A stretch of DNA of 64,000 bases from Limnochorda pilosa (GTDB lineage Bacteria > Bacillota > Limnochordia > Limnochordales > Limnochordaceae). Numbering within the stretch: position 1 is the stretch's first letter; each line of letters opens with the position of its first letter. The notes below the pieces were generated by a model. That model was not told the DNA's origin and ran no database searches. It was given only the letters and a program-made list of their open reading frames with translations. Below, one piece after another: positions 1 to 64,000 of this stretch. Made by a program: the position numbers and the translations under genes. The stretch is from positions 1,426,001 to 1,490,000 of the forward strand of contig NZ_AP014924.1 in assembly GCF_001544015.1 (NCBI RefSeq), in the 5' to 3' direction.

Positions 1-245
1 GCGTGGGGGCGGGCCGGGTCGTAGTGGAAGATGAGGGCCAGGCCGCTCACGACCACAGCCAGGAAGGAGAGGGCTGCCATGCCGCCCAGGCAGAAGGTGT
101 GGCGGAAGCCACCCAGGCTCTCGGGCACGTGGCGGGGCCGAAGGTGGCCCAGGAAGCCGCGGCTGCCCCGCTCCCCTCCGGGCAGGCCGGGCGCGCCAGG
201 GCCGGCCGGCTCGGCGATGGGGCCGGTTCGCGTGGCGGAGTTCAT
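1..245 (-). CDS. Cytochrome b N-terminal part (cut by left edge)
   Basis: The first 81 codons are visible; the rest lies beyond the left edge. After a Pro/Gly-rich cytoplasmic leader, residues 36-48 contain a histidine-bearing stretch (RHVPESLGGFRHT) leading into one transmembrane helix (FCLGGMAALSFLAVVVSGLALIF, about 51-73), the pattern at the beginning of quinol-oxidising cytochrome b proteins. Its ATG overlaps the Rieske stop codon by 4 bases (ATGA), so the two are translationally coupled. With the Rieske protein next door it should form the quinol-oxidising core of a bc-type complex in the membrane (inference from family pairing). The haem-ligating histidines of the later helices cannot be checked. 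Confidence 0.7.
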   Translation of the reverse strand, partial: MNSATRTGPIAEPAGPGAPGLPGGERGSRGFLGHLRPRHVPESLGGFRHTFCLGGMAALSFLAVVVSGLALIFHYDPARPH

Positions 246-700
246 GCCCCTCCCTCCTCAAGCCGAAGCCGGGTCCCCGCCGGCACCGGATGCGCCGGAT
301 CCGCCCAGAGGACCCCGTCCTCTTCCCACAGGGCCGCGTGGGGCAGGGGACGGGTTGCGGGCCCGTGCACGGCGGCGCCCGATGGATCGAAGCGGCTGCC
401 GTGGCAGGGGCATCGCCAGCCGCCTGAGGACGGGTCAGACTCAAGCGGGCAGCCCAGGTGGGTGCAGCGGCCCAGCACCGCGGCCAGGTCCCCACCCGCT
501 TCGTGGACGATCCAGAGGGGCTGGCCGGCTACGGGAAGGCGGCTGCCGGGAGGGAAGGCGCTCGCGGGCCCGGCGCGCACCGCCGCCTGGGCCGGACCCG
601 CCTGCCAGCTAGCGAAGCGGACGAGAGGGAGCGCGAGGAGGGAGGTGCCCAGGGCCGCACCCGCCCGCCACGCCCTGCCCAGGAAGGAGCGCCGGGTCAT
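242..700 (-). CDS. Rieske [2Fe-2S] protein, Tat-exported
   Basis: 152 residues. An N-terminal twin-arginine signal anchor (MTRRSFLG followed by a hydrophobic stretch to about residue 40) precedes a Rieske domain. The cluster ligands are C79-T-H81 and C97-P-C99-H100; the extra C84 and C99 match the disulfide pair of bc1/b6f-type Rieske proteins (CTHLGC ... CPCHGS). It would carry electrons from quinol on the outer face of the membrane, together with the cytochrome b that follows. The start is the ATG at 698-700, which overlaps the NrfD stop as ATGA. A longer upstream reading in the same frame lies over the NrfD gene and is not credible. Confidence 0.9.
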   Translation of the reverse strand: MTRRSFLGRAWRAGAALGTSLLALPLVRFASWQAGPAQAAVRAGPASAFPPGSRLPVAGQPLWIVHEAGGDLAAVLGRCTHLGCPLESDPSSGGWRCPCHGSRFDPSGAAVHGPATRPLPHAALWEEDGVLWADPAHPVPAGTRLRLEEGGA

Positions 701-1611
701 CCCCACCAGCCCACCCGCTGCCCGCCGTAGACCACCAGGTAGCGAAGCACCAGCCCGCCCACCAGTACCAGTGTGCCGCTGAGGGCGGGCAGCCACCGGG
801 CCGCGGCCCGGGGCAGCCGTATGCCCCGCAGCTCGCCCCACTCGAGCGCCAGGGGTGCGGCCAGGCCCGCCAGCACCAGCCCCACCCAGAAGAGGGGGGC
901 GAGGGGGCCGGCCAACCAGGCCGCCACCGACGCCTCCACGGGCGCAGGGCCCATCAGCCCGTAGAGGACCAGCAGCGCCACCAGGAAGATCTCGGTGGCG
1001 ATGAGGGCGGCGTCCCAGCGGAGGAGCAGGTGCTTCTCCGCTTGGTTCCAGCCCCCCGCCCGTGCGGCGGGCCCGAGAGACCCAAGCGTCATCAGGGACG
1101 CCACGCCCGTGGAGACGGCCGATACCAGGAAGACAGGCGCCAGGAGCGGGCTCTGCCACAGCGGCCGCATGGCGGCGCCCAGGAGCAGGGCGGTGTAGAC
1201 GGCCACCCCGAGGCCCAGGGGGATCCCCACCTGCGCCAGGCGCCTCCGCAGCCGCAGAGGCCGGGCCGGGCTCCGCGGGCGGAGTCGCTCGGGGAGCCAG
1301 AGGTAGCCGTGGGCCAAGGCCAGCAGGATGAAGAGGGTGAGCAGCCAGACACCCCACGACATGGGCGAGGCCAGCCGCCAGCGGCTGAAGAGCCAGAAGG
1401 CCGCGAAGGGCCGTCCCAGGTCCAGGAGGAGGAAGCCTGTGCCCACCGCCACGGGCCAGGGGGCCAGATACGCGCCCCAGGCGCCCAGCCGCCGGTAGGC
1501 GGCCGGGTCCCGCAGGGCGGCGGCCGCCGCGAAGACGAAGGCGCCCGCGCCGAGCCCCGCCAGGAAGAGGTAGAGGACGATCAGCCAGCCCCACTCGGGT
1601 TCGCTCGTCAT
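697..1611 (-). CDS. NrfD/PsrC-family membrane anchor subunit
   Basis: 304 residues with about eight to nine hydrophobic helices and short loops, opening MTSEPEWGWLIVLYLFLAGL. The early sequence GAGAF and the following charged DLGRP are typical of NrfD/PsrC polytopic quinone-interacting subunits. It anchors the ferredoxin and molybdopterin subunits and exchanges electrons with the menaquinone pool (family knowledge). The start is the ATG at 1611, two bases after the ferredoxin stop, with AAGGAGGT seven bases upstream. Its own stop overlaps the Rieske start. Confidence 0.88.
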   Translation of the reverse strand: MTSEPEWGWLIVLYLFLAGLGAGAFVFAAAAALRDPAAYRRLGAWGAYLAPWPVAVGTGFLLLDLGRPFAAFWLFSRWRLASPMSWGVWLLTLFILLALAHGYLWLPERLRPRSPARPLRLRRRLAQVGIPLGLGVAVYTALLLGAAMRPLWQSPLLAPVFLVSAVSTGVASLMTLGSLGPAARAGGWNQAEKHLLLRWDAALIATEIFLVALLVLYGLMGPAPVEASVAAWLAGPLAPLFWVGLVLAGLAAPLALEWGELRGIRLPRAAARWLPALSGTLVLVGGLVLRYLVVYGGQRVGWWG

Positions 1612-1613
1612 GG

Positions 1614-2261
1614 TCAGACCTCCTTGGCGGCGGCGTGCACCAACCGATCCCGCACCTCGCCCCGCACCGAGGGCAACCCCGTGCGGTCGTCGGTGGGCAC
1701 GGGCGCGTCGATGTAGTAGACCGCCGGACCCGTGCCCAGTTCGGTCAGGAGCTGCCGGTGGGGGTAGGTGGCCAAGAGCCGCGAGACCAGGCTGTTGGGG
1801 TCGTTCAGGTCGCCGGCCCAGCGGGCGCCCCCCACGCAGGTGGTGACGCACGAAGGCGGGGTCCCCCGGTCCAGCCGGTGGACGCAGAGGGTGCACTTGT
1901 CGGCCAGGCCCCGCTCCTCGTCGATGAAGCGGGCCTCGTAGGGACAGGAGACCACGCAGTACCGGCAGCCCACGCACCGGTTCGCATCCACCAGCACCAC
2001 GCCGTCGGCCCGCTGGTGCGACGCGCCCGTGGGGCAGACGTCCACGCAGACGGGGTGGTCGCAGTGCATGCAGTTGCCCGGCTCGAAGCGGAGCGAGAGG
2101 TCGGGGAAGGCACCCTCCACCCCCCCGCTGCGCACCCAGTTGCGGCTGTGGCCCAGGGGCACCTGGTTCTCGGCCCGGCAGGCCACCTGGCAGGCCTCGC
2201 AGTCGATGCAGCGGCGGGTGAGGATCACGAAGCCGTAGCGCCGGCCCTTGACGTCAGCCAC
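1614..2261 (-). CDS. Four-cluster ferredoxin subunit of molybdopterin oxidoreductase (PsrB/PhsB-like)
   Basis: 215 residues holding four cysteine groups: CIDCEACQVAC near the N terminus, CMHCDHPVCVDVCP, CVGCRYCVVSCP, and CTLCVHRLDRGTPPSC-VTTC. This matches the DmsB/PsrB/NrfC family that binds four [4Fe-4S] clusters. It passes electrons between the NrfD anchor and the molybdopterin catalytic subunit. The start is a GTG at 2261 lying inside the end of the catalytic gene (8-base overlap). The stop is two bases before nrfD, so the three subunits are co-translated. Confidence 0.93.
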   Translation of the reverse strand: MADVKGRRYGFVILTRRCIDCEACQVACRAENQVPLGHSRNWVRSGGVEGAFPDLSLRFEPGNCMHCDHPVCVDVCPTGASHQRADGVVLVDANRCVGCRYCVVSCPYEARFIDEERGLADKCTLCVHRLDRGTPPSCVTTCVGGARWAGDLNDPNSLVSRLLATYPHRQLLTELGTGPAVYYIDAPVPTDDRTGLPSVRGEVRDRLVHAAAKEV

Positions 2262-4728
2262 GGGCGTTCCCCCCTTGCGTCCCGCGGCCCGGCCCCGCCA
2301 GGGCCGTCCCGCCGGCGGGGGTCGCGGCAGCCGTCACGGTCGCGGCGGCCGCCTGCGCCAGGCTCGCCGGCCGGGAGGCCTCCTCGGCCTGGCGGAGGTC
2401 CTCAGCCGTCGGACGGCTCACGCTCACGAAGGTCTCGCTCAGGGCCTGGGAGCCGGTAACGGGGTCCGTGATGGAGACGTGCAGGGCCGAGTCGCTCACG
2501 CCCCGCCGGAAGGCGTTCCTCAGGGCGGCGCTGATGTGGCCGAAGCCCGGCGTCAGGTAGACACAGTCGGGTCGGATGCCCTCGGTCACCTGGCAGCGGA
2601 CCAGCACCCGGCCGGCCCCGCTCTCCACCTTGACCAGGTCGCCCGTCTTCACGCCCAGGCGCCGGGCGGCGGAGGGATGGAGCCAGAGGGGGTTGTCGTC
2701 GGCGATCTCGGTGAGCCAGCGGTTGTTCTGGGTGCCCATCTGGCTGTGCTGGGCCACCTTTCCCGTGAGCAGGTAGGAGTGGCCCTGGGGCGGGCGGGGC
2801 GGCTCCTGCCAGGTGGGGACCGGAGGCTCGCCCACCCGGGCCAGCAGCGAGGAGGCCAGCTCGATCTTCCCCGAGGTGGTGTGGAAGTGGAAGGGATCGG
2901 GCCGCTCGCCTTCGGGCGGCTGGTAGGAGCCCCGGGCCTTCAGCTCCTGGAGGCTCACGGGGTAGGGGGCGAGCTGGGTGCAGAGCAGGTCCTCCTCGTC
3001 CTCGTAGGGGAAGTAGTCGGCCAGCCCCAGCCGCCGGCCCAGCTCCTTGAAGATCCAGAGAGCCGAGCGGGTGTCGTGGAGCGGCTCGACGACCGGCTGG
3101 CGGATGAAGACCTTCCCACCGGCGGTGGTGAGGGGGTCGTAGCGCTCCAGATAGGTGGACTCGGGAAGGATGACGTCGGCGAAGTAGGCGGTGTCGTTGG
3201 GGATCACGTCGATGACGCCTATGAAGTCCAGCTTCTCGAAGGCCCGCAGGGTCTTGGCCCGCTCGGAGATGGAGAGGATGGGGTTCTGCCGGCTCACCAG
3301 CCACCCGTGGGCCTGGTAGGGCTGACCGCTCAGCACCGCGTCCCGGATCTCCTGGTAGGAGCCGTACTTGAGCGGCACCAGCGGGTGTTTCCAGGGCACG
3401 CCGTCGAGCCGGGGCGCCCGCACCGCCGGGTAGGGCGGCTGGGCAAGGGTGCCCAGCTCGGGGCCGCCCTCCTCGCCGTCCTCGGGAAGCAGGCCGCCCG
3501 GGACGTTCCAGTTGCCTGCCAGCGCGTTGAGCACCGCGATGGCCCGCTCGGTCTGGAAGGAGTTGACGAAGTTGGAGGTCCGCCATCCGGGGTGGGCCAC
3601 CGCATGGGGCGCGGCCGCCGCGAACTCCCGGGCGATGCGGCGGATGGTGGCGGCCGGCACCTCGCACCATCCCTCGGCCCACTCGGGGGTGTAGCCCGCC
3701 ACCGCCCGGGCCAGCTCGTCGAGGCCGACCGTGTGCTTCTCCACAAAGGCCCGGTCGTACAGCCCTTCCGAGATCATGACCTGCAGCAGCGCCAGGAAGA
3801 AGGCCAGGTCGGTCCCGGGGCGAACGGGCAGCCACTCGGAGGCCATGGCGGCGGACTTGGTGAATCGGGGGTCCAGCACCACCACCTTGGCGCCCCGGTT
3901 GACCATCTCCACGAAGTCCTGGGTTTCGGAGTTGCTGATGGCCTCGGCCAGGTTCCGCCCCGTGAAGATGGCGTAGCGGGCGTTCCGCAGGTCCGCCGGC
4001 GGCTGGGCGATGCCGTAGGTGAAGAGGAAGGCCATGGTCATGGCGTTGAAGCAAAGGCTCCGCTGGGTGCCGTAGTTGGGGGTGCCGTAGGCCTTCAGCA
4101 GGTTCTCGAAGTAGGGCTGGGAGAGGTTGTGGGTGGAGCTGACGATCATGGCCTCGGGGCCGTAGCGCTCCTTGATGCGCTGCATCTGCTCGGCGGTGTA
4201 GTCGAGCGCCTCCTCCCAGGAAACCCGCCGCCAGAGCCCCGAGCCCCGCTCGCCCGCCCGGATCATGGGGAAGCGGAGCCGGTCCGGGTCGTAGAGAACC
4301 TGCAGGCCGGCGTTCCCCCGGGGGCAGAGGCGGCCCCGGCTGTTGGGGTGGTCCGGGTTACCCTCGAGCTTCACTACCCGCCCGTCCCGCACCCGGGCCT
4401 TCACCCCGCAGCGCCAGACGCACATCTCGCAGAGGGTGTAGACCTCCCGCTCCGTGCCCACGGCGGCCGTGCCCAACGGACCCGCCGCGGCCGTGGCGGT
4501 GTCGCCGGCCAACCCCGGCAGGCCGTAGCGCATCCCCAGCGCCAGCGCGGCCGCGGAGGTGACGCCCGCCTTGAGGAAGCGGCGGCGGGAGAAGAGCCGG
4601 TCCCAGGTGACGACCTCCCCGACCGCCGGCTCCCGGTGCACCGGGCCGCCCGCATCCTTCGGCCGCTGCGAACGCTCCCGGCGCCGCGCCGCCTCCCGCG
4701 GCGCTTGCCGCTCGTGATCGCCGCTCAT
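2254..4728 (-). CDS. Molybdopterin oxidoreductase catalytic subunit (Psr/Phs-like; probable sulfur-compound reductase)
   Basis: 824 residues. A twin-arginine motif SRRRFLKAG at 47-55 directs folded export. The [4Fe-4S] site is C100, C103, C107 and C135. A cysteine at 226 (QRSLCFNAM) sits where the molybdenum ligand is expected. The central molybdopterin domain and the C-terminal dinucleotide-binding domain (LTGKVAQHSQMGTQNNRW onward) are both present, so the gene looks complete. The family includes polysulfide, thiosulfate, tetrathionate, arsenate and selenate reductases. Two sulfur-transport genes directly upstream favour a sulfur substrate (inference). The ATG at 4728 overlaps the preceding stop as ATGA. 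Confidence 0.88.
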   Translation of the reverse strand: MSGDHERQAPREAARRRERSQRPKDAGGPVHREPAVGEVVTWDRLFSRRRFLKAGVTSAAALALGMRYGLPGLAGDTATAAAGPLGTAAVGTEREVYTLCEMCVWRCGVKARVRDGRVVKLEGNPDHPNSRGRLCPRGNAGLQVLYDPDRLRFPMIRAGERGSGLWRRVSWEEALDYTAEQMQRIKERYGPEAMIVSSTHNLSQPYFENLLKAYGTPNYGTQRSLCFNAMTMAFLFTYGIAQPPADLRNARYAIFTGRNLAEAISNSETQDFVEMVNRGAKVVVLDPRFTKSAAMASEWLPVRPGTDLAFFLALLQVMISEGLYDRAFVEKHTVGLDELARAVAGYTPEWAEGWCEVPAATIRRIAREFAAAAPHAVAHPGWRTSNFVNSFQTERAIAVLNALAGNWNVPGGLLPEDGEEGGPELGTLAQPPYPAVRAPRLDGVPWKHPLVPLKYGSYQEIRDAVLSGQPYQAHGWLVSRQNPILSISERAKTLRAFEKLDFIGVIDVIPNDTAYFADVILPESTYLERYDPLTTAGGKVFIRQPVVEPLHDTRSALWIFKELGRRLGLADYFPYEDEEDLLCTQLAPYPVSLQELKARGSYQPPEGERPDPFHFHTTSGKIELASSLLARVGEPPVPTWQEPPRPPQGHSYLLTGKVAQHSQMGTQNNRWLTEIADDNPLWLHPSAARRLGVKTGDLVKVESGAGRVLVRCQVTEGIRPDCVYLTPGFGHISAALRNAFRRGVSDSALHVSITDPVTGSQALSETFVSVSRPTAEDLRQAEEASRPASLAQAAAATVTAAATPAGGTALAGPGRGTQGGNARG

Positions 4729-5252
4729 AGCTTCTTCGCCTCCAGGAAGAGGAAGAGTCCCACGCTTGCCTGGACGAAGAGGAGGATCACCAGCCACGGC
4801 TGCACGTTCCACAGGCTCGCGAGGGTGGGTCCACCCAGGTTGGCCATGGCGTGGACGGGGCGGAAGACCTGGGTGTAGGTGGCCCCGAAGAGGACGGCCC
4901 CCCCGAGGAAGCCCAGCATGCCGGGCAGCAGGTAGTCCAGGCTGCCCTGGCCGGCGCCCGCCACCACGGTGCCGGGGCAGAAGCCGGCCAGCGCCATGCC
5001 GATGCCGAAGATGGCGCCGCCCAGCAGGTTCCCCACCACATAGGTCTCGTTCACCTGGAGCTCCAGCAGTCCCAGGTCCCGGAAGAGGAAGATCCCCACC
5101 ATGCCCGTGGCCATGGCGCTCATCATGAACTTGAGCACGGTCATGTCCTTGAGGAGGAAGACGTTGACGATGTTCTTGTACCGTGAGAGCCCCGCCCGCT
5201 GCAGCAGGAACCCGAAGGCGAAGCCGAAGAGGAGCGCGAGGAGCGTCTGCAC
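4725..5252 (-). CDS. YeeE/YedE family transporter, second half
   Basis: 175 residues, mostly hydrophobic. It contains the family signature GGAIFGIGMALAGFCPGT, with the conserved Gly/Cys motif thought to conduct thiosulfate or related anions in YeeE. The start is a GTG at 5252 with GGGAGGT eight bases upstream, two bases after the preceding transporter gene. The paired small YeeE/YedE proteins probably act together as a sulfur-compound importer or as a source of sulfur for the adjacent molybdoenzyme (inference). A role in selenium transport has also been proposed for YedE relatives. Confidence 0.85.
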   Translation of the reverse strand: MQTLLALLFGFAFGFLLQRAGLSRYKNIVNVFLLKDMTVLKFMMSAMATGMVGIFLFRDLGLLELQVNETYVVGNLLGGAIFGIGMALAGFCPGTVVAGAGQGSLDYLLPGMLGFLGGAVLFGATYTQVFRPVHAMANLGGPTLASLWNVQPWLVILLFVQASVGLFLFLEAKKL

Positions 5253-5254
5253 CG

Positions 5255-5872
5255 TCAGGACCTCCCTTCCTGGGGTCGGGCCGTGCGCGGGGTCGCGGTG
5301 CGGCCGGTCGTCCTCTGGCCCGCCCGGCCGGCAACCAGCGCCTTCTTCCGCCCGTATGCCAGGTGGGCGGTGACGATGCCGGTGGTGAAGAGGCCGCCCA
5401 CGAAGAGGAAGGCCGCCGGGGCCAGCTGCACGCCGCCCGAAATGGCCAGCCCGCTGGTGCAGCCCCCGGCGATCCCGGCGCCGTACTCGCAGAGGACGCC
5501 ACCGGCGAAGGCGATGCCCCAGCGCTTCCAACGGGAGGGCCCGAAGACCTGGGTCCACTGCTCCCGGGGCGTCCACTCCCAGGCGAAGTCGCCCGAGAGG
5601 AGGCTCGAGGCCAGCGCTCCCAGGAAGACGCCCACCAGCAACCATACCTGCCAGGTGAAGCCCGGCGGCATCAGGAAGCGGAAGTAGACGCTCTGGGAAA
5701 GCCCCGCCCCCACCGTCTTCAGGAGCCCGCTGGCCGCCGTCTCGAAGGTCCCCGACGCGCCCAGGAGCTGGTTGGAGAAGAGCAACGCCAGGGTGCTCAC
5801 CACCCCCAGCCCCGCGCCGGCTGCGTAGGGCGACCAGCTCCGGGCCCGTAGCCAGGCCTGCACTCGTTCCAT
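5255..5872 (-). CDS. YeeE/YedE family transporter, first half
   Basis: 205 residues with about four to five membrane segments. The YedE signature GGVLCEYGAGIAGGCTSG is near residues 125-142, mirroring the GFCPGT motif of the next gene, so the two proteins look like halves of one duplicated transporter. I chose the ATG at 5872 because GGAGG lies seven bases before it and it overlaps the cytochrome stop as TGATG; an in-frame GTG three bases upstream is less well spaced. The C-terminal 30 residues are Arg/Thr-rich and probably cytoplasmic. Confidence 0.85.
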   Translation of the reverse strand: MERVQAWLRARSWSPYAAGAGLGVVSTLALLFSNQLLGASGTFETAASGLLKTVGAGLSQSVYFRFLMPPGFTWQVWLLVGVFLGALASSLLSGDFAWEWTPREQWTQVFGPSRWKRWGIAFAGGVLCEYGAGIAGGCTSGLAISGGVQLAPAAFLFVGGLFTTGIVTAHLAYGRKKALVAGRAGQRTTGRTATPRTARPQEGRS

Positions 5873-7059
5873 CACGACACCTCCTTGGCGCGCGCCAGGG
5901 TGAGGAGCAGGGCCAGCTCGTCGACGGGGAGGCGTCGCAGCCGCTCCAGCACCTCAGGATCCAGCCCCGCCACCCGCCGGAGGAGGAGCTCGCCCTCCTC
6001 GCCCCGCTCCAGCAGCGCTTCCAGCGCCCGGAGGGTGCGCGGGTGCGCCCGGGCCAGGAGCCGGGCGAGTGGGAGCAGGTCCGGGTCGAGCTGCTGTGGG
6101 GTGCTGCCGCTGTGGGTGCCGTTGCCCGTGCCTGCGGCAGCCACAGGGTGCTGGGTTGACCCGGCCTTCCCTTGGGCAACCTCGGCGCTACTGGCGATGC
6201 CCGCCTCGAACCGCTGGGTCCGGGTGCCCTGCCGCCGGGCGCGCCGATGCAGGTAGCCGTAGGTGCCCAGCCCCGCGGCGGCGAGCAGGTTGAGGATCAC
6301 CAGCAGCAGGTTGCCGGGGCTGATGCGCCCCGGGCCCGGCGGCAGCCGAAAGTCGATGAGGTCGACGTCGCCCGAGATGGGGAGTGCCACCATCGAGGGG
6401 CCCCATCCGCCGGCCGGCCCAGCATAGGCAGCTCTGCGCCCGTCGGTTGCCGAACCCTCGGCTGGGGCGGGGGAGCCGCTTCCGGCAGCGTCCGCCCGCG
6501 TACCCTCGCTGCGTGCCGGCGCGTCGTCCACAGCATCCTCCGGCCCACCGGGCATGCTCGCGGGCGTCCCACCCGCCTTGGATCCGCCCGGCGTGATGCC
6601 GAGAGCCGTCGCATAGACGTCGACGCGTGCGTTCAGGTCCGTCATGTGGCAGGTGGCGCACGAGGTGGCGGGGTCGGCCAGCGGCTGCCACATCCCCTGG
6701 TGGGCGGCGGAGGCGGTGGTCTCCGTCACCACCCCGCCGTGGCAGAACTCGCAGAAGTCGCCGAAGGCGTGGTCTTCGTGCCACTCACCCAGGTGCGAGA
6801 CGGGCATCGCTCCCCGGGTCTCGTGGCAGGTCTTGCACGAAGAGGAAGAGGCGCCGCAAGCGGCGTCGACCTCGTAGGACGCGGCGTCCAGCGGCCAGAG
6901 GATCGGATCGTCCAGCCCACGGCCCCAGGCGACGGCGAGCAGGACGCCCGCCAGCGGAACGAGACAAGGAAGCCAGGTACCCAGCGAAGATCGTGGTGGT
7001 CTGCCGTCACGCCGGGCGGCCGTGGAGCCGGCCCGTGCGGAAGGCCGGTGCTCGAGCAC
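5872..7059 (-). CDS. Membrane-anchored triheme cytochrome c with long C-terminal tail
   Basis: 395 residues from a GTG start. An N-terminal hydrophobic segment (about 27-46) serves as signal or anchor. Three c-type haem motifs follow: CKTCH (75-79), CEFCH (103-107) and CATCH (134-138), with additional His residues nearby. A low-complexity Pro/Ala/Gly linker and a second helix (about 246-270) come next, then an Arg-rich, Leu-rich tail that may lie in the cytoplasm. It is the first gene of the respiratory operon and could carry electrons between the Rieske/cytochrome b unit and the molybdoenzyme (inference). I do not recognise the tail. The start is uncertain because no strong ribosome site precedes the GTG. 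Confidence 0.75.
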   Translation of the reverse strand: MLEHRPSARAGSTAARRDGRPPRSSLGTWLPCLVPLAGVLLAVAWGRGLDDPILWPLDAASYEVDAACGASSSSCKTCHETRGAMPVSHLGEWHEDHAFGDFCEFCHGGVVTETTASAAHQGMWQPLADPATSCATCHMTDLNARVDVYATALGITPGGSKAGGTPASMPGGPEDAVDDAPARSEGTRADAAGSGSPAPAEGSATDGRRAAYAGPAGGWGPSMVALPISGDVDLIDFRLPPGPGRISPGNLLLVILNLLAAAGLGTYGYLHRRARRQGTRTQRFEAGIASSAEVAQGKAGSTQHPVAAAGTGNGTHSGSTPQQLDPDLLPLARLLARAHPRTLRALEALLERGEEGELLLRRVAGLDPEVLERLRRLPVDELALLLTLARAKEVS

Positions 7060-7249
7060 CGCGCATCACCCCCGCTCACATCCATGCTGGAGCAGGGGGC
7101 GTTCGCCCGCAATCTATTGGGTTCGCCAGCGGAGGTGGGGAGAGCGAACAAAGGTGCGGATAGGCGTGATTATCATCACGATCACCAGCCTCGATTCCGG
7201 GCGGCTGGCGCACGACGCCTCCGGGTCCGGGGTGGGGGACGCCTGTCGT
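7060..7249. other. Intergenic region upstream of the respiratory operon
   Basis: This gap separates the triheme cytochrome gene from the stop of the next minus-strand gene. It should hold the operon promoter. I see no convincing -35/-10 pair, although the AT-richer patch at about 7163-7182 (tgattatcatcacgatcacc) is a weak operator-like candidate. No gene is evident. Confidence 0.4.
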
Positions 7250-8827
7250 TCACTCGGGGGGCGCCTGGTGCTCGAGCTGATCCAGGAGCGCCTCCATCTC
7301 CCGGAGCCGCCGCCGCAGCTCCTCCACCAGGGCTTGGGTCTGCTCGGGGGTGAGGGCCTGCCCTGGCGGCAGGGCGACGCCGGGCGCAGGAGGCTGGGTT
7401 GCCGCCGGCGGCCGGGTGCCCAGGACGAAGGCCCGGATCTCCTGGTCCGTCTCCAGGGCGGTGACGGCGTTGTCGGTGCTGTTCACGAAGGCCTGATAGG
7501 CGATGCCCGCCGAGTCCTCGGGGGCCACGGTGACCTTCCAGTAGAGGACCCCATCGCGCACGAAGGGCAGCGGCTCCACCAGGACGAAACGGCTCCAGTC
7601 CACGATGGGATTGGCCCGCCGCACGTAGTCCAGGGCCCGCACCGGCCCCGTGAGCGACGCGGCCGCGTCGAGCTCCTGCAGGTCCACCCGCCCCGTGACC
7701 GCATCCACCAGGAAGATCTTGAAGATGCCGTGGCTCTGGCCGTAGGGCTCGGTGGAGACGAACCACTTCATCCCTTCTTGGGTCTGCATGAGGAAAGGCT
7801 GGCGGTTCTCGGTCTCGGGGACGTCCTGGATCTCCACCTGGTCGGCGTGGAGGAAGAGCTTGTTGGTGAGACCCCGGCGGTACGCATAGGCGTGGGCGGT
7901 GAGGCGGGCCAGCCCCTCGGGATAGAGGCGGGTGCCGGCGGTTACCGGGTGGCGCTGGGCCTCCTCGGGCTCCAGGAAGGCGATGCGCCCGGTCGAGTCC
8001 ACCAGGAAGACACCCGCGAAGCGGGGTACCGTGTAGAGGAGACCCCAGCGGAAACGGAACGAGTAGGCGATGGCCGGTACGACCGTGTAGACCTCGGTTC
8101 CCTGCTCCTCTTGCCGCACGACGTAGTACGGCTTCTCGGTACCCACCCAGAAGCGGTGCTGGTAGAGGCGAATCCAGAGGTTGTCCATCACGAGCATGCC
8201 CTCGCCGACGGCCAGAGGCCGCTCCAGCAGGCGGCCGTTCTTCTGCTGGGTGCTCGCCCGCACTGAGATGAGCCCCAGGTTCGGCCGGGTGAACTTGAGC
8301 ACCAGACCGTCGGGGACCAGGACGAACTGCCAGGTGAGCTCGCCGTCCTGCTCCACCAGGGCCGAGCGGCCCAGGCGGTACTGGCTGAGCTGCAGCGCGT
8401 CCCGGGCGTAGCGGGCCGCCACCTCCCGGGGCATGAGGCGGATGCTCTGGCCCGATTCGGGGAGCGTCTCCACCGGGTGGTACGTCGTCTCGCTCGCCAG
8501 GGTGACCAGGCTGAGGCCGTTGCCGAAGAGGAACCCCGTTGCCAGGAGCACCACCAGCAGCGGAGCGGAAACCCACCAGAGCCAGCGGTAGTGGAAGGAG
8601 CGAAGCTCCACCTGGCCGTGCTGGGTGGTCTGGTAGGCCCCCCGGTGGAGCCCCATCAGCCCCCGCACCTGGCGGAGGACGAAGACGTGGATCAGGAGCC
8701 AGACGACGAAAGCCTCGAAGAGGGCGGGATGGACGTAGACGAAGAAGAGCAGGTCATGGAAGGCGGACCTGAGCAGGTAGGTCACCACCAGCAGGGCCGC
8801 GCCCAGTGTCCCTAACACGTAGCGCAT
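7250..8827 (-). CDS. Membrane-anchored protein of unknown function with large external domain
   Basis: 525 residues. Two hydrophobic helices near residues 3-45 and a third at about 80-105 (WWVSAPLLVVLLATGFLFG) precede a large soluble beta-rich part. Phrases such as FLVDAVTGRVDL and YWKVTVAPEDSAGIAYQAF resemble repeats in secreted PepSY- or UPF0182-type proteins that end strands with a D-x-x-TG-x-V turn, but I cannot assign a family. The last 60 residues are Pro-rich followed by a Glu/Leu/Arg coiled coil. The ATG at 8827 is chosen because GGGGGTGGCAGG precedes it; a GTG 36 bases upstream is also open. It forms a same-strand pair with the PEGA protein upstream. Confidence 0.6.
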   Translation of the reverse strand: MRYVLGTLGAALLVVTYLLRSAFHDLLFFVYVHPALFEAFVVWLLIHVFVLRQVRGLMGLHRGAYQTTQHGQVELRSFHYRWLWWVSAPLLVVLLATGFLFGNGLSLVTLASETTYHPVETLPESGQSIRLMPREVAARYARDALQLSQYRLGRSALVEQDGELTWQFVLVPDGLVLKFTRPNLGLISVRASTQQKNGRLLERPLAVGEGMLVMDNLWIRLYQHRFWVGTEKPYYVVRQEEQGTEVYTVVPAIAYSFRFRWGLLYTVPRFAGVFLVDSTGRIAFLEPEEAQRHPVTAGTRLYPEGLARLTAHAYAYRRGLTNKLFLHADQVEIQDVPETENRQPFLMQTQEGMKWFVSTEPYGQSHGIFKIFLVDAVTGRVDLQELDAAASLTGPVRALDYVRRANPIVDWSRFVLVEPLPFVRDGVLYWKVTVAPEDSAGIAYQAFVNSTDNAVTALETDQEIRAFVLGTRPPAATQPPAPGVALPPGQALTPEQTQALVEELRRRLREMEALLDQLEHQAPPE

Positions 8828-8891
8828 CCTGCCACCCCCTCGGCTTGTCAGACGACCCGGCACGAGGTCGCCCGGTCCGCCGGATCCTCGC

Positions 8892-9746
8892 TCACTGCGG
8901 CTCGAGCTGGAAGAAGACCGGTGTCAGCTGCCCCGGCTGCACGTACACCCAGCGGCGGGCCGTGCGGTATCCATCGGCCCGGACCTCCACCCAGTGGCCG
9001 CCGACCCCCAGCTCCTCACGCAGCGGCGTGGTGCCCAGGTAGCGGCCGTCCACGTAGACCGGGACCCAGGGCGGCTCGCTGTTCACCCGCACCCACCCCG
9101 TGCGCTGCCGGGGTGGCGGGGGCGGCGACGGCCGGCCCACCTCGAACCAGGTCCAGGCGCTGGACCATTCCCGCTCCGGCACCACCCGGAGGAAGCCCCG
9201 CACCTCCTCCTTCACGCGCAGCGGATCGTCGCCCAGGAGGGGGAAGGGGTCCCGCATGGAGTCGCTCCAGTCCAACCGGGAGACCCGGCTGCGGGTGGCC
9301 AGGATCTGCAGGTACTCGGTTCCCCCGGGCCCTTCCACCCGAAATCGGTAGCCGGCTCCGGGCAGCCAGTGCTCGCCGGCGCCCACGTGGTTGTCGCGGT
9401 CGAAGCGATTGGGAAAGATGAGGCGAACGGTACCCCGGGCGTCCTGATTGTAGATGTAGACGTACGAGGGCTCGCTCACCCGGAAACGGATCTCCACGGT
9501 GTCGCCGATGTCGTAGCTCCTGCGGTCCGTGTCGATGTAAACCTTGACGTCTCCTGGCTTGGGCTGAACGATGATGCTCTCGGGGGCGACCCGCTCGGGC
9601 GCCACCGGGGCCGGCGCGACCTGGTCCGCCCCTTCGCCGCCTTCGATGGCGTAGCCGGGCACGACCCAGGCGGTCCAGGCGAGCCCCACCAGGACCCAGG
9701 CGAGCAGGAGGGCGATGGGCCAACGGCGCACGACGTCCACCTCCAT
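8892..9746 (-). CDS. Secreted DUF4384-PEGA domain protein
   Basis: 284 residues. A signal peptide or anchor (RRWPIALLLAWVLVGLAWTAWVV) opens the protein. A DUF4384-like beta-sandwich follows (about 70-170: VYIDTDRRSYDIGDTVEIRF, then YIYNQDARGTVRLIFPN). A proline-rich linker leads to a PEGA-type C-terminal domain (VPVYVDGRYLGTTPL ... VEVRADGYRT). Such proteins are extracytoplasmic and have no known enzymatic activity; the PEGA fold suggests surface or wall attachment. Downstream on the same strand lies the 525-residue membrane protein. The ATG at 9746 lacks a strong ribosome site. Confidence 0.75.
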   Translation of the reverse strand: MEVDVVRRWPIALLLAWVLVGLAWTAWVVPGYAIEGGEGADQVAPAPVAPERVAPESIIVQPKPGDVKVYIDTDRRSYDIGDTVEIRFRVSEPSYVYIYNQDARGTVRLIFPNRFDRDNHVGAGEHWLPGAGYRFRVEGPGGTEYLQILATRSRVSRLDWSDSMRDPFPLLGDDPLRVKEEVRGFLRVVPEREWSSAWTWFEVGRPSPPPPPRQRTGWVRVNSEPPWVPVYVDGRYLGTTPLREELGVGGHWVEVRADGYRTARRWVYVQPGQLTPVFFQLEPQ

Positions 9747-9934
9747 GGTTGAGGTCCACTGGAAGGATACGCCACAGCACGGCCCGCGTCCTGTACCCGG
9801 GCCTCGGTTCACGAACCTTTTACACGGATAGCCCCGAAAGGGAACGAGGGGACGCGGGGGTTCCGGGGCGTGGACTGGGGCGGGCAGACCTCACCCATGC
9901 GACGCCGTGACCGTTACGGTAGGGCTGGGTGGGC

Positions 9935-9964
9935 AACGTAAGCATGGTACGCTATGCTTGTCAA
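9935..9964 (-). promoter_or_regulatory. Candidate sigma-70-type promoter
   Basis: On the minus strand a perfect TTGACA (9964-9959) is followed after 18 bases by TACGTT (9940-9935). It points towards the PEGA gene about 190 bases downstream. The -10 match is only three of six, so this is a candidate only. The rest of 9747-10075 contains no gene; a short palindrome ccgtgaccgttacgg is present at about 9905-9919. Confidence 0.35.
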
Positions 9965-10075
9965 GCGAGGGGCGCATCGGCTGGGGCCGAAGGAGCCCGT
10001 GCACGTCCACCGGAAGGTACGGTAGAATGAGGGAGCGGACGAACCTGCGCCCGGAGGAGAGTGGGGGATCGACCG

Positions 10076-10233
10076 ATGGTGGGCGATCGAACGTTGAACG
10101 TGGGCCCCCACCAGGTCTTGCTGGACCGCCTGGCGGACGCCTGCCGGGCGGCCTACGGCGAGTGCCTCGTGTCGCTGGTCGTCTACGGATCCGTGGCCCC
10201 GACCACAAGCCGGGGGAGAGCATCGAGCCATGA
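10076..10233 (+). pseudogene. Remnant of MNT-type nucleotidyltransferase antitoxin
   Basis: From the ATG at 10076 the first 41 residues match the beginning of a minimal nucleotidyltransferase (LLDRLADACRAAYG ... LVVYGSVA, just before the usual GS-x(n)-DxD active site). At about 10198 the reading frame jumps. The last eleven codons in another frame, DHKPGESIEP-stop (10201-10233), look like the original C terminus, and that stop overlaps the next ATG as ATGA, as in intact MNT/HEPN operons. Most of the gene, including the catalytic aspartates, has therefore been deleted. The identification is from residue patterns, not a search. Confidence 0.6.
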
Positions 10234-11162
10234 CGAACGGGAGCCTCGCGCGGAGCTACCTGAACAAGGCGTCAGCCCGTCTTCGGGCACTGGACGTCCT
10301 GATGGAGCAGAAGGATTACTCGGACGTGGTCCGGGAAGCCCAGGAGCTTCGCGGTGACCGGGAGATCCTGGCCAGGGGGACACGCTGGAGCTACCGTGAG
10401 GTCGAGGGGGACGAGCCGGTCGCGGTCTTCCTCCACGCGTTCCCCCTGCAGAAGGCCATGTGGGAGCCGGTGCTGGAAGCGCTGGAGGGCCGCGCGCGGG
10501 CCGTCGCGCTGGACCTCCCAGGCTTCGGAAGCAGCGCGTCCCTTCCGGCCGAGCCCACCATGGACGCCTACGCTGACGCGACCGCCGGCTTCCTGGACGC
10601 GCTCGGAATCGGGCAGGCGATCCTCTGCGGCCTCTCCATGGGCGGATACCTGGCCTTCGCCCTCTGGCGGCGCCACCGGGAACGGGTCGCTGGCCTGGTC
10701 CTGGCCGACACCCGGGCTGGCGCCGACACCGCCCAGGCCCGGCAGGGCCGCTACGACCTCGTCGCCCGCCTGGAGCTCCAGGGCGCCCGGGCCGCCGCCG
10801 AGCAGTTCCTCCCGAACCTGGTGGGGCCCACCACCCGAGGCCGCCGGCCGGAGCTCCTGGAGCACCTGGAGGGCTGGATCCTCGCCAACTCGCCCCAAGG
10901 GATGGCGGCCGCCGCCCGGGCCATGGCCGAACGGCCCGATTCCACTGACCTCCTGGCCGGCATCGACGTTCCCGCCTTGGTGGTGGTGGGCGAGGAAGAC
11001 GGCCTCACGCCGCCTGAAGAGGCCGAGCGGATGGCCGGCGCGATCCCCGGGGCGACGCTTGCGCGCATCCCGCAGGCGGGCCACCTGAGCGCGCTGGAGC
11101 AGCCCGGCCCCTTCAACTCGGTGCTGATCGGCTTCCTCGATCGGTTCCGTGCGGGCGGCTGA
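10230..11162 (+). CDS. Alpha/beta hydrolase fused to a HEPN N-terminal stub
   Basis: 310 residues. Residues 1-40 (MTNGSLARSYLNKASARLRA ... DVVREAQEL) match the opening helices of an MNT-partner HEPN protein, but the rest of that domain and its R-x4-6-H motif are gone. From about residue 47 a complete alpha/beta hydrolase begins: FLHAF oxyanion strand, GLSMGG nucleophile elbow, the acid in VVGEEDGLTP, and the catalytic His in QAGHLSALE. The deletion that destroyed the toxin-antitoxin pair appears to have given the hydrolase a new start codon. The substrate cannot be predicted; lactonase- or esterase-like activity is possible. It converges on dusB with an 8-base gap. Confidence 0.8.
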   Translation: MTNGSLARSYLNKASARLRALDVLMEQKDYSDVVREAQELRGDREILARGTRWSYREVEGDEPVAVFLHAFPLQKAMWEPVLEALEGRARAVALDLPGFGSSASLPAEPTMDAYADATAGFLDALGIGQAILCGLSMGGYLAFALWRRHRERVAGLVLADTRAGADTAQARQGRYDLVARLELQGARAAAEQFLPNLVGPTTRGRRPELLEHLEGWILANSPQGMAAAARAMAERPDSTDLLAGIDVPALVVVGEEDGLTPPEEAERMAGAIPGATLARIPQAGHLSALEQPGPFNSVLIGFLDRFRAGG

Positions 11163-11170
11163 GCGGCGCC

Positions 11171-12253
11171 TCAGCTCTCTGCCGCCCCGGCCGCCTCCAG
11201 GACGTCGGCGAAGATCCGGTCGTACTCGGCCAGGGTGGCGGCCCGCACGATGCGAGCCCGGTACCCCGAGGCGCCGGGGAAGCCCTTCAGGTAGTGGGGG
11301 GCATGCTCCCGCATCTGGAGGCAGGCGGTGTGCTCGCCCTTCAGGTCGGCCAGCAGGCGCAGGTGGCGCCGGGCCATGGACACCCGTTCCTCAGGCGTCG
11401 GTTCAGGCAGCACCTCGCCCGTCTGCAGGTAGTGCAGGCTCCGGCGGAAGATCCACGGGTTCCCCAGCGCGCCCCGGGCGATCATGGCCCCGTCGCAGCC
11501 GGTCTCGAGCAGCATCCGCTCCACGTCCTGGGGCGCGAAGAGGTCGCCGTTGCCGATGACGGGGATGGAGAGGGCTTCCTTCACAGCCTGGATCCACTCC
11601 CACCGGACCCGGCCCGAGCGTCCCTGGGTGCGGGTTCGCCCGTGGACGGCGATGGCGGCCACGCCCACGCCCTCCAGGCGCCGGGCCAGGTCCACCACGT
11701 TGATGGTCTCCTCGTCCCAGCCCGCCCGCATCTTGACCGTCACCGGGATGGAGACCGCCCGCACCATCGCGCCCAGGATGGCCGCCGCCCGCTCGGGCTC
11801 CCGCATGAGCGCCACGCCCGCCTGGGCCTTCAGCACCTTGGGCACGGGGCAGCCCATGTTGAAGTCGACCACGTCGGCCCCGGCCGCCTCCACCCGCCGC
11901 GCCGCCTCGGCCGCCTCCACGGGTTCCGAGCCGAAGATCTGGATGCTCACCGGGTGCTCGTCGGGGTGGGTGCGGAGCATGTCGAAGCTCCGCCGGTTCC
12001 CCAGCACCAGGGCCCGGGCGCTGACGAACTCGGAGCAGACCATGGCCGCGCCCTGCTCGCGGCAGAGGAGGCGGAAGGCCAGGTTGCCCACCCCCGCCAT
12101 GGGCGCGAGCACCACCGGGTGCGCGAGCGTCACGGAGCCGATGGCGAGCGGGCGGAGGAGGCCTCCAGGCGCGTGCCTCCCCGCAGCCGCCTGCGCGAGG
12201 CCCCGATCCGTTCGGGCGGGATCCGTTCGATGATCCATGATGGCCTGGCGCAC
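11171..12253 (-). CDS. dusB: tRNA-dihydrouridine synthase (DusB-type)
   Basis: 360 residues. This is an FMN-dependent TIM barrel that reduces uridine to dihydrouridine in tRNA D-loops. Visible motifs are LAPMAGVGNLAFRLLC at the N terminus of the barrel, the DFNMGCPVPK motif with the catalytic Cys, VKMRAGWDEE, AVHGRTRTQG, and the phosphate-binding end IGNGDLF and GCDGAMIARGALGNPWIF. The length is normal for the family with a roughly 25-residue extra N terminus. I favour the GTG at 12253, which has GGGAGG ten bases upstream; the ATG at 12238 has no ribosome site. Confidence 0.93.
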   Translation of the reverse strand: MRQAIMDHRTDPARTDRGLAQAAAGRHAPGGLLRPLAIGSVTLAHPVVLAPMAGVGNLAFRLLCREQGAAMVCSEFVSARALVLGNRRSFDMLRTHPDEHPVSIQIFGSEPVEAAEAARRVEAAGADVVDFNMGCPVPKVLKAQAGVALMREPERAAAILGAMVRAVSIPVTVKMRAGWDEETINVVDLARRLEGVGVAAIAVHGRTRTQGRSGRVRWEWIQAVKEALSIPVIGNGDLFAPQDVERMLLETGCDGAMIARGALGNPWIFRRSLHYLQTGEVLPEPTPEERVSMARRHLRLLADLKGEHTACLQMREHAPHYLKGFPGASGYRARIVRAATLAEYDRIFADVLEAAGAAES

Positions 12254-12347
12254 CAGCCTGTTCCCTCCCGTAGTGCGGGCGGCTCTCCCGCCCAGTATAG
12301 CATGTCTGCTCGGCGGCCTGCGGTGCCTCGCCCAACCGCCTGCGCCC

Positions 12348-12506
12348 TTATGAAATCCTGCGTAGGAGGACGTACAGGTTCCCAATCGCCTGCTGGTGGA
12401 TCTCGTCGGCGGCGGGTTCTCGCACCAGCCACCCGTGCATGAGCTGGACGCGATAGCGATGATCGTCCTCCGGCAGGGCCTCGTAGTCGTCGACGGTGTA
12501 GGGGCC
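12348..12506 (-). pseudogene. Fragment of a Uma2-family (DUF820) nuclease-like gene
   Basis: The stretch YTVDDYEALPEDDHRYRVQL-x-HGWLVREPA ... QQAIGNLYVLLR is the recognisable N terminus of a Uma2-family protein. The frame then stops at 12348, long before the PD-(D/E)xK-like core. Nothing downstream continues it; dusB begins 95 bases on. It is a truncated remnant, probably of a horizontally acquired gene. The remainder of 12254-12602 contains no other gene. Confidence 0.6.
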
Positions 12507-12602
12507 GCAGCCCGGGCTGGGGCAGCGCTCTGCGGGAAGGAGACCCAGGCACGGCCGTGAAGGGAAAGAGTAACGACGTCTTGCCCACGGAGGCGTTGCA
12601 GG

Positions 12603-15233
12603 ATGGAGAGAACCCATGGCGAGCCGGGTGGCCCGGTGCGCCTGCGTCGAAGGATGCTGGCGGGTCGTTGCCTTCGCGCCGCGTGTCCGGGGCCCGGCCG
12701 CGGGTCCCTTTCGGCTGCGCTCGTGCTTGCCCTGCTCGTACCCTGGCTCGCCGTGGTCGCGGCGCCTGCCACCGCCCAGGGACTAGACGCGATCGAGGGT
12801 GGCGTGCTGCGGGTGGAGCAGGAGGGCCGCTTCATCGATCTTCCGCTGAAGCACACGGCTGTGGAGGCCGAGGTGAGCGGGCCCGTCGCCTTCGTCCAGG
12901 TGCAGCAGGTGTACGAGAACGACCTGGAGCAGCGGCTGGAGGCCGTCTACGTCTTCCCGCTGCCCGAGAATGCGGCGGTGCACGGCATGAGCATCCGCAT
13001 CAACGACCGGGTGATCGTGGGCGAGGTGAAGGAGCGGGAGGAGGCCCGGCAAGCCTTCGAGCAGGCCCGGGAGGAGGGGCGGAGCGCCGCCCTCCTGGAG
13101 GAGGAGCGGCCCAACGTCTTCACCCAGTCGCTCACCAACGTCCTGCCGGGGGAGACGGTGGTGGTGACCATCCAATACGTCCACCCCGTGCCCTACGACG
13201 ACGGCGTCTACCGCTTCCGCTTTCCGATGGTGGTGGGACCCCGTTACGTTCCCGGCCGGCCTTCGGGTGGCGAGCCCAAGGGGACGGGCTGGTCGCCCGA
13301 CACCGACCAGGTGCCCGACGCCTCCCGCATCACGGAGCCGGTGCTGAAGCCGGGCGAGCGCTCGGGGCACGACGTGGAGGTGCACCTCCGGCTGGAGGCG
13401 GGCCTGCCCGTGGAGACGCTGGGCTCCCCGTCGCACGCGATCGACGTGGGCTGGGGCGAGGATCGTTCCGGCGCCACCGTCTCCCTGAAGCCTTTCGACG
13501 CCATCCCCAACAAGGACTTCGTGCTGGAGTGGACCCTGGCCAACGACCAGCCCGCTCCGGCCCTGCTGACCCACCGGAACCCCGCCGACCCCTATGGCAC
13601 CTTCCTCCTCTACCTGCAGCCCCAGCCCGAGGTGGAGGCGGGTCAGGCGGTTCCCAAGGAAGTGGTCTTCGTCCTGGACACCTCAGGTTCCATGACGGGC
13701 GTACCTCTGGCCCAGGAGAAGCGGCTGATGCGCGAGGCGCTCACCCGGCTCAACCCCGACGACACATTCCAGATCCTTCGCTTCGCCAACGACTACACCG
13801 CCTTCTCGCCCTACCCCGTGCCCGTGTCGGATCACGCGATCCGAAACGCCCTGGAGTTCGTGGACGGGCTGGAGGCCTCGGGCGGCACGGAGATGATGCG
13901 GGGCGTGGAGGCGGCCCTGGCCTACCCGCCAGACCCCCGGCGGCTGCGGATGGTCCTCTTCCTCACCGACGGCTACATCGGAAACGAAAGCGCCGTCATG
14001 GCTTCGGTGGACGAGCTGGTGCGCACCTCCCGCCTCTTCTCGGTGGGCATCGGCGCCTCGCCCAACACCTTCCTCATCGAAGGCCTGGCCCGCTTCGGCC
14101 GGGGCTACGCCCAGTACATCGACACCGACGACCCGGTGGACGAGACCATCGCCCGCTTCTACCGGCGGCTGGCGAACCCGGTGCTGGTGGACCTGGAGCT
14201 GGACTGGGGCGGCGTGGAGGTGGAAGAGGTGCTGCCCACCCGCCTGCCGGACCTCTTCGACACGCAGCCGCTGGTGATCGTGGGCCGCTACCGGGCGGCC
14301 GGAAGCGGCGTCTTCACGGTGCGGGGCCGCGTGGCGGGCGGGACCTTCGAGGAGCAGGTGCCGGTCACCCTGCCTGAGGAGGCGCCGGGAAACGAGGCGC
14401 TCCCCTACCTCTGGGCCCGGCAGAAGGTGGAGACGCTGATGGACCGCCACCGCCTGGCCCGATCCCAGAGCGAGCGGGATGTTCTGGAGGCGCAGGTAGT
14501 CGCCCTGGCCCTGGAGCACGGGCTGGCCACCCCCTTCACCAGCTTCGTGGCGGTGGAGAGGGAGATCCGGGCCGACCTGGACCTGCCGCTCACCCAGGTG
14601 ATCATCCCCAACCGGCTGCCCCAGGACGTCTCCTACGAAGGGATCTTCGGCCCGGCGGTGCGGGCGGCGGTGAACGTCCCCCGCATGAAGCCCGGCGACC
14701 CGACCCTCCTGGTGCAGGCACCCCCCGGCACCGACTCGGTGGTGGTCCGGTTTCCCTGGGGCGAGCGGAAGCTGGCCTTCCACGACCCGGTCCTGGACCG
14801 CTGGGTCACCCGCTTCCTGGTGCCGAGGGACCTGGGCGACGGGCGCTACGTCGTCGAGATCCTCCTGGTGCGGGGCGAGGAGCGGCGGGTGATCAGCGCC
14901 CTCTACCAGGTGGACTCCCAGGCGCCCCGCTTCCGGCTGGAGGTGGCCGGCGTCCGGCGCGGCAGCCTGGTGCTGCGGGCGGTGCCGGTGGCTCACGTCC
15001 TGACCGTGATGGGGCGGGGAGCCGAGGCCGTGGTGCTCGAGGATGCCCCCCACGTGGCGGTGCGCACGCCGGACGGCCGGATCCACCTGCTCACCTTCCA
15101 ACAGGAGGCGCGGGTGTGGGAGGCGAGCATACCGCTGGCCGGGCTGCCCTCCTCCCGGCGCGGCAGCTTCCGCCTCGAGGCCCGGGACTACGCCGGGAAC
15201 GTGCGGGTGGACGCCTTCGACCTGACGTGGTAG
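12603..15233 (+). CDS. Secreted VIT-VWA domain protein
   Basis: 876 residues. An N-terminal basic region and hydrophobic signal (about 36-60, ending APATAQ) indicate export. A VIT domain (about 75-200; EVSGPVAFVQVQQVYEN ... VYVFPLPENAAVHGM) is followed by a von Willebrand factor A domain (about 355-520) with an intact MIDAS start DTSGSM and TDGYIGNE. The C-terminal third is beta-rich and includes a region typical of inter-alpha-trypsin-inhibitor-heavy-chain-like bacterial proteins (FTSFVAVE). It probably binds a metal-dependent ligand outside the cell. The ATG at 12603 has GGAGG nine bases upstream. The next gene begins 28 bases later, suggesting an operon. Confidence 0.88.
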   Translation: MERTHGEPGGPVRLRRRMLAGRCLRAACPGPGRGSLSAALVLALLVPWLAVVAAPATAQGLDAIEGGVLRVEQEGRFIDLPLKHTAVEAEVSGPVAFVQVQQVYENDLEQRLEAVYVFPLPENAAVHGMSIRINDRVIVGEVKEREEARQAFEQAREEGRSAALLEEERPNVFTQSLTNVLPGETVVVTIQYVHPVPYDDGVYRFRFPMVVGPRYVPGRPSGGEPKGTGWSPDTDQVPDASRITEPVLKPGERSGHDVEVHLRLEAGLPVETLGSPSHAIDVGWGEDRSGATVSLKPFDAIPNKDFVLEWTLANDQPAPALLTHRNPADPYGTFLLYLQPQPEVEAGQAVPKEVVFVLDTSGSMTGVPLAQEKRLMREALTRLNPDDTFQILRFANDYTAFSPYPVPVSDHAIRNALEFVDGLEASGGTEMMRGVEAALAYPPDPRRLRMVLFLTDGYIGNESAVMASVDELVRTSRLFSVGIGASPNTFLIEGLARFGRGYAQYIDTDDPVDETIARFYRRLANPVLVDLELDWGGVEVEEVLPTRLPDLFDTQPLVIVGRYRAAGSGVFTVRGRVAGGTFEEQVPVTLPEEAPGNEALPYLWARQKVETLMDRHRLARSQSERDVLEAQVVALALEHGLATPFTSFVAVEREIRADLDLPLTQVIIPNRLPQDVSYEGIFGPAVRAAVNVPRMKPGDPTLLVQAPPGTDSVVVRFPWGERKLAFHDPVLDRWVTRFLVPRDLGDGRYVVEILLVRGEERRVISALYQVDSQAPRFRLEVAGVRRGSLVLRAVPVAHVLTVMGRGAEAVVLEDAPHVAVRTPDGRIHLLTFQQEARVWEASIPLAGLPSSRRGSFRLEARDYAGNVRVDAFDLTW

Positions 15234-15261
15234 CGCCGGGGCCGGCGGAGAAGGGATCTCG

Positions 15262-16728
15262 ATGACTCCTGGCTGGGCACGACAGGTGAGGCTCCTGGCC
15301 GTAGCGCTTGCCGCGGCGCTGGCGCTCTCGGCCCTGGGACCGGCCTCCGACGCGGGTGCTGCAGGCGCCTCGGGGGGCACGCCGGGCCTCGCCCTGCCGC
15401 CCCTGGCCGTCCGGAGCTTCCATGCCCCCAACGACGTCCGCGCCCTCGCCGTCCGGGATGGGTGGGTCTACCTCCGAGGCGGGGAGGGGGGCTACCGGTT
15501 CCCGGTGCGTGCCCTGCAGGGTTCGCTGGACGAAGCGGTACAGGCGGTGCGGGAGACGACAGAGGAGGCAGGCTCTCCGCCCGGGCTTCCCGCCGCAGGG
15601 GATCGGGTGGAAGGCATCCCGTACCCCATCGCCGACCGGGCGACCCTGGACGGGGCCACCTGGCTGGCCACCTTCGGCGGGGGGCTCTGGCGGCAGGCGC
15701 CTGGCAGGCTCGAGCAGGTCCCCGGCGCTCCGGCCGTGGTCCAGGCGCTGGGCATCGCGGCGGGTACCCTCGTGGCGGGCACGCCGGATGGACTGCTGCT
15801 GGTGCGGGCGGGGGAGAGCGGGGGCGCTTCGGCCGCCTCCTATCGGATCGGCCGGGTCACGTGGGACGGCCTCCCTTCGGACCATGTCGCGGCTCTGGCC
15901 TACGCCGCGGGTAGCGGCGGGGGCCGCCTCTGGGTGGGCACCTTCGACCAGGGCGTCGTCCTCTACGACGGCGGGCGCTGGCGGCCGCTGCCCCTGCCGG
16001 AGGGCCGCGCCCGCTGGATCACCGCCCTGCACTTCGACGGCACGGCCCTCTGGATCGGCACCGAGAACGGGCTCTACCGGGCCGAGGATCTGAGCGTCGT
16101 GCCGGCCCTGCCCGGGGTGAAGGTCCAGGCCCTGGTGGGGCAGGGGGGCCGGGTGCGGGTCCTGACGGGGGATGGCCTGGTGGAGGTGGGGCCCGACGGC
16201 GTACGGGCGTTGCCGATCTCGCTCGGGGCCCGCTACCAGGTGGCCGCCTCGGATGGCCGGAGCCTGTGGGTGGGGGGGTCGGCGGGGCTGGCGGCCGCGC
16301 GGGAGGAGGGTGAGCCGATCCGCTCCACGCCCGCGTCCGGGCACATCCCGCCCGCGTGGATCACCGCCATCCTTCCCCGGTCCGACGGCCTGGTGGTGGG
16401 GACGTACGATGCAGGCATCTACGCCGTTCCCGATCCCCTGGGCCCAGGAGGGGTGGGTTCAGGAGAAGCTGCGGGACCGGGGTACCGTACCCTGGTGCCG
16501 GGCGTCTGGGTGAACCCCGGCGCCCTTCACGAGCAGGCAGGCTTCCTCTGGGCGGGCACCCTGGGCGACGGGCTGGTGGCCTTGGCGAGAGGGGCATGGA
16601 CGTCCATCGGCCCGGACCAGGGCCTGGCAGGGGCGGACGTGACCGCCCTGGCCGGCAGCGGCCGGGTCCTCTGGGTGGGCACACGTACCGGGCTGAGCCG
16701 GGTGGACCTGGGGGCGGAGGGCCCCTAG
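15262..16728 (+). CDS. Secreted beta-propeller protein (two-component-regulator-propeller-like)
   Basis: 488 residues with a signal peptide (VRLLAVALAAALALSALG). The rest is built of repeats of the form LWVGT..GL/GV, for example RLWVGTFDQGVVLYDG, LWIGTENGLYR, LWVGGSAGLA, FLWAGTLGDGLVAL and LWVGTRTGLSRVD. This is the blade pattern of Reg_prop-type beta-propellers. No kinase, peptidase or other catalytic part follows, so it probably acts as a binding or scaffold protein with the VIT-VWA protein encoded immediately upstream (inference from proximity). Confidence 0.8.
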   Translation: MTPGWARQVRLLAVALAAALALSALGPASDAGAAGASGGTPGLALPPLAVRSFHAPNDVRALAVRDGWVYLRGGEGGYRFPVRALQGSLDEAVQAVRETTEEAGSPPGLPAAGDRVEGIPYPIADRATLDGATWLATFGGGLWRQAPGRLEQVPGAPAVVQALGIAAGTLVAGTPDGLLLVRAGESGGASAASYRIGRVTWDGLPSDHVAALAYAAGSGGGRLWVGTFDQGVVLYDGGRWRPLPLPEGRARWITALHFDGTALWIGTENGLYRAEDLSVVPALPGVKVQALVGQGGRVRVLTGDGLVEVGPDGVRALPISLGARYQVAASDGRSLWVGGSAGLAAAREEGEPIRSTPASGHIPPAWITAILPRSDGLVVGTYDAGIYAVPDPLGPGGVGSGEAAGPGYRTLVPGVWVNPGALHEQAGFLWAGTLGDGLVALARGAWTSIGPDQGLAGADVTALAGSGRVLWVGTRTGLSRVDLGAEGP

Positions 16729-16753
16729 CCGGCGCGGGCACCGCCCGCCCGTG

Positions 16754-17682
16754 CTACGGCCGGTTCCACGGCAGGAGCCACCGCTCGAGCTGGCGGAGGA
16801 GCCAGGTGGAGAGGATCCCCAGGGCCGAGAGGACCACGATGCCTGCCATCAGCCGGGTGGTGAGCATCAGGTCGCCCGCGTTCAGGACGAGGAAGCCGAG
16901 CCCGCTGGTCGCCGCCACCATCTCCGCCGACACCACCAGGAGCAGGGCCATGCCTGCGCCCAGACGGAGGCCCGAGAAGACGACCGGCAGGGCGCTCGGG
17001 AGCACCACCTTGGTGATCACCTGGCGGCGGCTCGCGCCCAGGCTGATCGCGGCCCGCACCAGGATCGGGCTGGTCTGGCGCACGCCGGCGATGGTGTTGA
17101 TGGCCAGCGGGAAGAAGACGCCCGTGGCGATGATGGCCACCTTGGACGCCTCGCCGATCCCCAGCCACAGCACGAAGAGCGGCAGCACCGCGATCTTGGG
17201 GATGGGGTAGAGAAGGGAGATCGCCGGGTCCAGCGCGCCCTCGGCCACCCGGGAGAGGCCTATGGCCAGCCCCACCACGATCCCTGCCGCAGCCCCCAGG
17301 GCGAATCCCCACACGATCCGCATCAGGCTGGCGCCGAGGCTCTGGACGAGGGTGCCCGTCTGCGCCATCCGGACCAGCTCGGCGGCAATGGCCGACGGTG
17401 CGGGCAGGTAGAGGGGAGCCACCCAACCCATGCGGGCGACACTTTCCCAGGCCAGGAGACCTAGGGCGACCACGACTGCACCGAGCCAGGCGTGGCTGGG
17501 GCCGGCCTCGTCCAGGGCGGGTATGGATGGTCTCCCGACCTCGATGCCATGAGAGCCGCGTGGCGTGCCCGGCGCTTCCGGCGTTCCCGCCCGGGGGCGC
17601 GCTGCCGCGGGGAAGGCGCCGGTAGCGGTCCGCCCTTGGGGGCCTCGGGCCCTCGTGTCCGGCGGCAGGTCGGTGCGAAGGC

Positions 17683-17686
<4 letters not shown>
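16754..17686 (-). CDS. NitT/TauT-family ABC transporter permease
   Basis: 310 residues. A 50-residue Pro/Arg-rich cytoplasmic leader precedes about six membrane helices of the SsuC/TauC type. The EAA-like coupling loop is visible as AAISLGASRRQVITKVVLPSALP with its conserved Gly. It forms the channel of an importer for a small organic anion or a pyrimidine/sulfonate-type solute; the substrate cannot be read from sequence. The GTG start overlaps the ATPase stop as GTGA. Confidence 0.9.
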
Positions 17687-18549
<863 letters not shown>

Positions 18550-18571
18550 GCTCGCCCTCCTCGCCGGCGGC

Positions 18572-19588
18572 CTACAGCCCCGCCACGGCCTCGCGGACGA
18601 GGCTGAGGTCCACGAAGTCCTCCACGGGCACGATCCGGCTCTGCATCGCGTTGGCGTGGTACCACTCCTGCTGGCGGAGCAGGTCGTCCACGTCGGGGAG
18701 GCCGTCCCGGTCGATGTACGAGAGCGACTTCGCGATCACGTCCGGCGTCTGCTCGGTGTAGCGGGCGACGATGGCCAGCACCTCATCGTAGCGGGCTCCG
18801 TGCGGATCGGTGAGCACGGCGTCGGAGTAGTAGCGCACGCCCCGCACGTACGCCCGCAGGAAGCGGACAGCGAGGTCCCGGTTCTCCCGGAAGCGGTTCG
18901 AGACGAAGACGCCCGTCACCTGGTAGGGGATCTCGCCGGCCCAGAAGACGACCTTGCCCCAGCCCTCCTCCTCGGCGTTGGCGCCCCAGGGCGGGGAGAG
19001 GATCGCCGCGTCCACGGTGCCCTCCTTCACCGCGTCGATCATGATGCTCATGCTCCGCAAGGGGACCAGCTCCACGTCCCGCAGGCCCAGGCCGGCCGTG
19101 GCCAGGATCTGGGCGATCTGGTAGTGGTAGGTGGATCCCAGGGTGGTGATGCCCACCCGCTTGCCACGCAGGTCCGCTACCTGGCGCAGGCCGCCCTCGT
19201 AGCGCGCCCGGCTGGTGACCAGGGCGTTCAGGCGGTAGCCCGGATGCTCGGAGCCCCGGTCCGCCACCAGCCAGATCTTGCTGCCGGCGGCCACCGCGTT
19301 GTAGAGGGCGGCGGTGATGCCCGTGGCGCCTACGTCGATGTCGCCCGACGCGACGGCGGTGGCGATGGGGGCCGCCGCGGCGAACCACTGCACGTCCACC
19401 CGGAGCCCCTCGGCCTCGAAGAAGCCCTTGTCCAGGGCCACGTAGATGGGCGCGCCCCCGATGAGCTTCAGCGTGCCCAGGCGGACCACGTCCTGCGCCG
19501 CCGCCGGCGCGCCGAGCCCCACGCCCCCGAACACCCCCAGGAGGGTGACAACGGCAGCCACGACGCGACGAAGGTGCGGATTCAGCAA
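18572..19588 (-). CDS. NitT/TauT-family ABC substrate-binding protein (NMT1/THI5-like)
   Basis: 338 residues from a TTG start chosen because GGAGG lies eight bases upstream and because it leaves a 50-60-base leader after the promoter at 19650-19678. The ATG at 19630 would sit almost at the transcription start without a ribosome site. A signal peptide ends APAAAQ. The mature protein has the SsuA/NMT1 layout: VVRLGTLKLIGGAPIYVALDKG, then SGDIDVGATGITAALYNAVA, and VADLRGKRVGITTLGS. It captures the solute for the adjacent ATPase and permease. Confidence 0.88.
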   Translation of the reverse strand: MLNPHLRRVVAAVVTLLGVFGGVGLGAPAAAQDVVRLGTLKLIGGAPIYVALDKGFFEAEGLRVDVQWFAAAAPIATAVASGDIDVGATGITAALYNAVAAGSKIWLVADRGSEHPGYRLNALVTSRARYEGGLRQVADLRGKRVGITTLGSTYHYQIAQILATAGLGLRDVELVPLRSMSIMIDAVKEGTVDAAILSPPWGANAEEEGWGKVVFWAGEIPYQVTGVFVSNRFRENRDLAVRFLRAYVRGVRYYSDAVLTDPHGARYDEVLAIVARYTEQTPDVIAKSLSYIDRDGLPDVDDLLRQQEWYHANAMQSRIVPVEDFVDLSLVREAVAGL

Positions 19589-19649
19589 GCGAGAGACCTC
19601 CAGTCGACGAGGAAAGGTAGGAATGAACATCAGACGTGAGCTTATCTGC

Positions 19650-19678
19650 AATGTATCAGAGCGGGAAAGGGGCGTCAA
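19650..19678 (-). promoter_or_regulatory. Sigma-70-type promoter of the NitT/TauT importer operon
   Basis: On the minus strand TTGACG (19678-19673) and TACATT (19655-19650) are separated by exactly 17 bases. They match the consensus at five and four of six positions. The predicted start near 19643 gives a leader of about 55 bases to the TTG start of the binding-protein gene. Confidence 0.6.
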
Positions 19679-19715
19679 CCGCGGGCCGGCCGAGGATCTC
19701 CGTGGCCCCTGCCCG

Positions 19716-21311
19716 CTATCGTAGTGGAGGCGACCAGGAAGAAGCAAGGGTAGATCGCCGTCCCGGGAGCCTCCCCGTGATCCCGAACAGTGCCTCGTAG
19801 ACGGCCACGATGGCCGTGGGTCCCAGAGGCGCGGTGACCAGCAGCCCCAGGCCGAAGGGAAGGGCGCCGAGGACATTGATCAGGAAGAGGACCGCCAGCA
19901 CGCCCAACACCGTGAGCCGCCGCCCCCGCAGCGCCCGGGCGCTGGTGGTGAGGGCCCGCCACGGGGAGAGGTTCTGGTCCAGGACCAGGGGGATCGTGAT
20001 CATGTAGCCGAACCCCAGGTAAAGCATGAGCCACACGCCGGCCACGAAGAAGACCAGGACCCCGACGTCGCCCCCCGTCAGGCTCAAGAGCCATGCGAAC
20101 AGCAGCAAGAGCAGGCCGGACAGCTGAGGGATCAGGGCTTGCAGCCACATGGCGAAGACGACAGTCAGGGCCCGGTGGCGCACCCCGAAGAAGTCGCCGA
20201 AGGTGGGCGTCAGGCCCGAGGCTCGTTCGAGTGCCGCCAGCAGGTGGCCGCTGGCCAGGAGGGAGCCGACGATAGCGGCCACCAGCGAGAGGAAGAGGAC
20301 CAGGAGGGAGGACTTCACCGCCTCGGCCATGCCGACCAGGATCAGCTCGAGCAGGACCAAGGTCACCAGGAACCCCACGTGCTTCAGAAGATCCGGCCGC
20401 AGGAGTTCCCACGCCCGGCCGAGCAAGGCGCCCACGCCGAAGGCGAAGGGGTCACGCCCAAGATGCCCTGTCCCCAGGGGTCCACCCCCTAAACGAGAGC
20501 TTGACGGTCCCAATCCGGGCTCACCTTCTTTCTGGGGTTCCGGACCACGCGACCCGAAGAACGACTCGTAAAGCGCCACCCGGCCGGCGGCCATGAGGGG
20601 CGGGGCCATGAGCAGCCCGATGCCAAAGAACACGTAACCGATGAGGCTCAGGCCGAAGAGCGTCGCGACGAACCGCACGGCCGACGGCCACTGAGGGTGC
20701 ACGAGGCGGGCGCTGGTCCGACACGCTTCCGCGAGACTTCGCTGTCCGTCGAGGACCAGGGGGAGCACCAGGAACCACCGGGTGTAGACGTAGGCGGTGA
20801 TCGCGAGGCTCAGCAGAAGCAAGCCCGTCAGCCACACGGTGAGGCGGCCGACGAGCGCGACTCCGAGGAGGACCAGTCCGACAGCGCCCAGCTCGGGGAG
20901 CACCGCCGTGAGGAAGGCCGCAGACAGACCGGGCAAGAGGCCTGGGAAGGGGGGCAGGAAGTGCCGCGTCCCCGGCCTCCGGCCGGCAGCCCGTTCCAGA
21001 GAGGCGCGCATGGGCCCCAACGTTCCCAGCGACATCAGCAGAGGTGGGAGGATGAGCGCCGCCGCGAAGAGACCCGGTGGGAGCCACCCCATCAGGAGCA
21101 CCGTGAGGGTGTTGCCGGGGAGTATGAGAAAGGTCAGGAATGCCACGTGCCTCGAGAGATCCGGGCGAACGAGACGCCATGCCCGGCGCACCGTGGGACG
21201 GGTGGGGATCGTTGCGTAGGGTTGGTGGACCGAACCTCCGAGGAACGGGCTCTCCACGTCCAAGGCTTCCCACCTGCGCCTTCGGAATGGGCAACGGCTT
21301 CGCGTTGCCAT
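19716..21311 (-). CDS. Polytopic membrane protein with internal duplication
   Basis: 531 residues, about twelve hydrophobic helices in two similar halves joined by a Gly/Pro-rich linker (about 263-300). Each half begins W-x-L-(V/L)-RPDL-(S/L)-(R/K)HV-(A/G)FL and repeats motifs such as LPLVLD (first half) and IPLVLDQNLS (second half) before a final VALYE or VAVYEALFG. The pattern resembles DUF975/GPDPase-membrane-domain-like proteins whose function is unknown. No partner is obvious; it lies between two importer operons. The start is the ATG at 21311. Confidence 0.7.
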   Translation of the reverse strand: MATRSRCPFRRRRWEALDVESPFLGGSVHQPYATIPTRPTVRRAWRLVRPDLSRHVAFLTFLILPGNTLTVLLMGWLPPGLFAAALILPPLLMSLGTLGPMRASLERAAGRRPGTRHFLPPFPGLLPGLSAAFLTAVLPELGAVGLVLLGVALVGRLTVWLTGLLLLSLAITAYVYTRWFLVLPLVLDGQRSLAEACRTSARLVHPQWPSAVRFVATLFGLSLIGYVFFGIGLLMAPPLMAAGRVALYESFFGSRGPEPQKEGEPGLGPSSSRLGGGPLGTGHLGRDPFAFGVGALLGRAWELLRPDLLKHVGFLVTLVLLELILVGMAEAVKSSLLVLFLSLVAAIVGSLLASGHLLAALERASGLTPTFGDFFGVRHRALTVVFAMWLQALIPQLSGLLLLLFAWLLSLTGGDVGVLVFFVAGVWLMLYLGFGYMITIPLVLDQNLSPWRALTTSARALRGRRLTVLGVLAVLFLINVLGALPFGLGLLVTAPLGPTAIVAVYEALFGITGRLPGRRSTLASSWSPPLR

Positions 21312-21402
21312 ACTCTTCCATCGGCGCGCCGCAGTGGGGTGCTTGAGGGGAGAGGTCTTCCGGCCTCCGGCTGGGGCTCGGGCGGCTGTGGTCCCACGCC
21401 CC

Positions 21403-22197
<795 letters not shown>

Positions 22198-22209
22198 GGG
22201 ACGCCGGCC

Positions 22210-23511
22210 CTACTCGCCCGTGGCCCGGAACTGGGCCGCAGACTCGCGCACCAGGTTCCAGACGATGTCGCGGTAGGCCCCGTACCAGTCGGTCCGAGGC
22301 ACCCAGCGGCTGCCGTCCCACTGGGAGATGCGCCCCACGCCGCCGCCCTCGTGGTCCTCGGAGGTGATGGCAATGGGTGGCATCAGCCCCTCCGCGTCAA
22401 AGCCCTGCAGGCTCTCCAGGCCCGTCTTGATCTTCTCAGCGGTCAGCGGTTCGCCCCAGCGCTGCAGGGCGATCCGGATCCCCTCGACAACCGTGGCCAT
22501 TGCGCCCACCCCGATGTTGTAGTAGGTGCTGCCGACGTTGGCCCGGTCCCCGTGCCCGCGCCCCGCTCCGTACACCTTCTCGAGGATGTCGCGGACCAGG
22601 ACGGGCTCCGTTCCGGCAGCCGCTGCCTCGAAGCGGAGCACGCCCCTGGCCTGCTGGGCGCCCACCACCTGCATGTCCTTCTCGGCCAGCCAGACCACGG
22701 AGACGATGCGATCGGTCCGGATGCCGTTGCGGATGGCCTCCCGCACCGCCACGGGCTGCCCGCCCCCGGCGCCCCAGAGCACCACCCAGTCGGGCCGGAA
22801 GCGGCGTACCTGGGTCCACGTGGCCGACTGCTCGGTGCCGGGAGACGGGTAGGGGAAGTCCTGGAACTGGAAGCCCAGTCGCCCCGCCAGGGTTTCGAAG
22901 ACGGGGATGGGCTCGCGGCCGAAGGGCGAGTCGATGTGGACCAGGGCCACCTTCTTGCCCTGGAGGCTCCCCCCCTCCTGGTCCAGCACGTACTTGGTGA
23001 CCACCGTGGCCTGGGACCAGTAGGTCGCCATGATGGGGAAGATGGTCGGGAAGGTGGTCCCGTCGGTGGCGTCCGAGCGTCCGTGCAGCACTGTGATCAG
23101 GACGTTGCCGTCCTTGAGGATGCGCGGCACGTTGGCTCGGGAGACGGGAGTGCTCAGGAAGTCGAAAACGAGGGCGCCCTCCCGCTTGAAGCGCTCGTAC
23201 GCCTCGATGCCCCGCTGGGGCTCGTTGCCCGTGTCGGTCACCAGGGCCTCGAAGGTGTAGCCGCCCACGCCGCCCGACAGGTTCACCAGCTCCAGGTAGT
23301 CCTGCTCGCCCTGGTTGTACTCCTCGGTGACGAAGGTGTACACCCGGGTGAAGTCTTGGATGAGGCCCAGGTGGACCACCTTCGCCTGGGCCAGGGCGTC
23401 CGTGGCCAGGAGCGCAGCTGCCGTGAACACTGTGGCCAAGACGGTCAGGGCCTGCACCGCCTGGAGCGCCCGGCGGCGAAACGTCGTCGTTGCGTCGTCG
23501 AATCCGTGCAT
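22210..23511 (-). CDS. LIV-type ABC substrate-binding protein (LivJ/amide/aromatic-type)
   Basis: 433 residues. The signal peptide ends ATDALAQ. The mature protein has the type-I periplasmic binding fold (VVHLGLIQDFTRVYTFV; ETLAGRLGFQFQDFPYPSPGTEQSATWTQV split across the lobe). Its sequence departs from the classical Leu/Ile/Val proteins, consistent with an organic-acid or aromatic ligand. The ATG at 23511 has GGGGAGG seven bases before it. The ligand is not determined; the acyl-CoA synthetase in the same operon suggests a carboxylate (inference). Confidence 0.88.
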   Translation of the reverse strand: MHGFDDATTTFRRRALQAVQALTVLATVFTAAALLATDALAQAKVVHLGLIQDFTRVYTFVTEEYNQGEQDYLELVNLSGGVGGYTFEALVTDTGNEPQRGIEAYERFKREGALVFDFLSTPVSRANVPRILKDGNVLITVLHGRSDATDGTTFPTIFPIMATYWSQATVVTKYVLDQEGGSLQGKKVALVHIDSPFGREPIPVFETLAGRLGFQFQDFPYPSPGTEQSATWTQVRRFRPDWVVLWGAGGGQPVAVREAIRNGIRTDRIVSVVWLAEKDMQVVGAQQARGVLRFEAAAAGTEPVLVRDILEKVYGAGRGHGDRANVGSTYYNIGVGAMATVVEGIRIALQRWGEPLTAEKIKTGLESLQGFDAEGLMPPIAITSEDHEGGGVGRISQWDGSRWVPRTDWYGAYRDIVWNLVRESAAQFRATGE

Positions 23512-23627
23512 CGGTCGATCCTCCCCTTGGTGGAGTCCTCGACGTGCCACGAAAGGGCCCGTCCGATCCGGGTCCGGCCCCGGCGCCGCAAGTGAGCCCG
23601 GCCCGCACCGGGCCGGATGCCCCGGGC

Positions 23628-24710
23628 CTACGACCCGCTCCGGCCGGTGTAGCCGAAGGGCCAGACCAGGAAGTAGTTGCGCACGTTGTCGTAGAGCTTG
23701 GCGAGGCCCAGGGGCTCCAGGAGCAGGAAGCCGACGATGAGCCCGCCGTAGACGACCAGGGGCAAGTGCGACAGGGTGCCCGCGTACAGGGTGAGCCCCA
23801 GGCTCGCCGCCAGGGCCCGAATGCCCCGGTCGATGAAGATGGGGGCCAGCAGCACGAAGCCGGCGCCGAAGTAGCTCCCGATCACGCTCCCCAGCCCGCC
23901 GATGATCACCATGGCCACCGCCTGGATGGAGACATCGAGGGCGAACTGCTCGGGCGTCACTGCGCCGTAGTAGACGAAGGCCAGCATCGCCCCCGTCATG
24001 CCCCCCAGGAAGGAGCTGATCCCGAAGGCCACGGCCTTGTACCGGTGGACGTCGATGCCGATGATCTCCGCCGCATAGTCCCGCTCCCGCAAGGCCATCA
24101 GCGCCCTGCCGATGGCGGTGCGCCGCAGGTTGAGGACGAAGAGGGTCGCCAAGAGCGTGTAGCCCAGCGCGGTCCAGTAGAGCCCCGCATCGCTTCGCAC
24201 GGCCAGACCCAGCAGGCGCACCGGGGGCGCGGTCAGGGTGGACTGGGCGCCCCCGCTGATGGCGGGAACATGGACGATCACCCAGTCCACCAGGTACTGG
24301 AGGGCCAGGGTGCTCACGGCCAGGTAGAGGCCCTTCACCCGCAGCGCCGGCACGCCGAAGACCGCCCCCACCAGCGCGGCCGCCGCGCCTGCAAGCGGCA
24401 CGGCCAGCAAGAAAGGCACGCCCGCGTGGGCGAGGTGGACCGAGGTGTACGCCCCCACCGCCATCACCGCCGCGTACCCCAGGTGGATCTGCCCGGCCCA
24501 CCCCATCAGTACGTTCAACCCCAGGGCCGCCGCCGTCCAGAGGAGCCAGGGGGTCAGGTAGCCCACCAGGTAGAGCCCGGGCAGGTAGAGGGGGGCCGCG
24601 AGGGCCGCCGCACCCAGGAGGCCCGCAAGCAGCTTCTCCCACGGGATGACCACCAGGGCCCGGTCTGCCTCGTAGGTCGTGTGTCGGATGCCGCACTGCC
24701 GGTAGAGCAT
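23628..24710 (-). CDS. livM: LIV-type ABC permease (LivM-like)
   Basis: 360 residues with about nine to ten helices. LivM hallmarks are ALGLNVLMGWAGQIHLGYAA near residue 65 and the conserved cytoplasmic loop LRERDYAAEIIGIDVHRYK. I chose the ATG at 24710 because GGGAGG lies eight bases upstream. A TTG 48 bases earlier is open but lacks a site. The gene is between livH and the binding-protein gene. Confidence 0.92.
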   Translation of the reverse strand: MLYRQCGIRHTTYEADRALVVIPWEKLLAGLLGAAALAAPLYLPGLYLVGYLTPWLLWTAAALGLNVLMGWAGQIHLGYAAVMAVGAYTSVHLAHAGVPFLLAVPLAGAAAALVGAVFGVPALRVKGLYLAVSTLALQYLVDWVIVHVPAISGGAQSTLTAPPVRLLGLAVRSDAGLYWTALGYTLLATLFVLNLRRTAIGRALMALRERDYAAEIIGIDVHRYKAVAFGISSFLGGMTGAMLAFVYYGAVTPEQFALDVSIQAVAMVIIGGLGSVIGSYFGAGFVLLAPIFIDRGIRALAASLGLTLYAGTLSHLPLVVYGGLIVGFLLLEPLGLAKLYDNVRNYFLVWPFGYTGRSGS

Positions 24711-24785
24711 GTCGGAGACCTCCCGCACCAACCCAGTGACCTTCCGCGAAGCAGGCAAGCCTGCGCCGGATCCGACGGCCGCCTG

Positions 24786-25667
24786 CTAGACCCGCTCGAT
24801 GACCTCCCGCCCCCGGAACCCGTAGGGGCGCACCAAGATGGTGAGGAAGATGACGAAAGCCGCCACCACCTCACGGGTGCCGCCGCCTACCAGCGGGTCC
24901 AGGTACCCCGGAATGACGCCTTCGAGGATGCCCAGCACCAGCCCGCCCACCACGGCGCCCTCCAGGCTGTCCAGCCCTCCCAGGATGGCCACGGCCAGCG
25001 CCTTGATCAGCACGTGGGAGAGGGTCCAGTCCACCCCCTGAACCCGCCCCCAGAGCAGGCCCGCCACCACCGCCAGCACCCCGGCCAGGGCCCAGCTCAG
25101 CCCCGTCATCCGCTCCACCGAGATCCCCACCGCCCACGAGGCCAGGTGATCGTCGGAGACGGCCTTCATGGCGACCCCCGTTCGGGACCGGAAGAAGAGG
25201 ACCAGGGCCCCGAAGAGGACCAGGGTGAGCGCCCCGCCGAAGAGGTAGACCCGGTTCAGGAAGAGGTCGGCCACGATCAAGGGCCCATCGGAGATGGGCA
25301 CCGGCAAGGACTTCAGGTCCGCCCCCCACACGGCGGGCGCGAGGCCCCGCAGCATGGCCTCGAGACCCAGGGTGAGCATGAGGACCATGATCAACGGCTG
25401 CCCGATCATGGGCCGCAGGGCCACCCGCTCCACCACCAGGCCCAGGCCGGCCATGAGGAGCAGGGCCAGGGGCACGGCTGCCAGCAGGGGCAGGCCGGCC
25501 AGGGCCAGGAGCGCCCAGACCACGTAGCCGCCCAGCATCACCAGCCCGCCCTGGGCGAAGTTGACCACCCCCGAGGACTTGTAGACCAGCACGATCCCGA
25601 GCGCCACCAGGGCGTACATGAGCCCCACCAGCGCCCCGTTGGCCGCGAGCTCAAGCAGGAAGAGCAC
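24786..25667 (-). CDS. livH: LIV-type ABC permease (LivH-like)
   Basis: 293 residues with about eight helices. The beginning ANGALVGLMYALVALGIVLVYKSSGVVNFAQGG is the standard LivH opening, and the loop FFRSRTGVAMKAVSDDHLASWAVGI is the expected coupling segment. The GTG start at 25667 lies 17 bases inside the end of the acyl-CoA synthetase gene, so translation is coupled. With LivM it forms the channel. Confidence 0.92.
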   Translation of the reverse strand: MLFLLELAANGALVGLMYALVALGIVLVYKSSGVVNFAQGGLVMLGGYVVWALLALAGLPLLAAVPLALLLMAGLGLVVERVALRPMIGQPLIMVLMLTLGLEAMLRGLAPAVWGADLKSLPVPISDGPLIVADLFLNRVYLFGGALTLVLFGALVLFFRSRTGVAMKAVSDDHLASWAVGISVERMTGLSWALAGVLAVVAGLLWGRVQGVDWTLSHVLIKALAVAILGGLDSLEGAVVGGLVLGILEGVIPGYLDPLVGGGTREVVAAFVIFLTILVRPYGFRGREVIERV

Positions 25668-27645
25668 GGCGGGCCTCCACCTCCTCCACCCTCAGGGTGC
25701 GGCGCAGCTCGCCCTCGCGCCCGTCCTCGTAGACGATGCGGGCGGTCACGTCCACCGTGTCGCCCTGGCCGTAGAGCGCCTCGATGACGGGCGCGTACCG
25801 CTCGGCGACGAGTCCCCGGCGGAGCTTCCGGGTGCGGGTCAGCTCGCCGTCGTCGGGGTCGAACTCCTTGTGAAGGTTGACAAACCGGCGGATCCGCAGC
25901 TCCTCGGGCAGGAGCCCGTTGACGCGGGCCACCGCCTGGCCGATCAGGCGATAGACCTCGGGCTTCTGGGAGAGGTCCGCGTACGAGGTGTAGGCGATCC
26001 CCCGCACCTCCGCCCAGTGGCCCACCGCCTGCAGGTCGATGCAGATCATGGCGGCCAGGTAGGGGCGCCTGTCGCCCACCACGGCCGCCTCCCTCACGTA
26101 GGGGCTGAACTTGAGGCGGTTCTCGATGTACTGGGGCACGAACCGGGTGCCGCCCTGGGTGCGCACCACGTCCTCCACCCGCCCCAGGATCACCAGGTGG
26201 CCGCGCTCGTCCAGGTAGCCCGCATCGCCCGTGTGGAACCAGCCGTCCACCACCGCCCGGGCGGTGGCCTCGGGGTTCCGCCAGTAGCCCCTGAAGACGC
26301 TGGGCCCCCGGACCAGGATCTCGCCCGAGTCGTCCACACGCAGCTCCGCCCCCGGCAGCGGCCGGCCCACCGTCTCCAGCCGCACCTCGTCGTCGCCCTG
26401 GGCCGCGGTGAGGGCGCCGTTCTCCGTCTGGCCGTAGAACTGCTTCAGGTTGACGCCCAACGCCCGGAAGTAAAGGAAGGTGTCCTCGCCGATGGCCTCG
26501 CCGGCCGTGAAGGCCCGCTGCACCCGGGCCAGTCCCAGCTGGTCCTTCAGGGGCCCGTAGATCGCGAGCTCGCCCACCCCCCGCCAGAGGCGCTGGAGCC
26601 AGGAGGGACGGCGACCCTGGAGGCGGGCTTTCTCCAGACCCGTGGCGAAGCCCATGAAGTGGCGGTAGAGGAGGCGCTTCAGGCGGGTGGACTCCTCCAT
26701 GCGCACCTGGACGGCGGTGAGCAGGTTGTCCCAGCTCCGGGGCGGGGCGAAGTAGAAGGTGGGCCCCACGGCCCTCAGGTCGCGAAGGAGCGTCTCCTGG
26801 CGCTCGGGGAGGTTGACGGTGAAGCGGAGCGCCAGCGCGGCCGCCACCGAGAAGGTGAAGTCGCCCACCCAGGCCATGGGGAGGTAGGCCACCGCCTCCT
26901 CATGCTCCTGGAAGTAGCCGGCCCGGTGCGCGTTGGCCACCGCCGCCAGCAGGTTGGCGTGGGTGAGGGGCACCCCCTTGGGAAGCCCCGTGGTGCCCGA
27001 GGAGTGGAGGAGCACCGCGACGTCGCCGGGCTGCACCTGGGCCAGGGCCCCTTCCAGGAAGCGGGGCTCCCGCTCCACCCGCAGCCGCCCCAGCTCCCGC
27101 ACTCGGGTGCAGGCGACGAGGGCGGGCTCGTCGTATGCGCCCAGGCCGCGGGGGTCGTCGTAGACGATGCGCTCCAGCACCGGGATGCGCTCGCGCAGCT
27201 CCAGCAGCTTGTCGACCTGCTCCTGGTCCTCGGCCAGAGCGAAGCGGGCGTCGCCCTGGGTGGCGATGTGGATCACCTCGTCGGGCACGGCGTCGGGGTA
27301 GACGGGGACGGGGATCGCCCGGATGAGGGTGGCGGCCAGCATGCCGAAGTAGAGCTGGGGGCGGTTGTCGCCGATGATCAGCAGCCCCTCGCCCGGACGC
27401 AGGCCCAGCTCCAGGAAGCCGGCGGCTGCCAGGGTAACCTCCTCGAGCGCGGCCTGCCACGGGTACTCGATCCAGATGCCCAGGTCCTTCTCACGGTAGG
27501 CCACGCGGTCCGGGTGCTCCCGGGCATTGCGGTCCAGGACCGCGGGGAGGGTGGAGGCGCCGAAGGGCGCACCGGCCAGCGGCGCGGCGGCGGGGGCGAC
27601 CGTCGATGCGGCGGCCGGTGCGGCCGCGTGCGGCTCAGCTCGCAT
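25651..27645 (-). CDS. Long-chain/aromatic acyl-CoA synthetase (AMP-forming)
   Basis: 664 residues. ANL-family motifs are intact: the P-loop LLHSSGTTGLPKG, YGQTENG, the hinge WFHTGDAGYLDERGHLVILGRVED, and a C-terminal TRTRKLRR with the catalytic Lys. It activates a carboxylic acid to its CoA thioester using ATP. Its place between livG and livH, overlapping both, suggests that the imported solute is trapped by thioesterification (inference). Length fits FadD15-like long-chain enzymes; aryl or branched substrates cannot be excluded. The first 25 residues are Ala-rich and may not be folded. Confidence 0.9.
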   Translation of the reverse strand: MRAEPHAAAPAAASTVAPAAAPLAGAPFGASTLPAVLDRNAREHPDRVAYREKDLGIWIEYPWQAALEEVTLAAAGFLELGLRPGEGLLIIGDNRPQLYFGMLAATLIRAIPVPVYPDAVPDEVIHIATQGDARFALAEDQEQVDKLLELRERIPVLERIVYDDPRGLGAYDEPALVACTRVRELGRLRVEREPRFLEGALAQVQPGDVAVLLHSSGTTGLPKGVPLTHANLLAAVANAHRAGYFQEHEEAVAYLPMAWVGDFTFSVAAALALRFTVNLPERQETLLRDLRAVGPTFYFAPPRSWDNLLTAVQVRMEESTRLKRLLYRHFMGFATGLEKARLQGRRPSWLQRLWRGVGELAIYGPLKDQLGLARVQRAFTAGEAIGEDTFLYFRALGVNLKQFYGQTENGALTAAQGDDEVRLETVGRPLPGAELRVDDSGEILVRGPSVFRGYWRNPEATARAVVDGWFHTGDAGYLDERGHLVILGRVEDVVRTQGGTRFVPQYIENRLKFSPYVREAAVVGDRRPYLAAMICIDLQAVGHWAEVRGIAYTSYADLSQKPEVYRLIGQAVARVNGLLPEELRIRRFVNLHKEFDPDDGELTRTRKLRRGLVAERYAPVIEALYGQGDTVDVTARIVYEDGREGELRRTLRVEEVEARRALPA

Positions 27646-28402
27646 GGTCGGCCTCCCCCAGGTAGGCGGCGATGACGGCGGGGGCGCCCCCCACCCGCGG
27701 GGGCGGCCCGTCGGCGATCTTGACGCCGTGGTCCAGCACCGCCACCCGGTCGCAGACGCCCATCACCACGTCCATGTGGTGCTCGATGAGGAGGATGGCC
27801 GCCCCCCGCTCCTCCCGGGTGTCGAGGATGAAGCGGGCCATGTACTCCTTCTCCTCCTGGTTCATGCCGGCCATGGGCTCGTCCAGGATCAGGAGCCGCG
27901 GCTCGGCCGCGAGGGCCCGGGCCAGCTCGACCCGCTTCTGGAGCCCCAGGGGCAGGAGCTCCACCGGCTCGTCGCGCACCGCCTCGAGCTGGAGGAAGTC
28001 GATGACCTCCTCCACCACCCGGCGCTGGCGGGTCTCCTCAGTCCGCCCCCACCACCAGTAGAGGGCGGCGCTGAGCACCCCGGCCCGGGTGTGGACGTGG
28101 CGGCCCAGCAGGATGTTCTCCAGCGCGCTCAGGCCCCGGAAGAGCGCGAGGTTCTGGAAGGTCCGGGCCACGCCCAGGCGAGCCACCCGGTGAGGCCGCC
28201 AGCCGGTAACGTCCTGCCCGGAGAGCAGGACCCGGCCTTCCTGGGGAGGGTAGAAGCCCGTCACCACGTTGGTGAGCGTGGTCTTGCCGCTGCCGTTGGG
28301 ACCGATGAGGCCTACGATCTCGCCTGCCTCCACGGAGAGGTCCACCGCCGAAAGGGCCTTCAATCCCCCGAAGCTGCGGTGGATCTGCTGGCACTGGAGC
28401 AT
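27635..28402 (-). CDS. livG: LIV-type ABC transporter ATPase (LivG-like)
   Basis: 255 residues. Walker A GPNGSGKTT, Q-loop VARTFQNLALFRGLSALENI (the ARTFQN phrase is diagnostic of LivG), the altered signature LPLGLQKRVE, and Walker B LLILDEPMAGMN are visible. It heads the operon livG-acyl-CoA synthetase-livH-livM-binding protein-livF. The ATG at 28402 follows about 100 bases without an obvious promoter match. Confidence 0.92.
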   Translation of the reverse strand: MLQCQQIHRSFGGLKALSAVDLSVEAGEIVGLIGPNGSGKTTLTNVVTGFYPPQEGRVLLSGQDVTGWRPHRVARLGVARTFQNLALFRGLSALENILLGRHVHTRAGVLSAALYWWWGRTEETRQRRVVEEVIDFLQLEAVRDEPVELLPLGLQKRVELARALAAEPRLLILDEPMAGMNQEEKEYMARFILDTREERGAAILLIEHHMDVVMGVCDRVAVLDHGVKIADGPPPRVGGAPAVIAAYLGEADHAS

Positions 28403-28500
28403 GGGGCCGCTTCGCTCCCCCGGACGGATGATGGTAGTGCCATTCGCTAGTGCATACAGAATTCCTCCCAGGTTTGGACCCGTGCGACGGTTGGCGTCCT

Positions 28501-28757
28501 TCAGGTGGCTTTCGAGCCCGCGACGAGACCGACCTGCACCCCCAGGTAGAGCAGGGGGTGGATCCGCCCCTGAAGGGACCCATGGCCGCGTTCCACCCCA
28601 GGAAGGCCGCGAAGAAGCCCAGCGCCGGGCCCCATGGGTTGCCGGGCTCGTGATCGAGCACGGCCAGCGCCGCGGCCACCAGCTACACGCCCCAGCGGGC
28701 CACCTCCAGCCCGATGAGGGAGACCCGGGCGTCGCGCCCCGCCGATGTCGCCGTCAC
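28501..28757 (-). pseudogene. Decayed membrane-sensor remnant (histidine-kinase-like N terminus)
   Basis: From a GTG at 28757 the frame reads into an amphipathic start (SLIGLEVARWGV), hits an in-frame TAG at 28685-28683, and continues with two hydrophobic stretches (LVAAALAVLDHE; GPALGFFAAFLGWNAAMG). A one-base shift then leads to RIHPLLYLGVQVGLVAG and a stop at 28501. This layout resembles the membrane part of sensor kinases that often follow ABC-2 exporters, but no kinase domain remains. The remainder of 28403-28500 shows no gene. Confidence 0.5.
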
Positions 28758-28764
28758 CGCCGCC

Positions 28765-29868
28765 TCACTCCCACCGGAAGCGCCAGACGGCCACGGCCAT
28801 GGCCGCCACCATCCAGAGGGTGAGGTAGCCCAGCCCGCCCAGGTGATCGAAGAGGGTGCCTGTGCCCGAGGCGATGGCGCGCAGCGCGTCCACCAGCGGC
28901 GAGAGGGGCAGCCGGCCCAGGAAGGGCTGGAGCACCTCGGGCATCATCTCCCGCGGCCAGAAGACGCCCGAGAGGAACATCATGGGGAAGGCCACCAGGT
29001 TGCCCAGGTTGCTGGCCGCCTCGGCCGTGCGGGAGACGGTGGAGATGGCCATGCCCAGGGCCAGGAAGGCGACCGAGCCCCACGCGGCCACGACGGCGTA
29101 CTGGAGCAGGTCCCCCTGGGTGCGGGCGTGGAAGACGTAGGTCCCCACCAGGAAGATGATCGCCGCCTGAAACAGGTTCACGACCGTGAAGCGGCCGATC
29201 AGCCCCGCCAGGAAACCGCCGGGCCGGAAGGGCGTGGTGAGCACCCGCTTCAGGACCTTCTGCTCCCGGTAGTTGGCCACCACCCAGGTGACCCCCATGA
29301 GCCCCGTCTGCATCAGCGTCATGGCGATGATGCCGGGCAGGAGGTAGTCGAACATGCTGAAGCCCTGGCCCCCGCGGGCCTCGGCCGTCACCGTGACCCG
29401 GGCGGGCCGGCCGGTGATGCTCTGGTCGAAGCGGTTGGCCACCTCGCGGATCACCGCCACCCCCGCCTGGGCCGACTGGCTGGCCGCGTCGTGGTAGACG
29501 GTGACCGGCAGGGGCTCGGAGCCCACCGGCCAGGCCGCCGGCGCCTCCGGCAGAACCACCACCAGGCTCGCCCGGCCCTGCTCCAGGTCCTTCATGGCGA
29601 CCTCGAGGGTCTCCTCACGCACGGTGAAGAGGTCCATGTGCTTCAGCGCCGTTATAAAGGCCTCTCCAAACGAAGGTCCGAAGGAAGGCGAGCCTGCAGT
29701 GCTCCGGGGCACCACGGCCACCACGTCGAAGTGGAGCGCCGAGTCGCCGAAGACGCTGCCGATGAGCCCCATCAGGAGGACGGGGAAGAGGATCCCCCAG
29801 AACATCGCGCTCCGGTCGCGCACGTAGGTGAGAAAGCTCATGCGAACGACGGCCCAGATCCCCTTCAC
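28765..29868 (-). CDS. ABC-2 type exporter permease
   Basis: 367 residues. An N-terminal helix (MFWGILFPVLLMGLIG) is followed by an extracytoplasmic domain of about 150 residues and five C-terminal helices (FDYLLPGIIAMTLMQTG; FPMMFLSGVFWPREMMP). This is the DrrB/NatB-like ABC-2 architecture. It exports an unknown compound or lipid. The GTG start at 29868 overlaps the ATPase stop as GTGA. The upstream ATPase is its energy partner. Confidence 0.88.
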   Translation of the reverse strand: MKGIWAVVRMSFLTYVRDRSAMFWGILFPVLLMGLIGSVFGDSALHFDVVAVVPRSTAGSPSFGPSFGEAFITALKHMDLFTVREETLEVAMKDLEQGRASLVVVLPEAPAAWPVGSEPLPVTVYHDAASQSAQAGVAVIREVANRFDQSITGRPARVTVTAEARGGQGFSMFDYLLPGIIAMTLMQTGLMGVTWVVANYREQKVLKRVLTTPFRPGGFLAGLIGRFTVVNLFQAAIIFLVGTYVFHARTQGDLLQYAVVAAWGSVAFLALGMAISTVSRTAEAASNLGNLVAFPMMFLSGVFWPREMMPEVLQPFLGRLPLSPLVDALRAIASGTGTLFDHLGGLGYLTLWMVAAMAVAVWRFRWE

Positions 29869-30860
29869 TCTCGGAGCCCCCTTCCGGTGAGGCGCAGGAA
29901 GACGTCTTCCAGGGTGGCGTGCTCGACCCGCAGGTTGCGGAAGGCGACGCGACCCGCCTGCTGCAGCTCGATCAGCGCCTGCAGGGTGGCGGGCGCCTCG
30001 GTGGTCCGGAGGGCGACGGCCTCGTCGTCGTTCTCCGGGTGGAAGAGGCCGTCCACGCCCGGAAGCTGCCTGAGGAAGGCCAGGTCGTCGTCCTCTGCGG
30101 CCGCCGCCGGCCCGCTCTCGGGAAGGCCCGCCCGCTGTACCACGCCGTTTCGCACCGCGAGGCCCTCCAGCACCACCACCGCCCCGGGCGCGTGCCGGGC
30201 CACCAGGCGGTCCGGGCGGTCCAGGGCCAGGATGCGCCCGTGGTCCATGATGGCCACCCGGTCGCAGAGCTCCTCGGCCTCTTCCATGTAGTGGGTGGTG
30301 AGGATGAGCGTGCGCTCCTCGGCGCGGATCTGGCGGATCACGTCCCACAGGTTCCGGCGGGCCTGGGGGTCCAGGCCCGTGGTGGGCTCGTCGAGGAAGA
30401 CCAGGCGAGGATCGTTGATCAGGGCCAGGGCCACCGAGAGGCGCTGCTTCTGGCCCCCCGAGAGGTCGCGCACCAGGGCGCGGCGGCGCTCGCCGAGCCC
30501 CATCCGCTCCAGGAGCGGCCGCACCGGCAGCGCCCGCCGGTGGAAGGCGGCGAAGGTGCTCAGGGTCTCCTCCACGGTGAGGAGCTCGAAGAAGCCTGCC
30601 TCCTGCAGCTGCACCCCGATGGAGGCCCGCACCGCCTGCGGGTTCCGGACCACCGAGTGGCCCGCGACCTCCGCCTCGCCGCCGTCGGGCCGCCGCAGGC
30701 CCTCCAGGATCTCCAGGGTCGTGGTCTTGCCGGCCCCGTTGGGGCCCAGGAGGCCGAAGACCTCGCCCTCGGCCACCTCGAAGTCGATGCCGGCCACGGC
30801 CACCGTCTCGCCGTAGCGTTTCACCAGGCCCTGCACGCGTACCACGTAGCTGCGCTCCAT
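29865..30860 (-). CDS. ABC-2 exporter ATPase
   Basis: 331 residues. Walker A GPNGAGKTT, signature LSGGQKQRL, Walker B LVFLDEPTTGLD and the switch region LTTHYMEEAEELCD are complete. The C-terminal 100 residues, typical of DrrA-like exporters, end in HATLEDVFLRLTGRGLRE. The ATG at 30860 has a GAGGGGA site. The 184 bases upstream (30861-31044) carry no gene. Confidence 0.92.
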   Translation of the reverse strand: MERSYVVRVQGLVKRYGETVAVAGIDFEVAEGEVFGLLGPNGAGKTTTLEILEGLRRPDGGEAEVAGHSVVRNPQAVRASIGVQLQEAGFFELLTVEETLSTFAAFHRRALPVRPLLERMGLGERRRALVRDLSGGQKQRLSVALALINDPRLVFLDEPTTGLDPQARRNLWDVIRQIRAEERTLILTTHYMEEAEELCDRVAIMDHGRILALDRPDRLVARHAPGAVVVLEGLAVRNGVVQRAGLPESGPAAAAEDDDLAFLRQLPGVDGLFHPENDDEAVALRTTEAPATLQALIELQQAGRVAFRNLRVEHATLEDVFLRLTGRGLRE

Positions 30861-31044
30861 CTGGTCCCCTCCCGCGCGCGGATCTCCCAGACCCCTTTCC
30901 ACGCCTCCAAGGATACCAGTTCCGGGCGCGGAAGGGGAGTCACGGCGGGCACGGGGCGGGATGAGCCGGGTCATACGGGGCGGAGCAGGGAGGGCGGGGA
31001 GCGCGAGCGGAGCACGCAGGGCCGGGCGCCAGGGGATGGGCGCT

Positions 31045-31512
31045 TCAGCCTCCGGCCGGGGAGCGGGCGGCCTCCTCCACCACCCGCTGGAGGCGACGCT
31101 CCACCAGGTCCATGGCCCGGTTCCCGGCCTGGTAATGGCGGAGCTTTCCCTCGCCGTCGAAGACGTAGTAGGCGGGCGTGTACTGGTTCTCGAAGCGGTC
31201 GCTGATGGCCAGCTCCGAGTCCACGGCCACGGGCTGGGTGATGCCCAACCCTTCGGCGGTCTCACGCACCTGCCCCAGGTCCGTGTCGGTCTCACGCAGG
31301 GGCATGTGGACCGAGATCACCTGCAACCCCCGGGGGGCGTAGGTGTCGCGCCAACCGTTCACCTGGGGCATGGACTCCTTGCAGACCGGGCAGGAGACGG
31401 CCCAGAAGTGGACGAAGACGGGGCGGCCTCCCCCCACGGTCTCGGGCTTGCCGTTCAGCCAGGCCGTCGCCCCCTCCAGGGACGGGAGCGGGCTCTTCAA
31501 GTGCATGGGCAT
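31045..31512 (-). CDS. Thioredoxin-like redoxin (TlpA-type, CPVC active site)
   Basis: 155 residues. The active-site motif FWAVSCPVCKESMP with both cysteines lies at about 37-50, followed by a thioredoxin fold with the cis-proline region YTPAYYVF. There is no signal peptide, so the protein is probably cytoplasmic. It lies 53 bases after the peroxiredoxin gene on the same strand and may be its reductant (inference). I chose the ATG at 31512, with GGAGG nine bases upstream, over the ATG six bases later. Confidence 0.85.
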   Translation of the reverse strand: MPMHLKSPLPSLEGATAWLNGKPETVGGGRPVFVHFWAVSCPVCKESMPQVNGWRDTYAPRGLQVISVHMPLRETDTDLGQVRETAEGLGITQPVAVDSELAISDRFENQYTPAYYVFDGEGKLRHYQAGNRAMDLVERRLQRVVEEAARSPAGG

Positions 31513-31565
31513 GGGTTTTCGCCTCCGATGCCGGGTTCGATGGGCTGCAGGCCGGACGGGGCGTC

Positions 31566-32120
31566 TCAGCGGGCGGCCAGGGTGCGCTGCCCGGGCCGCC
31601 AGTTGGCCCCGCAGAGCTCCCCCGTCTGGAGTGCCTGCAGCACCCGCAGGGTCTCGTCCACGCTGCGGCCCACGGCATTCTCGTGGACCACCTCGTAGCG
31701 CACCCTGCCGTCGGGGTCGATGAGAAAGAGGCCCCGCATGGCCGTTCCCGTCTCCTCCACCAGGACGCCGTACCTGCGGGAGACCGCGCGGGTGGGGTCG
31801 CTGGCCAGGGGGTAGTGGATGGGGCCCAACCCTTCCGGGTCTCCGTCGGGCGGGCTCTTGATCCAGGCCCGGTGGACCCACACCGAGTCGACGCTGCAGC
31901 CCAGGATGTCGGCCCCCAGCTCTTTGAAGTCGTCGAAGCGCTCGCTCAGGGCCCGGATCTCCGTGGGGCAGACGAAGGTGAAGTCCGCGGGGTAGAAAAA
32001 GAAGACGAGCCACTGCCCGCGGTAGTCCTGCAGGCGCACGGGCTCGTCCAGCCGCTCGAGGTTCTTGGTGCTGGGCATCTCGAAATCGGGTGCGGGCTTG
32101 CCCACCAGGGTCACGGTCAT
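31566..32120 (-). CDS. AhpC-type 2-Cys peroxiredoxin
   Basis: 184 residues. The peroxidatic cysteine is in FYPADFTFVCPTEI and the resolving cysteine in ELCGANWRPGQ (normally CPANW). The conserved Arg of the active site follows in the second half. The protein ends only nine residues after the resolving motif, so the C-terminal YF helix that makes many 2-Cys enzymes prone to hyperoxidation is missing. It reduces hydrogen peroxide and organic peroxides. Two adjacent ATGs occur; the second has the better spacing from GGAGGC. Confidence 0.9.
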   Translation of the reverse strand: MTVTLVGKPAPDFEMPSTKNLERLDEPVRLQDYRGQWLVFFFYPADFTFVCPTEIRALSERFDDFKELGADILGCSVDSVWVHRAWIKSPPDGDPEGLGPIHYPLASDPTRAVSRRYGVLVEETGTAMRGLFLIDPDGRVRYEVVHENAVGRSVDETLRVLQALQTGELCGANWRPGQRTLAAR

Positions 32121-32387
32121 CATGCCTCCAGATGCGGGGTCTGCCGGCCGCCCGGTGCCACGCCCCTGCCCGGCGTGCGCGGGTGAGCGACCCCGGAGCG
32201 GCCATGGGTCAATCTTCCCCGGCGGCGGGCACAGTATGAGGAGAGGAGGGGTCCCAGGGCAGGGGAGCGACCCTTCGGAGCGCCCGGGGGCCGCCGAGCA
32301 GGCCGCCGGCTCCATGCATCCATGCGTGAAGGAAGTCCATCCCAGGGCAACGAAGGTCGCGGTGGAGCGTGAGAACCACAGGGGAGG

Positions 32388-33377
32388 ATGGGGATGGAGC
32401 AGCTCTTGCGGGACGAGGTGGCCCAGGAGATGGCGGGCCACGACTTCCTCACCATTGCGGACCTCTCTTCGGAAGCCTTTCAGCGGATCATCGACGTGGC
32501 GGCCGTGCTCAAGCAGGCCCGGCGGGCGCCGTGGACCCGAGCGCTGCTGGACGGGCGCAGCCTGGCCATGATCTTCACCAAGGCCTCCACCCGCACCCGG
32601 GTGAGCTTTGAGGTGGGCATGCACGAGCTGGGCGGTTTCACCCTCTTCCTGAACCCCCAGGACCTCCAGCTCGGGCGCGGCGAGACCGTGGCCGACACGG
32701 CCCGGGTCCTCTCCCGGATGGTGGACGGCATCCTCATCCGTACCTACGCCCAGGCCGAGGTGGAGGAGCTGGCCCGGCACGCGACGGTCCCCGTGATCAA
32801 CGGGCTCACCGACAGCTACCACCCCACCCAGGTGGTGGCCGACTTCCTCACCCTGCGCGAGCACAAGGGCGACCTCCACCGGCTGGTGGTGACCTACGTG
32901 GGCGACGGGAACAACGTGGCCCACTCGCTCATGCTGGGGGCGGCCCGAGTGGGGATGGAGCTGCGGGTCTGCACCCCCGAGGAGCTCCCGCCGGACCCCC
33001 GGGTGGTGGCCATGGCCCGGCGCAAGGCCGAGGAGACAGGCGCCCGCATCGTGCTGGGTCGGGACCCCGAGGAGGCGGCCCAGGGTGCCGACGCCCTCTA
33101 CACCGACGTGTGGGCCAGCATGGGGCAGGAGGCCGAGCACGACCGCCGGGTGTCCATCTTGAGGAGGTACCAGGTGAACGAGGAGCTCCTGGCCCGCGCC
33201 CGGCCGGGGGCGGTGGTACTCCACTGCCTGCCGGCCCACCGGGGCGAGGAGATCACCGACGCGGTCATGGACGGGCCCCAGTCGGTGGTCTTCGACGAGG
33301 CCGAGAACCGGCTGCACGCCCAGAAGGCGATCCTCGCCCTCTTCCTGGGGGTGGGGGAGGGTCGGGCGGAGGTGTGA
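32388..33377 (+). CDS. argF: Ornithine carbamoyltransferase
   Basis: 329 residues, normal length. Carbamoyl-phosphate loop STRTR at about 67-71, HPTQ at about 145, and the ornithine-side HCLPAHRGEEI at about 284 are all intact. It makes citrulline from ornithine and carbamoyl phosphate in arginine synthesis. No other arg gene is in this window. The ATG at 32388 has AGGGGAGG five bases upstream. The next gene, a cDPGS-like GTPase, begins 109 bases downstream and may be co-transcribed. The 260 bases upstream contain no gene; a repeated atgcatccatgc near 32315 is the only regulatory-looking feature. Confidence 0.95.
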   Translation: MGMEQLLRDEVAQEMAGHDFLTIADLSSEAFQRIIDVAAVLKQARRAPWTRALLDGRSLAMIFTKASTRTRVSFEVGMHELGGFTLFLNPQDLQLGRGETVADTARVLSRMVDGILIRTYAQAEVEELARHATVPVINGLTDSYHPTQVVADFLTLREHKGDLHRLVVTYVGDGNNVAHSLMLGAARVGMELRVCTPEELPPDPRVVAMARRKAEETGARIVLGRDPEEAAQGADALYTDVWASMGQEAEHDRRVSILRRYQVNEELLARARPGAVVLHCLPAHRGEEITDAVMDGPQSVVFDEAENRLHAQKAILALFLGVGEGRAEV

Positions 33378-33486
33378 GCCCGGCAGGTCTTTCGGTACGA
33401 CGAAGGGAGGGGGACGGGCGGTGACGTCCGGAGGAAGGACGGACAGCAACGAGCTTGGGTCCGGCGGCCGTCAGGAGGTGAGGCGC

Positions 33487-34809
33487 GTGCGGCGGGTGGT
33501 GATCATGGGCGCCGCGGGGCGGGACTTCCACAACTTCAACGTCCGCTATCGGGAGGACCCCGGGGTGCGGGTGGTGGCCTTCACCGCCACCCAGATCCCG
33601 CACATCGAGGGGCGCGTCTATCCCAGAGAGCTCGCGGGGCCGCTCTACCCCCAGGGGGTCCCCATCGTGCCCGAGGCCGAGCTGGCCGGCCTGATCCGCC
33701 GGGAGTCCGTGGACGACGTGGTCTTCGCCTACAGCGACGTGCCGCACGTCTACGTGATGCACAAGGCCTCCGAGGTCCTCGCGGCCGGGGCCACCTTCCT
33801 TCTGCTGGGCCCTAGGGACACGTGGCTAAAGGCGAAGGTTCCCGTCGTCTCCGTGACCGCGGTGCGTACCGGCTCGGGTAAGAGCCAGACCACCCGGGCG
33901 CTGGCCCAGGCCCTCACCCGGTGGGGACGCCGGGTGGCGGTGGTGCGCCACCCCATGCCCTACGGGGATCTGGCCGCCCAGGCCGTCCAGCGCTTCGCCG
34001 CGTACGAGGACCTGGACCGCCACCGCTGCACCATCGAGGAGCGGGAGGAGTACGAGCCCCACATCGACCGGGGGAACGTGGTCTACGCAGGCGTGGACTA
34101 CGGGCGGATCCTGGAGCAGGCCCAGGCCGAGGCGGACGTGGTCCTGTGGGACGGGGGCAACAACGACCTGCCCTTCTACCGGCCGGACCTGGCCGTGGTG
34201 GTGGCCGACCCGCACCGGCCCGGGCACGAGGCCTCGTACCACCCCGGCGAGGCCAACGCGCGGCTGGCCGACGTGATCGTGATCAACAAGGTGGACACCG
34301 CGGATCCCGAGCAGGTGGCCGAGGTGCGGCGGAACCTGGCCTTCCTCAACCCCGGGGCGCGGGTGATCGAGGCCGGCTCGCCGATCCGGCTGGAGAACGG
34401 GGCGGACCTGGCGGGCAAGCGGGTGCTGGTGGTGGAGGACGGCCCCACCCTCACCCACGGCGGCATGAGCTACGGGGCCGGCGTGCTGGCCGCCCGGAGG
34501 GCCGGCGCGGTCCTGGTGGACCCCCGGCCCCATGCGGTGGGCTCGCTGCAGGAGACCTTCTCCCGCTTCCCCCAGCTGGGCGAGCTGCTGCCCGCGATGG
34601 GCTATGGGGAGGAGCAGGTGGCCGAGCTCGGCGAGACGATCCGGCGGGCTCCGGTGGACGCGGTGGTGATCGGCACGCCCATCGACCTCCGGCGGGTGGT
34701 GCCCATCGACAAGCCGACCGTAAGGGCCTACTACGACCTGGACGCTTCGAGCGCGGCGGCCCTGGAGGACGTGCTGCGGGAAAGGCTCCCGGGGCTCGCA
34801 CCGTCCTAG
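33487..34809 (+). CDS. Cyclic 2,3-diphosphoglycerate synthetase-like GTPase
   Basis: 440 residues. An N-terminal Rossmann-like part (RRVVIMGAAGRDFHNFNVRY) precedes a P-loop (TGSGKSQTTRA at about 139), a DGGNNDLPF switch and a NKVD motif. The set matches the cDPGS family known from methanogenic archaea, whose archetype cyclises 2,3-bisphosphoglycerate with ATP. Bacterial relatives are usually only called GTPases. The start is the GTG at 33487 with AGGAGG eight bases before it; a GTG at 33421 is also open. Whether this protein makes cDPG is unknown. Confidence 0.75.
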   Translation: MRRVVIMGAAGRDFHNFNVRYREDPGVRVVAFTATQIPHIEGRVYPRELAGPLYPQGVPIVPEAELAGLIRRESVDDVVFAYSDVPHVYVMHKASEVLAAGATFLLLGPRDTWLKAKVPVVSVTAVRTGSGKSQTTRALAQALTRWGRRVAVVRHPMPYGDLAAQAVQRFAAYEDLDRHRCTIEEREEYEPHIDRGNVVYAGVDYGRILEQAQAEADVVLWDGGNNDLPFYRPDLAVVVADPHRPGHEASYHPGEANARLADVIVINKVDTADPEQVAEVRRNLAFLNPGARVIEAGSPIRLENGADLAGKRVLVVEDGPTLTHGGMSYGAGVLAARRAGAVLVDPRPHAVGSLQETFSRFPQLGELLPAMGYGEEQVAELGETIRRAPVDAVVIGTPIDLRRVVPIDKPTVRAYYDLDASSAAALEDVLRERLPGLAPS

Positions 34810-34828
34810 AAGAGAGGAGGGTTCTCGT

Positions 34829-36166
34829 ATGGCCGAGCTGCGGTTTCCGGACGGCTTCCTCTGGGGCACGGCCACCGCCTCGTACCAGGTGGAGGGGGCG
34901 GTCCGGGAGGACGGGCGGGGCGAATCCATCTGGGATCGCTTCAGCCACACGCCGGGCAAGACCTTCGAAGGCCAGACGGGCGACGTGGCCTGCGACCACT
35001 ACCACCGGTACCCGGAGGACGTGGAGCACATGGCCCGGATGGGGATGAACGCCTACCGCTTCTCAGTGGCGTGGCCCCGGATCTTCCCCGAAGGGAAGGG
35101 CCCGGTGAACCAGAAGGGCCTGGACTTCTACCGCCGGCTGGTGGACGCCCTGCAGGGGCGGCACATCCAGCCCTGCCTCACCCTGTACCACTGGGACCTG
35201 CCCCAGGCCCTGCAGGAGAAAGGCGGCTGGGACAACCGGGACACGGGCCGCTACTTCGCCGAGTACGCTCACACCCTCTACCAGGCCCTGGGCGACCGGG
35301 TACCCCTCTGGATCACCCTCAACGAGCCCTGGGTGGCCGCCATCCTGGGACATGCCTTCGGCCAGCACGCTCCGGGCTTCGGCGACTTCCCCCTGGCCAT
35401 GCGGGTGGTGCACCACCTGCTCCTGGCCCACGGGTGGGCGGTGGAGGCCTTCCGGCACGACGGCCCCCGGCGGGCCCAGATCGGCATCACCCTCAACCTG
35501 TCGCCGGTGGAGCCGGCCACGGGGAAAGAGGCCGACGGGCAGGCCGCCGACCTGGCGGACCGCTTCACCAACCGTCTCTTCCTGGACCCGATCTTCCGGG
35601 GGGCCTATCCTGAGCTCCCGGACCTCATGCGGAGCGCGCTGCCCCAGGCCACGCCCGAGGAGATGGAGAGGATCTCGACCCCCGTGGACTTCCTGGGCGT
35701 CAACTACTACACGCGCCAGGTGGTGGAGGCGGACCCCCAGGGCCTCTACGGCGTGGGCATGGTGCCCGCCCGGGGCGACCTGACCGAGATGGGCTGGGAG
35801 GTCTACCCCCAGGGCCTCTACGACCTGTTGATCCGGGTTCACCGGGAGTACCACCCGCAGGCCGTCTACGTCACCGAGAACGGCGCCGCCTTCGCCGACG
35901 AGATCCAGGACGGCGAGGTGGACGACCCCCGGCGCATCGCGTACGTCCGGGAGCACCTGAGCCGGGCGCACGCGGCCATCGGGGCGGGTGTGCCCCTGAA
36001 GGGCTACTTCTACTGGAGCCTGATGGACAACTTCGAGTGGGCCTTCGGCTACAGCAAGCGGTTCGGCCTCCTCTACGTGGTGCCTGGGTCCCTGGAGCGG
36101 GTCTGGAAGCGTTCCGCCCGCTGGTACGCCCAGGTGGCTCAGGCCAACGCCGTTCCGCTGGGGTGA
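34829..36166 (+). CDS. bglA: Beta-glucosidase, glycoside hydrolase family 1
   Basis: 445 residues, the usual GH1 length. The acid/base glutamate is E166 (LNEPW) and the nucleophile E350 (YVTENGAAF). The N-terminal signature FPDGFLWGTATASYQVEGA is present, and the C-terminal region SLMDNFEWAFGYSKRFGL is standard. It hydrolyses beta-glucosides or related disaccharides in the cytoplasm (no signal peptide). It starts 19 bases after the cDPGS-like gene with AGAGGAGG upstream, so it may share its transcript. A strong hairpin follows 7 bases after the stop. Confidence 0.95.
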   Translation: MAELRFPDGFLWGTATASYQVEGAVREDGRGESIWDRFSHTPGKTFEGQTGDVACDHYHRYPEDVEHMARMGMNAYRFSVAWPRIFPEGKGPVNQKGLDFYRRLVDALQGRHIQPCLTLYHWDLPQALQEKGGWDNRDTGRYFAEYAHTLYQALGDRVPLWITLNEPWVAAILGHAFGQHAPGFGDFPLAMRVVHHLLLAHGWAVEAFRHDGPRRAQIGITLNLSPVEPATGKEADGQAADLADRFTNRLFLDPIFRGAYPELPDLMRSALPQATPEEMERISTPVDFLGVNYYTRQVVEADPQGLYGVGMVPARGDLTEMGWEVYPQGLYDLLIRVHREYHPQAVYVTENGAAFADEIQDGEVDDPRRIAYVREHLSRAHAAIGAGVPLKGYFYWSLMDNFEWAFGYSKRFGLLYVVPGSLERVWKRSARWYAQVAQANAVPLG

Positions 36167-36173
36167 CGGGCTG

Positions 36174-36216
36174 ATCCTTCCCCCTCCCGCCGGATAGGGG
36201 AGGGAGGGGGAGGGAT
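36174..36216 (+). terminator. Terminator-like hairpin after the beta-glucosidase gene
   Basis: Arms 36174-36188 and 36202-36216 pair over 15 bases with a single G-U, around a 13-base loop. The stem is very C/G rich (ccttccccctccc against gggagggggaggg). No U-tract follows, so it may pause or protect the transcript rather than be a classical intrinsic terminator. The rest of 36167-36373 has no gene. Confidence 0.55.
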
Positions 36217-36373
36217 CGGGTCCTCGGCGCCCAGGATCCGTCCTGAGGACGGTTACCGAGAAGTCTGCTTGCCAGAGTCTCCCTCATCCGGTTCGCCAGG
36301 GGGCCCCTTCGCGTGGTAGTATGGGGACACATCCGGTCCCAACGGGACGTTCTGCGTCCTGGAAGGAACCCTG

Positions 36374-37720
36374 GTGGAGGTGGAGCAGGTGAAGCAGGAG
36401 GGCCGGACCGGCCCCTCCGACGGCGAGGCCTCGAGCCTTTTCCAGGCCGGCCGCCGGGTGTTGATGATCTCCGATCACGGGGACCCCATGGCTCCGCCCG
36501 GGGGCGAGCAGACGGGCGGGCAGAACGTCTACGTGCGCGAGCTGGCGCGCCACCTGGGCAAGAAGGGCGTGGTGGTGGACGTCTTCACCCACTGGGACGA
36601 CCCGGATCGCCCGCAGGTGGAGTACCCCTTCGACGGGGTGCGGGTGATTCGGCTCGCAGCAGGCAAGAAGGGCTACGTTCCCAAGGACCGGCTGCTTCGG
36701 CACGTGCCAGCCTTCGTCTCGGAACTGGGCCAGATGGTGCGTCGTGACCGCCGGGTGGGCTCCTTCGACCGATACCACCTCATCCACAGCCACTACTGGA
36801 TCTCAGGCAGGGTCGGAAGGCTGTTGAAGGCGCGCACCGGGCTGCCCCAGGTGCACACGTCCCACTCGCTGGGACTGGACAAGATCGAGCATCAGCCCCG
36901 GGCGGTGGACCCGTCGCGGCTGGAGGAAGAGCGGGCGGTGGTGACCCACGCGGATGCGGTGGTGGCTACCTCGCCGCCGGAGGTGGAGCGCCTGGTGGAG
37001 GGATACGGCGCCCCCCGGGAGCGGATCCGCGTCATCCCCTGCGGGGTGGACCCCGACGTCTTCCGTCCGCGCCCCGGCCAGCTCCCGCCCGGGCGGGAGC
37101 CGGAGGAGCTCACCCTCTTCTTCGCGGGCCGCTTCGTGCCCCAGAAGGGCGTGGACGTGCTGGGGTGCGCCTTCGCCCGCCTGGCGCGTGGCTGGCGGGG
37201 CAAGCCCCTTAGGCTGGTGCTGGCGGGGGGCGACGGCCCCCGCGTGCCCGTGGCCGACTGGAGCCCGCAGCGCAGGCTGCTCGAGCAGATCCTCCGGGCC
37301 GGCGGGGTGCGGGATCGGGTCACCTTCCTGGGCCCTGTGGACCAGGAACGGCTCTCCCTCTGGTTCCACGCCGCGGACGTGGTGGCGGTGCCCTCCCGGT
37401 ACGAGTCCTTCGGCATGGTGGCCCTGGAGGCGCTGGCCAGCGGGGCGGCGGTGGTGGCCTCCAAGGTGGGCGGTCTCTCGCACACGGTGAAGCACGGGGT
37501 GAGCGGCCTGCACGTGCCCCCCGTGGACGACGAGGCCCTGGCCGCGGCCCTGGAGCGACTCCTCTCGGACGAGGCGTTGCGCCGGCGGCTTCGCCGGGGG
37601 GCGCTCCGCCAGGTGCGGCGGGAGTACGCCTGGCAGCGGATCGCCGCCGCCATGGACGCCCTCTACCAGGAGGTCGGTACCGCGTGGCCCACACCCCTCA
37701 TGGCCCCCGCCTCGTCCTAG
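36374..37720 (+). CDS. Sucrose-phosphate synthase-like glycosyltransferase (GT4)
   Basis: 448 residues. Features of the GT4 family are the N-terminal PGGEQTGGQNVYVRELARHLG, the HSHYW strand, a phosphate-binding region AGRFVPQKGVDVL, and the EX7E-type segment PSRYESFGMVALEALASG. The GGQ-N-V-Y phrase and the order of motifs fit bacterial sucrose-phosphate synthases. The sucrose-phosphate-phosphatase-like gene that overlaps its end by 37 bases supports that role (inference). Other retaining glycosyltransferases (mannosyl or trehalose type) remain possible. The GTG at 36374 is the chosen start. Confidence 0.8.
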   Translation: MEVEQVKQEGRTGPSDGEASSLFQAGRRVLMISDHGDPMAPPGGEQTGGQNVYVRELARHLGKKGVVVDVFTHWDDPDRPQVEYPFDGVRVIRLAAGKKGYVPKDRLLRHVPAFVSELGQMVRRDRRVGSFDRYHLIHSHYWISGRVGRLLKARTGLPQVHTSHSLGLDKIEHQPRAVDPSRLEEERAVVTHADAVVATSPPEVERLVEGYGAPRERIRVIPCGVDPDVFRPRPGQLPPGREPEELTLFFAGRFVPQKGVDVLGCAFARLARGWRGKPLRLVLAGGDGPRVPVADWSPQRRLLEQILRAGGVRDRVTFLGPVDQERLSLWFHAADVVAVPSRYESFGMVALEALASGAAVVASKVGGLSHTVKHGVSGLHVPPVDDEALAAALERLLSDEALRRRLRRGALRQVRREYAWQRIAAAMDALYQEVGTAWPTPLMAPASS

Positions 37721-38469
37721 CCACGGACCTGGACGACACCCTGGTGGGCGAGCCCGACGGGCTCCAGGCGCTCTGGCACGCGCTGGACCGCCTGGAGCCC
37801 CACCGGCTCCTCTACCTCACGGGGCGGAGCCTGGAGTCCGCACAGGGCCTCATGCACGAGGTGGGCCTTCGCACGCCCGACGTCCTGGTGACCGACGTGG
37901 GAACCCAGGTGTGGCGGCCGTCCGCGGGCGGTGCCTTCGTGGAGGACGAGGCCTGGGCGGCGCGCCTGGATGCGGAGTGGGACGGCCCCCGAGTGGACGC
38001 TGCCGTCCGTCGGGTGGAAGGCCTCGAGCCCCAGCCTGTGCGGCCTTCCCGCTTCCGGGCGAGCTTCTGGCTCACCCGCCCGGAGGCTCAGGTTGTCCCC
38101 CGCTTGCGCCGGGCGCTGGAGCGGGCGGGGCTTTCGGTGCAGATCATCGTCTCCGCCGGGGTGAACGTGGACCTCCTGCCGCCTCCGGCGGGCAAGGGCG
38201 CCGCCCTGCGGTACCTGGTGGAGCAGGGGGGCTGGCCCGAAGAGGCCGTCCTGGCCTGCGGCGACTCAGGGAACGACCGCTCCATGCTGGAGGCGGGCTT
38301 CCGGGCGGTGGTGGTGGGAGGCTACCGCCCCGAGCTGGAGTCGTTGCGGGGCAGGCCTCGCCTCCATTTCGCCCAAGCCCGGGCAGCCTGGGGGATCCTC
38401 GAAGGCCTCGAGCACCACGGATGGCCCACGACCTCACATCCCCCTTCAACCGTCACCAAATCCTCCTGA
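37684..38469 (+). CDS. HAD-family sucrose-phosphate phosphatase-like protein
   Basis: 261 residues. The HAD motifs are DLDDT (residues 15-19), the TGRS motif II, the conserved Lys in PAGKGAALRYL, and GDSGND near 197. The cap region fits the S6PP/MPGP subfamily. It should remove phosphate from the product of the preceding glycosyltransferase, giving sucrose or another glycoside that might act as a compatible solute (inference). The GTG start lies inside the previous gene with AGGAGG ten bases upstream. A short hairpin (38479-38496, stem ccccuc) follows the stop. Confidence 0.82.
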   Translation: MAHTPHGPRLVLATDLDDTLVGEPDGLQALWHALDRLEPHRLLYLTGRSLESAQGLMHEVGLRTPDVLVTDVGTQVWRPSAGGAFVEDEAWAARLDAEWDGPRVDAAVRRVEGLEPQPVRPSRFRASFWLTRPEAQVVPRLRRALERAGLSVQIIVSAGVNVDLLPPPAGKGAALRYLVEQGGWPEEAVLACGDSGNDRSMLEAGFRAVVVGGYRPELESLRGRPRLHFAQARAAWGILEGLEHHGWPTTSHPPSTVTKSS

Positions 38470-38529
38470 GATGTGTATCCCCTCGTATAGGAGGGGAAGG
38501 GCACGCGCCCCTCGGAGGAGGGAGGGCGG

Positions 38530-38829
38530 TTGGAGGAGCCGGTCTACGTCGGGGGGCGATACGGAAGAAGGTACCACCGGGCCCGCTGCCCGCTGCTCTC
38601 GCGGGACGAGCGGCGGGAGATGCCCCGCGCCCAGGCGGAGGATCAGGGCTTCGACCCGTGCGCGTACTGCTTCCGGTTTCCGGTCTCCTGCCTGGCGCTC
38701 CACTGCGAGGAGAACGACGGGGCCGGGTGCTGCCGGCTCCAGACGGCGCCCCGCCCGGGGCTGACGGTGCTGGGGTGCGGCAAGTTCCGGCTGAGGCGGC
38801 CCCGCGGCGGCGAGAGGCGCTTCGCGTGA
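38530..38829 (+). CDS. Small cysteine-rich protein, Ada-like metal-site pattern
   Basis: 99 residues from a TTG start with GGAGGG upstream. The central part GRRYHRARCPLLS ... RAQAEDQGFDPCAYC resembles the Ada N-terminal zinc-site pattern (H-xx-RC, then a spaced C-xx-C), and five further cysteines follow (SCLALHCEENDGAGCC). It probably binds zinc. I recognise no wider family and cannot assign a function. It sits 20-40 bases before the 23S rRNA methyltransferase gene on the same strand. Confidence 0.55.
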   Translation: MEEPVYVGGRYGRRYHRARCPLLSRDERREMPRAQAEDQGFDPCAYCFRFPVSCLALHCEENDGAGCCRLQTAPRPGLTVLGCGKFRLRRPRGGERRFA

Positions 38830-38872
38830 GCCCGCCGCGGGGCCGCCCTTGCGCGCCCGCAACGGGCAGGAT

Positions 38873-40327
38873 ATGATGGCCAGCGAGATCCGGACGCGAC
38901 GGGCAGGGGCGGGGGGATCGACCATGGTCTCGGCTCCCATCTCGGGCACGGGGGTTGCCGGTGGGCGGCTCGCCCCCGGCGACCGCTTCGAGCTGCGGGT
39001 GGTGGACCTGAACCACTCCGGCGACGGGGTAGGCCGGCATGAGGGCTTCGTCTTCTTCGTCCCGGGAGCACTCCCCGGCGAGCGGGTGGCGGTGGAGGTG
39101 GACGCGCTCCACAAGCGCTACGGCCGGGCGCGCCTGGTGGAGGTCCTGGAGGCCTCGCCGGACCGGGTGGCGCCCCCGTGCCCCGTCTATGCCGGCTGCG
39201 GGGGCTGCCAGCTGCAGCACCTGAGCTACCCGGCTGAGCTCGTGTGGAAGCGCCGGCGGGTGGAGGCCGCGCTGCAGCGGGTGGGCGGGCTCCAGGGCGT
39301 GGCGGTGGAGCCCGTCTGGGGCATGCCCTCGGGGGAGCCGTGGGGGTATCGCAACAAGGTCCAGTTCCCGGCGGGCGTCGCGGGCGGCAGGCTGGTGCTG
39401 GGTTTCTACCGCCGGGGCAGCCACGAGCTGGTCCCCACCGGCGACTGCCTCATCCAGAGCCCCGGGCTGGTGCAGGCCGCCGGCCTCTGCCGGCGCCTGG
39501 CCGACGAGGCGGGCCTCGAGCCCTACGACGAGTACACGGGCCAGGGCTTCCTGCGCCACGTGGTGGTACGCGAGAGCAGCATTCCTTCCCAGATCCTGGT
39601 GGCCTGGGTGACCCACACCGCCGCCCCGATCCCCGACACGGTGGTGGAAGGCCTGGTGGCGGGCCTCCCTGGGCTGGCGGGCGTGGTCCAGAACGTGCAG
39701 CCCGAGGCCAGCAACCGGATCCTGGGGAGCCAGGAGCACCTCCTCTGGGGCCGCCCGTACCTGGAGGAGCACCTGGGGCCCTTCCGGTTCCGCCTCTCGA
39801 TCCGGTCCTTCTTCCAGGTGAACCGGGTTCAGGCGGAGCGGCTCTACCGCCTCGCGGTGGAGCTGGCCGCACCGGAACCCGCCGACGCCGCCTTGGACGG
39901 CTACTGCGGCGTGGGCGGCATCACCTTCTTCCTGGCCCAAGAGGCCCGCTTCGTCTGGGGCGTGGAGGAGAACCGCCAGGCCGTCAGCGACGCCCGGGAG
40001 AACGCCCGCCGGAACCGCATCGGAAACGCCCGCTTCGCCGCCGCCCGCCTGGAGGAGTGGCTGCCCCGGCGGGTGCGGGAGGGCTTCCGCCCGAACGTGG
40101 CCGTGGTGGACCCGCCCCGCAGCGGCGTGCGCCCCGAGGCGCTCGACGCCCTGGCGGCTTCGACCGTCCGCCGCCTCGCCTACGTCTCCTGCGACCCCGA
40201 GACCCTGGCCCGCGACCTGGCCCACCTGGTGCGGAAGGGCTACCGGGTGGAGCGGGTCCAGCCGGTGGACATGTTCCCCCGTACCGCACACGTGGAGGCG
40301 GTCGCGCAGGTGCGTCGGGGCAGATAG
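38873..40327 (+). CDS. rlmD: 23S rRNA (uracil-5-)-methyltransferase (RlmD/RumA-type)
   Basis: 484 residues. A TRAM domain (about 40-95, ELRVVDLNHSGDGVGRHEGF) precedes a four-cysteine iron-sulfur site (CPVYAGCGGCQLQ and a later Cys), and a SAM-dependent methyltransferase domain with LDGYCGVGG, DPPRSG and the catalytic YVSCDPETLARDL. It methylates a uridine of 23S rRNA using SAM; which position (747 or 1939) is not clear from sequence. ATGs at 38873 and 38924 are both possible; I use the first because GGCAGG is just upstream. Confidence 0.92.
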   Translation: MMASEIRTRRAGAGGSTMVSAPISGTGVAGGRLAPGDRFELRVVDLNHSGDGVGRHEGFVFFVPGALPGERVAVEVDALHKRYGRARLVEVLEASPDRVAPPCPVYAGCGGCQLQHLSYPAELVWKRRRVEAALQRVGGLQGVAVEPVWGMPSGEPWGYRNKVQFPAGVAGGRLVLGFYRRGSHELVPTGDCLIQSPGLVQAAGLCRRLADEAGLEPYDEYTGQGFLRHVVVRESSIPSQILVAWVTHTAAPIPDTVVEGLVAGLPGLAGVVQNVQPEASNRILGSQEHLLWGRPYLEEHLGPFRFRLSIRSFFQVNRVQAERLYRLAVELAAPEPADAALDGYCGVGGITFFLAQEARFVWGVEENRQAVSDARENARRNRIGNARFAAARLEEWLPRRVREGFRPNVAVVDPPRSGVRPEALDALAASTVRRLAYVSCDPETLARDLAHLVRKGYRVERVQPVDMFPRTAHVEAVAQVRRGR

Positions 40328-40501
40328 GCCCGCGCGCCGGAGAGAGAGCGCGCTGCGAGGCGGGGACCCCCGGTTGGACCTCCCACTTCCCTGCCTCCTT
40401 CGGCCAGGAACTCACCCAGCCTCCGGGGAATAGGAACCATCAGCACCGGCCGCCGGGGCGACACCCCCGACCGCGGCCTCGAAGAGTTTGGGGGGCATCC
40501 G

Positions 40502-42316
40502 GTGGACCTCGAGCAGCTCCAGACCTCAACGGGAACGGTGGCCGCCCGGCTCCTCGACGCGCTCTCGGAGGCTGGCGTGGACCGAATCTTCGGCAACCCG
40601 GGAACCACCGAGCTGCCCCTCCTGGCGGCCCTGGCTGGCCGCCCGTCGCCCCGGTACGTGATGGCCCTGCACGACGGGGTGGCGGTAGGCATGGCCCACG
40701 GCTACGCGCAAGCGGGCCGCCGCCTGGGGGTGGTGAACCTCCACGCGGCCCCGGGCCTGGCCAATGCCATGGGGAACCTCTACAACGCCCATCGTTCGGG
40801 GGTGCCTCTGCTCGTAACGGCCGGCCAGGTCCCGTCGCGCCTGGCTCTCCACGATCCGCCCCTGGCCGGGGACCTGGTGTCCATGGCCCGGCCCGTCACC
40901 AAGTGGGCTTACGAGCTCCGCCGGGCCGGCGAGCTCGTGCCCGCGCTGCGGCGGGCGATCCACACGGCGCTCACTCCCCCCGCGGGTCCGGTCTTCCTGG
41001 GGCTGCCGGTGGACCTCCTGGAGGAGCCCGTGCCGGAAGAGTCCCTGGCGCTTCCCCGGGCGGTGGAACCCGGCAGAGCGGAGCCGTCAGACCTCGCGGA
41101 GATCGCCCGGGAGATCCTGGAGGCCGGGGCGCCCCTCATGGTGGTGGGGGAACGGGCGGCCCGGGCGGAGGTGCAGCTCCTGCTGGTGGAGCTGGCCGAG
41201 CTCCTGGGGGTGGAGGTGCGTGCCGAGCGGATCCCGCCCCGCCTGGCCTTCCCCACGGACCATCCCCTCTGGGCGGGGCCGTTGCCCGCGGGCGGTCCGG
41301 AGCTGGGGCGGGTGCTGGGCGAGGCGGATCTCCTCCTGGTCGTCGGGGCGAGCCGGTTGGTCCCCGTCCTCTGGGCCCCCGAGTGGGATGCGGCCCGCAC
41401 GGCCCGGCAGGTGCGCTTCGAGGAGAGCCACGGTGCGCTCCTGGAGGGTCTTGCCTCCCGGGAGGCCGTGGTAGGCCCATTCACGGCCACCCTCCGGGCG
41501 CTCGTGTGGGCGGTGCGGCAGGCGGTGGCGGCGGACCCGGCGCTGGCCGAGCGCCTGCAGGAGAGGCGGACCGACCGCGAGGCGGCGCTTCAGGCGGAGC
41601 GAAGCCGTCGAGACGCGGGAGAGAGTGGACCAAAGGCCGGCGACGCAGGCGGGAGCGTGATCCCCGGGGCGGTCGATGGCCGGTCGGACATCGGCACGGC
41701 GCTGACGGCCGAGTCTGTCGCCGCGGCGCTGGAGCACCTGCTGCCCGCCGACTCCGTGGTGGTGGAGGAGGCGCTCACCTCCACCCGGGCCTTGCTGGCC
41801 CGCCGCACTTTCCGGGACCCTGAAGCATTCCACGGCATCAAGGGCACCGCCCTCGGATGGGGCCTGCCGGCGGCGGTGGGGGTGAAGCTGGCTCGCCCGG
41901 AGCGAACCGTGTTGGCCTTTGTGGGCGACGGCTCGGTGCTCTACTCCTTCCAGGCCCTCTGGACCGCGGCCCGCGAGAGGCTGAAGCTTCCCGTGGTGAT
42001 CCTCCGCAACGGGGCCTACCGGATCCTGAAGGAGGGCTTCGGGGAAACGCCGGGCCGCGGAGGTGGGGCTGGCGCCCCAGGCGAGGCCGCCCTCGCACCT
42101 CAGGCAGACCTGCTCGAGATGCGACTGGGACCTCCGTACCCCGACTATGTGGAGCTGGCCCGCGGCCTGGGCGCGGCGGGCCGCCGGGTGCGGACCCCGT
42201 CTCAACTGGACGAGGGCCTTACCTGGGCCCTGGCAGAGGCCGGGCCTGCGGTGCTGGAGGTCTGGATCGATGGGGCCCATCGCGAAGAGACGGACGATAC
42301 GGAAAGAGGAGAGTGA
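40502..42316 (+). CDS. Thiamine-diphosphate-dependent decarboxylase-like enzyme (benzoylformate decarboxylase/AHAS family)
   Basis: 604 residues. The ThDP enzyme core is complete: GNPGTTELPLL with the catalytic Glu, an N-terminal PYR domain, a central domain, and a PP domain with VGDGSVLYSFQALWTAAR and the Mg-binding Asn. A loop of about 30 residues at about 375-400 (Gly/Asp/Ser-rich) is longer than usual. Candidates are benzoylformate decarboxylase-like or acetolactate-synthase-like enzymes. The start is a GTG at 40502 without a strong ribosome site. The gap 40328-40501 has no recognisable gene. Confidence 0.8.
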   Translation: MDLEQLQTSTGTVAARLLDALSEAGVDRIFGNPGTTELPLLAALAGRPSPRYVMALHDGVAVGMAHGYAQAGRRLGVVNLHAAPGLANAMGNLYNAHRSGVPLLVTAGQVPSRLALHDPPLAGDLVSMARPVTKWAYELRRAGELVPALRRAIHTALTPPAGPVFLGLPVDLLEEPVPEESLALPRAVEPGRAEPSDLAEIAREILEAGAPLMVVGERAARAEVQLLLVELAELLGVEVRAERIPPRLAFPTDHPLWAGPLPAGGPELGRVLGEADLLLVVGASRLVPVLWAPEWDAARTARQVRFEESHGALLEGLASREAVVGPFTATLRALVWAVRQAVAADPALAERLQERRTDREAALQAERSRRDAGESGPKAGDAGGSVIPGAVDGRSDIGTALTAESVAAALEHLLPADSVVVEEALTSTRALLARRTFRDPEAFHGIKGTALGWGLPAAVGVKLARPERTVLAFVGDGSVLYSFQALWTAARERLKLPVVILRNGAYRILKEGFGETPGRGGGAGAPGEAALAPQADLLEMRLGPPYPDYVELARGLGAAGRRVRTPSQLDEGLTWALAEAGPAVLEVWIDGAHREETDDTERGE

Positions 42317-42322
42317 CCGCTC

Positions 42323-42748
42323 ATGATCCGGCGCGATCCCCGCGCGCGTGAGGGCGAACTGCCAGCACATCGCGGGATCCTGGTGGCGGGCGACATGGTG
42401 GCTTTTCTCGTCTTCGGCGCGCTGGGCCGGGCGAGCCACGGGGTGGCGGCGTCCCTCTGGGGCACGGTGGAGGCGGCGCTGCCCTTCGCGCTCGCCTGGC
42501 TGGTGGTGGGGGCGGGCCTCCACGCCTTCGACCCCGCCCGCCTCGCCCGGCCGGCCGACGCTGTGAAGCGCACCGCGCTCACGTGGCTCGCGGCCTGGCC
42601 CGTGGGGCTCCTGCTGCGCGCCCTGCTCCTGCAGCGAGAAGTGCCCTGGAGCTTCGCCCTGGTGGTTCTGGGCACGAACCTGGTCATCCTGGGTCTCTGG
42701 CGCGCCGGCTACGCCTGGACCGCCTCCCGAACCGGCAGGGCTGCGTGA
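42323..42748 (+). CDS. DUF3054 membrane protein
   Basis: 141 residues with four predicted helices (DMVAFLVFGALGR; ALPFALAWLVVGAGLHAF; TALTWLAAWPVGLLLRALLL; FALVVLGTNLVILGLWRAGY). The conserved D-x-x-x-F-x-x-x-G-R start and the R-x-G-Y end are typical of DUF3054. No function is known. It begins six bases after the ThDP enzyme, so the two are probably co-transcribed, with GAGGAG upstream. Confidence 0.85.
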   Translation: MIRRDPRAREGELPAHRGILVAGDMVAFLVFGALGRASHGVAASLWGTVEAALPFALAWLVVGAGLHAFDPARLARPADAVKRTALTWLAAWPVGLLLRALLLQREVPWSFALVVLGTNLVILGLWRAGYAWTASRTGRAA

Positions 42749-42918
42749 GCGGTCGAGCCGGGATGCCCTGCCGCTGGTCCGGCCGGGCCCGCGACGACCT
42801 CCCACGACATCGGGCGGCCCCAGCCGCCTGCGGAGGAAAGACTGCGTCTTGAAGCGAAGTCAGTCTGCCGCAGGTCAGGGGCCCGGCCGAGACTCCACGG
42901 CGTCCCCACGCGAGGGGA

Positions 42919-43761
42919 ATGAACCGGCCGGTTCGAGGCGGGATGCGGGTGCGGGCACGGGACGTGATGCACCACCCGGCGCTCTGCGTGGAGAGCCGGG
43001 CGCCGGTGCTCTATGCCATCGGCATGCTGGACCAGAGCGGCTACGCGCAGCTCCCCGTGCTGGAGGACGGGAAGCTGGTGGGGACCTTCTTCGCCAGCGA
43101 CGTGCGCCGCCTCTACTGGGAGATCGCGGACCGCTCGGGGGTAGGGGACATCCGGGTCGAGCTGGCCCGGCGCAACGTGGGCCAGGTCTGCAGCCCGCCG
43201 CTGCCCGTGGTGGAGCCCGAGCGGAGCATCAGCGGCCTCCTGCGGCTCCTGGAGAAGAGCCACGCCGTCCTGGTGGAGACCCCTGCAGGCTACGGCATCG
43301 TCACCTCCATGGACCTGGTCGTCCGCTTCCGGCCCGCCATCATCCTGGACGAGCTGGAGGACGAGTTGCGCGCCTTCCTGGCCGAACGGCTTTCGCAAGC
43401 GGGAGACGACTGGTGGGAGCAGCGGGTCCCCGCCGGCATTCGCAACCGGTGCGAGGCGCGCCACCGGGACGCGCTGGACCATCTCCCCGAGGCCCTGGCG
43501 GCCGACGAGCGCGCCGCCCCGCTGCTCGAGTATGCAAGCTTCGGCGACTACCTGGTGATCATCCTGGACAACCGCAACTGGGCCGAGTTCTTCCGGCCCG
43601 TCTTCCGCTCCCGCGAGTGGGTGATGCGGCGCTTCACCGACCTCCAGGAACTCCGCAACCGGGTGGCCCACAACCGCGACCTGGACCCTGAGCGAGCCGA
43701 CCTCCTGGACGTCTACGCCGCCGACTTCCTCTCCGCCATCCGGTCCGAGCGGCCGGAGTAA
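42919..43761 (+). CDS. CBS-domain protein with C-terminal Swt1-like HEPN domain
   Basis: 280 residues. Two CBS motifs occupy about 10-145 (VRARDVMHHPALCV ... GYAQLPVLEDGKLVGTFF; SISGLLRLLEKSHAVLV ... GIVTSMDLV). The C-terminal half, rich in W, Y and charged residues, ends in RFTDLQELRNRVAHNRDL. This has the HEPN R-x4-H signature (RNRVAH) of Swt1-type RNase-like domains, together with the DYLVIILDNRNWAEFF phrase. The CBS pair would sense an adenylate nucleotide and control the HEPN domain (inference). The ATG at 42919 or a later ATG at 42943 could be used. Confidence 0.75.
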   Translation: MNRPVRGGMRVRARDVMHHPALCVESRAPVLYAIGMLDQSGYAQLPVLEDGKLVGTFFASDVRRLYWEIADRSGVGDIRVELARRNVGQVCSPPLPVVEPERSISGLLRLLEKSHAVLVETPAGYGIVTSMDLVVRFRPAIILDELEDELRAFLAERLSQAGDDWWEQRVPAGIRNRCEARHRDALDHLPEALAADERAAPLLEYASFGDYLVIILDNRNWAEFFRPVFRSREWVMRRFTDLQELRNRVAHNRDLDPERADLLDVYAADFLSAIRSERPE

Positions 43762-43823
43762 GGTAGTCGCAAGGCCCCTGGTACGCGAGATCCTGCGCGA
43801 GATCGACGTCACTCCAGAGGAGT

Positions 43824-44714
43824 TCAGGCGCCTGCCGGGCCACGCTTAGCCTCCACGGCAGATCCAGGAAGACGCGTCGTACCCATCGGCCACAGGTGGT
43901 TGGTCGGCCCATGACCCCCACCGATGCGTGGGGCTGTCTCGATGGCACGGGTGACGAAGGTCTTGGCGCGCCGCAAGGCATCCAGAACAGGCAACCCGTG
44001 CGCCAGGTACGCGGTGATGGCCGACGAGAAGGTGCACCCCGTCCCGTGGGTCCGATCGCTGTCGATCCGGGGCGCCCGCAGCTCGTGGAACCGGGTACCG
44101 TCGAAGACCACGTCCACCGCCTCGGGGCCCGTCCGGTGGCCACCCTTCACCACCACCCAGGCAGGTCCCAGGCCGTGGAGCCGCCGGACGGCCTCGCGCA
44201 TCTCATCCAGCGAACCGATCCGAAGGCCCGTGAGCGCCTCGGCCTCGGGGATGTTGGGCGTGATCACGGTTGCCAGGGGGAGAAGCTCCTCTACCAGCGC
44301 CGTTCGGGCTTCGGGGGCGAGGAGCGGCTCGCCGCCCTTGGCCATCATCACCGGGTCGATCACCAGCGGGCGGATCCCCAGCTCCCGCACGCCCTGGGCC
44401 ACCGCCTCCACCACCGCCGCGTTGGCCAGCATCCCGGTCTTGGCCGCGTCGGCTCCAATGTCCGACATGACCGACCGCATCTGCTGAAGCACCAGGCTGG
44501 GTTCCAGCGCCTCGGCGGCCTGCACCCCCAGGGTGTTCTGCGCCGTGATGGCCGTGAGGACGCTGGTGCCAAAGCAGCCCAGGACGGTGAAGGTCTTCAG
44601 GTCCGCCTGGATGCCGGCACCGCCGCCCGAGTCCGAGCCGGCGATGGTAAGGGCGATAGGAGGCCGGTCCCCGAAGGGGCCGACGAAAGCGGGAACGGAA
44701 ACGTCCTTGGCCAC
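43824..44714 (-). CDS. thiD: Hydroxymethylpyrimidine/phosphomethylpyrimidine kinase
   Basis: 296 residues. ThiD ribokinase-fold motifs: [49 protein letters not shown], and the catalytic [13 protein letters not shown]. It phosphorylates HMP and HMP-P for thiamine pyrophosphate synthesis. I chose the GTG at 44714 with GAGGTGA seven bases upstream; a TTG at 44786 is open but would add an Ala/Pro-rich leader. It is separated from thiL by 162 bases on the same strand and may have its own promoter. Confidence 0.92.
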
Positions 44715-44876
44715 GAGTGGGTCACCTCGGGTGGGGCTTTCCACCGGCGCGGCGAAGGATCCTGCTGCGGGAGCCGCCCCCGCCAAGTGGATGCCGGCGC
44801 CAAGTCCTGCAAGGAGAAGCGCGAGGGCTCAGGCCGAGCCGCTCAGACCCCCGCACGCTCGCCGAACGCGGTGGGA

Positions 44877-45893
44877 TCAGTCCTGCAGGTGGACGTAGCC
44901 CGCGGGGGGCAGCGGGTGGAGCTGCCCCTCCCGCTCGAGGGTGACGCCCTCCTCCCGACGGGTCACCTCGCCCAGCACGTGGAGCCGGAGGCCGGCGCCC
45001 GCCAGCGCCGCCTGGACCCGGTCCTCGGCGGCGGGATTGTAGGTGAAGAGGAGCTCGTAGTCTTCACCCCCGCTGAGGGCCCACGGGAAGGGGTCCGCGT
45101 CCAGCAGACGGCCCATCTCGGAGGCCTCCGGTGCCACAGGGACGTCGCCGCCCCGCACCCGGATGCCCACGCCGGACTCCCGGGCGACGTGGTTCACCTC
45201 CGAGGCGAGCCCGTCGCTGATGTCCATCATCGCGTGGACTGCCCCGCATGCGGCCAGCGCCTGCCCCGCCTGCACCCTGGGGGTGGGCTCCAGGTGGGCC
45301 CGCACGCAGGCCAAGACGGCCTCCTGTGCGGCCCCGCGCGCCCCTGCCGGAAGCCGCTCCTCCCGCTCGGCCAGGAGCCAGGCGAGCCCCGCGCCCGAGG
45401 CGCCCAGGGGTGCGGTCACGGCCACCCGGTCGCCCACCCGGGCCCCGCTGCGGAGCACGGGGGGCCCCTCGCCCGGCACGCCCAGGATGGCCACGTCGAT
45501 GAAGAAGCGCTCGGGGCTGGTGACCGTGTCGCCACCCACCACCTGGGTGCCGTGGGTGCGGCCCATCTCGAGGAGCCCCGCGTAGAGTTCGTCCAGGAAC
45601 CCTTCGGGTAGCCCCCGCCGGAGCCCCAGGGTGACGAGGGCGAAGAGCGGCCGCCCGCCCATGCTGCCGACGTCGCTCAGGTTGACGGCCATCGCCTTCC
45701 GGCCGACCTGGCGGGGGCTCATGTAGGAGAGGTGGAAGTGGATCCCCTCGACCAGCGCGTCGCTGCTCGCGAGCAGGGTGGCGCCCGGCGCCTCCAGCAC
45801 GGCCGCGTCGTCGCCGATGCCCTGGAGCACCCCGGGTCCCGGGGGACCCACCTGGCGGCGGATCCGCTCGATGATCTCGAACTCACCCGGCAC
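44877..45893 (-). CDS. thiL: Thiamine-monophosphate kinase
   Basis: 338 residues. ThiL motifs are [10 protein letters not shown] near the N terminus, [26 protein letters not shown], and [10 protein letters not shown]. It makes thiamine pyrophosphate from thiamine monophosphate with ATP, the last step of the pathway. The GTG at 45893 overlaps the end of thiE by 11 bases, with AGGAGGT nine bases before it. It closes the thiM-thiE-thiL operon. Confidence 0.93.
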
Positions 45894-46587
45894 CGCCCAC
45901 CCACCTCCTCTCGGCGGCCACGATCTCCTCCAGTTCCGCAGCTGCCGCCCGCACGTCCTCGGCTGCCACGACCGCCGAAACCACCGCGAGGCCGCTAACC
46001 CCCGTGGCCAGCACCTCCCTGGCGTTCGACGCCTTGATCCCCCCGATGGCCACCACGGGAATGGAGACGGCCCGCACCATCTCGGCCAGGAGCTCGATCC
46101 CGATGGGCTCCCGGTACGCCTTGGTGGGGGTGGCGAAGACCGCCCGGGTGCCCAGGTAGTCGGCGCCGCCCCGCTCGGCCTCCACCGCCTGCTCCACCGT
46201 CTCGGCGGTGATGCCGATGAGGAGCTCCGAACCGGCCAGGCGCCGCGCGTCGGCCAGGGGCAGGTCCTCCTGGCCCAGGTGGACCCCGTCCGCCCCGATG
46301 GCCAGGGCCACGTCCAGCCGGTCGTCCACGAAGAGGAGGGCGCCCGCCTGCCGGGTGGCCTGCCGCAGATCCAGGCCCACCTCATAGAGTTCCCGGCCGG
46401 ACAGCTCCTTGCCCCGGAGCTGGATCGCGGTCGCGCCGCCGGCCAGCGCCTCCCGCACCACCTCCACCTCGGACCGGCCGCGGGAGAGGCCGCGGTCGGT
46501 CACCACGTAGAGGCGGAGCCGCTCCGGGGCCAGAGGACGGGCGGTGCCCTGCCGGTTGCTGTCGCCCTGCGGGCGAGGATCGGGCAT
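45883..46587 (-). CDS. thiE: Thiamine-phosphate synthase
   Basis: 234 residues. The TIM-barrel family motifs are LYVVTDRGLSRG, AIQLRGKELSGREL, LFVDDRLDVALAIGADGVHLGQEDLP, GADYLGTRAVF-x-TPTK, and VVAIGGIKASNA. It joins HMP-PP and thiazole phosphate to give thiamine phosphate. The ATG at 46587 touches the thiM stop (TGATG), and its own stop lies inside thiL. Confidence 0.95.
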   Translation of the reverse strand: MPDPRPQGDSNRQGTARPLAPERLRLYVVTDRGLSRGRSEVEVVREALAGGATAIQLRGKELSGRELYEVGLDLRQATRQAGALLFVDDRLDVALAIGADGVHLGQEDLPLADARRLAGSELLIGITAETVEQAVEAERGGADYLGTRAVFATPTKAYREPIGIELLAEMVRAVSIPVVAIGGIKASNAREVLATGVSGLAVVSAVVAAEDVRAAAAELEEIVAAERRWVGGAG

Positions 46588-47408
46588 CAGCCTTCCCTCC
46601 GGATCCGGGCGCCCCGCCGGACGTCGTCGGGCGTGAGGGCGTGGAGCTGGTCCATCAGGTGGACCTGGAAGGTGCCGGGCCCGCCCCCGGCCGCGGCCGC
46701 CCGCTCCGCGGCCAGGCCGTAGTAGGCGAGGGCGGCCGCGGTCGCCTCCAGCCGGTCCGGGTGGACGGCCGCGAAGGCGGCCACCACCGAGGTGGCCATG
46801 CAGCCGGTGCCCGTCACCAGGCGGAGCCAGGGGTGGCCGTTCTCCACCGCCAGGGTGCGCTCGCCGTCGGTCACGTAATCGGTGGCGCCGGTGGCCGCCG
46901 CCACCAGGCCGTGCGCCCGGGCGAGCTCGCGGGCCATGGCGGCGGTGTCGCCGGCCGAGACGGCGTCCACCCCTCGCACCCGAGCCTCTCCCCCGGCCAG
47001 GATAGAGAGCTCGGCCGCGTTGCCCCGGACCACGCTCACGGGCAGCTCGGCCAGGAGGCGGCGGGAGCTCTCGGTACGGAGGCTGGTCGCCCCGGCCCCC
47101 ACCGGGTCCAGCACGATGGGCACGCCCGCCTCGGCCGCGGCCCGCCCCGCCTTCAGCATGGCCTCCACCTGCTCCGGGGAGAGGGTGCCGATGTTGAGCA
47201 CCAGGGCCCGGGCCACCCGGGCCATCTCGGCCACCTCTTCGGGGGCGTGGGCCATGACGGGCGAGGCGCCCACGGCCAGGGTGGCGTTGGCGGTCACGTT
47301 GGTGACCACCAGGTTGGTGATGTGGTGGATCAGCGGAACCTCCCGGCGCAGCCGCTCGAGGATGGCGGCGGCCGTTTCGTGGAGGGTGAGATCGTAGGTC
47401 GAAGACAC
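46587..47408 (-). CDS. thiM: Hydroxyethylthiazole kinase
   Basis: 273 residues. ThiM motifs: PLIHHITNLVVTNVTANA, GASPVMAHAPEEV, LDPVGAGAT, VRGNAAE, and the ATP-site TGTGCMATS. It salvages thiazole by phosphorylation. The GTG at 47408 has AGGAGGG nine bases upstream; a longer reading in the same frame runs into the TPP riboswitch and is rejected. First gene of the operon, directly under riboswitch control. Confidence 0.94.
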   Translation of the reverse strand: MSSTYDLTLHETAAAILERLRREVPLIHHITNLVVTNVTANATLAVGASPVMAHAPEEVAEMARVARALVLNIGTLSPEQVEAMLKAGRAAAEAGVPIVLDPVGAGATSLRTESSRRLLAELPVSVVRGNAAELSILAGGEARVRGVDAVSAGDTAAMARELARAHGLVAAATGATDYVTDGERTLAVENGHPWLRLVTGTGCMATSVVAAFAAVHPDRLEATAAALAYYGLAAERAAAAGGGPGTFQVHLMDQLHALTPDDVRRGARIRREG

Positions 47409-47493
47409 GGAAGTCGTCCCTCCTGGGTGGAGGGGCGCCGCCCCGGAGGCGCGACAACCGGCGCGGCAGGGGAGGGAAGAACCGATGGAAGCC

Positions 47494-47577
47494 GTCCCTG
47501 CGCTGGTATGACCCAGATCAGGTTCCAAGGGTTGGGTGGTTCCCTCTCAGCCCCGAAGGGCACCCCTCGGCTTTGCG
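47494..47577 (-). promoter_or_regulatory. TPP riboswitch (THI element)
   Basis: On the minus strand the conserved blocks occur in order: GAGGGGTGCC, CTGAGA, GGAACCTGATCTGGGTCATACCAGCG, AGGGA. These are the hallmarks of the thiamine pyrophosphate aptamer, including the CUGAGA bulge. The aptamer ends about 85 bases before the thiM GTG. The spacer contains a short GC hairpin (about 47435-47452) that may take part in the switch; whether control is by termination or by ribosome-site masking is not clear. Confidence 0.95.
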
Positions 47578-47602
47578 ACCCGATTGGGGTCGGCCTGGGT
47601 TC

Positions 47603-47632
47603 ATGGTAGACGTTGGTCCGGGGATGTGTCAA
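47603..47632 (-). promoter_or_regulatory. Sigma-70-type promoter of the thiMEL operon
   Basis: A perfect TTGACA (47632-47627) and TACCAT (47608-47603) are separated by 18 bases on the minus strand. Transcription should begin about 20 bases before the TPP aptamer, as expected for a riboswitch leader. Confidence 0.75.
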
Positions 47633-47880
47633 GGTCATAACCGAGCCGAGTCCTACCACCGCCGAAGGTGAACGGCTCCGCCCTCGCTACCCGCAGCATA
47701 CCCCCGATTGCGGCAAGGATCAGACTTGCGGAACTTCATCCCTCAAGCCGACCCGCGCCCATGACGAAACCATAGGTACTGGGGTATCTGGATTCGGGGT
47801 CGGGCTCATGGATCTGGGGCCATGGGTCATCGATTGCACCGGGGTCATGCGACCTACCTAATGGGGAAGGAGAGGGTCGT

Positions 47881-49287
47881 TTGCTCGGCCGGGATCCAGC
47901 TGCACTACCGTTGGTTTGTGGGCATGGATCTGCTGCTACGAGGGTCCGGCGCTGCGTGCGTTCCTGTGCCCGGCGTCTCCTCGCTAGGGCCACTGCATTC
48001 TTTGTGATCCTCCATGTGCTCGCCACCGCCGCGGGGGCGAGTCCGGACTTTCCAGGAGAGGCGCTCGTCCGTGAGGGTGTCGTAGAGCGCGTTACGTATC
48101 GCGATCGGTGGATCGAGATCGCCGGACGCGGCCTCTTCTTCTATCAGGTCATCTGGGGGCCGGGACGGAACCAGCTTACCCTCTCCCTCCCGCGCACACG
48201 CCCCGCGGAGGAGCCCCTGGTGCCCACGGGCGAGAGCCGCTACGTGGAAGAGGCTGCGGTGACCGTGGCTGCGGCAGAGGGCTCGCCGTGGGTTACCACG
48301 CAGGTCCACCTTCTCTTGACCGCAGGAGCGCGCCAGCATGGATTCGTGGCTCCGGACGGGCGGAGGATCCAGATCGCGCTGACGCCGGAGCCCGCCGTGA
48401 AGCCGGACGAGGGATCGCCCCCGGTGGGCGGCTTCCAGGCCGTCTCCCTCCGCTACGCGGACGCCAGGGACCTCGCCTCCACCCTCCGCCGGCTCGTGCC
48501 CTACGGCGACACCGTCATCCAGGTGGACGAGCGGCTGAACCGGCTCATCCTAGACAGCTCCCTGGAGCGATTCGAGGATCTCCGTCGGCTGGTGGAGGAG
48601 CTGGACCGGCCAGGCGACCAGATCCTCATCGACGCACAGATCGTCGAGATTCATGCGGACGCAGCCTCGCACCTGGGGATCAGTCTGAGTGCCTCGATCT
48701 CGACTCGGTTCCGCGAGGAGAGCCAGTACTACGGAACGGTTCCCCTGCCGCTCCAGCCCTTCGTCCGCACACCGGTGGAGATCATGGCCACCCTGGATCT
48801 CCTCAAGGGCGAGGGCAAGGCCCAGGTCCTGGCCAACCCCCGGGTGGCCACGGTGGACGGCGTCCCCGCCGTGGTACGGACCGAGGAGCGCTTTCCCGTC
48901 TTCGTCACCCAGGTCAGCGGCGATCAGTCTTTCCGGGTGAAGCAGGACATCGTGGCCGGCATCACACTCTCGATCACCCCGCGTCACAACGGAGACGGCG
49001 AGATCACCACCCAGATCAAGACCGACGTGACCTCCATCACCGGAACGACCTCCGAAGGCTACCCGACCACCAGCAGCCGGGAGGCGGAGACCACCATCCG
49101 CGTCCGCTCGGGGGAGACCATCGTCATCGGAGGACTCCTGGAGCGCCGCGAGATCGAGCACCGGGACAAGATCCCCCTCCTGGGCGACATCCCCTATTTC
49201 GGGGCCCTTTTCACCAATTTCCGGAGCGAGATGAAGGAGACGGAGCTTTTCATCATCGTGACGCCGTACCTGATCGGGGAGGTGTGA
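47881..49287 (+). CDS. Secretin-domain protein (GspD/PilQ-type)
   Basis: 468 residues as read from a TTG; a GTG at 47956 is another possible start just before the signal peptide (ARATAFFVILHVLATAAGA). A short N-terminal beta region is followed by one secretin_N/NolW-like domain (about 178-240, VSLRYADARDLASTLRRLV). The C-terminal secretin domain has LANPRVATVDGVPAVVRTEER, the GGLLERREIEHRDKIPLLGD signature region and IPYFGALF, ending with an outer-membrane-type strand LFIIVTPYLI. Secretins form rings in an outer membrane. The next gene starts three bases later with its ribosome site inside this gene's end. Upstream, 47633-47880 carries no gene. Confidence 0.85.
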   Translation: MLGRDPAALPLVCGHGSAATRVRRCVRSCARRLLARATAFFVILHVLATAAGASPDFPGEALVREGVVERVTYRDRWIEIAGRGLFFYQVIWGPGRNQLTLSLPRTRPAEEPLVPTGESRYVEEAAVTVAAAEGSPWVTTQVHLLLTAGARQHGFVAPDGRRIQIALTPEPAVKPDEGSPPVGGFQAVSLRYADARDLASTLRRLVPYGDTVIQVDERLNRLILDSSLERFEDLRRLVEELDRPGDQILIDAQIVEIHADAASHLGISLSASISTRFREESQYYGTVPLPLQPFVRTPVEIMATLDLLKGEGKAQVLANPRVATVDGVPAVVRTEERFPVFVTQVSGDQSFRVKQDIVAGITLSITPRHNGDGEITTQIKTDVTSITGTTSEGYPTTSSREAETTIRVRSGETIVIGGLLERREIEHRDKIPLLGDIPYFGALFTNFRSEMKETELFIIVTPYLIGEV

Positions 49288-49290
49288 AAG

Positions 49291-50388
49291 ATGGGTGAGA
49301 ACATCCCTCTACGTCAGTGCAAAGGGTTTCGAGGACGACAGCGAGTCTCGCGGAGAAGTCATGATCGCAGCTTGTACCGACTGCTTCAGCAAACGGGGCT
49401 CGGATACGCCGTCTTCCTCTGTGTTCTCCCGGGAATGGTGTACGCCGCCACCATTACTGGAACTGTCACGGACATGCTGGGGGAGCCTATTTCCGATGTG
49501 CCGGTAGGGGTCGTGGCACATGAAGCGGGGCACCCCCCTGATGCTGGCGATTTCCTCACCTTACCGTCGATCTCAGGCTCGGACGGACGCTTCCGCCTAC
49601 CCGGCCTACCTCCGGGAGAGTACGACGTGGTCGTCCTCGGTAAGCATGCTCCGCGGGCATTCGGGCATTCGCTCCCCTTCCTCCAAGCAAGACTGCGTGG
49701 CGTTCAGCTCTCTTCCATGGCAGATGAGGTGGACGTATCCGTCGCTCTCGTACGGAACATGGTTGCCCTCAGCCCGGAACCCTACACCAGGTGGACTGCG
49801 TCATCCTCGGTTCGTTTTCGATGGGCGCCCGTTCCCGGCGCAGACCGATACCGCATTGAGGTAAGAACCGCCCTGCACGAACCTGTCCTCATCGAGGAAA
49901 CCTCGAAGCCCGAGAGCTCCTTTATTGACATCAGTGAACAGACCGGCAGGATCTTGGTATGGCACGTTGCGGCTTTCCAGGATCAGACTCTCGTTGCGTT
50001 GTCTCCTTATCCGTGGGAGCGAAGGTGGTCCGTGTACGTTCCCGGCACGGAGGTGATCACCGCGCAGGAGATGCTTCTGACCAGCGGTGCAAGAAATGGG
50101 GAGCTCACCAAGCCCAGGTCGGTGTTCGACGTAACGGAGGATCGGGTGCTGGCCTGGGAAACGTGGCCAGATCGATCCGAGGAACACCTCATCCTCGCAC
50201 GGTTCTTCGACCCGTTCGGGCGTCTCTATCATGAACTTCCATACCCGTTGTCACCCAGCATCAGCAGAACCTGGCAGGGGATCGATGTTTCGAATCACCG
50301 CGCAGCGGAGCTTCCTGGTGAATGGATCGTCGAGATTCTCGTGGATGGGCTGAGAGCTGCCAGGTTCAACTTCACTCTAAATGAGTAG
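49291..50388 (+). CDS. Secreted protein with carboxypeptidase-regulatory-like domain
   Basis: 365 residues. A signal peptide (GYAVFLCVLPGMVYA) precedes a CarboxypepD_reg-like beta-sandwich (TITGTVTDMLGEPISDVPVGV ... FRLPGLPPGEYDVVVLG). A second beta-rich region, with a fibronectin-type phrase APVPGADRYRIEV, completes the protein. No enzyme motif is visible. The ATG at 49291 has GGGGAGG eight bases upstream inside the end of the secretin gene. The 50-base gap to the RHS gene suggests all three are one transcript. Composition is less GC-rich than the neighbouring core genes. Confidence 0.75.
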   Translation: MGENIPLRQCKGFRGRQRVSRRSHDRSLYRLLQQTGLGYAVFLCVLPGMVYAATITGTVTDMLGEPISDVPVGVVAHEAGHPPDAGDFLTLPSISGSDGRFRLPGLPPGEYDVVVLGKHAPRAFGHSLPFLQARLRGVQLSSMADEVDVSVALVRNMVALSPEPYTRWTASSSVRFRWAPVPGADRYRIEVRTALHEPVLIEETSKPESSFIDISEQTGRILVWHVAAFQDQTLVALSPYPWERRWSVYVPGTEVITAQEMLLTSGARNGELTKPRSVFDVTEDRVLAWETWPDRSEEHLILARFFDPFGRLYHELPYPLSPSISRTWQGIDVSNHRAAELPGEWIVEILVDGLRAARFNFTLNE

Positions 50389-50438
50389 CACTGCGTCCCA
50401 AGCCTGGAGCGGAGCATGCCAGGGAGGGTGAATGTACC

Positions 50439-53400
50439 GTGAGACGCCTATCACATCTCTTGCTGTTGATTGTAGTCCTGCTCGTCGTGGCGCGATCGGT
50501 GGCGCCGGCCAGAGCTCAGACCGTTCATCCCCTCTGCCTTAACCAATGCTTCGACAACGGTGGAGGTAGCGGCGGCGACGATGGTGGCGGCGGTGGAGAT
50601 GATGGTGGCGGCGGTGGAGATGATGGTGGCGGCGGTGGAGATGATGGTGGCGGCGGTGGAGATGATGGCGGCGGTGGCGACAACGGCGATGGCGACGGTG
50701 ATGGCGATGACGGTGATGGCGGGGACCCACCGCCGGATGCGGATGGGGACGGTACCCCCGACGCCGAGGACCCCGACGACGACAACGACGGGTTCACGGA
50801 CCCGACGGAGGGGCGTGCCGGAACCGGCACCAAGGATGACGGCAGCGTACCTCAAGAGCCTGGTAACGAGGCCGGAGAGCTCGTGGAAGAGTCGGGTGAG
50901 CAAGGAAACCACGACCTGTCAGGCGATCCGGTCAACCCCCTGACGGGGGAGTACATCCTGACCCAAACGGACCTCACCGTTCCGGGGGCCGGTCTCCCCT
51001 TCTCGTTCGCGCGGACGTACGCGTCCAATTCACCGGTCGATGGGCCTCTCGGCGCGAAGTGGACCCACACGTACCATCGAACGCTGACGATGAACTGGAA
51101 CTACTCCATGGACGTCCGGGACGGCCAGGGACGCCGCCTGCACTACCGATTCGTGCCGGACCCCGAGGTGCCGGTGAGCTCCTTCGACGGCGACCCGTTG
51201 ATCGAGATCAGGCTGGACCGCGGGTACTTCGAGTCGTCGGTCCTCAACTCCAACACCCTCGCCCGCAACCCCGACGGGACGTACACGGAGCGGACGAAGG
51301 ACGGCATCGCGTACCGGTACGCCGGTTACTGGGCCCGCTGGCGGGGAAGCAACCAGTCGCCGACGGCGGGCAGGCTGATGGACATCACCGATTCCAACGG
51401 CAATCGCCTGGCCTTTCACTACGACGGCCAGGGGCGGCTCACGGAGATCGTCGATACAGCGGGCCGGAAGTACCACCTCACCTACGAGGGGTCTCTCCTG
51501 GTGGAGCTCAGGGACCCGGCCGGCAGGCGGCTGCAGTACGATTACGATGAAAGAGGGCGCCTGAAGGAGGTGATCAACCCGATCGGGAGCCGCTGGCGTT
51601 TCCAGTACGATGAGGAGGGTCGCCTCACCCGCTACACGGGCCCGCGCGGCTTCAGCATGAGCTACCGGTACGACGCCGAGGGCCGGGTGGTCGAGGTCGT
51701 CGCGCCGGATGGCTCTCTCTACAACCGCTTCACCTACCAGCGCGGCAGCGGCTACCGCACCGAGTACACCGACCCGAGAGGCGGAACGACGGTCTATGTC
51801 TTCGATGCCGAGGGCCACCTGACCTCGAAGCGGGACCCCCTGGGCAAGGTAACCCAGTACGAGTACGACGAAGGCTTCAACCGCATTCGAACGGTCGATC
51901 CCACCGGGGCGGTGACGCGGGCAAGGTACGACGGGAAGAAGAACGTGGTGGAGCTCACCGGCCGGTCGGGCGAGGTGTACCGGTTTCAGTACGAGCCCGG
52001 CTTCAACAGGCTCACCGAGATCGTCGACCCCCTTGGAAACCGCACCCGCATGACCTACGACGGGCGGGGCAATCTGGTCGGCCTCTCCGATCCGCTGAAC
52101 CGGACCACGACGTACTCCTACGACACCCGCGGCCTCCTTCGCGGCGTCACGAATTCCAAGGGACAGACGACGGAGTTTGCCTACGACGCGCACGGGAACG
52201 TCACGTCCATCACGGATCCCTCGGGCGCGGTCACTCGCTTCACCTACGACGGTCTGGGCCACCTCCTCACCATGACCGATCCTCTCGGGAAGACCACCCG
52301 CCTCGAGTACGACGGCCTGGGGCGCGTGCTCCGGGTACAGGAGCCGACAGGGGCCGAGCACCGCTACACGTACGATGCCGATGGGCACGTCCTCTCGTAC
52401 GTGGACCCCTCCGGGGCGGTCTACACCTGGTCCTACGATCCCTTCGGGCGGGTCGTGCAATACACGGATCCCCTTGGACAGGTTCAACGCTTCCAGTACG
52501 ACGCCGGGGGCAAGCTCCTGGCGGCGACCGACCCTCTGAATCGGACCTTCCGCTACGCGTACGACGCGGCCGGCCGGCTGACCCGGGCGACCAACCCGGC
52601 CGGGGAGAAGACCCGCTACGCGTACGACGAGCTCGGCAGGCTCAGGGAGCTCACCGATGCGCTGGGAAGGAGCACGGAGCTGGCCTACGACCCGTCGGGC
52701 CGGCCGGTCCGCGTCGAGGACCCCTCCGGCGGGGTGATGGAGTACGAGTACGATCCTCTTGGCCGGCTGATCCGTCGCGTGGACCCAGGCGGCAACCTCT
52801 TCCGCTGGACCTACGACGCGGCGGGGCAGCTCGTGGAGGAGGAGTCGCCTCAGGGGCGGATCCGCTACACCTACGACCCTCTCGGCAACGTCGCCACCCG
52901 GACCGATCTGGCCGGGCGCACCACCCGCTTCGCCTACGATGCCCGAGGGTTGCTCACCGAGATCGTCTACCCGGACGAGACGGTGCGCTTCGCCTACGAC
53001 GCGGCCGGCCGCATGACTCTAGCCTCGAACCCGGCCCTCAGCGAGCGGTATGCCTACGACGCGATGGGGCGGCTCATCGAGGTGCAGAACCTCACCCTCA
53101 ACAAGACCCTCAGGACCACCTACGACGCGAGGGGGCTCCGCACCAGCCTCACCGACCCGGAGGGACGGGTCTTCAGGTACGCGTACAACCCCCTGGGGCG
53201 GCTCGAGCAGTTCACGGGTTCCGAAGGGCAGCGGTTCGAGTTCTCCTACGACGCCCTGGCGAGGTTGGAGCGGGTGCGGCATCCGAACCAGGTGGAGACG
53301 CGGTACGGCTACGACGTCGCGGGCAGGCTCGCGAGCCTCGTGACCGGGAGCCCCTTCGAGGAGATCCTCCGCTACACGTACCGCTACGACGCGGTGGGCA

Positions 53401-54386
53401 ACCCCCTGGAGCGGGGGGAGGGAGGCGGGGCCGTCTCCCGCTACGCCTACGACCTCTTGGACCGCCTGGTGCGGGTGGAGTACCCCCTGGAGGCGATCGA
53501 GGCGATCCGGGCCTGGCAGGACGGGACGTTCCCTCCGGGGAAGGGCCTGTCGCAAGGCGCGACCTCATACCCGCTCGCTCCGACCCTCCCGGTTCCACCT
53601 ACCCGCGTGCCCTCCCTGCCGGAAGGTGAGGTGGTGGAGGCCATCCCGCAGGCGCCTGGGACCTCGGAGGGCAGGCAGCCTCCCAGCGAACCTCCGGGCC
53701 AGGGAGGGAAGCCCGGGGGCGGCAGGCCGGACGACCCGGGAGGCGCCGTCTCCTGGCCGGATCCCTTCGCACGGGCGAGCTACACCTACGACCGGGTGGG
53801 CAACCGGCTCACGCTGCAGACCGATGCGGGGATCCTCCCCTACACCTACGGCACCCTCAACCGCCTGCTCCGTGCGGGTGTGGTCACCTACCGGTACGAC
53901 GCCAACGGCAACGTGGTCGAGCGGGCGGACCAGGAGAAAACGATCCGCTACACCTACGACTCGAGGAATCAGCTGACCCGGGTCGACTTCCCCGACGGCA
54001 CCTGGGTGCGCTATGCCTACGACGCCTTCGGGAGGCGGGTCTACCGGGAGGAGAGCTACTGGCAGAACGCACAGAAGCAGAAGACCGAGATCACCCACTA
54101 CCTCTACGACGGCCTCGAGGTGCTGATGGAGTACGCGGGGACCCCGGGGAGGGTCTTCCGCCCCTGGCGGAGTACTACCGCGCGAACGGGCAGCTCCTCG
54201 CCAGGAAGATGTTCGGCTTCCACGGGCGGAAGGCGCCAGGGAACGAGGAGTTCCTCAGGACCGGCGGGGGGCTGCTCAACTACCACACGGACGCCTTGGG
54301 GAGCGTGCAGGCGCTCACGGACCGTAAGGGCGAGGTGGTGGTGCAATACTCCTACGAGGTCTTCGGCGAGGTCTGGGCGGGGGTGA
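50439..54386 (+). CDS. RHS/YD-repeat polymorphic toxin, N-terminal region and core (frame lost at 54160s)
   Basis: 1315 codons from a GTG start with GGGAGGG upstream. A signal peptide (about 1-26) is followed by a Gly/Asp repeat (about 43-85), a thrombospondin-type-3-like calcium motif (DADGDGTPDAEDPDDDNDG), a DUF6531-type opening (GDPVNPLTGEYILTQTDL), and some forty YD repeats. Typical phrases are YDxxGRL and TRYxYD. The meaningful reading ends at ...GTPGRVFRP; beyond 54167 the last 74 codons are out of frame. The proper continuation (LAEYYRANGQ) lies in the -1 frame. RHS cores form a beta-cage that encloses a C-terminal toxin (family knowledge). Confidence 0.88.
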   Translation: MRRLSHLLLLIVVLLVVARSVAPARAQTVHPLCLNQCFDNGGGSGGDDGGGGGDDGGGGGDDGGGGGDDGGGGGDDGGGGDNGDGDGDGDDGDGGDPPPDADGDGTPDAEDPDDDNDGFTDPTEGRAGTGTKDDGSVPQEPGNEAGELVEESGEQGNHDLSGDPVNPLTGEYILTQTDLTVPGAGLPFSFARTYASNSPVDGPLGAKWTHTYHRTLTMNWNYSMDVRDGQGRRLHYRFVPDPEVPVSSFDGDPLIEIRLDRGYFESSVLNSNTLARNPDGTYTERTKDGIAYRYAGYWARWRGSNQSPTAGRLMDITDSNGNRLAFHYDGQGRLTEIVDTAGRKYHLTYEGSLLVELRDPAGRRLQYDYDERGRLKEVINPIGSRWRFQYDEEGRLTRYTGPRGFSMSYRYDAEGRVVEVVAPDGSLYNRFTYQRGSGYRTEYTDPRGGTTVYVFDAEGHLTSKRDPLGKVTQYEYDEGFNRIRTVDPTGAVTRARYDGKKNVVELTGRSGEVYRFQYEPGFNRLTEIVDPLGNRTRMTYDGRGNLVGLSDPLNRTTTYSYDTRGLLRGVTNSKGQTTEFAYDAHGNVTSITDPSGAVTRFTYDGLGHLLTMTDPLGKTTRLEYDGLGRVLRVQEPTGAEHRYTYDADGHVLSYVDPSGAVYTWSYDPFGRVVQYTDPLGQVQRFQYDAGGKLLAATDPLNRTFRYAYDAAGRLTRATNPAGEKTRYAYDELGRLRELTDALGRSTELAYDPSGRPVRVEDPSGGVMEYEYDPLGRLIRRVDPGGNLFRWTYDAAGQLVEEESPQGRIRYTYDPLGNVATRTDLAGRTTRFAYDARGLLTEIVYPDETVRFAYDAAGRMTLASNPALSERYAYDAMGRLIEVQNLTLNKTLRTTYDARGLRTSLTDPEGRVFRYAYNPLGRLEQFTGSEGQRFEFSYDALARLERVRHPNQVETRYGYDVAGRLASLVTGSPFEEILRYTYRYDAVGNPLERGEGGGAVSRYAYDLLDRLVRVEYPLEAIEAIRAWQDGTFPPGKGLSQGATSYPLAPTLPVPPTRVPSLPEGEVVEAIPQAPGTSEGRQPPSEPPGQGGKPGGGRPDDPGGAVSWPDPFARASYTYDRVGNRLTLQTDAGILPYTYGTLNRLLRAGVVTYRYDANGNVVERADQEKTIRYTYDSRNQLTRVDFPDGTWVRYAYDAFGRRVYREESYWQNAQKQKTEITHYLYDGLEVLMEYAGTPGRVFRPWRSTTARTGSSSPGRCSASTGGRRQGTRSSSGPAGGCSTTTRTPWGACRRSRTVRARWWCNTPTRSSARSGRG
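50577..50678 (+). repeat. 21-bp minisatellite encoding DDGGGGG
   Basis: Four to five near-identical 21-base units (gatgatggtggcggcggtgga and variants) are repeated inside the RHS gene. They encode an acidic glycine-rich linker between the signal peptide and the calcium-binding motif. The unit is in frame, so copy number could vary without breaking the protein. Confidence 0.9.
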
Positions 54387-54528
54387 TGGGCCCGTACAAC
54401 CGCTACGCCTTCACGGGGAAGGAGTATGACCCGAAGACGGGACTCTACTACTTCGGAGCGCGCTGGTACGACCCGGAGGTGGGGCGGTGGACCAGCCAGG
54501 ACCCGGTGAGGGATGGGCTGAACTGGTA
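52651..54528 (+). repeat. RHS core repeat copy A
   Basis: This 1.88-kb block is repeated at 56032-57905. The first 210 bases compared by eye differ at only three positions. The copies diverge abruptly after aactggta, at the usual RHS core/tip border. Copy B lacks 4 bases relative to A near 57054 (ggcaggcagcctccc against ggcagtctccc). Confidence 0.95.
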
Positions 54529-55213
54529 TCTCTACGTCCGCAACAACCCTCTTCGCTACGTCGATCTGTGGGGTCTCGTCACCTTGGACCTGTTGCGTTA
54601 TGGATCCATGGGGGAAGAGGTGAAGAATCTACAATCTGATCTGTCCCGGCTCGGCTACACGGCTGACGTAGGGCCTATCGATGGTATCTTTGGGCCACGA
54701 ACAGAAGCAGCGGTTCGGAGATTTCAGGCTGTGAACGATCTGAGCGTGGACGGTATCGTGGGTCCGGAGACTCGAGCCGCCATTGATCAACAAATCGCCA
54801 ATGCCCCAGCATTCGCAGCTTCGGGTCCGACAGCTCATTTCGGTGCTAACGCCAGGATCTCCTTGGTAAACGTTGAAGCTGATGTGACGCGAACTTCAGC
54901 GAGTGGCAATGTATCCATCATTCATGCTCGCGGTTTCGGATTCAGACTGGACATCCTATCTCTCGAGGGCGGCGGCGGACTCTTCGGGGAAGCCTCTGGT
55001 TCTGTCGACTCTACCAGGTCCCTGACTACAGGGATCTTTGGCGGCCTCGGACTTGGCGGCTACGCTTCTGTTGTAAAGATCGAAGCTCCCTTGGGTGGTG
55101 TAAAGGTAGCTGTGTGCGTGGTATGTGGAGGTGGCAGCGCTGGACTCGGCGCTGGTGATAGGTGGGGCTTTGCGTGGGGCCTTCTGGGATTGCAGGTCTC
55201 AAGTGGGCCGTGA
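54209..55213 (+). CDS. RHS C-terminal module 1: core end, peptidoglycan-binding domain and glycine-rich tip
   Basis: 334 codons from ATG 54209, which has AGGAAG directly upstream; it may instead be reached by a -1 frameshift from the main RHS gene. It contains the end of the RHS core (FTGKEYDPKTGLYYFGARWYDP ... GRWTSQDPVRDG), then a PG_binding_1-type domain (LRYGSMGEEVKNLQSDLSRLGY ... IDGIFGPRTEAAVRRFQ). A C-terminal tip of about 135 residues is Gly/Ala/Val-rich with no catalytic motif I recognise. Base composition of the tip is visibly less GC-rich than the core. It is probably the toxin end of the main RHS protein (inference). Confidence 0.8.
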   Translation: MFGFHGRKAPGNEEFLRTGGGLLNYHTDALGSVQALTDRKGEVVVQYSYEVFGEVWAGVMGPYNRYAFTGKEYDPKTGLYYFGARWYDPEVGRWTSQDPVRDGLNWYLYVRNNPLRYVDLWGLVTLDLLRYGSMGEEVKNLQSDLSRLGYTADVGPIDGIFGPRTEAAVRRFQAVNDLSVDGIVGPETRAAIDQQIANAPAFAASGPTAHFGANARISLVNVEADVTRTSASGNVSIIHARGFGFRLDILSLEGGGGLFGEASGSVDSTRSLTTGIFGGLGLGGYASVVKIEAPLGGVKVAVCVVCGGGSAGLGAGDRWGFAWGLLGLQVSSGP

Positions 55214-55422
55214 GTGCGCATCGTTCCCGGGTCTAGATCGTATCACGGTGAAGTGCAGAAAGGTGTCAGTGTACTGTGGGCGCGAACGCTGCCTCGGTGG
55301 AATCTCGGTCCGGCCTCTGGCCCCTAGATACGGGCCAAGGCAGCCGATCGCGTGGCGCCACTTGGAAACTAGCGCCTTGTCTTTCCGTGGGGAACGAGAT
55401 ATATAAGGAGCGTCGGGGTTGA

Positions 55423-55653
55423 ATGAAGAGACCCTCTGAAGTCGCCGTTGGCGTAATTGCCATTTGCGTAGCTTCGCTGGCTCTTATTGTACGCATTATG
55501 CTGGACCCCTACCACTCAACGACAGACGGATTGCGGGGAGTCATATGGGACGCAGTGATTAAGGGTCTAGTCGTTGTGGGCGCGGTCATAGCAGCACGTT
55601 ACAACTATCACAAATTGAGAGAGCGTATCGTGCGCAGACGAGGAAAGCAATGA
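55423..55653 (+). CDS. Small two-helix membrane protein, candidate immunity protein
   Basis: 76 residues with two hydrophobic segments (AVGVIAICVASLALIVRIML and GLVVVGAVIAARY) and a basic end (RERIVRRRGKQ). The ATG at 55423 has AAGGAGC 14 bases upstream, a long spacing. It is the first gene after the RHS tip, where immunity genes usually lie, and its low G+C matches the tip. The immunity role is inference from position. The 209 bases before it (55214-55422) hold no gene. Confidence 0.6.
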   Translation: MKRPSEVAVGVIAICVASLALIVRIMLDPYHSTTDGLRGVIWDAVIKGLVVVGAVIAARYNYHKLRERIVRRRGKQ

Positions 55654-55764
55654 TGCCCCTGAGTCGCCCCCGGTTTTATGGCAAACATCGGAGTAATGTG
55701 CCAGATGATTGCCGCGGGTCACGCGATTACGGCTTTGGGGGCTGGGGATGAGTGGGCAAGTGAA

Positions 55765-55822
55765 AAGAGAAGAGACCTCTGTAGAAGACGTTTCGAAAAA
55801 CCCAAGGGAGGTCTCTTCTCTT
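55765..55822. repeat. 15-bp perfect inverted repeat next to the transposase remnant
   Basis: Arms 55765-55779 (aagagaagagacctc) and 55808-55822 (gaggtctcttctctt) are exact inverse complements separated by 28 bases. They sit just upstream of the transposase-like ATG at 55830. This could be the end region of an insertion sequence or a protective hairpin; no second end is visible. Confidence 0.75.
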
Positions 55823-55829
55823 GGTCTCC

Positions 55830-56030
55830 ATGTTCCCATGGGTCACCCACGTTTGTCAAGGTTTGCATCGGGCGCAGCAGAAGACCCTCGCCGCTCTCCT
55901 GGAGGCTTTCCTTGCCAGCAGGAGCTCCGTCCTGAAGAGCGCGCCACGTCCGTCTCTTTTCACGCGGCGGCCAAGGGGATCGACCGCTTCCTCGCCAATG
56001 CTCGGCTGCATCCTTCCGTCGTTCGTGGAA
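55830..56030 (+). pseudogene. Transposase N-terminal remnant (IS4/IS701-like)
   Basis: From ATG 55830 the residues MFPWVTHVCQGLHRAQQKTL and AALLEAFLA resemble the start of IS4-type transposases. After a frameshift the neighbouring frame gives KGIDRFLANARLHPSVV, which fits the next segment of the same family. The gene then stops abruptly at RHS copy B. No DDE domain is left. The family assignment is from pattern recognition only. Confidence 0.6.
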
Positions 56031-58608
56031 CTCACCGATGCGCTGGGAAGGAGCACGGAGCTGGCCTACGACCCGTCGGGCCGGCCGGTTCGCGTCGAGG
56101 ACCCCTCCGGCGGGGTGATGGAGTACGAGTACGATCCTCTTGGCCGGCTGATCCGTCGCGTCGACCCAGGCGGCAACCTCTTCCGCTGGACCTACGACGC
56201 CGCGGGGCAGCTCGTGGAGGAGGAGTCGCCTCAGGGGCGGATCCGCTACACCTACGACCCTCTCGGCAACGTCGCCACCCGGACCGATCTGGCCGGGCGC
56301 ACCACCCGCTTCGCCTACGATGCCCGCGGGCTGCTCGCCGAGATCGTCTACCCCGACGAGACGGTGCGCTTCGCCTACGACGCGGCCGGCCGCATGACTC
56401 TTGCCTCGAACGCGGCCCTGAGCGAGCGGTACGCCTACGACGCGATGGGGCGGGTCATCGAGGTGGAGAACCTCACCCTCAACAAGACCCTCAGGTATAC
56501 CTACGACGCGAGGGGGCTTCGCACCAGCCTCACCGACCCGGAGGGACGGGTCTTCAGGTACGCGTACAACCCCCTGGGGCGGCTCGAGCAGTTCACGGGT
56601 CCCGAAGGGCAGCGGACCGAGTTCTCCTACGACGCCCTGGCGAGGCTGGAGCGGGTGCGGCATCCGAACCAGGTGGAGACGCGGTACGGCTACGACGTCG
56701 CGGGAAGACTCGCGAGCCTCGTGACCGGGAGCCCTTTCGAGGAGATCCTCCGCTACACGTGCCGCTACGACGCGGTGGGCAACCCCCTCGAGCGGGGGGA
56801 GGGGGGCGGGGCGGTCTCCCGCTACGCCTACGACCTGCTGGACCGCCTGGTGCGGGTGGAGTACCCCCTGGAGGCGATCGAGGCGATCCGGGCCTGGCAG
56901 GACGGGACGTTCCCTCCGGGGAAGGGCCTGTCGCAAGGCGCGACCTCATACCCGCTCGCTTCGACCCTCCCATCTCCACCTGCCCCCGTGCCCTCCCTGC
57001 CAGAAGGTGAGGTGGTGGAGGTCATCCCGCCGGCGCCTGGGACCCCGGAGGGCAGTCTCCCAGCGAACCTCCGGGCGGGGGAGGGAAGCCCGGGGGCGGC
57101 AGGCCGGACGACCCGGGAAGCGGCGTCTCCTGGCCGGATCCCCTCGCACGGGCAAGCTACACCTACGATCGGGTGGGCAACCGGCTCACGCTGCAGACCG
57201 ATGCGGGGATCCTCCCCTACACCTACGGCACCCTCAACCGCCTGCTCCGTGCGGGCGTGGTCACCTACCGGTACGACGCCAACGGCAACGTGGTCGAGCG
57301 GGCGGACCAGGAGAAAACGGTCCGCTACACCTACGACTCGAGAAATCAGCTGACCCGGGTCGAGTTCCCCGACGGCACCTGGGTGCGCTACGCCTACGAC
57401 GCCTTCGGGAGGCGGGTCTACCGGGAGGAGAGCTACTGGCAGAACACACAGAAGCAGAAGACCGAGATCACCCACTACCTCTACGACGGGCTCGAGGTGC
57501 TGATGGAGTACGCGGGGACCCCGGGGAGGGTCTTCCGCCCCTGGCGGAGTACTACCGCGCGAACGGGCAGCTGCTCGCCAGGAAGATGTTCGGCTTCCAC
57601 GGGCGGAAGGCGCCGGGGAACGAGGAGTTCCTCAGGACCCGGGGAGGACTGCTCTTCTACCACACGGATGCTCTGGGGAGCGTGCAGGCGCTCACGGACC
57701 GCAAGGGCGAGGTGGTGGTGCAGTACTACTACGAGGTCTTCGGGCAGGTCTGGGCGGGTCTGATGGGCCCGTACAACCGCTACGCCTTCACGGGGAAGGA
57801 GTACGACCCGAAGACGGGGCTCTACTACTTCGGGGCGCGCTGGTACGACCCGGAGGTGGGGCGGTGGACCAGCCAGGATCCGGTACGGGATGGGTTGAAC
57901 TGGTACGCGTATGTCGGTAATAGGCCAACTGCCTTCGTCGATCCGTTCGGGCTTTTCAAGGTTGATCCCTCGGGGCAGTGGGGTACCGTCGAACCTGGAG
58001 ACACGCTTTCAGGCATTGCACAGGAGATTTACGGCGACTCGTCCCTTTATACCGAAATCGTCCGGATACAACCGTTCGCGATCCCGGATCCTGATCGTAT
58101 CTACCCAGGCCAGAACATAATACTACCGCGGACCCAGAGCTACCCTCAGGGGTACGACCTCAGAAATGACTCGGTCAGAGAGGATTGGGTAACAGAAAGT
58201 CTCCTCTTTGGAGGCTTAGCAGTTAGGTCTCGTGCTTTGACCTGGGCAACTCGTGCTTGGACCTGGGTAAGGAGTTCTATTGCGGCAGAGGGTGCTGCTG
58301 GCGTCGCTCGCGTCGGTCACGCGGGCGAAGCGGCGGTGAGATCAGTCGCCAATATCGGTCCGAAAGAGGCCATCAGGGTTGCCGGGCGTACGCGGATTCC
58401 CGATGGTCTCAATTGGGAGACCAGGGTTCTCAGCGAGGTGGAAAACGTGCAGTCGTTGAGCTATACCCAGCAACTTCGTGACTTCGCGACCTATGCGCAG
58501 AACAACGGGCTGCGGTTCGACCTGTGGGTGAGACCGACAACGCGGTTGTCGGGACCGCTCGCCCGGGATATTGCGAATGGCGTTATCAGCCTGAGGTACA
58601 TCCCATGA
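56031..58608 (+). pseudogene. Headless RHS copy with LysM and nuclease-like tip (orphan toxin cassette)
   Basis: The copy begins mid-core without signal peptide or N terminus. It changes frame at a 4-base deletion near 57054 and again at the -1 site 57532-57543, which it shares with copy A. The last frame runs through the core end to 58608 and encodes a LysM domain (VEPGDTLSGIAQEIYGDSSL ... YPGQNIILP), a helical linker, and a C-terminal block RTRIPDGLNWETRVLSEVEN ... SYTQQLRDFATYAQNNGLRFDLWVRPTT. This resembles restriction-endonuclease-fold polymorphic toxins (Tox-REase-7-like). The expected E-x-K active-site pair reads E-V-E here. It probably cannot be made as one protein but may donate its tip to copy A by recombination (inference). 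Confidence 0.8.
56032..57905 (+). repeat. RHS core repeat copy B
   Basis: Second copy of the block at 52651-54528, offset by 3381 bases at the left end and 3377 at the right end. The difference is the 4-base deletion. It is the substrate for homologous exchange between the two RHS tips. Confidence 0.95.
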
Positions 58609-59198
58609 AGAAGAGGATTACGGCTGCCGAACTAATGTCGAAGTTGAACGCTGACCCGAAGTTCGTCGTCCAGCGCGCCAAAAGGGAAGAAGAGCATCAG
58701 AAACGTGTCGCGGAATTCCGGCGCGCCGAAGCTCCGCTAGTGGAGGAACTGCGAGCGGCGGGATTCGCGGTGGAGTCAGTGGGATCTCTGCTGAACACCG
58801 CGACTCCGTATCCGAAGGCACTTCCGATCTTGCTAGAGCATCTTCAACGTCCGTATCCCGGAGATGTGCGAGAGGTGATTGCCCGTGCGTTGGCGGTGCC
58901 AGAGGCAAAATTCGGCTGGGATGTGCTGACACGGCTCTTCCGGGACGAACGAGACGACGAGCGAGCGAAGGACGGCTTGGCCGTTGCCATCGCTGCGATA
59001 GCGGACGATCAAACCATTGGCGAGGTGATTGCGCTCGCACGCGACCCGCAACACGGGTCCAGTCGGTTGCTACTTTTGAGTGCGCTTGAACGTTCCCGCG
59101 ACCCGCGAGCGCTGGCAGCATTGATGGAACTAGAAACGGACCCGGACCTGGTGAAGGAAATCCGGGTCATTCTTCGCCGGTTGAAGCGGAAACGTTGA
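58605..59198 (+). CDS. HEAT-repeat-like immunity protein for the LysM/nuclease tip
   Basis: 197 residues. The ATG overlaps the toxin stop as ATGA. An N-terminal helical region (MKKRITAAELMSKLNADPKF) leads into repeated helical pairs of HEAT type (TPYPKALPILLEHLQRPYPG; VREVIARALAVPEAKFGWDV; LLLLSALERSRDPRALAALM). Such proteins are common immunity partners of nuclease tips. Lower G+C and the tight overlap with the tip mark them as one cassette. A direct test of binding is lacking. Confidence 0.8.
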   Translation: MKKRITAAELMSKLNADPKFVVQRAKREEEHQKRVAEFRRAEAPLVEELRAAGFAVESVGSLLNTATPYPKALPILLEHLQRPYPGDVREVIARALAVPEAKFGWDVLTRLFRDERDDERAKDGLAVAIAAIADDQTIGEVIALARDPQHGSSRLLLLSALERSRDPRALAALMELETDPDLVKEIRVILRRLKRKR

Positions 59199-59288
59199 CG
59201 CGGAGGTCATGGCGGAACCCGGGCTTCGGGCTGGACACGCGGGCAAAACCCCAAGGATAGCATACGCGAACGAGGGCGGCGCGTCAAG

Positions 59289-59510
59289 CCGCTCCCGCTG
59301 CAGACCGATGCGGGGATCCTCCCCTACACCTACGGCACCCTCAACCGCCTGCTCCGTGCGGGCGTGGTCACCTACCGGTACGACGCCAACGGCAACGTGG
59401 TCGAGCGGGCGGGTGGAGAGGGAACGGTCCGCTACACCTACGACTCGAGGAATCAGCTGACCCGGGTCGACTTCCCCGACGGCACCTGGGTGCGCTATGC
59501 CTACGATGCC
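59289..59510 (+). pseudogene. Third RHS core fragment
   Basis: About 220 bases match the stretch of copies A and B that encodes LQTDAGILPYTYGTLNRLLR to WVRYAYDA, with a local difference (GGEGTVRY instead of DQEKTIRY). It ends at TATGCCTACGATGCCTGA, where the match to the other copies stops. No start or tip is present, so it is a recombination scrap. The flanks (59199-59288, 59511-59692) show no gene. Confidence 0.85.
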
Positions 59511-59692
59511 TGATCTGGAAACCACCTACCAAAACCGTACACTACCTCTCGGCCGGGGCAGTCGGGCACGAGGGCCGCAGGCTCCAGCGGCCCGCGCGCG
59601 ACCCCTCCGTCGGAAGAAACGGCAGGAGCCCCGACTCGGGGCAAGAACCCTTCCTGGAACCCAAACCCCACTGGGTGCGAAGGAGGCTCCCC

Positions 59693-60148
59693 TTGGAGAC
59701 GGCTTTTGTCATGGCCTCGATCAACGCGCTCATCAACGCCACCAGCGCCGTGGTGATCGTGCGGGCGCGGCGCTTCATCCGCAACAAGAACGTGCCCGCC
59801 CACCGGCGCCTGATGATCATCGCCACCGTCCTGCAGGGCGTCTTCCTGGCGCTCTACCTCATCAAGGCCTATCTCTTCGGGACCACGCTCTTCGAGGGCA
59901 GCGCGGCCGTGAGAGTGCTTTACCTGGCCCTCCTGGCGGTCCATGTCGGGGCCGCCACCGTCAGTGCCCCGCTCGTGGTCTACGCGCTGGTGCTCGGGCT
60001 CCAGCGCCGCTTCGGGCGCCACCGGGCGGTGGTCCGCTGGGCGTACCCTCTGTGGCTCTTCGTCTCGGTGAGCGGCCCGCTCACGTACCTGATGCTCTAC
60101 GGGCTGGGGAGGCCCGGCTACGGGCTACAGGCGATGCTCGTGCCTTGA
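59693..60148 (+). CDS. DUF420 membrane protein
   Basis: 151 residues with four to five helices. The opening AFVMASINALINATSAVVIV, the AHRRLM motif with its conserved His, and two later His/Arg loops (LAVHVGAAT; GRHRAVVRWAYPLWLFVSV) are typical of DUF420 proteins, which in some bacteria are linked to cytochrome oxidase assembly. The start is a TTG with AGGAGG six bases before it; an ATG at 59711 is also possible. It converges on the glutamate synthase gene with a 65-base gap. Confidence 0.85.
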   Translation: METAFVMASINALINATSAVVIVRARRFIRNKNVPAHRRLMIIATVLQGVFLALYLIKAYLFGTTLFEGSAAVRVLYLALLAVHVGAATVSAPLVVYALVLGLQRRFGRHRAVVRWAYPLWLFVSVSGPLTYLMLYGLGRPGYGLQAMLVP

Positions 60149-60213
60149 GGAAGTCGCCGGGGCGGAGCGATCCGGGGGCGGGCGACACCCGTCCACCATG
60201 ACGCTGCCACTGG

Positions 60214-63200
60214 TCACTCCGTGGATACGTCCGGGTCCGTCTGGCCCGCCAGGGGGACCGCCTTCAGGAAGCGGGGCAGAGGGTCCTCCATCAGGGTGAG
60301 GATGCGGGCGGCCTCCTCCTCCTGGCCGCTCAGCACCAGCTCCTCGTGGTAGGAGCCCAGGAGATCCCGCAGGTTGGCCAGGTCCGCGGCGCCTGCAGGG
60401 ACCAGGCGCACCTTTGCACCCTTGGCCAGCCGTTCCCGGAAGGCCTCCTCGACCAGCCCCAGCTCGGGCTGCAGGTGGAGGTAGACCACGCCGCCGGTCA
60501 TGCCGCTGCAGATCCACGGGCCCGGATCTCCCAGCACCAGGGCGCGGCCGTTGGTCATGTACTCGAAGGCGAAGCCCTTCAGGTTCGCCCGGGCCGCAAT
60601 GCCGGCGCCCCGGGCCGCGGGGCCGTGGGGTCGGCCGGCGGCCACCACGTCGGCGCCGCTCAGGCGGATGCAGAAGCGGGAGTCGGCATCGCCCTGCACG
60701 ATGAGCAGGCCCTGTTGGGCACCGTAGGCGAAGCTCTTGCCCACCGAGCCGCCCACCCACTGGCCCTGGTCGTTCCGGACCTTCAGCACCACCACGCGCC
60801 CGCCCGAGGCGCTCTTGGCCGTGCCGTCCTGGGCGCCGCCGTGGATGCGAAGGGTGAGGCCGTCCCGGTTAAAGGAAGCAAAGCCGTTCCCCGCCACGGA
60901 GCCGTGGTTGAAGAGGAGAGAGACCTGCCGCGCGTGGCCGTTGCTTCCGAAGATGTGCTCGCGGGCCAGGCTCCCGGCCAGGTGGCTCCCCAGCACCCGG
61001 TCGCTGCAGGTGACGCTGGCCGTCTCCAGCTCCACGTGCGCCTGACCTGCGGCGAAGCCGGAGCGTACCGCCTCGGTGAGCTGCAGGCTCCGCCCGTTGG
61101 CCAGGGTGCGCACGTTCCGCCGCACGGCGCCCGCGGCCACGGCCGGCTCCCGCTCCCGCACGGAGAAGGGCAGGGGGCCGGGCACGGGGAGGACGGGCTC
61201 CACCAGCTCGGTCAGGTCCACGAGCTCGCGGCCCCGGGCCTGTACCAGGAGGTCACTGCGGCCCACCAGCTCCTGGAGGGTGCCGGCGCCCAGGGCGGCC
61301 GTGAGGCGAGCCAGCTCCTGGGCCATGCCGGTGAAGAAGGTCACCAGGTGCGCCACGGCCGGCTCCAGCTGGCGGGGGACGAACCGCTTCAAGCCTCGCA
61401 GGTGGGCCTCCGCCTCGTCCTCCACCTGGGTGGCGATGCCCACGTGGCAGCTGTCGAGCTGGCAGCCCCGGCAGATGGTGCAGCCGATGGCCACCATGGA
61501 CAAGGTGCCGAAGCCGACGCGGTTCGCGCCCATGAGGATCAGCTTCAGCACGTCCTGGGCGCTCTTGAGGCCGCCGTCGGCCCAGAGCTCCACCCGGTCG
61601 CGGATGCCCGCCTCCACCAACGCCCGGTGGGCGAGCCGCACGCCGACCTCCACCGGCAGCCCCACGTGGCGCAGGGCGTGCCGCCGGGCGGCGCCGGTGC
61701 CCCCGTCGAAGCCGCTCAGGACCACCATGTCGGCCCCGGCCTTGGCGATGCCGACCGCGATGGTGCCGATGCCGGGCACCACGGGCACCTTCACCCCCAC
61801 GTGCACCCGGGGGTTGGTCGTCTTCAGCTCCTCGATGAACTGGGCCAGGTCCTCGATGGAGTAGAGGTCGTGGTTGTTGGAGGGCGAGATCAAGTCCACC
61901 CCGGGCCGGGCCCGCCGGGCCGCCGCCACCTTGGCGGAGACCTTGGTCCCCGGCAGGTGGCCCCCCTCGCCGGGCTTGGCACCCTGGCCGATCTTGATCT
62001 CCAGGTAGCGGGCGCCGTTCACCATCTCCACGTTGACGCCGAAGCGCCCCGAGGCCAGCTGGATGCCCCGGTTCTCGGGGTAGCGGCCGATCAGGTCCGG
62101 AATCTCGCCGCCCTCGCCGTTGAAGGCCAGGATGTTGAGCCGGTAGGCGGCTTCGGCGTACGCCCGGTAGGCCACCTCGTTCTGGGAGCCGAAGGACATG
62201 GAGCTGATGACGAAGGGGAGCGCGTGCCGTCCCACGGCCAGAACCGCCGGATGGGGCAGGCCCTCAGGTGTGGGCTCCGGGGTGCGCACGTCCAGCAGGT
62301 GGCGGAGGCTCACGGGCTGCTCGAGCTCCAGCTCCCGCACCCGCGCCTCGTAGGCCTGGTAGGGCTCGGCGCCCGCGGCCGCCTGGGCGGCCAGCTTCCA
62401 CAGCTTGGGGTAGATGTGGTAGGTGCGGCCGGGGCGGGTCTTCTGCGAAGCCCGGTACTCCTCCCAGCGAGCCAAGGCGTCACGGGCCACGCCCTCGAGA
62501 CCGCGGCCCGAAGCCTCGCCGCCCGCGAAGGCCGGCACGTCGAAGATCCCGGCCAGCTCCCGGTCCAACCCGATGGCCGACACCAGCCGGTGGTACCCCC
62601 GCAGCTCGTGGATGCCGATGGTGGAGATGACCTTCTCCATGCCCTTCTGCAGCGCGCCCAGCAGGTTCGCCGGGCCCTCGGGCGCGGTCGCCGCCGCGGC
62701 CCAGAGGAGATAGGGCACCACCGCGTCGGCCCCCAGGGTGAGGGCGAGCATCACGTCGTGCAGGTTGCGCAGCGCCCCCGAGGCGAGCACCAGGCCCACT
62801 TGCCGGCGGAGGCTCGCCTCGCCCCGGCGGGCCTGGCGGAGGGCCCGGTCCACCCAGGCCAGTACCAGGTGGGGGTCCAGCGGCGCGGCCTCGCCGGGGA
62901 CCCGGGTCCGGTCGTCCAGGATCAGGAGGGCGGCGCCGCCCCGCGCCTCCCGCACGGCCTGCCGGGCCAGGGCGTCCAGGCAGCGGCGCACCCCCTGGCC
63001 GGGCCCCAGGCCGAAGGGGAGCCGCACCGTGCGGCCGCCTGCGGAGCGGACGGCCCGCTCGAGCCCGGCCTCGGTCAGGGTCCCCCACTGGACGGCCGCC
63101 CGGTGCCAGCGGTCCGGGTCGGGGCCGGCGCCTTCGGGGAGGACGAGGGGGATCCGCAGCTCCACCAGCGGCCCACGGCCGCGCCCGTCGGGGAGGGGCC

Positions 63201-64000
63201 GGGCGCCCAGGAGGGTGCGGGTGGAGAAGTGCTCGATCTCGCGCTCCCGGTCGATGGCGGGGTTGGTCACCACCGCGACGCTCTCCTTGAAGAAGTCCGC
63301 CAGGTTGACGGGTTCCCGGGAGAGCGCGGCCAGCGGCCCGTCGTACCCCAGGGAGCCGATGGGCTCGTTCCCCGTCTGAACCATGGCCTCCAGCACGTCC
63401 AGGTCGTCGTCGCTGAAGCCGAAGAGGGCCTGCAGGCGTTCCAGCTCCCCTGGCGGCGGAAGCGGGGGCATCGCGTGGGCCGCGGGTGAGCCGGCCCCGA
63501 CCGCTTCGGCACCCGGTGGCGGAAAGGCGGCCCGCAGGTAGCGGCGTCCGCCCTCCAGGGGCAGGCCCCGTTCCCGCGCCCGGGCGAGGCAGTGCTGCTC
63601 CACGGCCGGCTGGTCCAGGAGGCAGACCTCCCCGCCATCCAGGCGGATCACCAGCTTCTCGCCGGGAGCCAGGGGCCGCGGCTCGACCGTCAGCTCCCGG
63701 GTGGGGACCACACCCTGCTCGGAGCTGAGGAGGATGCGACCCGGCGTCTCCAGGAGCCAGAGCGGCCGGAGCCCTAGGGCGTCCACGGAGGCTCCCAGCC
63801 AGGCGCCCTCCCGGGCCAGGATGGCCGCGGGGCCCTGCGCCAGGGGGCCGAAGGCGTGGCGGTAGAAGACGAAGAGGTCCTGCAGCTCGCCGGGCATCCG
63901 GTGCATCTCGTTGAGGATGGGCGGGAAGAGCATCTCGAGCGCCTCGGCCAGATCGAGGTCGAACCGGTGCAGGAGCGCGCCCAGGACCCGGTTCAGGTCC
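60214..64000 (-). CDS. gltB: Glutamate synthase large subunit (cut by right edge)
   Basis: 1261 codons are visible; the N terminus with the catalytic Cys of the glutaminase domain is beyond the edge. The end of the glutaminase domain, the central domain (about 230-480 of the visible part), the FMN-binding synthase domain (IKIGQGAKPGEGGHLPG, VPGIGTIAVGIAKAGADMV) and the C-terminal beta-helix GXGXG domain (GNGFASFNRDGLTLRIHGGA ... SGGRVVVLK) are all present. Cysteines for the [3Fe-4S] cluster are in CTICRGCQLDSC. The normal ISGHDGGTGAS reads LSGFDGGTGAARR here. It makes two glutamates from glutamine and 2-oxoglutarate. Confidence 0.92.
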   Translation of the reverse strand, partial: DLNRVLGALLHRFDLDLAEALEMLFPPILNEMHRMPGELQDLFVFYRHAFGPLAQGPAAILAREGAWLGASVDALGLRPLWLLETPGRILLSSEQGVVPTRELTVEPRPLAPGEKLVIRLDGGEVCLLDQPAVEQHCLARARERGLPLEGGRRYLRAAFPPPGAEAVGAGSPAAHAMPPLPPPGELERLQALFGFSDDDLDVLEAMVQTGNEPIGSLGYDGPLAALSREPVNLADFFKESVAVVTNPAIDREREIEHFSTRTLLGARPLPDGRGRGPLVELRIPLVLPEGAGPDPDRWHRAAVQWGTLTEAGLERAVRSAGGRTVRLPFGLGPGQGVRRCLDALARQAVREARGGAALLILDDRTRVPGEAAPLDPHLVLAWVDRALRQARRGEASLRRQVGLVLASGALRNLHDVMLALTLGADAVVPYLLWAAAATAPEGPANLLGALQKGMEKVISTIGIHELRGYHRLVSAIGLDRELAGIFDVPAFAGGEASGRGLEGVARDALARWEEYRASQKTRPGRTYHIYPKLWKLAAQAAAGAEPYQAYEARVRELELEQPVSLRHLLDVRTPEPTPEGLPHPAVLAVGRHALPFVISSMSFGSQNEVAYRAYAEAAYRLNILAFNGEGGEIPDLIGRYPENRGIQLASGRFGVNVEMVNGARYLEIKIGQGAKPGEGGHLPGTKVSAKVAAARRARPGVDLISPSNNHDLYSIEDLAQFIEELKTTNPRVHVGVKVPVVPGIGTIAVGIAKAGADMVVLSGFDGGTGAARRHALRHVGLPVEVGVRLAHRALVEAGIRDRVELWADGGLKSAQDVLKLILMGANRVGFGTLSMVAIGCTICRGCQLDSCHVGIATQVEDEAEAHLRGLKRFVPRQLEPAVAHLVTFFTGMAQELARLTAALGAGTLQELVGRSDLLVQARGRELVDLTELVEPVLPVPGPLPFSVREREPAVAAGAVRRNVRTLANGRSLQLTEAVRSGFAAGQAHVELETASVTCSDRVLGSHLAGSLAREHIFGSNGHARQVSLLFNHGSVAGNGFASFNRDGLTLRIHGGAQDGTAKSASGGRVVVLKVRNDQGQWVGGSVGKSFAYGAQQGLLIVQGDADSRFCIRLSGADVVAAGRPHGPAARGAGIAARANLKGFAFEYMTNGRALVLGDPGPWICSGMTGGVVYLHLQPELGLVEEAFRERLAKGAKVRLVPAGAADLANLRDLLGSYHEELVLSGQEEEAARILTLMEDPLPRFLKAVPLAGQTDPDVSTE

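What the first reader, a model, noticed from the sequence alone, without database searches (positions are those of the whole stretch)
47881..50438. Secretin and a secreted beta-sandwich protein immediately upstream of the RHS gene
The three genes are in the same direction with gaps of 3 and about 50 bases. A stand-alone secretin beside a signal-peptide-bearing RHS protein raises the idea of a dedicated outer-membrane exit. It also implies that the organism has an outer membrane, notable if it belongs to the Firmicutes.
Basis: inference. Interest (0 to 1): 0.55.

Follow-up and report, generated by a model that had tools for sequence, protein, structure and literature searches.

The report
Secretin paired with RHS toxin genes
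In a two-membraned relative of Firmicutes, a gene for an outer-membrane pore of the kind normally used by pili and type II secretion sits directly before an RHS toxin gene, twice in one genome in which no pilus or type II motor was found, which suggests an unrecorded exit route for such toxins.

Summary
In detail: a secretin (47881-49287), a Sec-exported CarboxypepD_reg protein (49291-50388) and an RHS gene (50439 onward) lie on one strand with gaps of 3 and 50 bases. The trio is not a unit; the secretin-RHS pair is. A second copy at 1.31 Mb has an 82-84% identical secretin directly before an intact 1589-aa RHS gene, without the middle gene. The two secretins are old duplicates under purifying selection (dN/dS 0.20); the RHS cores were recently homogenised (dS 0.007). 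Across 72 genomes of the class (inferred: Limnochordia), 5 of 22 RHS loci (4 genomes, 4 families) have a same-strand secretin within about 3 kb upstream; about 0.04 are expected. The outer membrane (BamA, LpxC found) is already published for the class. Best reading: a PilQ-related, motor-less secretin is the outer-membrane exit for Sec-exported RHS toxins, as TpsB/CdiB is for CdiA. That step is inferred. The window's own RHS gene has a frame break before its tip, most RHS loci lack a secretin, and a related genome carries the secretin with no RHS nearby.

The parts
47740..47879 (+). upstream patch shared with the 1.31 Mb copy (possible promoter / 5' leader region)
   Evidence: blastn 47762-47847 84.9%; local alignment over 47740-47879
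47881..49287 (+). secretin, 468 aa: signal peptide (by eye), unassigned N-terminal domain (about 55-180), N1 (186-247), secretin domain (308-465); no N0/STN match
   Evidence: dN/dS 0.197 against the 1.31 Mb copy
49291..50388 (+). Sec-exported CarboxypepD_reg-domain protein, 365 aa; locus-specific, not part of the conserved pair
   Evidence: in 41 genomes only its own gene and two partial matches of 18-20 bits (27-30% identity) in G017 and G031; no relative in genome contigs at close range
50439..54386 (+). RHS protein: signal peptide (by eye), Gly/Asp-rich repeat, DUF6531, YD repeats; frame ends before the core ends
54209..55213 (+). continuation of the RHS core, PG_binding_1 domain and C-terminal tip, in another frame than 50439-54386
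55821..58608 (+). second, partial RHS copy (no N-terminus): RHS repeats, core, LysM, Tox-REase-7 tip; spread over at least three frames (55821-57353, 57173-57763, 57007-58608)
58524..59198 (+). HEAT-repeat protein directly after the Tox-REase-7 tip: candidate immunity protein (by position)
59285..59511 (+). 227-bp RHS fragment (third copy, remnant)

Best explanation
The conserved unit is a pair: a PilQ-related secretin gene followed by an RHS polymorphic-toxin gene. The RHS protein is carried over the inner membrane by Sec (signal peptide, by sequence) and folds its YD shell round the C-terminal tip in the periplasm, where its LysM or PG_binding domain can hold it at the peptidoglycan. It then leaves through, or is displayed by, the ring of the neighbouring secretin, which here works without a type II/IV ATPase or pseudopilus. 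The secretin would do for RHS what TpsB/CdiB does for CdiA. Shown: gene order, second copy, selection on both secretins, recurrence in the class, no motor ATPase over cut-off, outer-membrane marker genes. Inferred: that RHS is the cargo, that the ring is in the outer membrane, and what drives transport. The CarboxypepD_reg protein is an accessory of this one locus.
For: Second copy at 1.31 Mb: secretin (L006 10882-12348, minus) directly before an intact 1589-aa RHS (6081-10850), no middle gene; shared upstream DNA. Secretin A/B dS 0.583, dN 0.115, dN/dS 0.197 (0.09-0.10 in N1 and C-domain) against RHS-core dS 0.007 over 1100 codons: both secretins kept while the RHS cores were exchanged. G012 (another family) holds what looks like the orthologous pair in decay: secretin C-end 71.5% DNA identity over 221 columns, RHS end 58-64% protein identity, 2 kb apart, same strand. 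No T2SSE ATPase over cut-off in the genome, 54 of 54 candidates scored; 14 of 14 controls ring, 13 over cut-off. BamA and LpxC present.
Against: No experiment and no expression data. G010 has a close relative of the G007 secretin with no RHS in the 13 kb fetched, and its one RHS locus with readable upstream DNA has no secretin. 11 of 16 RHS loci with readable upstream DNA lack a secretin, including a third one in this genome at 1.54 Mb. In G049 an ABC transporter lies between and the RHS match is weak (DUF6531 28.0 bits, 23.9 against a cut-off of 24.1). In G012 the secretin is broken and opposite-strand frames lie between. In G007 the secretin is cut by the contig start and the downstream pieces are an RHS end and orphan tips. 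The window's own RHS is frame-broken. No driving force is identified, and a folded RHS shell may be wider than a secretin lumen (recalled dimensions, not tested). The chance estimate was made after seeing the cases.
Confidence: 0.45

Rival explanations
1. Hitch-hiking: the secretin is a retained PilQ-like pore with its own role (for example DNA uptake or envelope transport); it was carried along when RHS elements, which recombine often, were copied, and RHS simply settled beside it.
For: RHS cores are recombining (dS 0.007; partial copies at 55821-58608 and 59285-59511). G010 has a related secretin without RHS in 13 kb. In the midpoint-rooted tree A/B fall in the half that holds secretins lying within about 10 kb of T2SSE ATPases, such as those of G003, G015, G025 and G038.
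Against: Linkage recurs in four families; both secretin copies kept under selection; no ATPase partner for a pilus over cut-off in this genome.
Confidence: 0.3
2. The secretin belongs to a wider class of motor-less secretins in these genomes that export or assemble secreted beta-rich surface proteins; the CarboxypepD_reg protein, not RHS, is its natural partner.
For: The genome's other two secretins (3.01 and 2.00 Mb) follow a 559-586-aa secreted, beta-rich (by eye) protein; 9 of 12 secretin regions that I picked from relatives, mostly from genomes without the ATPase, match that protein beside the secretin.
Against: The CarboxypepD_reg gene is absent from the 1.31 Mb copy and gave no match in those regions; A/B secretins fall outside the module clade.
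Confidence: 0.12
3. The secretin is the outer-membrane port of a type II system or type IV pilus encoded elsewhere.
For: Secretin domain similar to GspD and PilQ.
Against: No T2SSE-family ATPase over cut-off in the 3.817-Mb single-contig genome; scores are under half of the GspD and just over half of the PilQ cut-offs.
Confidence: 0.03
4. RHS leaves by a route unrelated to the secretin (cell lysis, type VI or phage-tail-like injection, another outer-membrane channel).
For: 11 of 16 RHS loci with readable upstream DNA have no secretin there; T6SS and phage-tail genes were not searched.
Against: Sec signal peptide (by eye) on the RHS proteins argues against T6SS loading; linkage above the chance estimate.
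Confidence: 0.1

Closest known systems
Two-partner secretion / CDI (CdiB-CdiA, TpsB-TpsA)
   Same: Outer-membrane channel gene next to a Sec-exported polymorphic toxin gene; PMC3482391 (passages seen) uses the adjacent TpsB-class gene as the marker of that route
   Different: Here the channel is a secretin, not an Omp85/TpsB barrel, and the toxin is an RHS protein, not a filamentous haemagglutinin-type protein (the latter recalled)
PilQ / GspD secretins (type IV pilus, type II secretion)
   Same: Secretin and N1 domains; best PDB sequence matches are GspD (7.1e-25) and PilQ (6.3e-23)
   Different: No N0/STN match, no detectable AMIN domain, below NCBIfam cut-offs, no ATPase over cut-off in the genome
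Sec-exported RHS toxins of one-membraned Firmicutes (WapA of Bacillus subtilis, recalled)
   Same: Signal peptide, DUF6531, YD repeats, core, variable C-terminal tip; B. subtilis is the control genome that rings for DUF6531
   Different: This organism has an outer membrane to cross
Filamentous-phage pIV and other secretins without their own motor (recalled)
   Same: A secretin not encoded with its own type II or pilus motor
   Different: No phage genes among the neighbours that were identified around either copy; linked to RHS instead

Membership tests
Secretin superfamily | C-terminal secretin domain (PF00263) preceded by an N1-type domain (PF03958) | tested here: met
   137.3 and 45.2 bits, cut-offs 27.5 and 28.2
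Secretin superfamily | Oligomeric ring in the outer membrane | not testable with these tools
   needs biochemistry; single-sequence model unusable, pLDDT 32
Type II secretion (GspD) | TIGR02517 equivalog score | tested here: not met
   155.6 against 351.35
Type II secretion / type IV pilus / Tad | Assembly ATPase (PF00437) in the genome | tested here: not met
   two sub-threshold partial matches, 23.2 and 19.6 bits against 24.9; 14 of 14 controls ring, 13 over cut-off
Type IV pilus (PilQ) | TIGR02515 score and AMIN domain | tested here: not met
   151.2 against 284.35; no AMIN match to residues 51-180 with max E 10, though HMMER's filters drop most weak matches
Type III secretion (SctC) | TIGR02516 equivalog score | tested here: not met
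   134.6 against 238.45
Two-partner secretion (type V) | Omp85/TpsB partner encoded beside the exoprotein | tested here: not met
   neighbour is a secretin; the genome's three Omp85 matches lie elsewhere; TpsB models themselves were not searched
RHS polymorphic toxins | DUF6531, YD repeats, Rhs_assc_core, variable C-terminal tips, displaced tip cassettes | tested here: met
   partial second copy with a Tox-REase-7 tip
T6SS-delivered Rhs effectors | T6SS genes; PAAR or VgrG-linked N-terminus, no signal peptide | tested here: inconclusive
   no PAAR match in the RHS proteins, N-terminal signal peptides by eye; T6SS genes not searched

The most novel reading that the evidence does not exclude
A motor-less secretin serves as a one-component outer-membrane exit dedicated to Sec-exported RHS toxins: the secretin counterpart of CdiB-CdiA, evolved from a PilQ-like protein in diderm Firmicutes (Limnochordia) that lost or never had the pilus motor. 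With the beta-rich-protein/secretin modules elsewhere in these genomes, it would be one branch of a wider family of secretin routes that work without an assembly ATPase.
Probability: 0.35. Interest if true: 0.75.

Novelty: new variant of a known kind. Interest (0 to 1): 0.52.

Why it matters
In the large survey of polymorphic toxin trafficking (PMC3482391, passages seen) the table row for Sec-dependent toxins lists no signature neighbour gene, and the word 'secretin' does not occur in the held first 300,000 characters; how Sec-exported RHS toxins cross an outer membrane is left open there as far as I saw. A secretin that exports cargo without an ATPase or pseudopilus would also question the view that secretins are passive parts of a motor-driven machine. 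The pair is small (two genes), present in a cultivated species if the genome is Limnochorda pilosa, and can be tested directly.

Tried and rejected
Trio as a unit: rejected. In 41 genomes the CarboxypepD_reg protein has only its own gene and two partial matches of 18-20 bits and 27-30% identity; no relative was found in genome contigs (close relatives only; the tool says the own genome may be left out there); and the gene is missing from the 1.31 Mb copy.

Type II or type IV pilus elsewhere using this secretin: rejected. Over relatives, 13 of 41 genomes show no PF00437 match above 40 bits (my reading of the table), and 9 of those 13 have a secretin match. One of the nine, G013, has PilN/PilO-like genes beside one secretin by eye, so its ATPase may be missing from the assembly. 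In one search many genomes had only 36 candidates scored.

Outer membrane as news: rejected. Omp85 in 16 of 16 genomes, LpxC in 15 of 16. Limnochordia are described as diderm in PMC11456536 (passages seen), and Limnochorda pilosa is set apart from the 'atypical' Gram-negative Bacillota without LPS genes in PMC11448272 (passages seen).

AMIN domain in the secretin N-terminus: expected by eye; no Pfam match with max E 10. Structure: both single-sequence models are too poor to use (pLDDT 32 and 39), so no fold search was run.

Promoters and terminators: no sigma-70-like site on the + strand in 47000-60300 (2 sites, both minus; shuffles mean 1.6) and no terminator-like site on the + strand between 49288 and 50439 (one on the minus strand at 50115-50101; 7 in all, shuffles mean 5.8). 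This neither proves nor excludes one transcript.

Close relatives by name: both genome-contig scans found none.

Papers: 'orphan secretin' gave one unrelated paper; 'secretin' + 'Limnochordia' gave five, none on this as far as the listing shows (passages of PMC9388160 seen); 'secretin' + 'Rhs' + 'polymorphic toxin' + 'outer membrane' gave 21 papers, 20 listed, none by title or abstract start on a secretin-RHS pair. Two further searches, 18 of 18 and 20 of 74 papers listed, gave nothing on it by title or abstract start. Papers not named as 'passages seen' were seen in listings only.

Full report
What is in the window. The secretin (47881-49287, 468 aa) has PF00263 (137.3 bits) and an N1-type domain PF03958; residues 51-180, after the signal peptide, match no Pfam family with max E 10. 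Its best PDB sequence relatives are GspD and PilQ, but it stays far below the NCBIfam cut-offs for GspD, PilQ and SctC, so it should not be filed as any of these. The second gene (49291-50388) has one CarboxypepD_reg domain. The third (50439 onward) is an RHS protein with signal peptide (by eye), DUF6531 and YD repeats. The frame from 50439 ends at 54386, whereas the RHS core end and a PG_binding_1 domain continue in another frame (54209-55213). A second, N-terminally truncated RHS copy (55821-58608) ends in LysM and a Tox-REase-7 tip; by eye it is broken at the corresponding place and at one more. It is followed by a HEAT-repeat protein that may be its immunity protein, and a 227-bp third fragment lies at 59285-59511. 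The layout fits a polymorphic-toxin locus with displaced copies.

Which organism. I infer Limnochorda pilosa, class Limnochordia: PMC11456536 says that three Limnochordales genomes are closed, one of them L. pilosa (passages seen); G000, G003 and G006 are the three single-contig genomes of this order; and the size fits what I recall. Where I write 'class' or Limnochordia, this inference is meant.

The pair, not the trio. The genome has four secretins. The nearest to ours lies at 1.31 Mb on the other strand, 82-84% identical, and is followed directly by an intact 1589-aa RHS gene with LysM and another C-terminal end. The CarboxypepD_reg gene is not there. Upstream DNA is shared by both copies. 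The secretin copies are old (dS 0.583) and constrained (dN/dS 0.197 overall, 0.09-0.10 in N1 and C-domain, 0.55 in residues 1-54), while 1100 codons of the RHS core differ by dS 0.007. The two RHS genes have therefore been homogenised recently while each kept its own secretin under selection.

Recurrence in the class. In 72 genomes I searched Rhs_assc_core (22 matches in 10 genomes), DUF6531 (5 of 72 genomes, 4 over cut-off) and Secretin (62 of 72 genomes). Merging RHS matches that lie close together on a contig gives 22 RHS loci in 11 genomes, one of them (G067) only a sub-cut-off DUF6531 match. In five of these a secretin lies upstream on the same strand within about 3 kb: the two in this genome, G007:C5, G012:C304 and G049:C43. 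These are four genomes of four families. The expected number for a 5-kb window is 0.042 (Poisson 1.0e-9 for five; 1.2e-7 for four, counting the two own copies once; 1.2e-5 if G049 is dropped too). This estimate assumes random placement and was made after seeing the cases. Six of the 22 loci are cut by a contig end less than 1.6 kb upstream and a seventh, G048:C219, has 2.8 kb, so the share is 5 of 16 readable loci (my count). The cases differ in quality. In G012 the pair looks orthologous but decayed (secretin C-end 71.5% DNA identity, RHS end 58-64% protein identity, LysM included), with opposite-strand frames between. In G007 the secretin is cut by the contig start and is followed, by eye, by an orphan tip, a secreted protein and an RHS end. 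In G049 a MacB-like ABC transporter lies between, and the RHS match is weak.

Counter-cases. 11 of the 16 readable RHS loci have no secretin upstream, including the 1.54 Mb locus of this genome. G010, whose secretin is close to that of G007, has no RHS within the 13 kb fetched. In a tree of 46 secretin rows (40 different), our two copies group with those of G010 and G007 (support 95/86), but the program warns that long branches meet there, and the root is only the midpoint. G049's secretin falls elsewhere, on a long branch.

No motor. PF00437 finds no ATPase over cut-off in this genome (54 of 54 candidates scored; 14 of 14 controls ring, 13 over cut-off). The genome does have outer-membrane genes (Omp85 4.6e-51; LpxC 1.2e-67), as published for Limnochordia.

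How it most likely works. Sec carries RHS to the periplasm; the YD shell encloses the tip; LysM or PG_binding domains can hold it at the peptidoglycan; the neighbouring secretin is the exit. The first step follows from the signal peptides, the shell from the family (recalled); the last step is inference from linkage. The driving force is unknown and is the weakest point. I put 0.45 on this, 0.30 on hitch-hiking of a pore with another role, 0.12 on a beta-rich-protein export role in which RHS is a bystander, 0.10 on RHS leaving by another route and 0.03 on a missed pilus or type II system.

Novelty. The nearest principle is CdiB-CdiA; the difference is the kind of channel and toxin. PMC3482391 has no occurrence of 'secretin' in its held text, and my paper searches found no report of such a pair (listings); most subscription papers are not held. 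I call it a new variant of a known kind.

Noticed in passing
L005 (G000 3.00-3.02 Mb) 8008-14129 and L007 (2.00 Mb) 7943-12723; relatives L088-L090, L092-L095, L097, L098: The genome's other two secretins each follow a 559-586-aa secreted, beta-rich (by eye) protein and precede a barrel-like (by eye) one. Of 12 secretin regions picked from relatives, 9 match the beta-rich protein beside the secretin (L095 only a 23-aa piece), 7 the two small secreted proteins of L005, 4 the barrel-like one. It resembles a chaperone-usher layout with a secretin in the usher's place and deserves its own study.
   Followed up: partly
window 54209-54386 and 57007-57763: Both RHS copies in the window have a frame break at the corresponding place near the core end; the 1.31 Mb copy is intact. 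A shared real lesion spread by recombination, an assembly artefact or a programmed shift were not told apart.
   Followed up: no
L096 (G007:C5) 826-2302 and 2571-5271: Two tip-plus-secreted-protein cassettes of similar sequence behind a secretin; the 373-374-aa secreted proteins match no Pfam family and may be periplasmic immunity proteins.
   Followed up: no
L086 (G000 about 454.3 kb) 9330-9398: A 69-bp, 90% identical remnant of the secretin gene (residues about 73-93), perhaps a lost third copy.
   Followed up: partly
L006 5635-6129 (minus): DUF4279 protein overlapping the end of the intact RHS gene at 1.31 Mb: candidate immunity protein for its tip.
   Followed up: no
L005 4270-5286: PorV/PorQ-family outer-membrane protein (91.9 bits, cut-off 90), about 6.6 kb before a stand-alone secretin, next to a lamin-tail-like/PKD-like protein by eye.
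   Followed up: no
window 47478-47577 (minus): TPP riboswitch before the divergent thiamine genes (hydroxyethylthiazole kinase at 46587-47528), which bound the locus on the left.
   Followed up: yes
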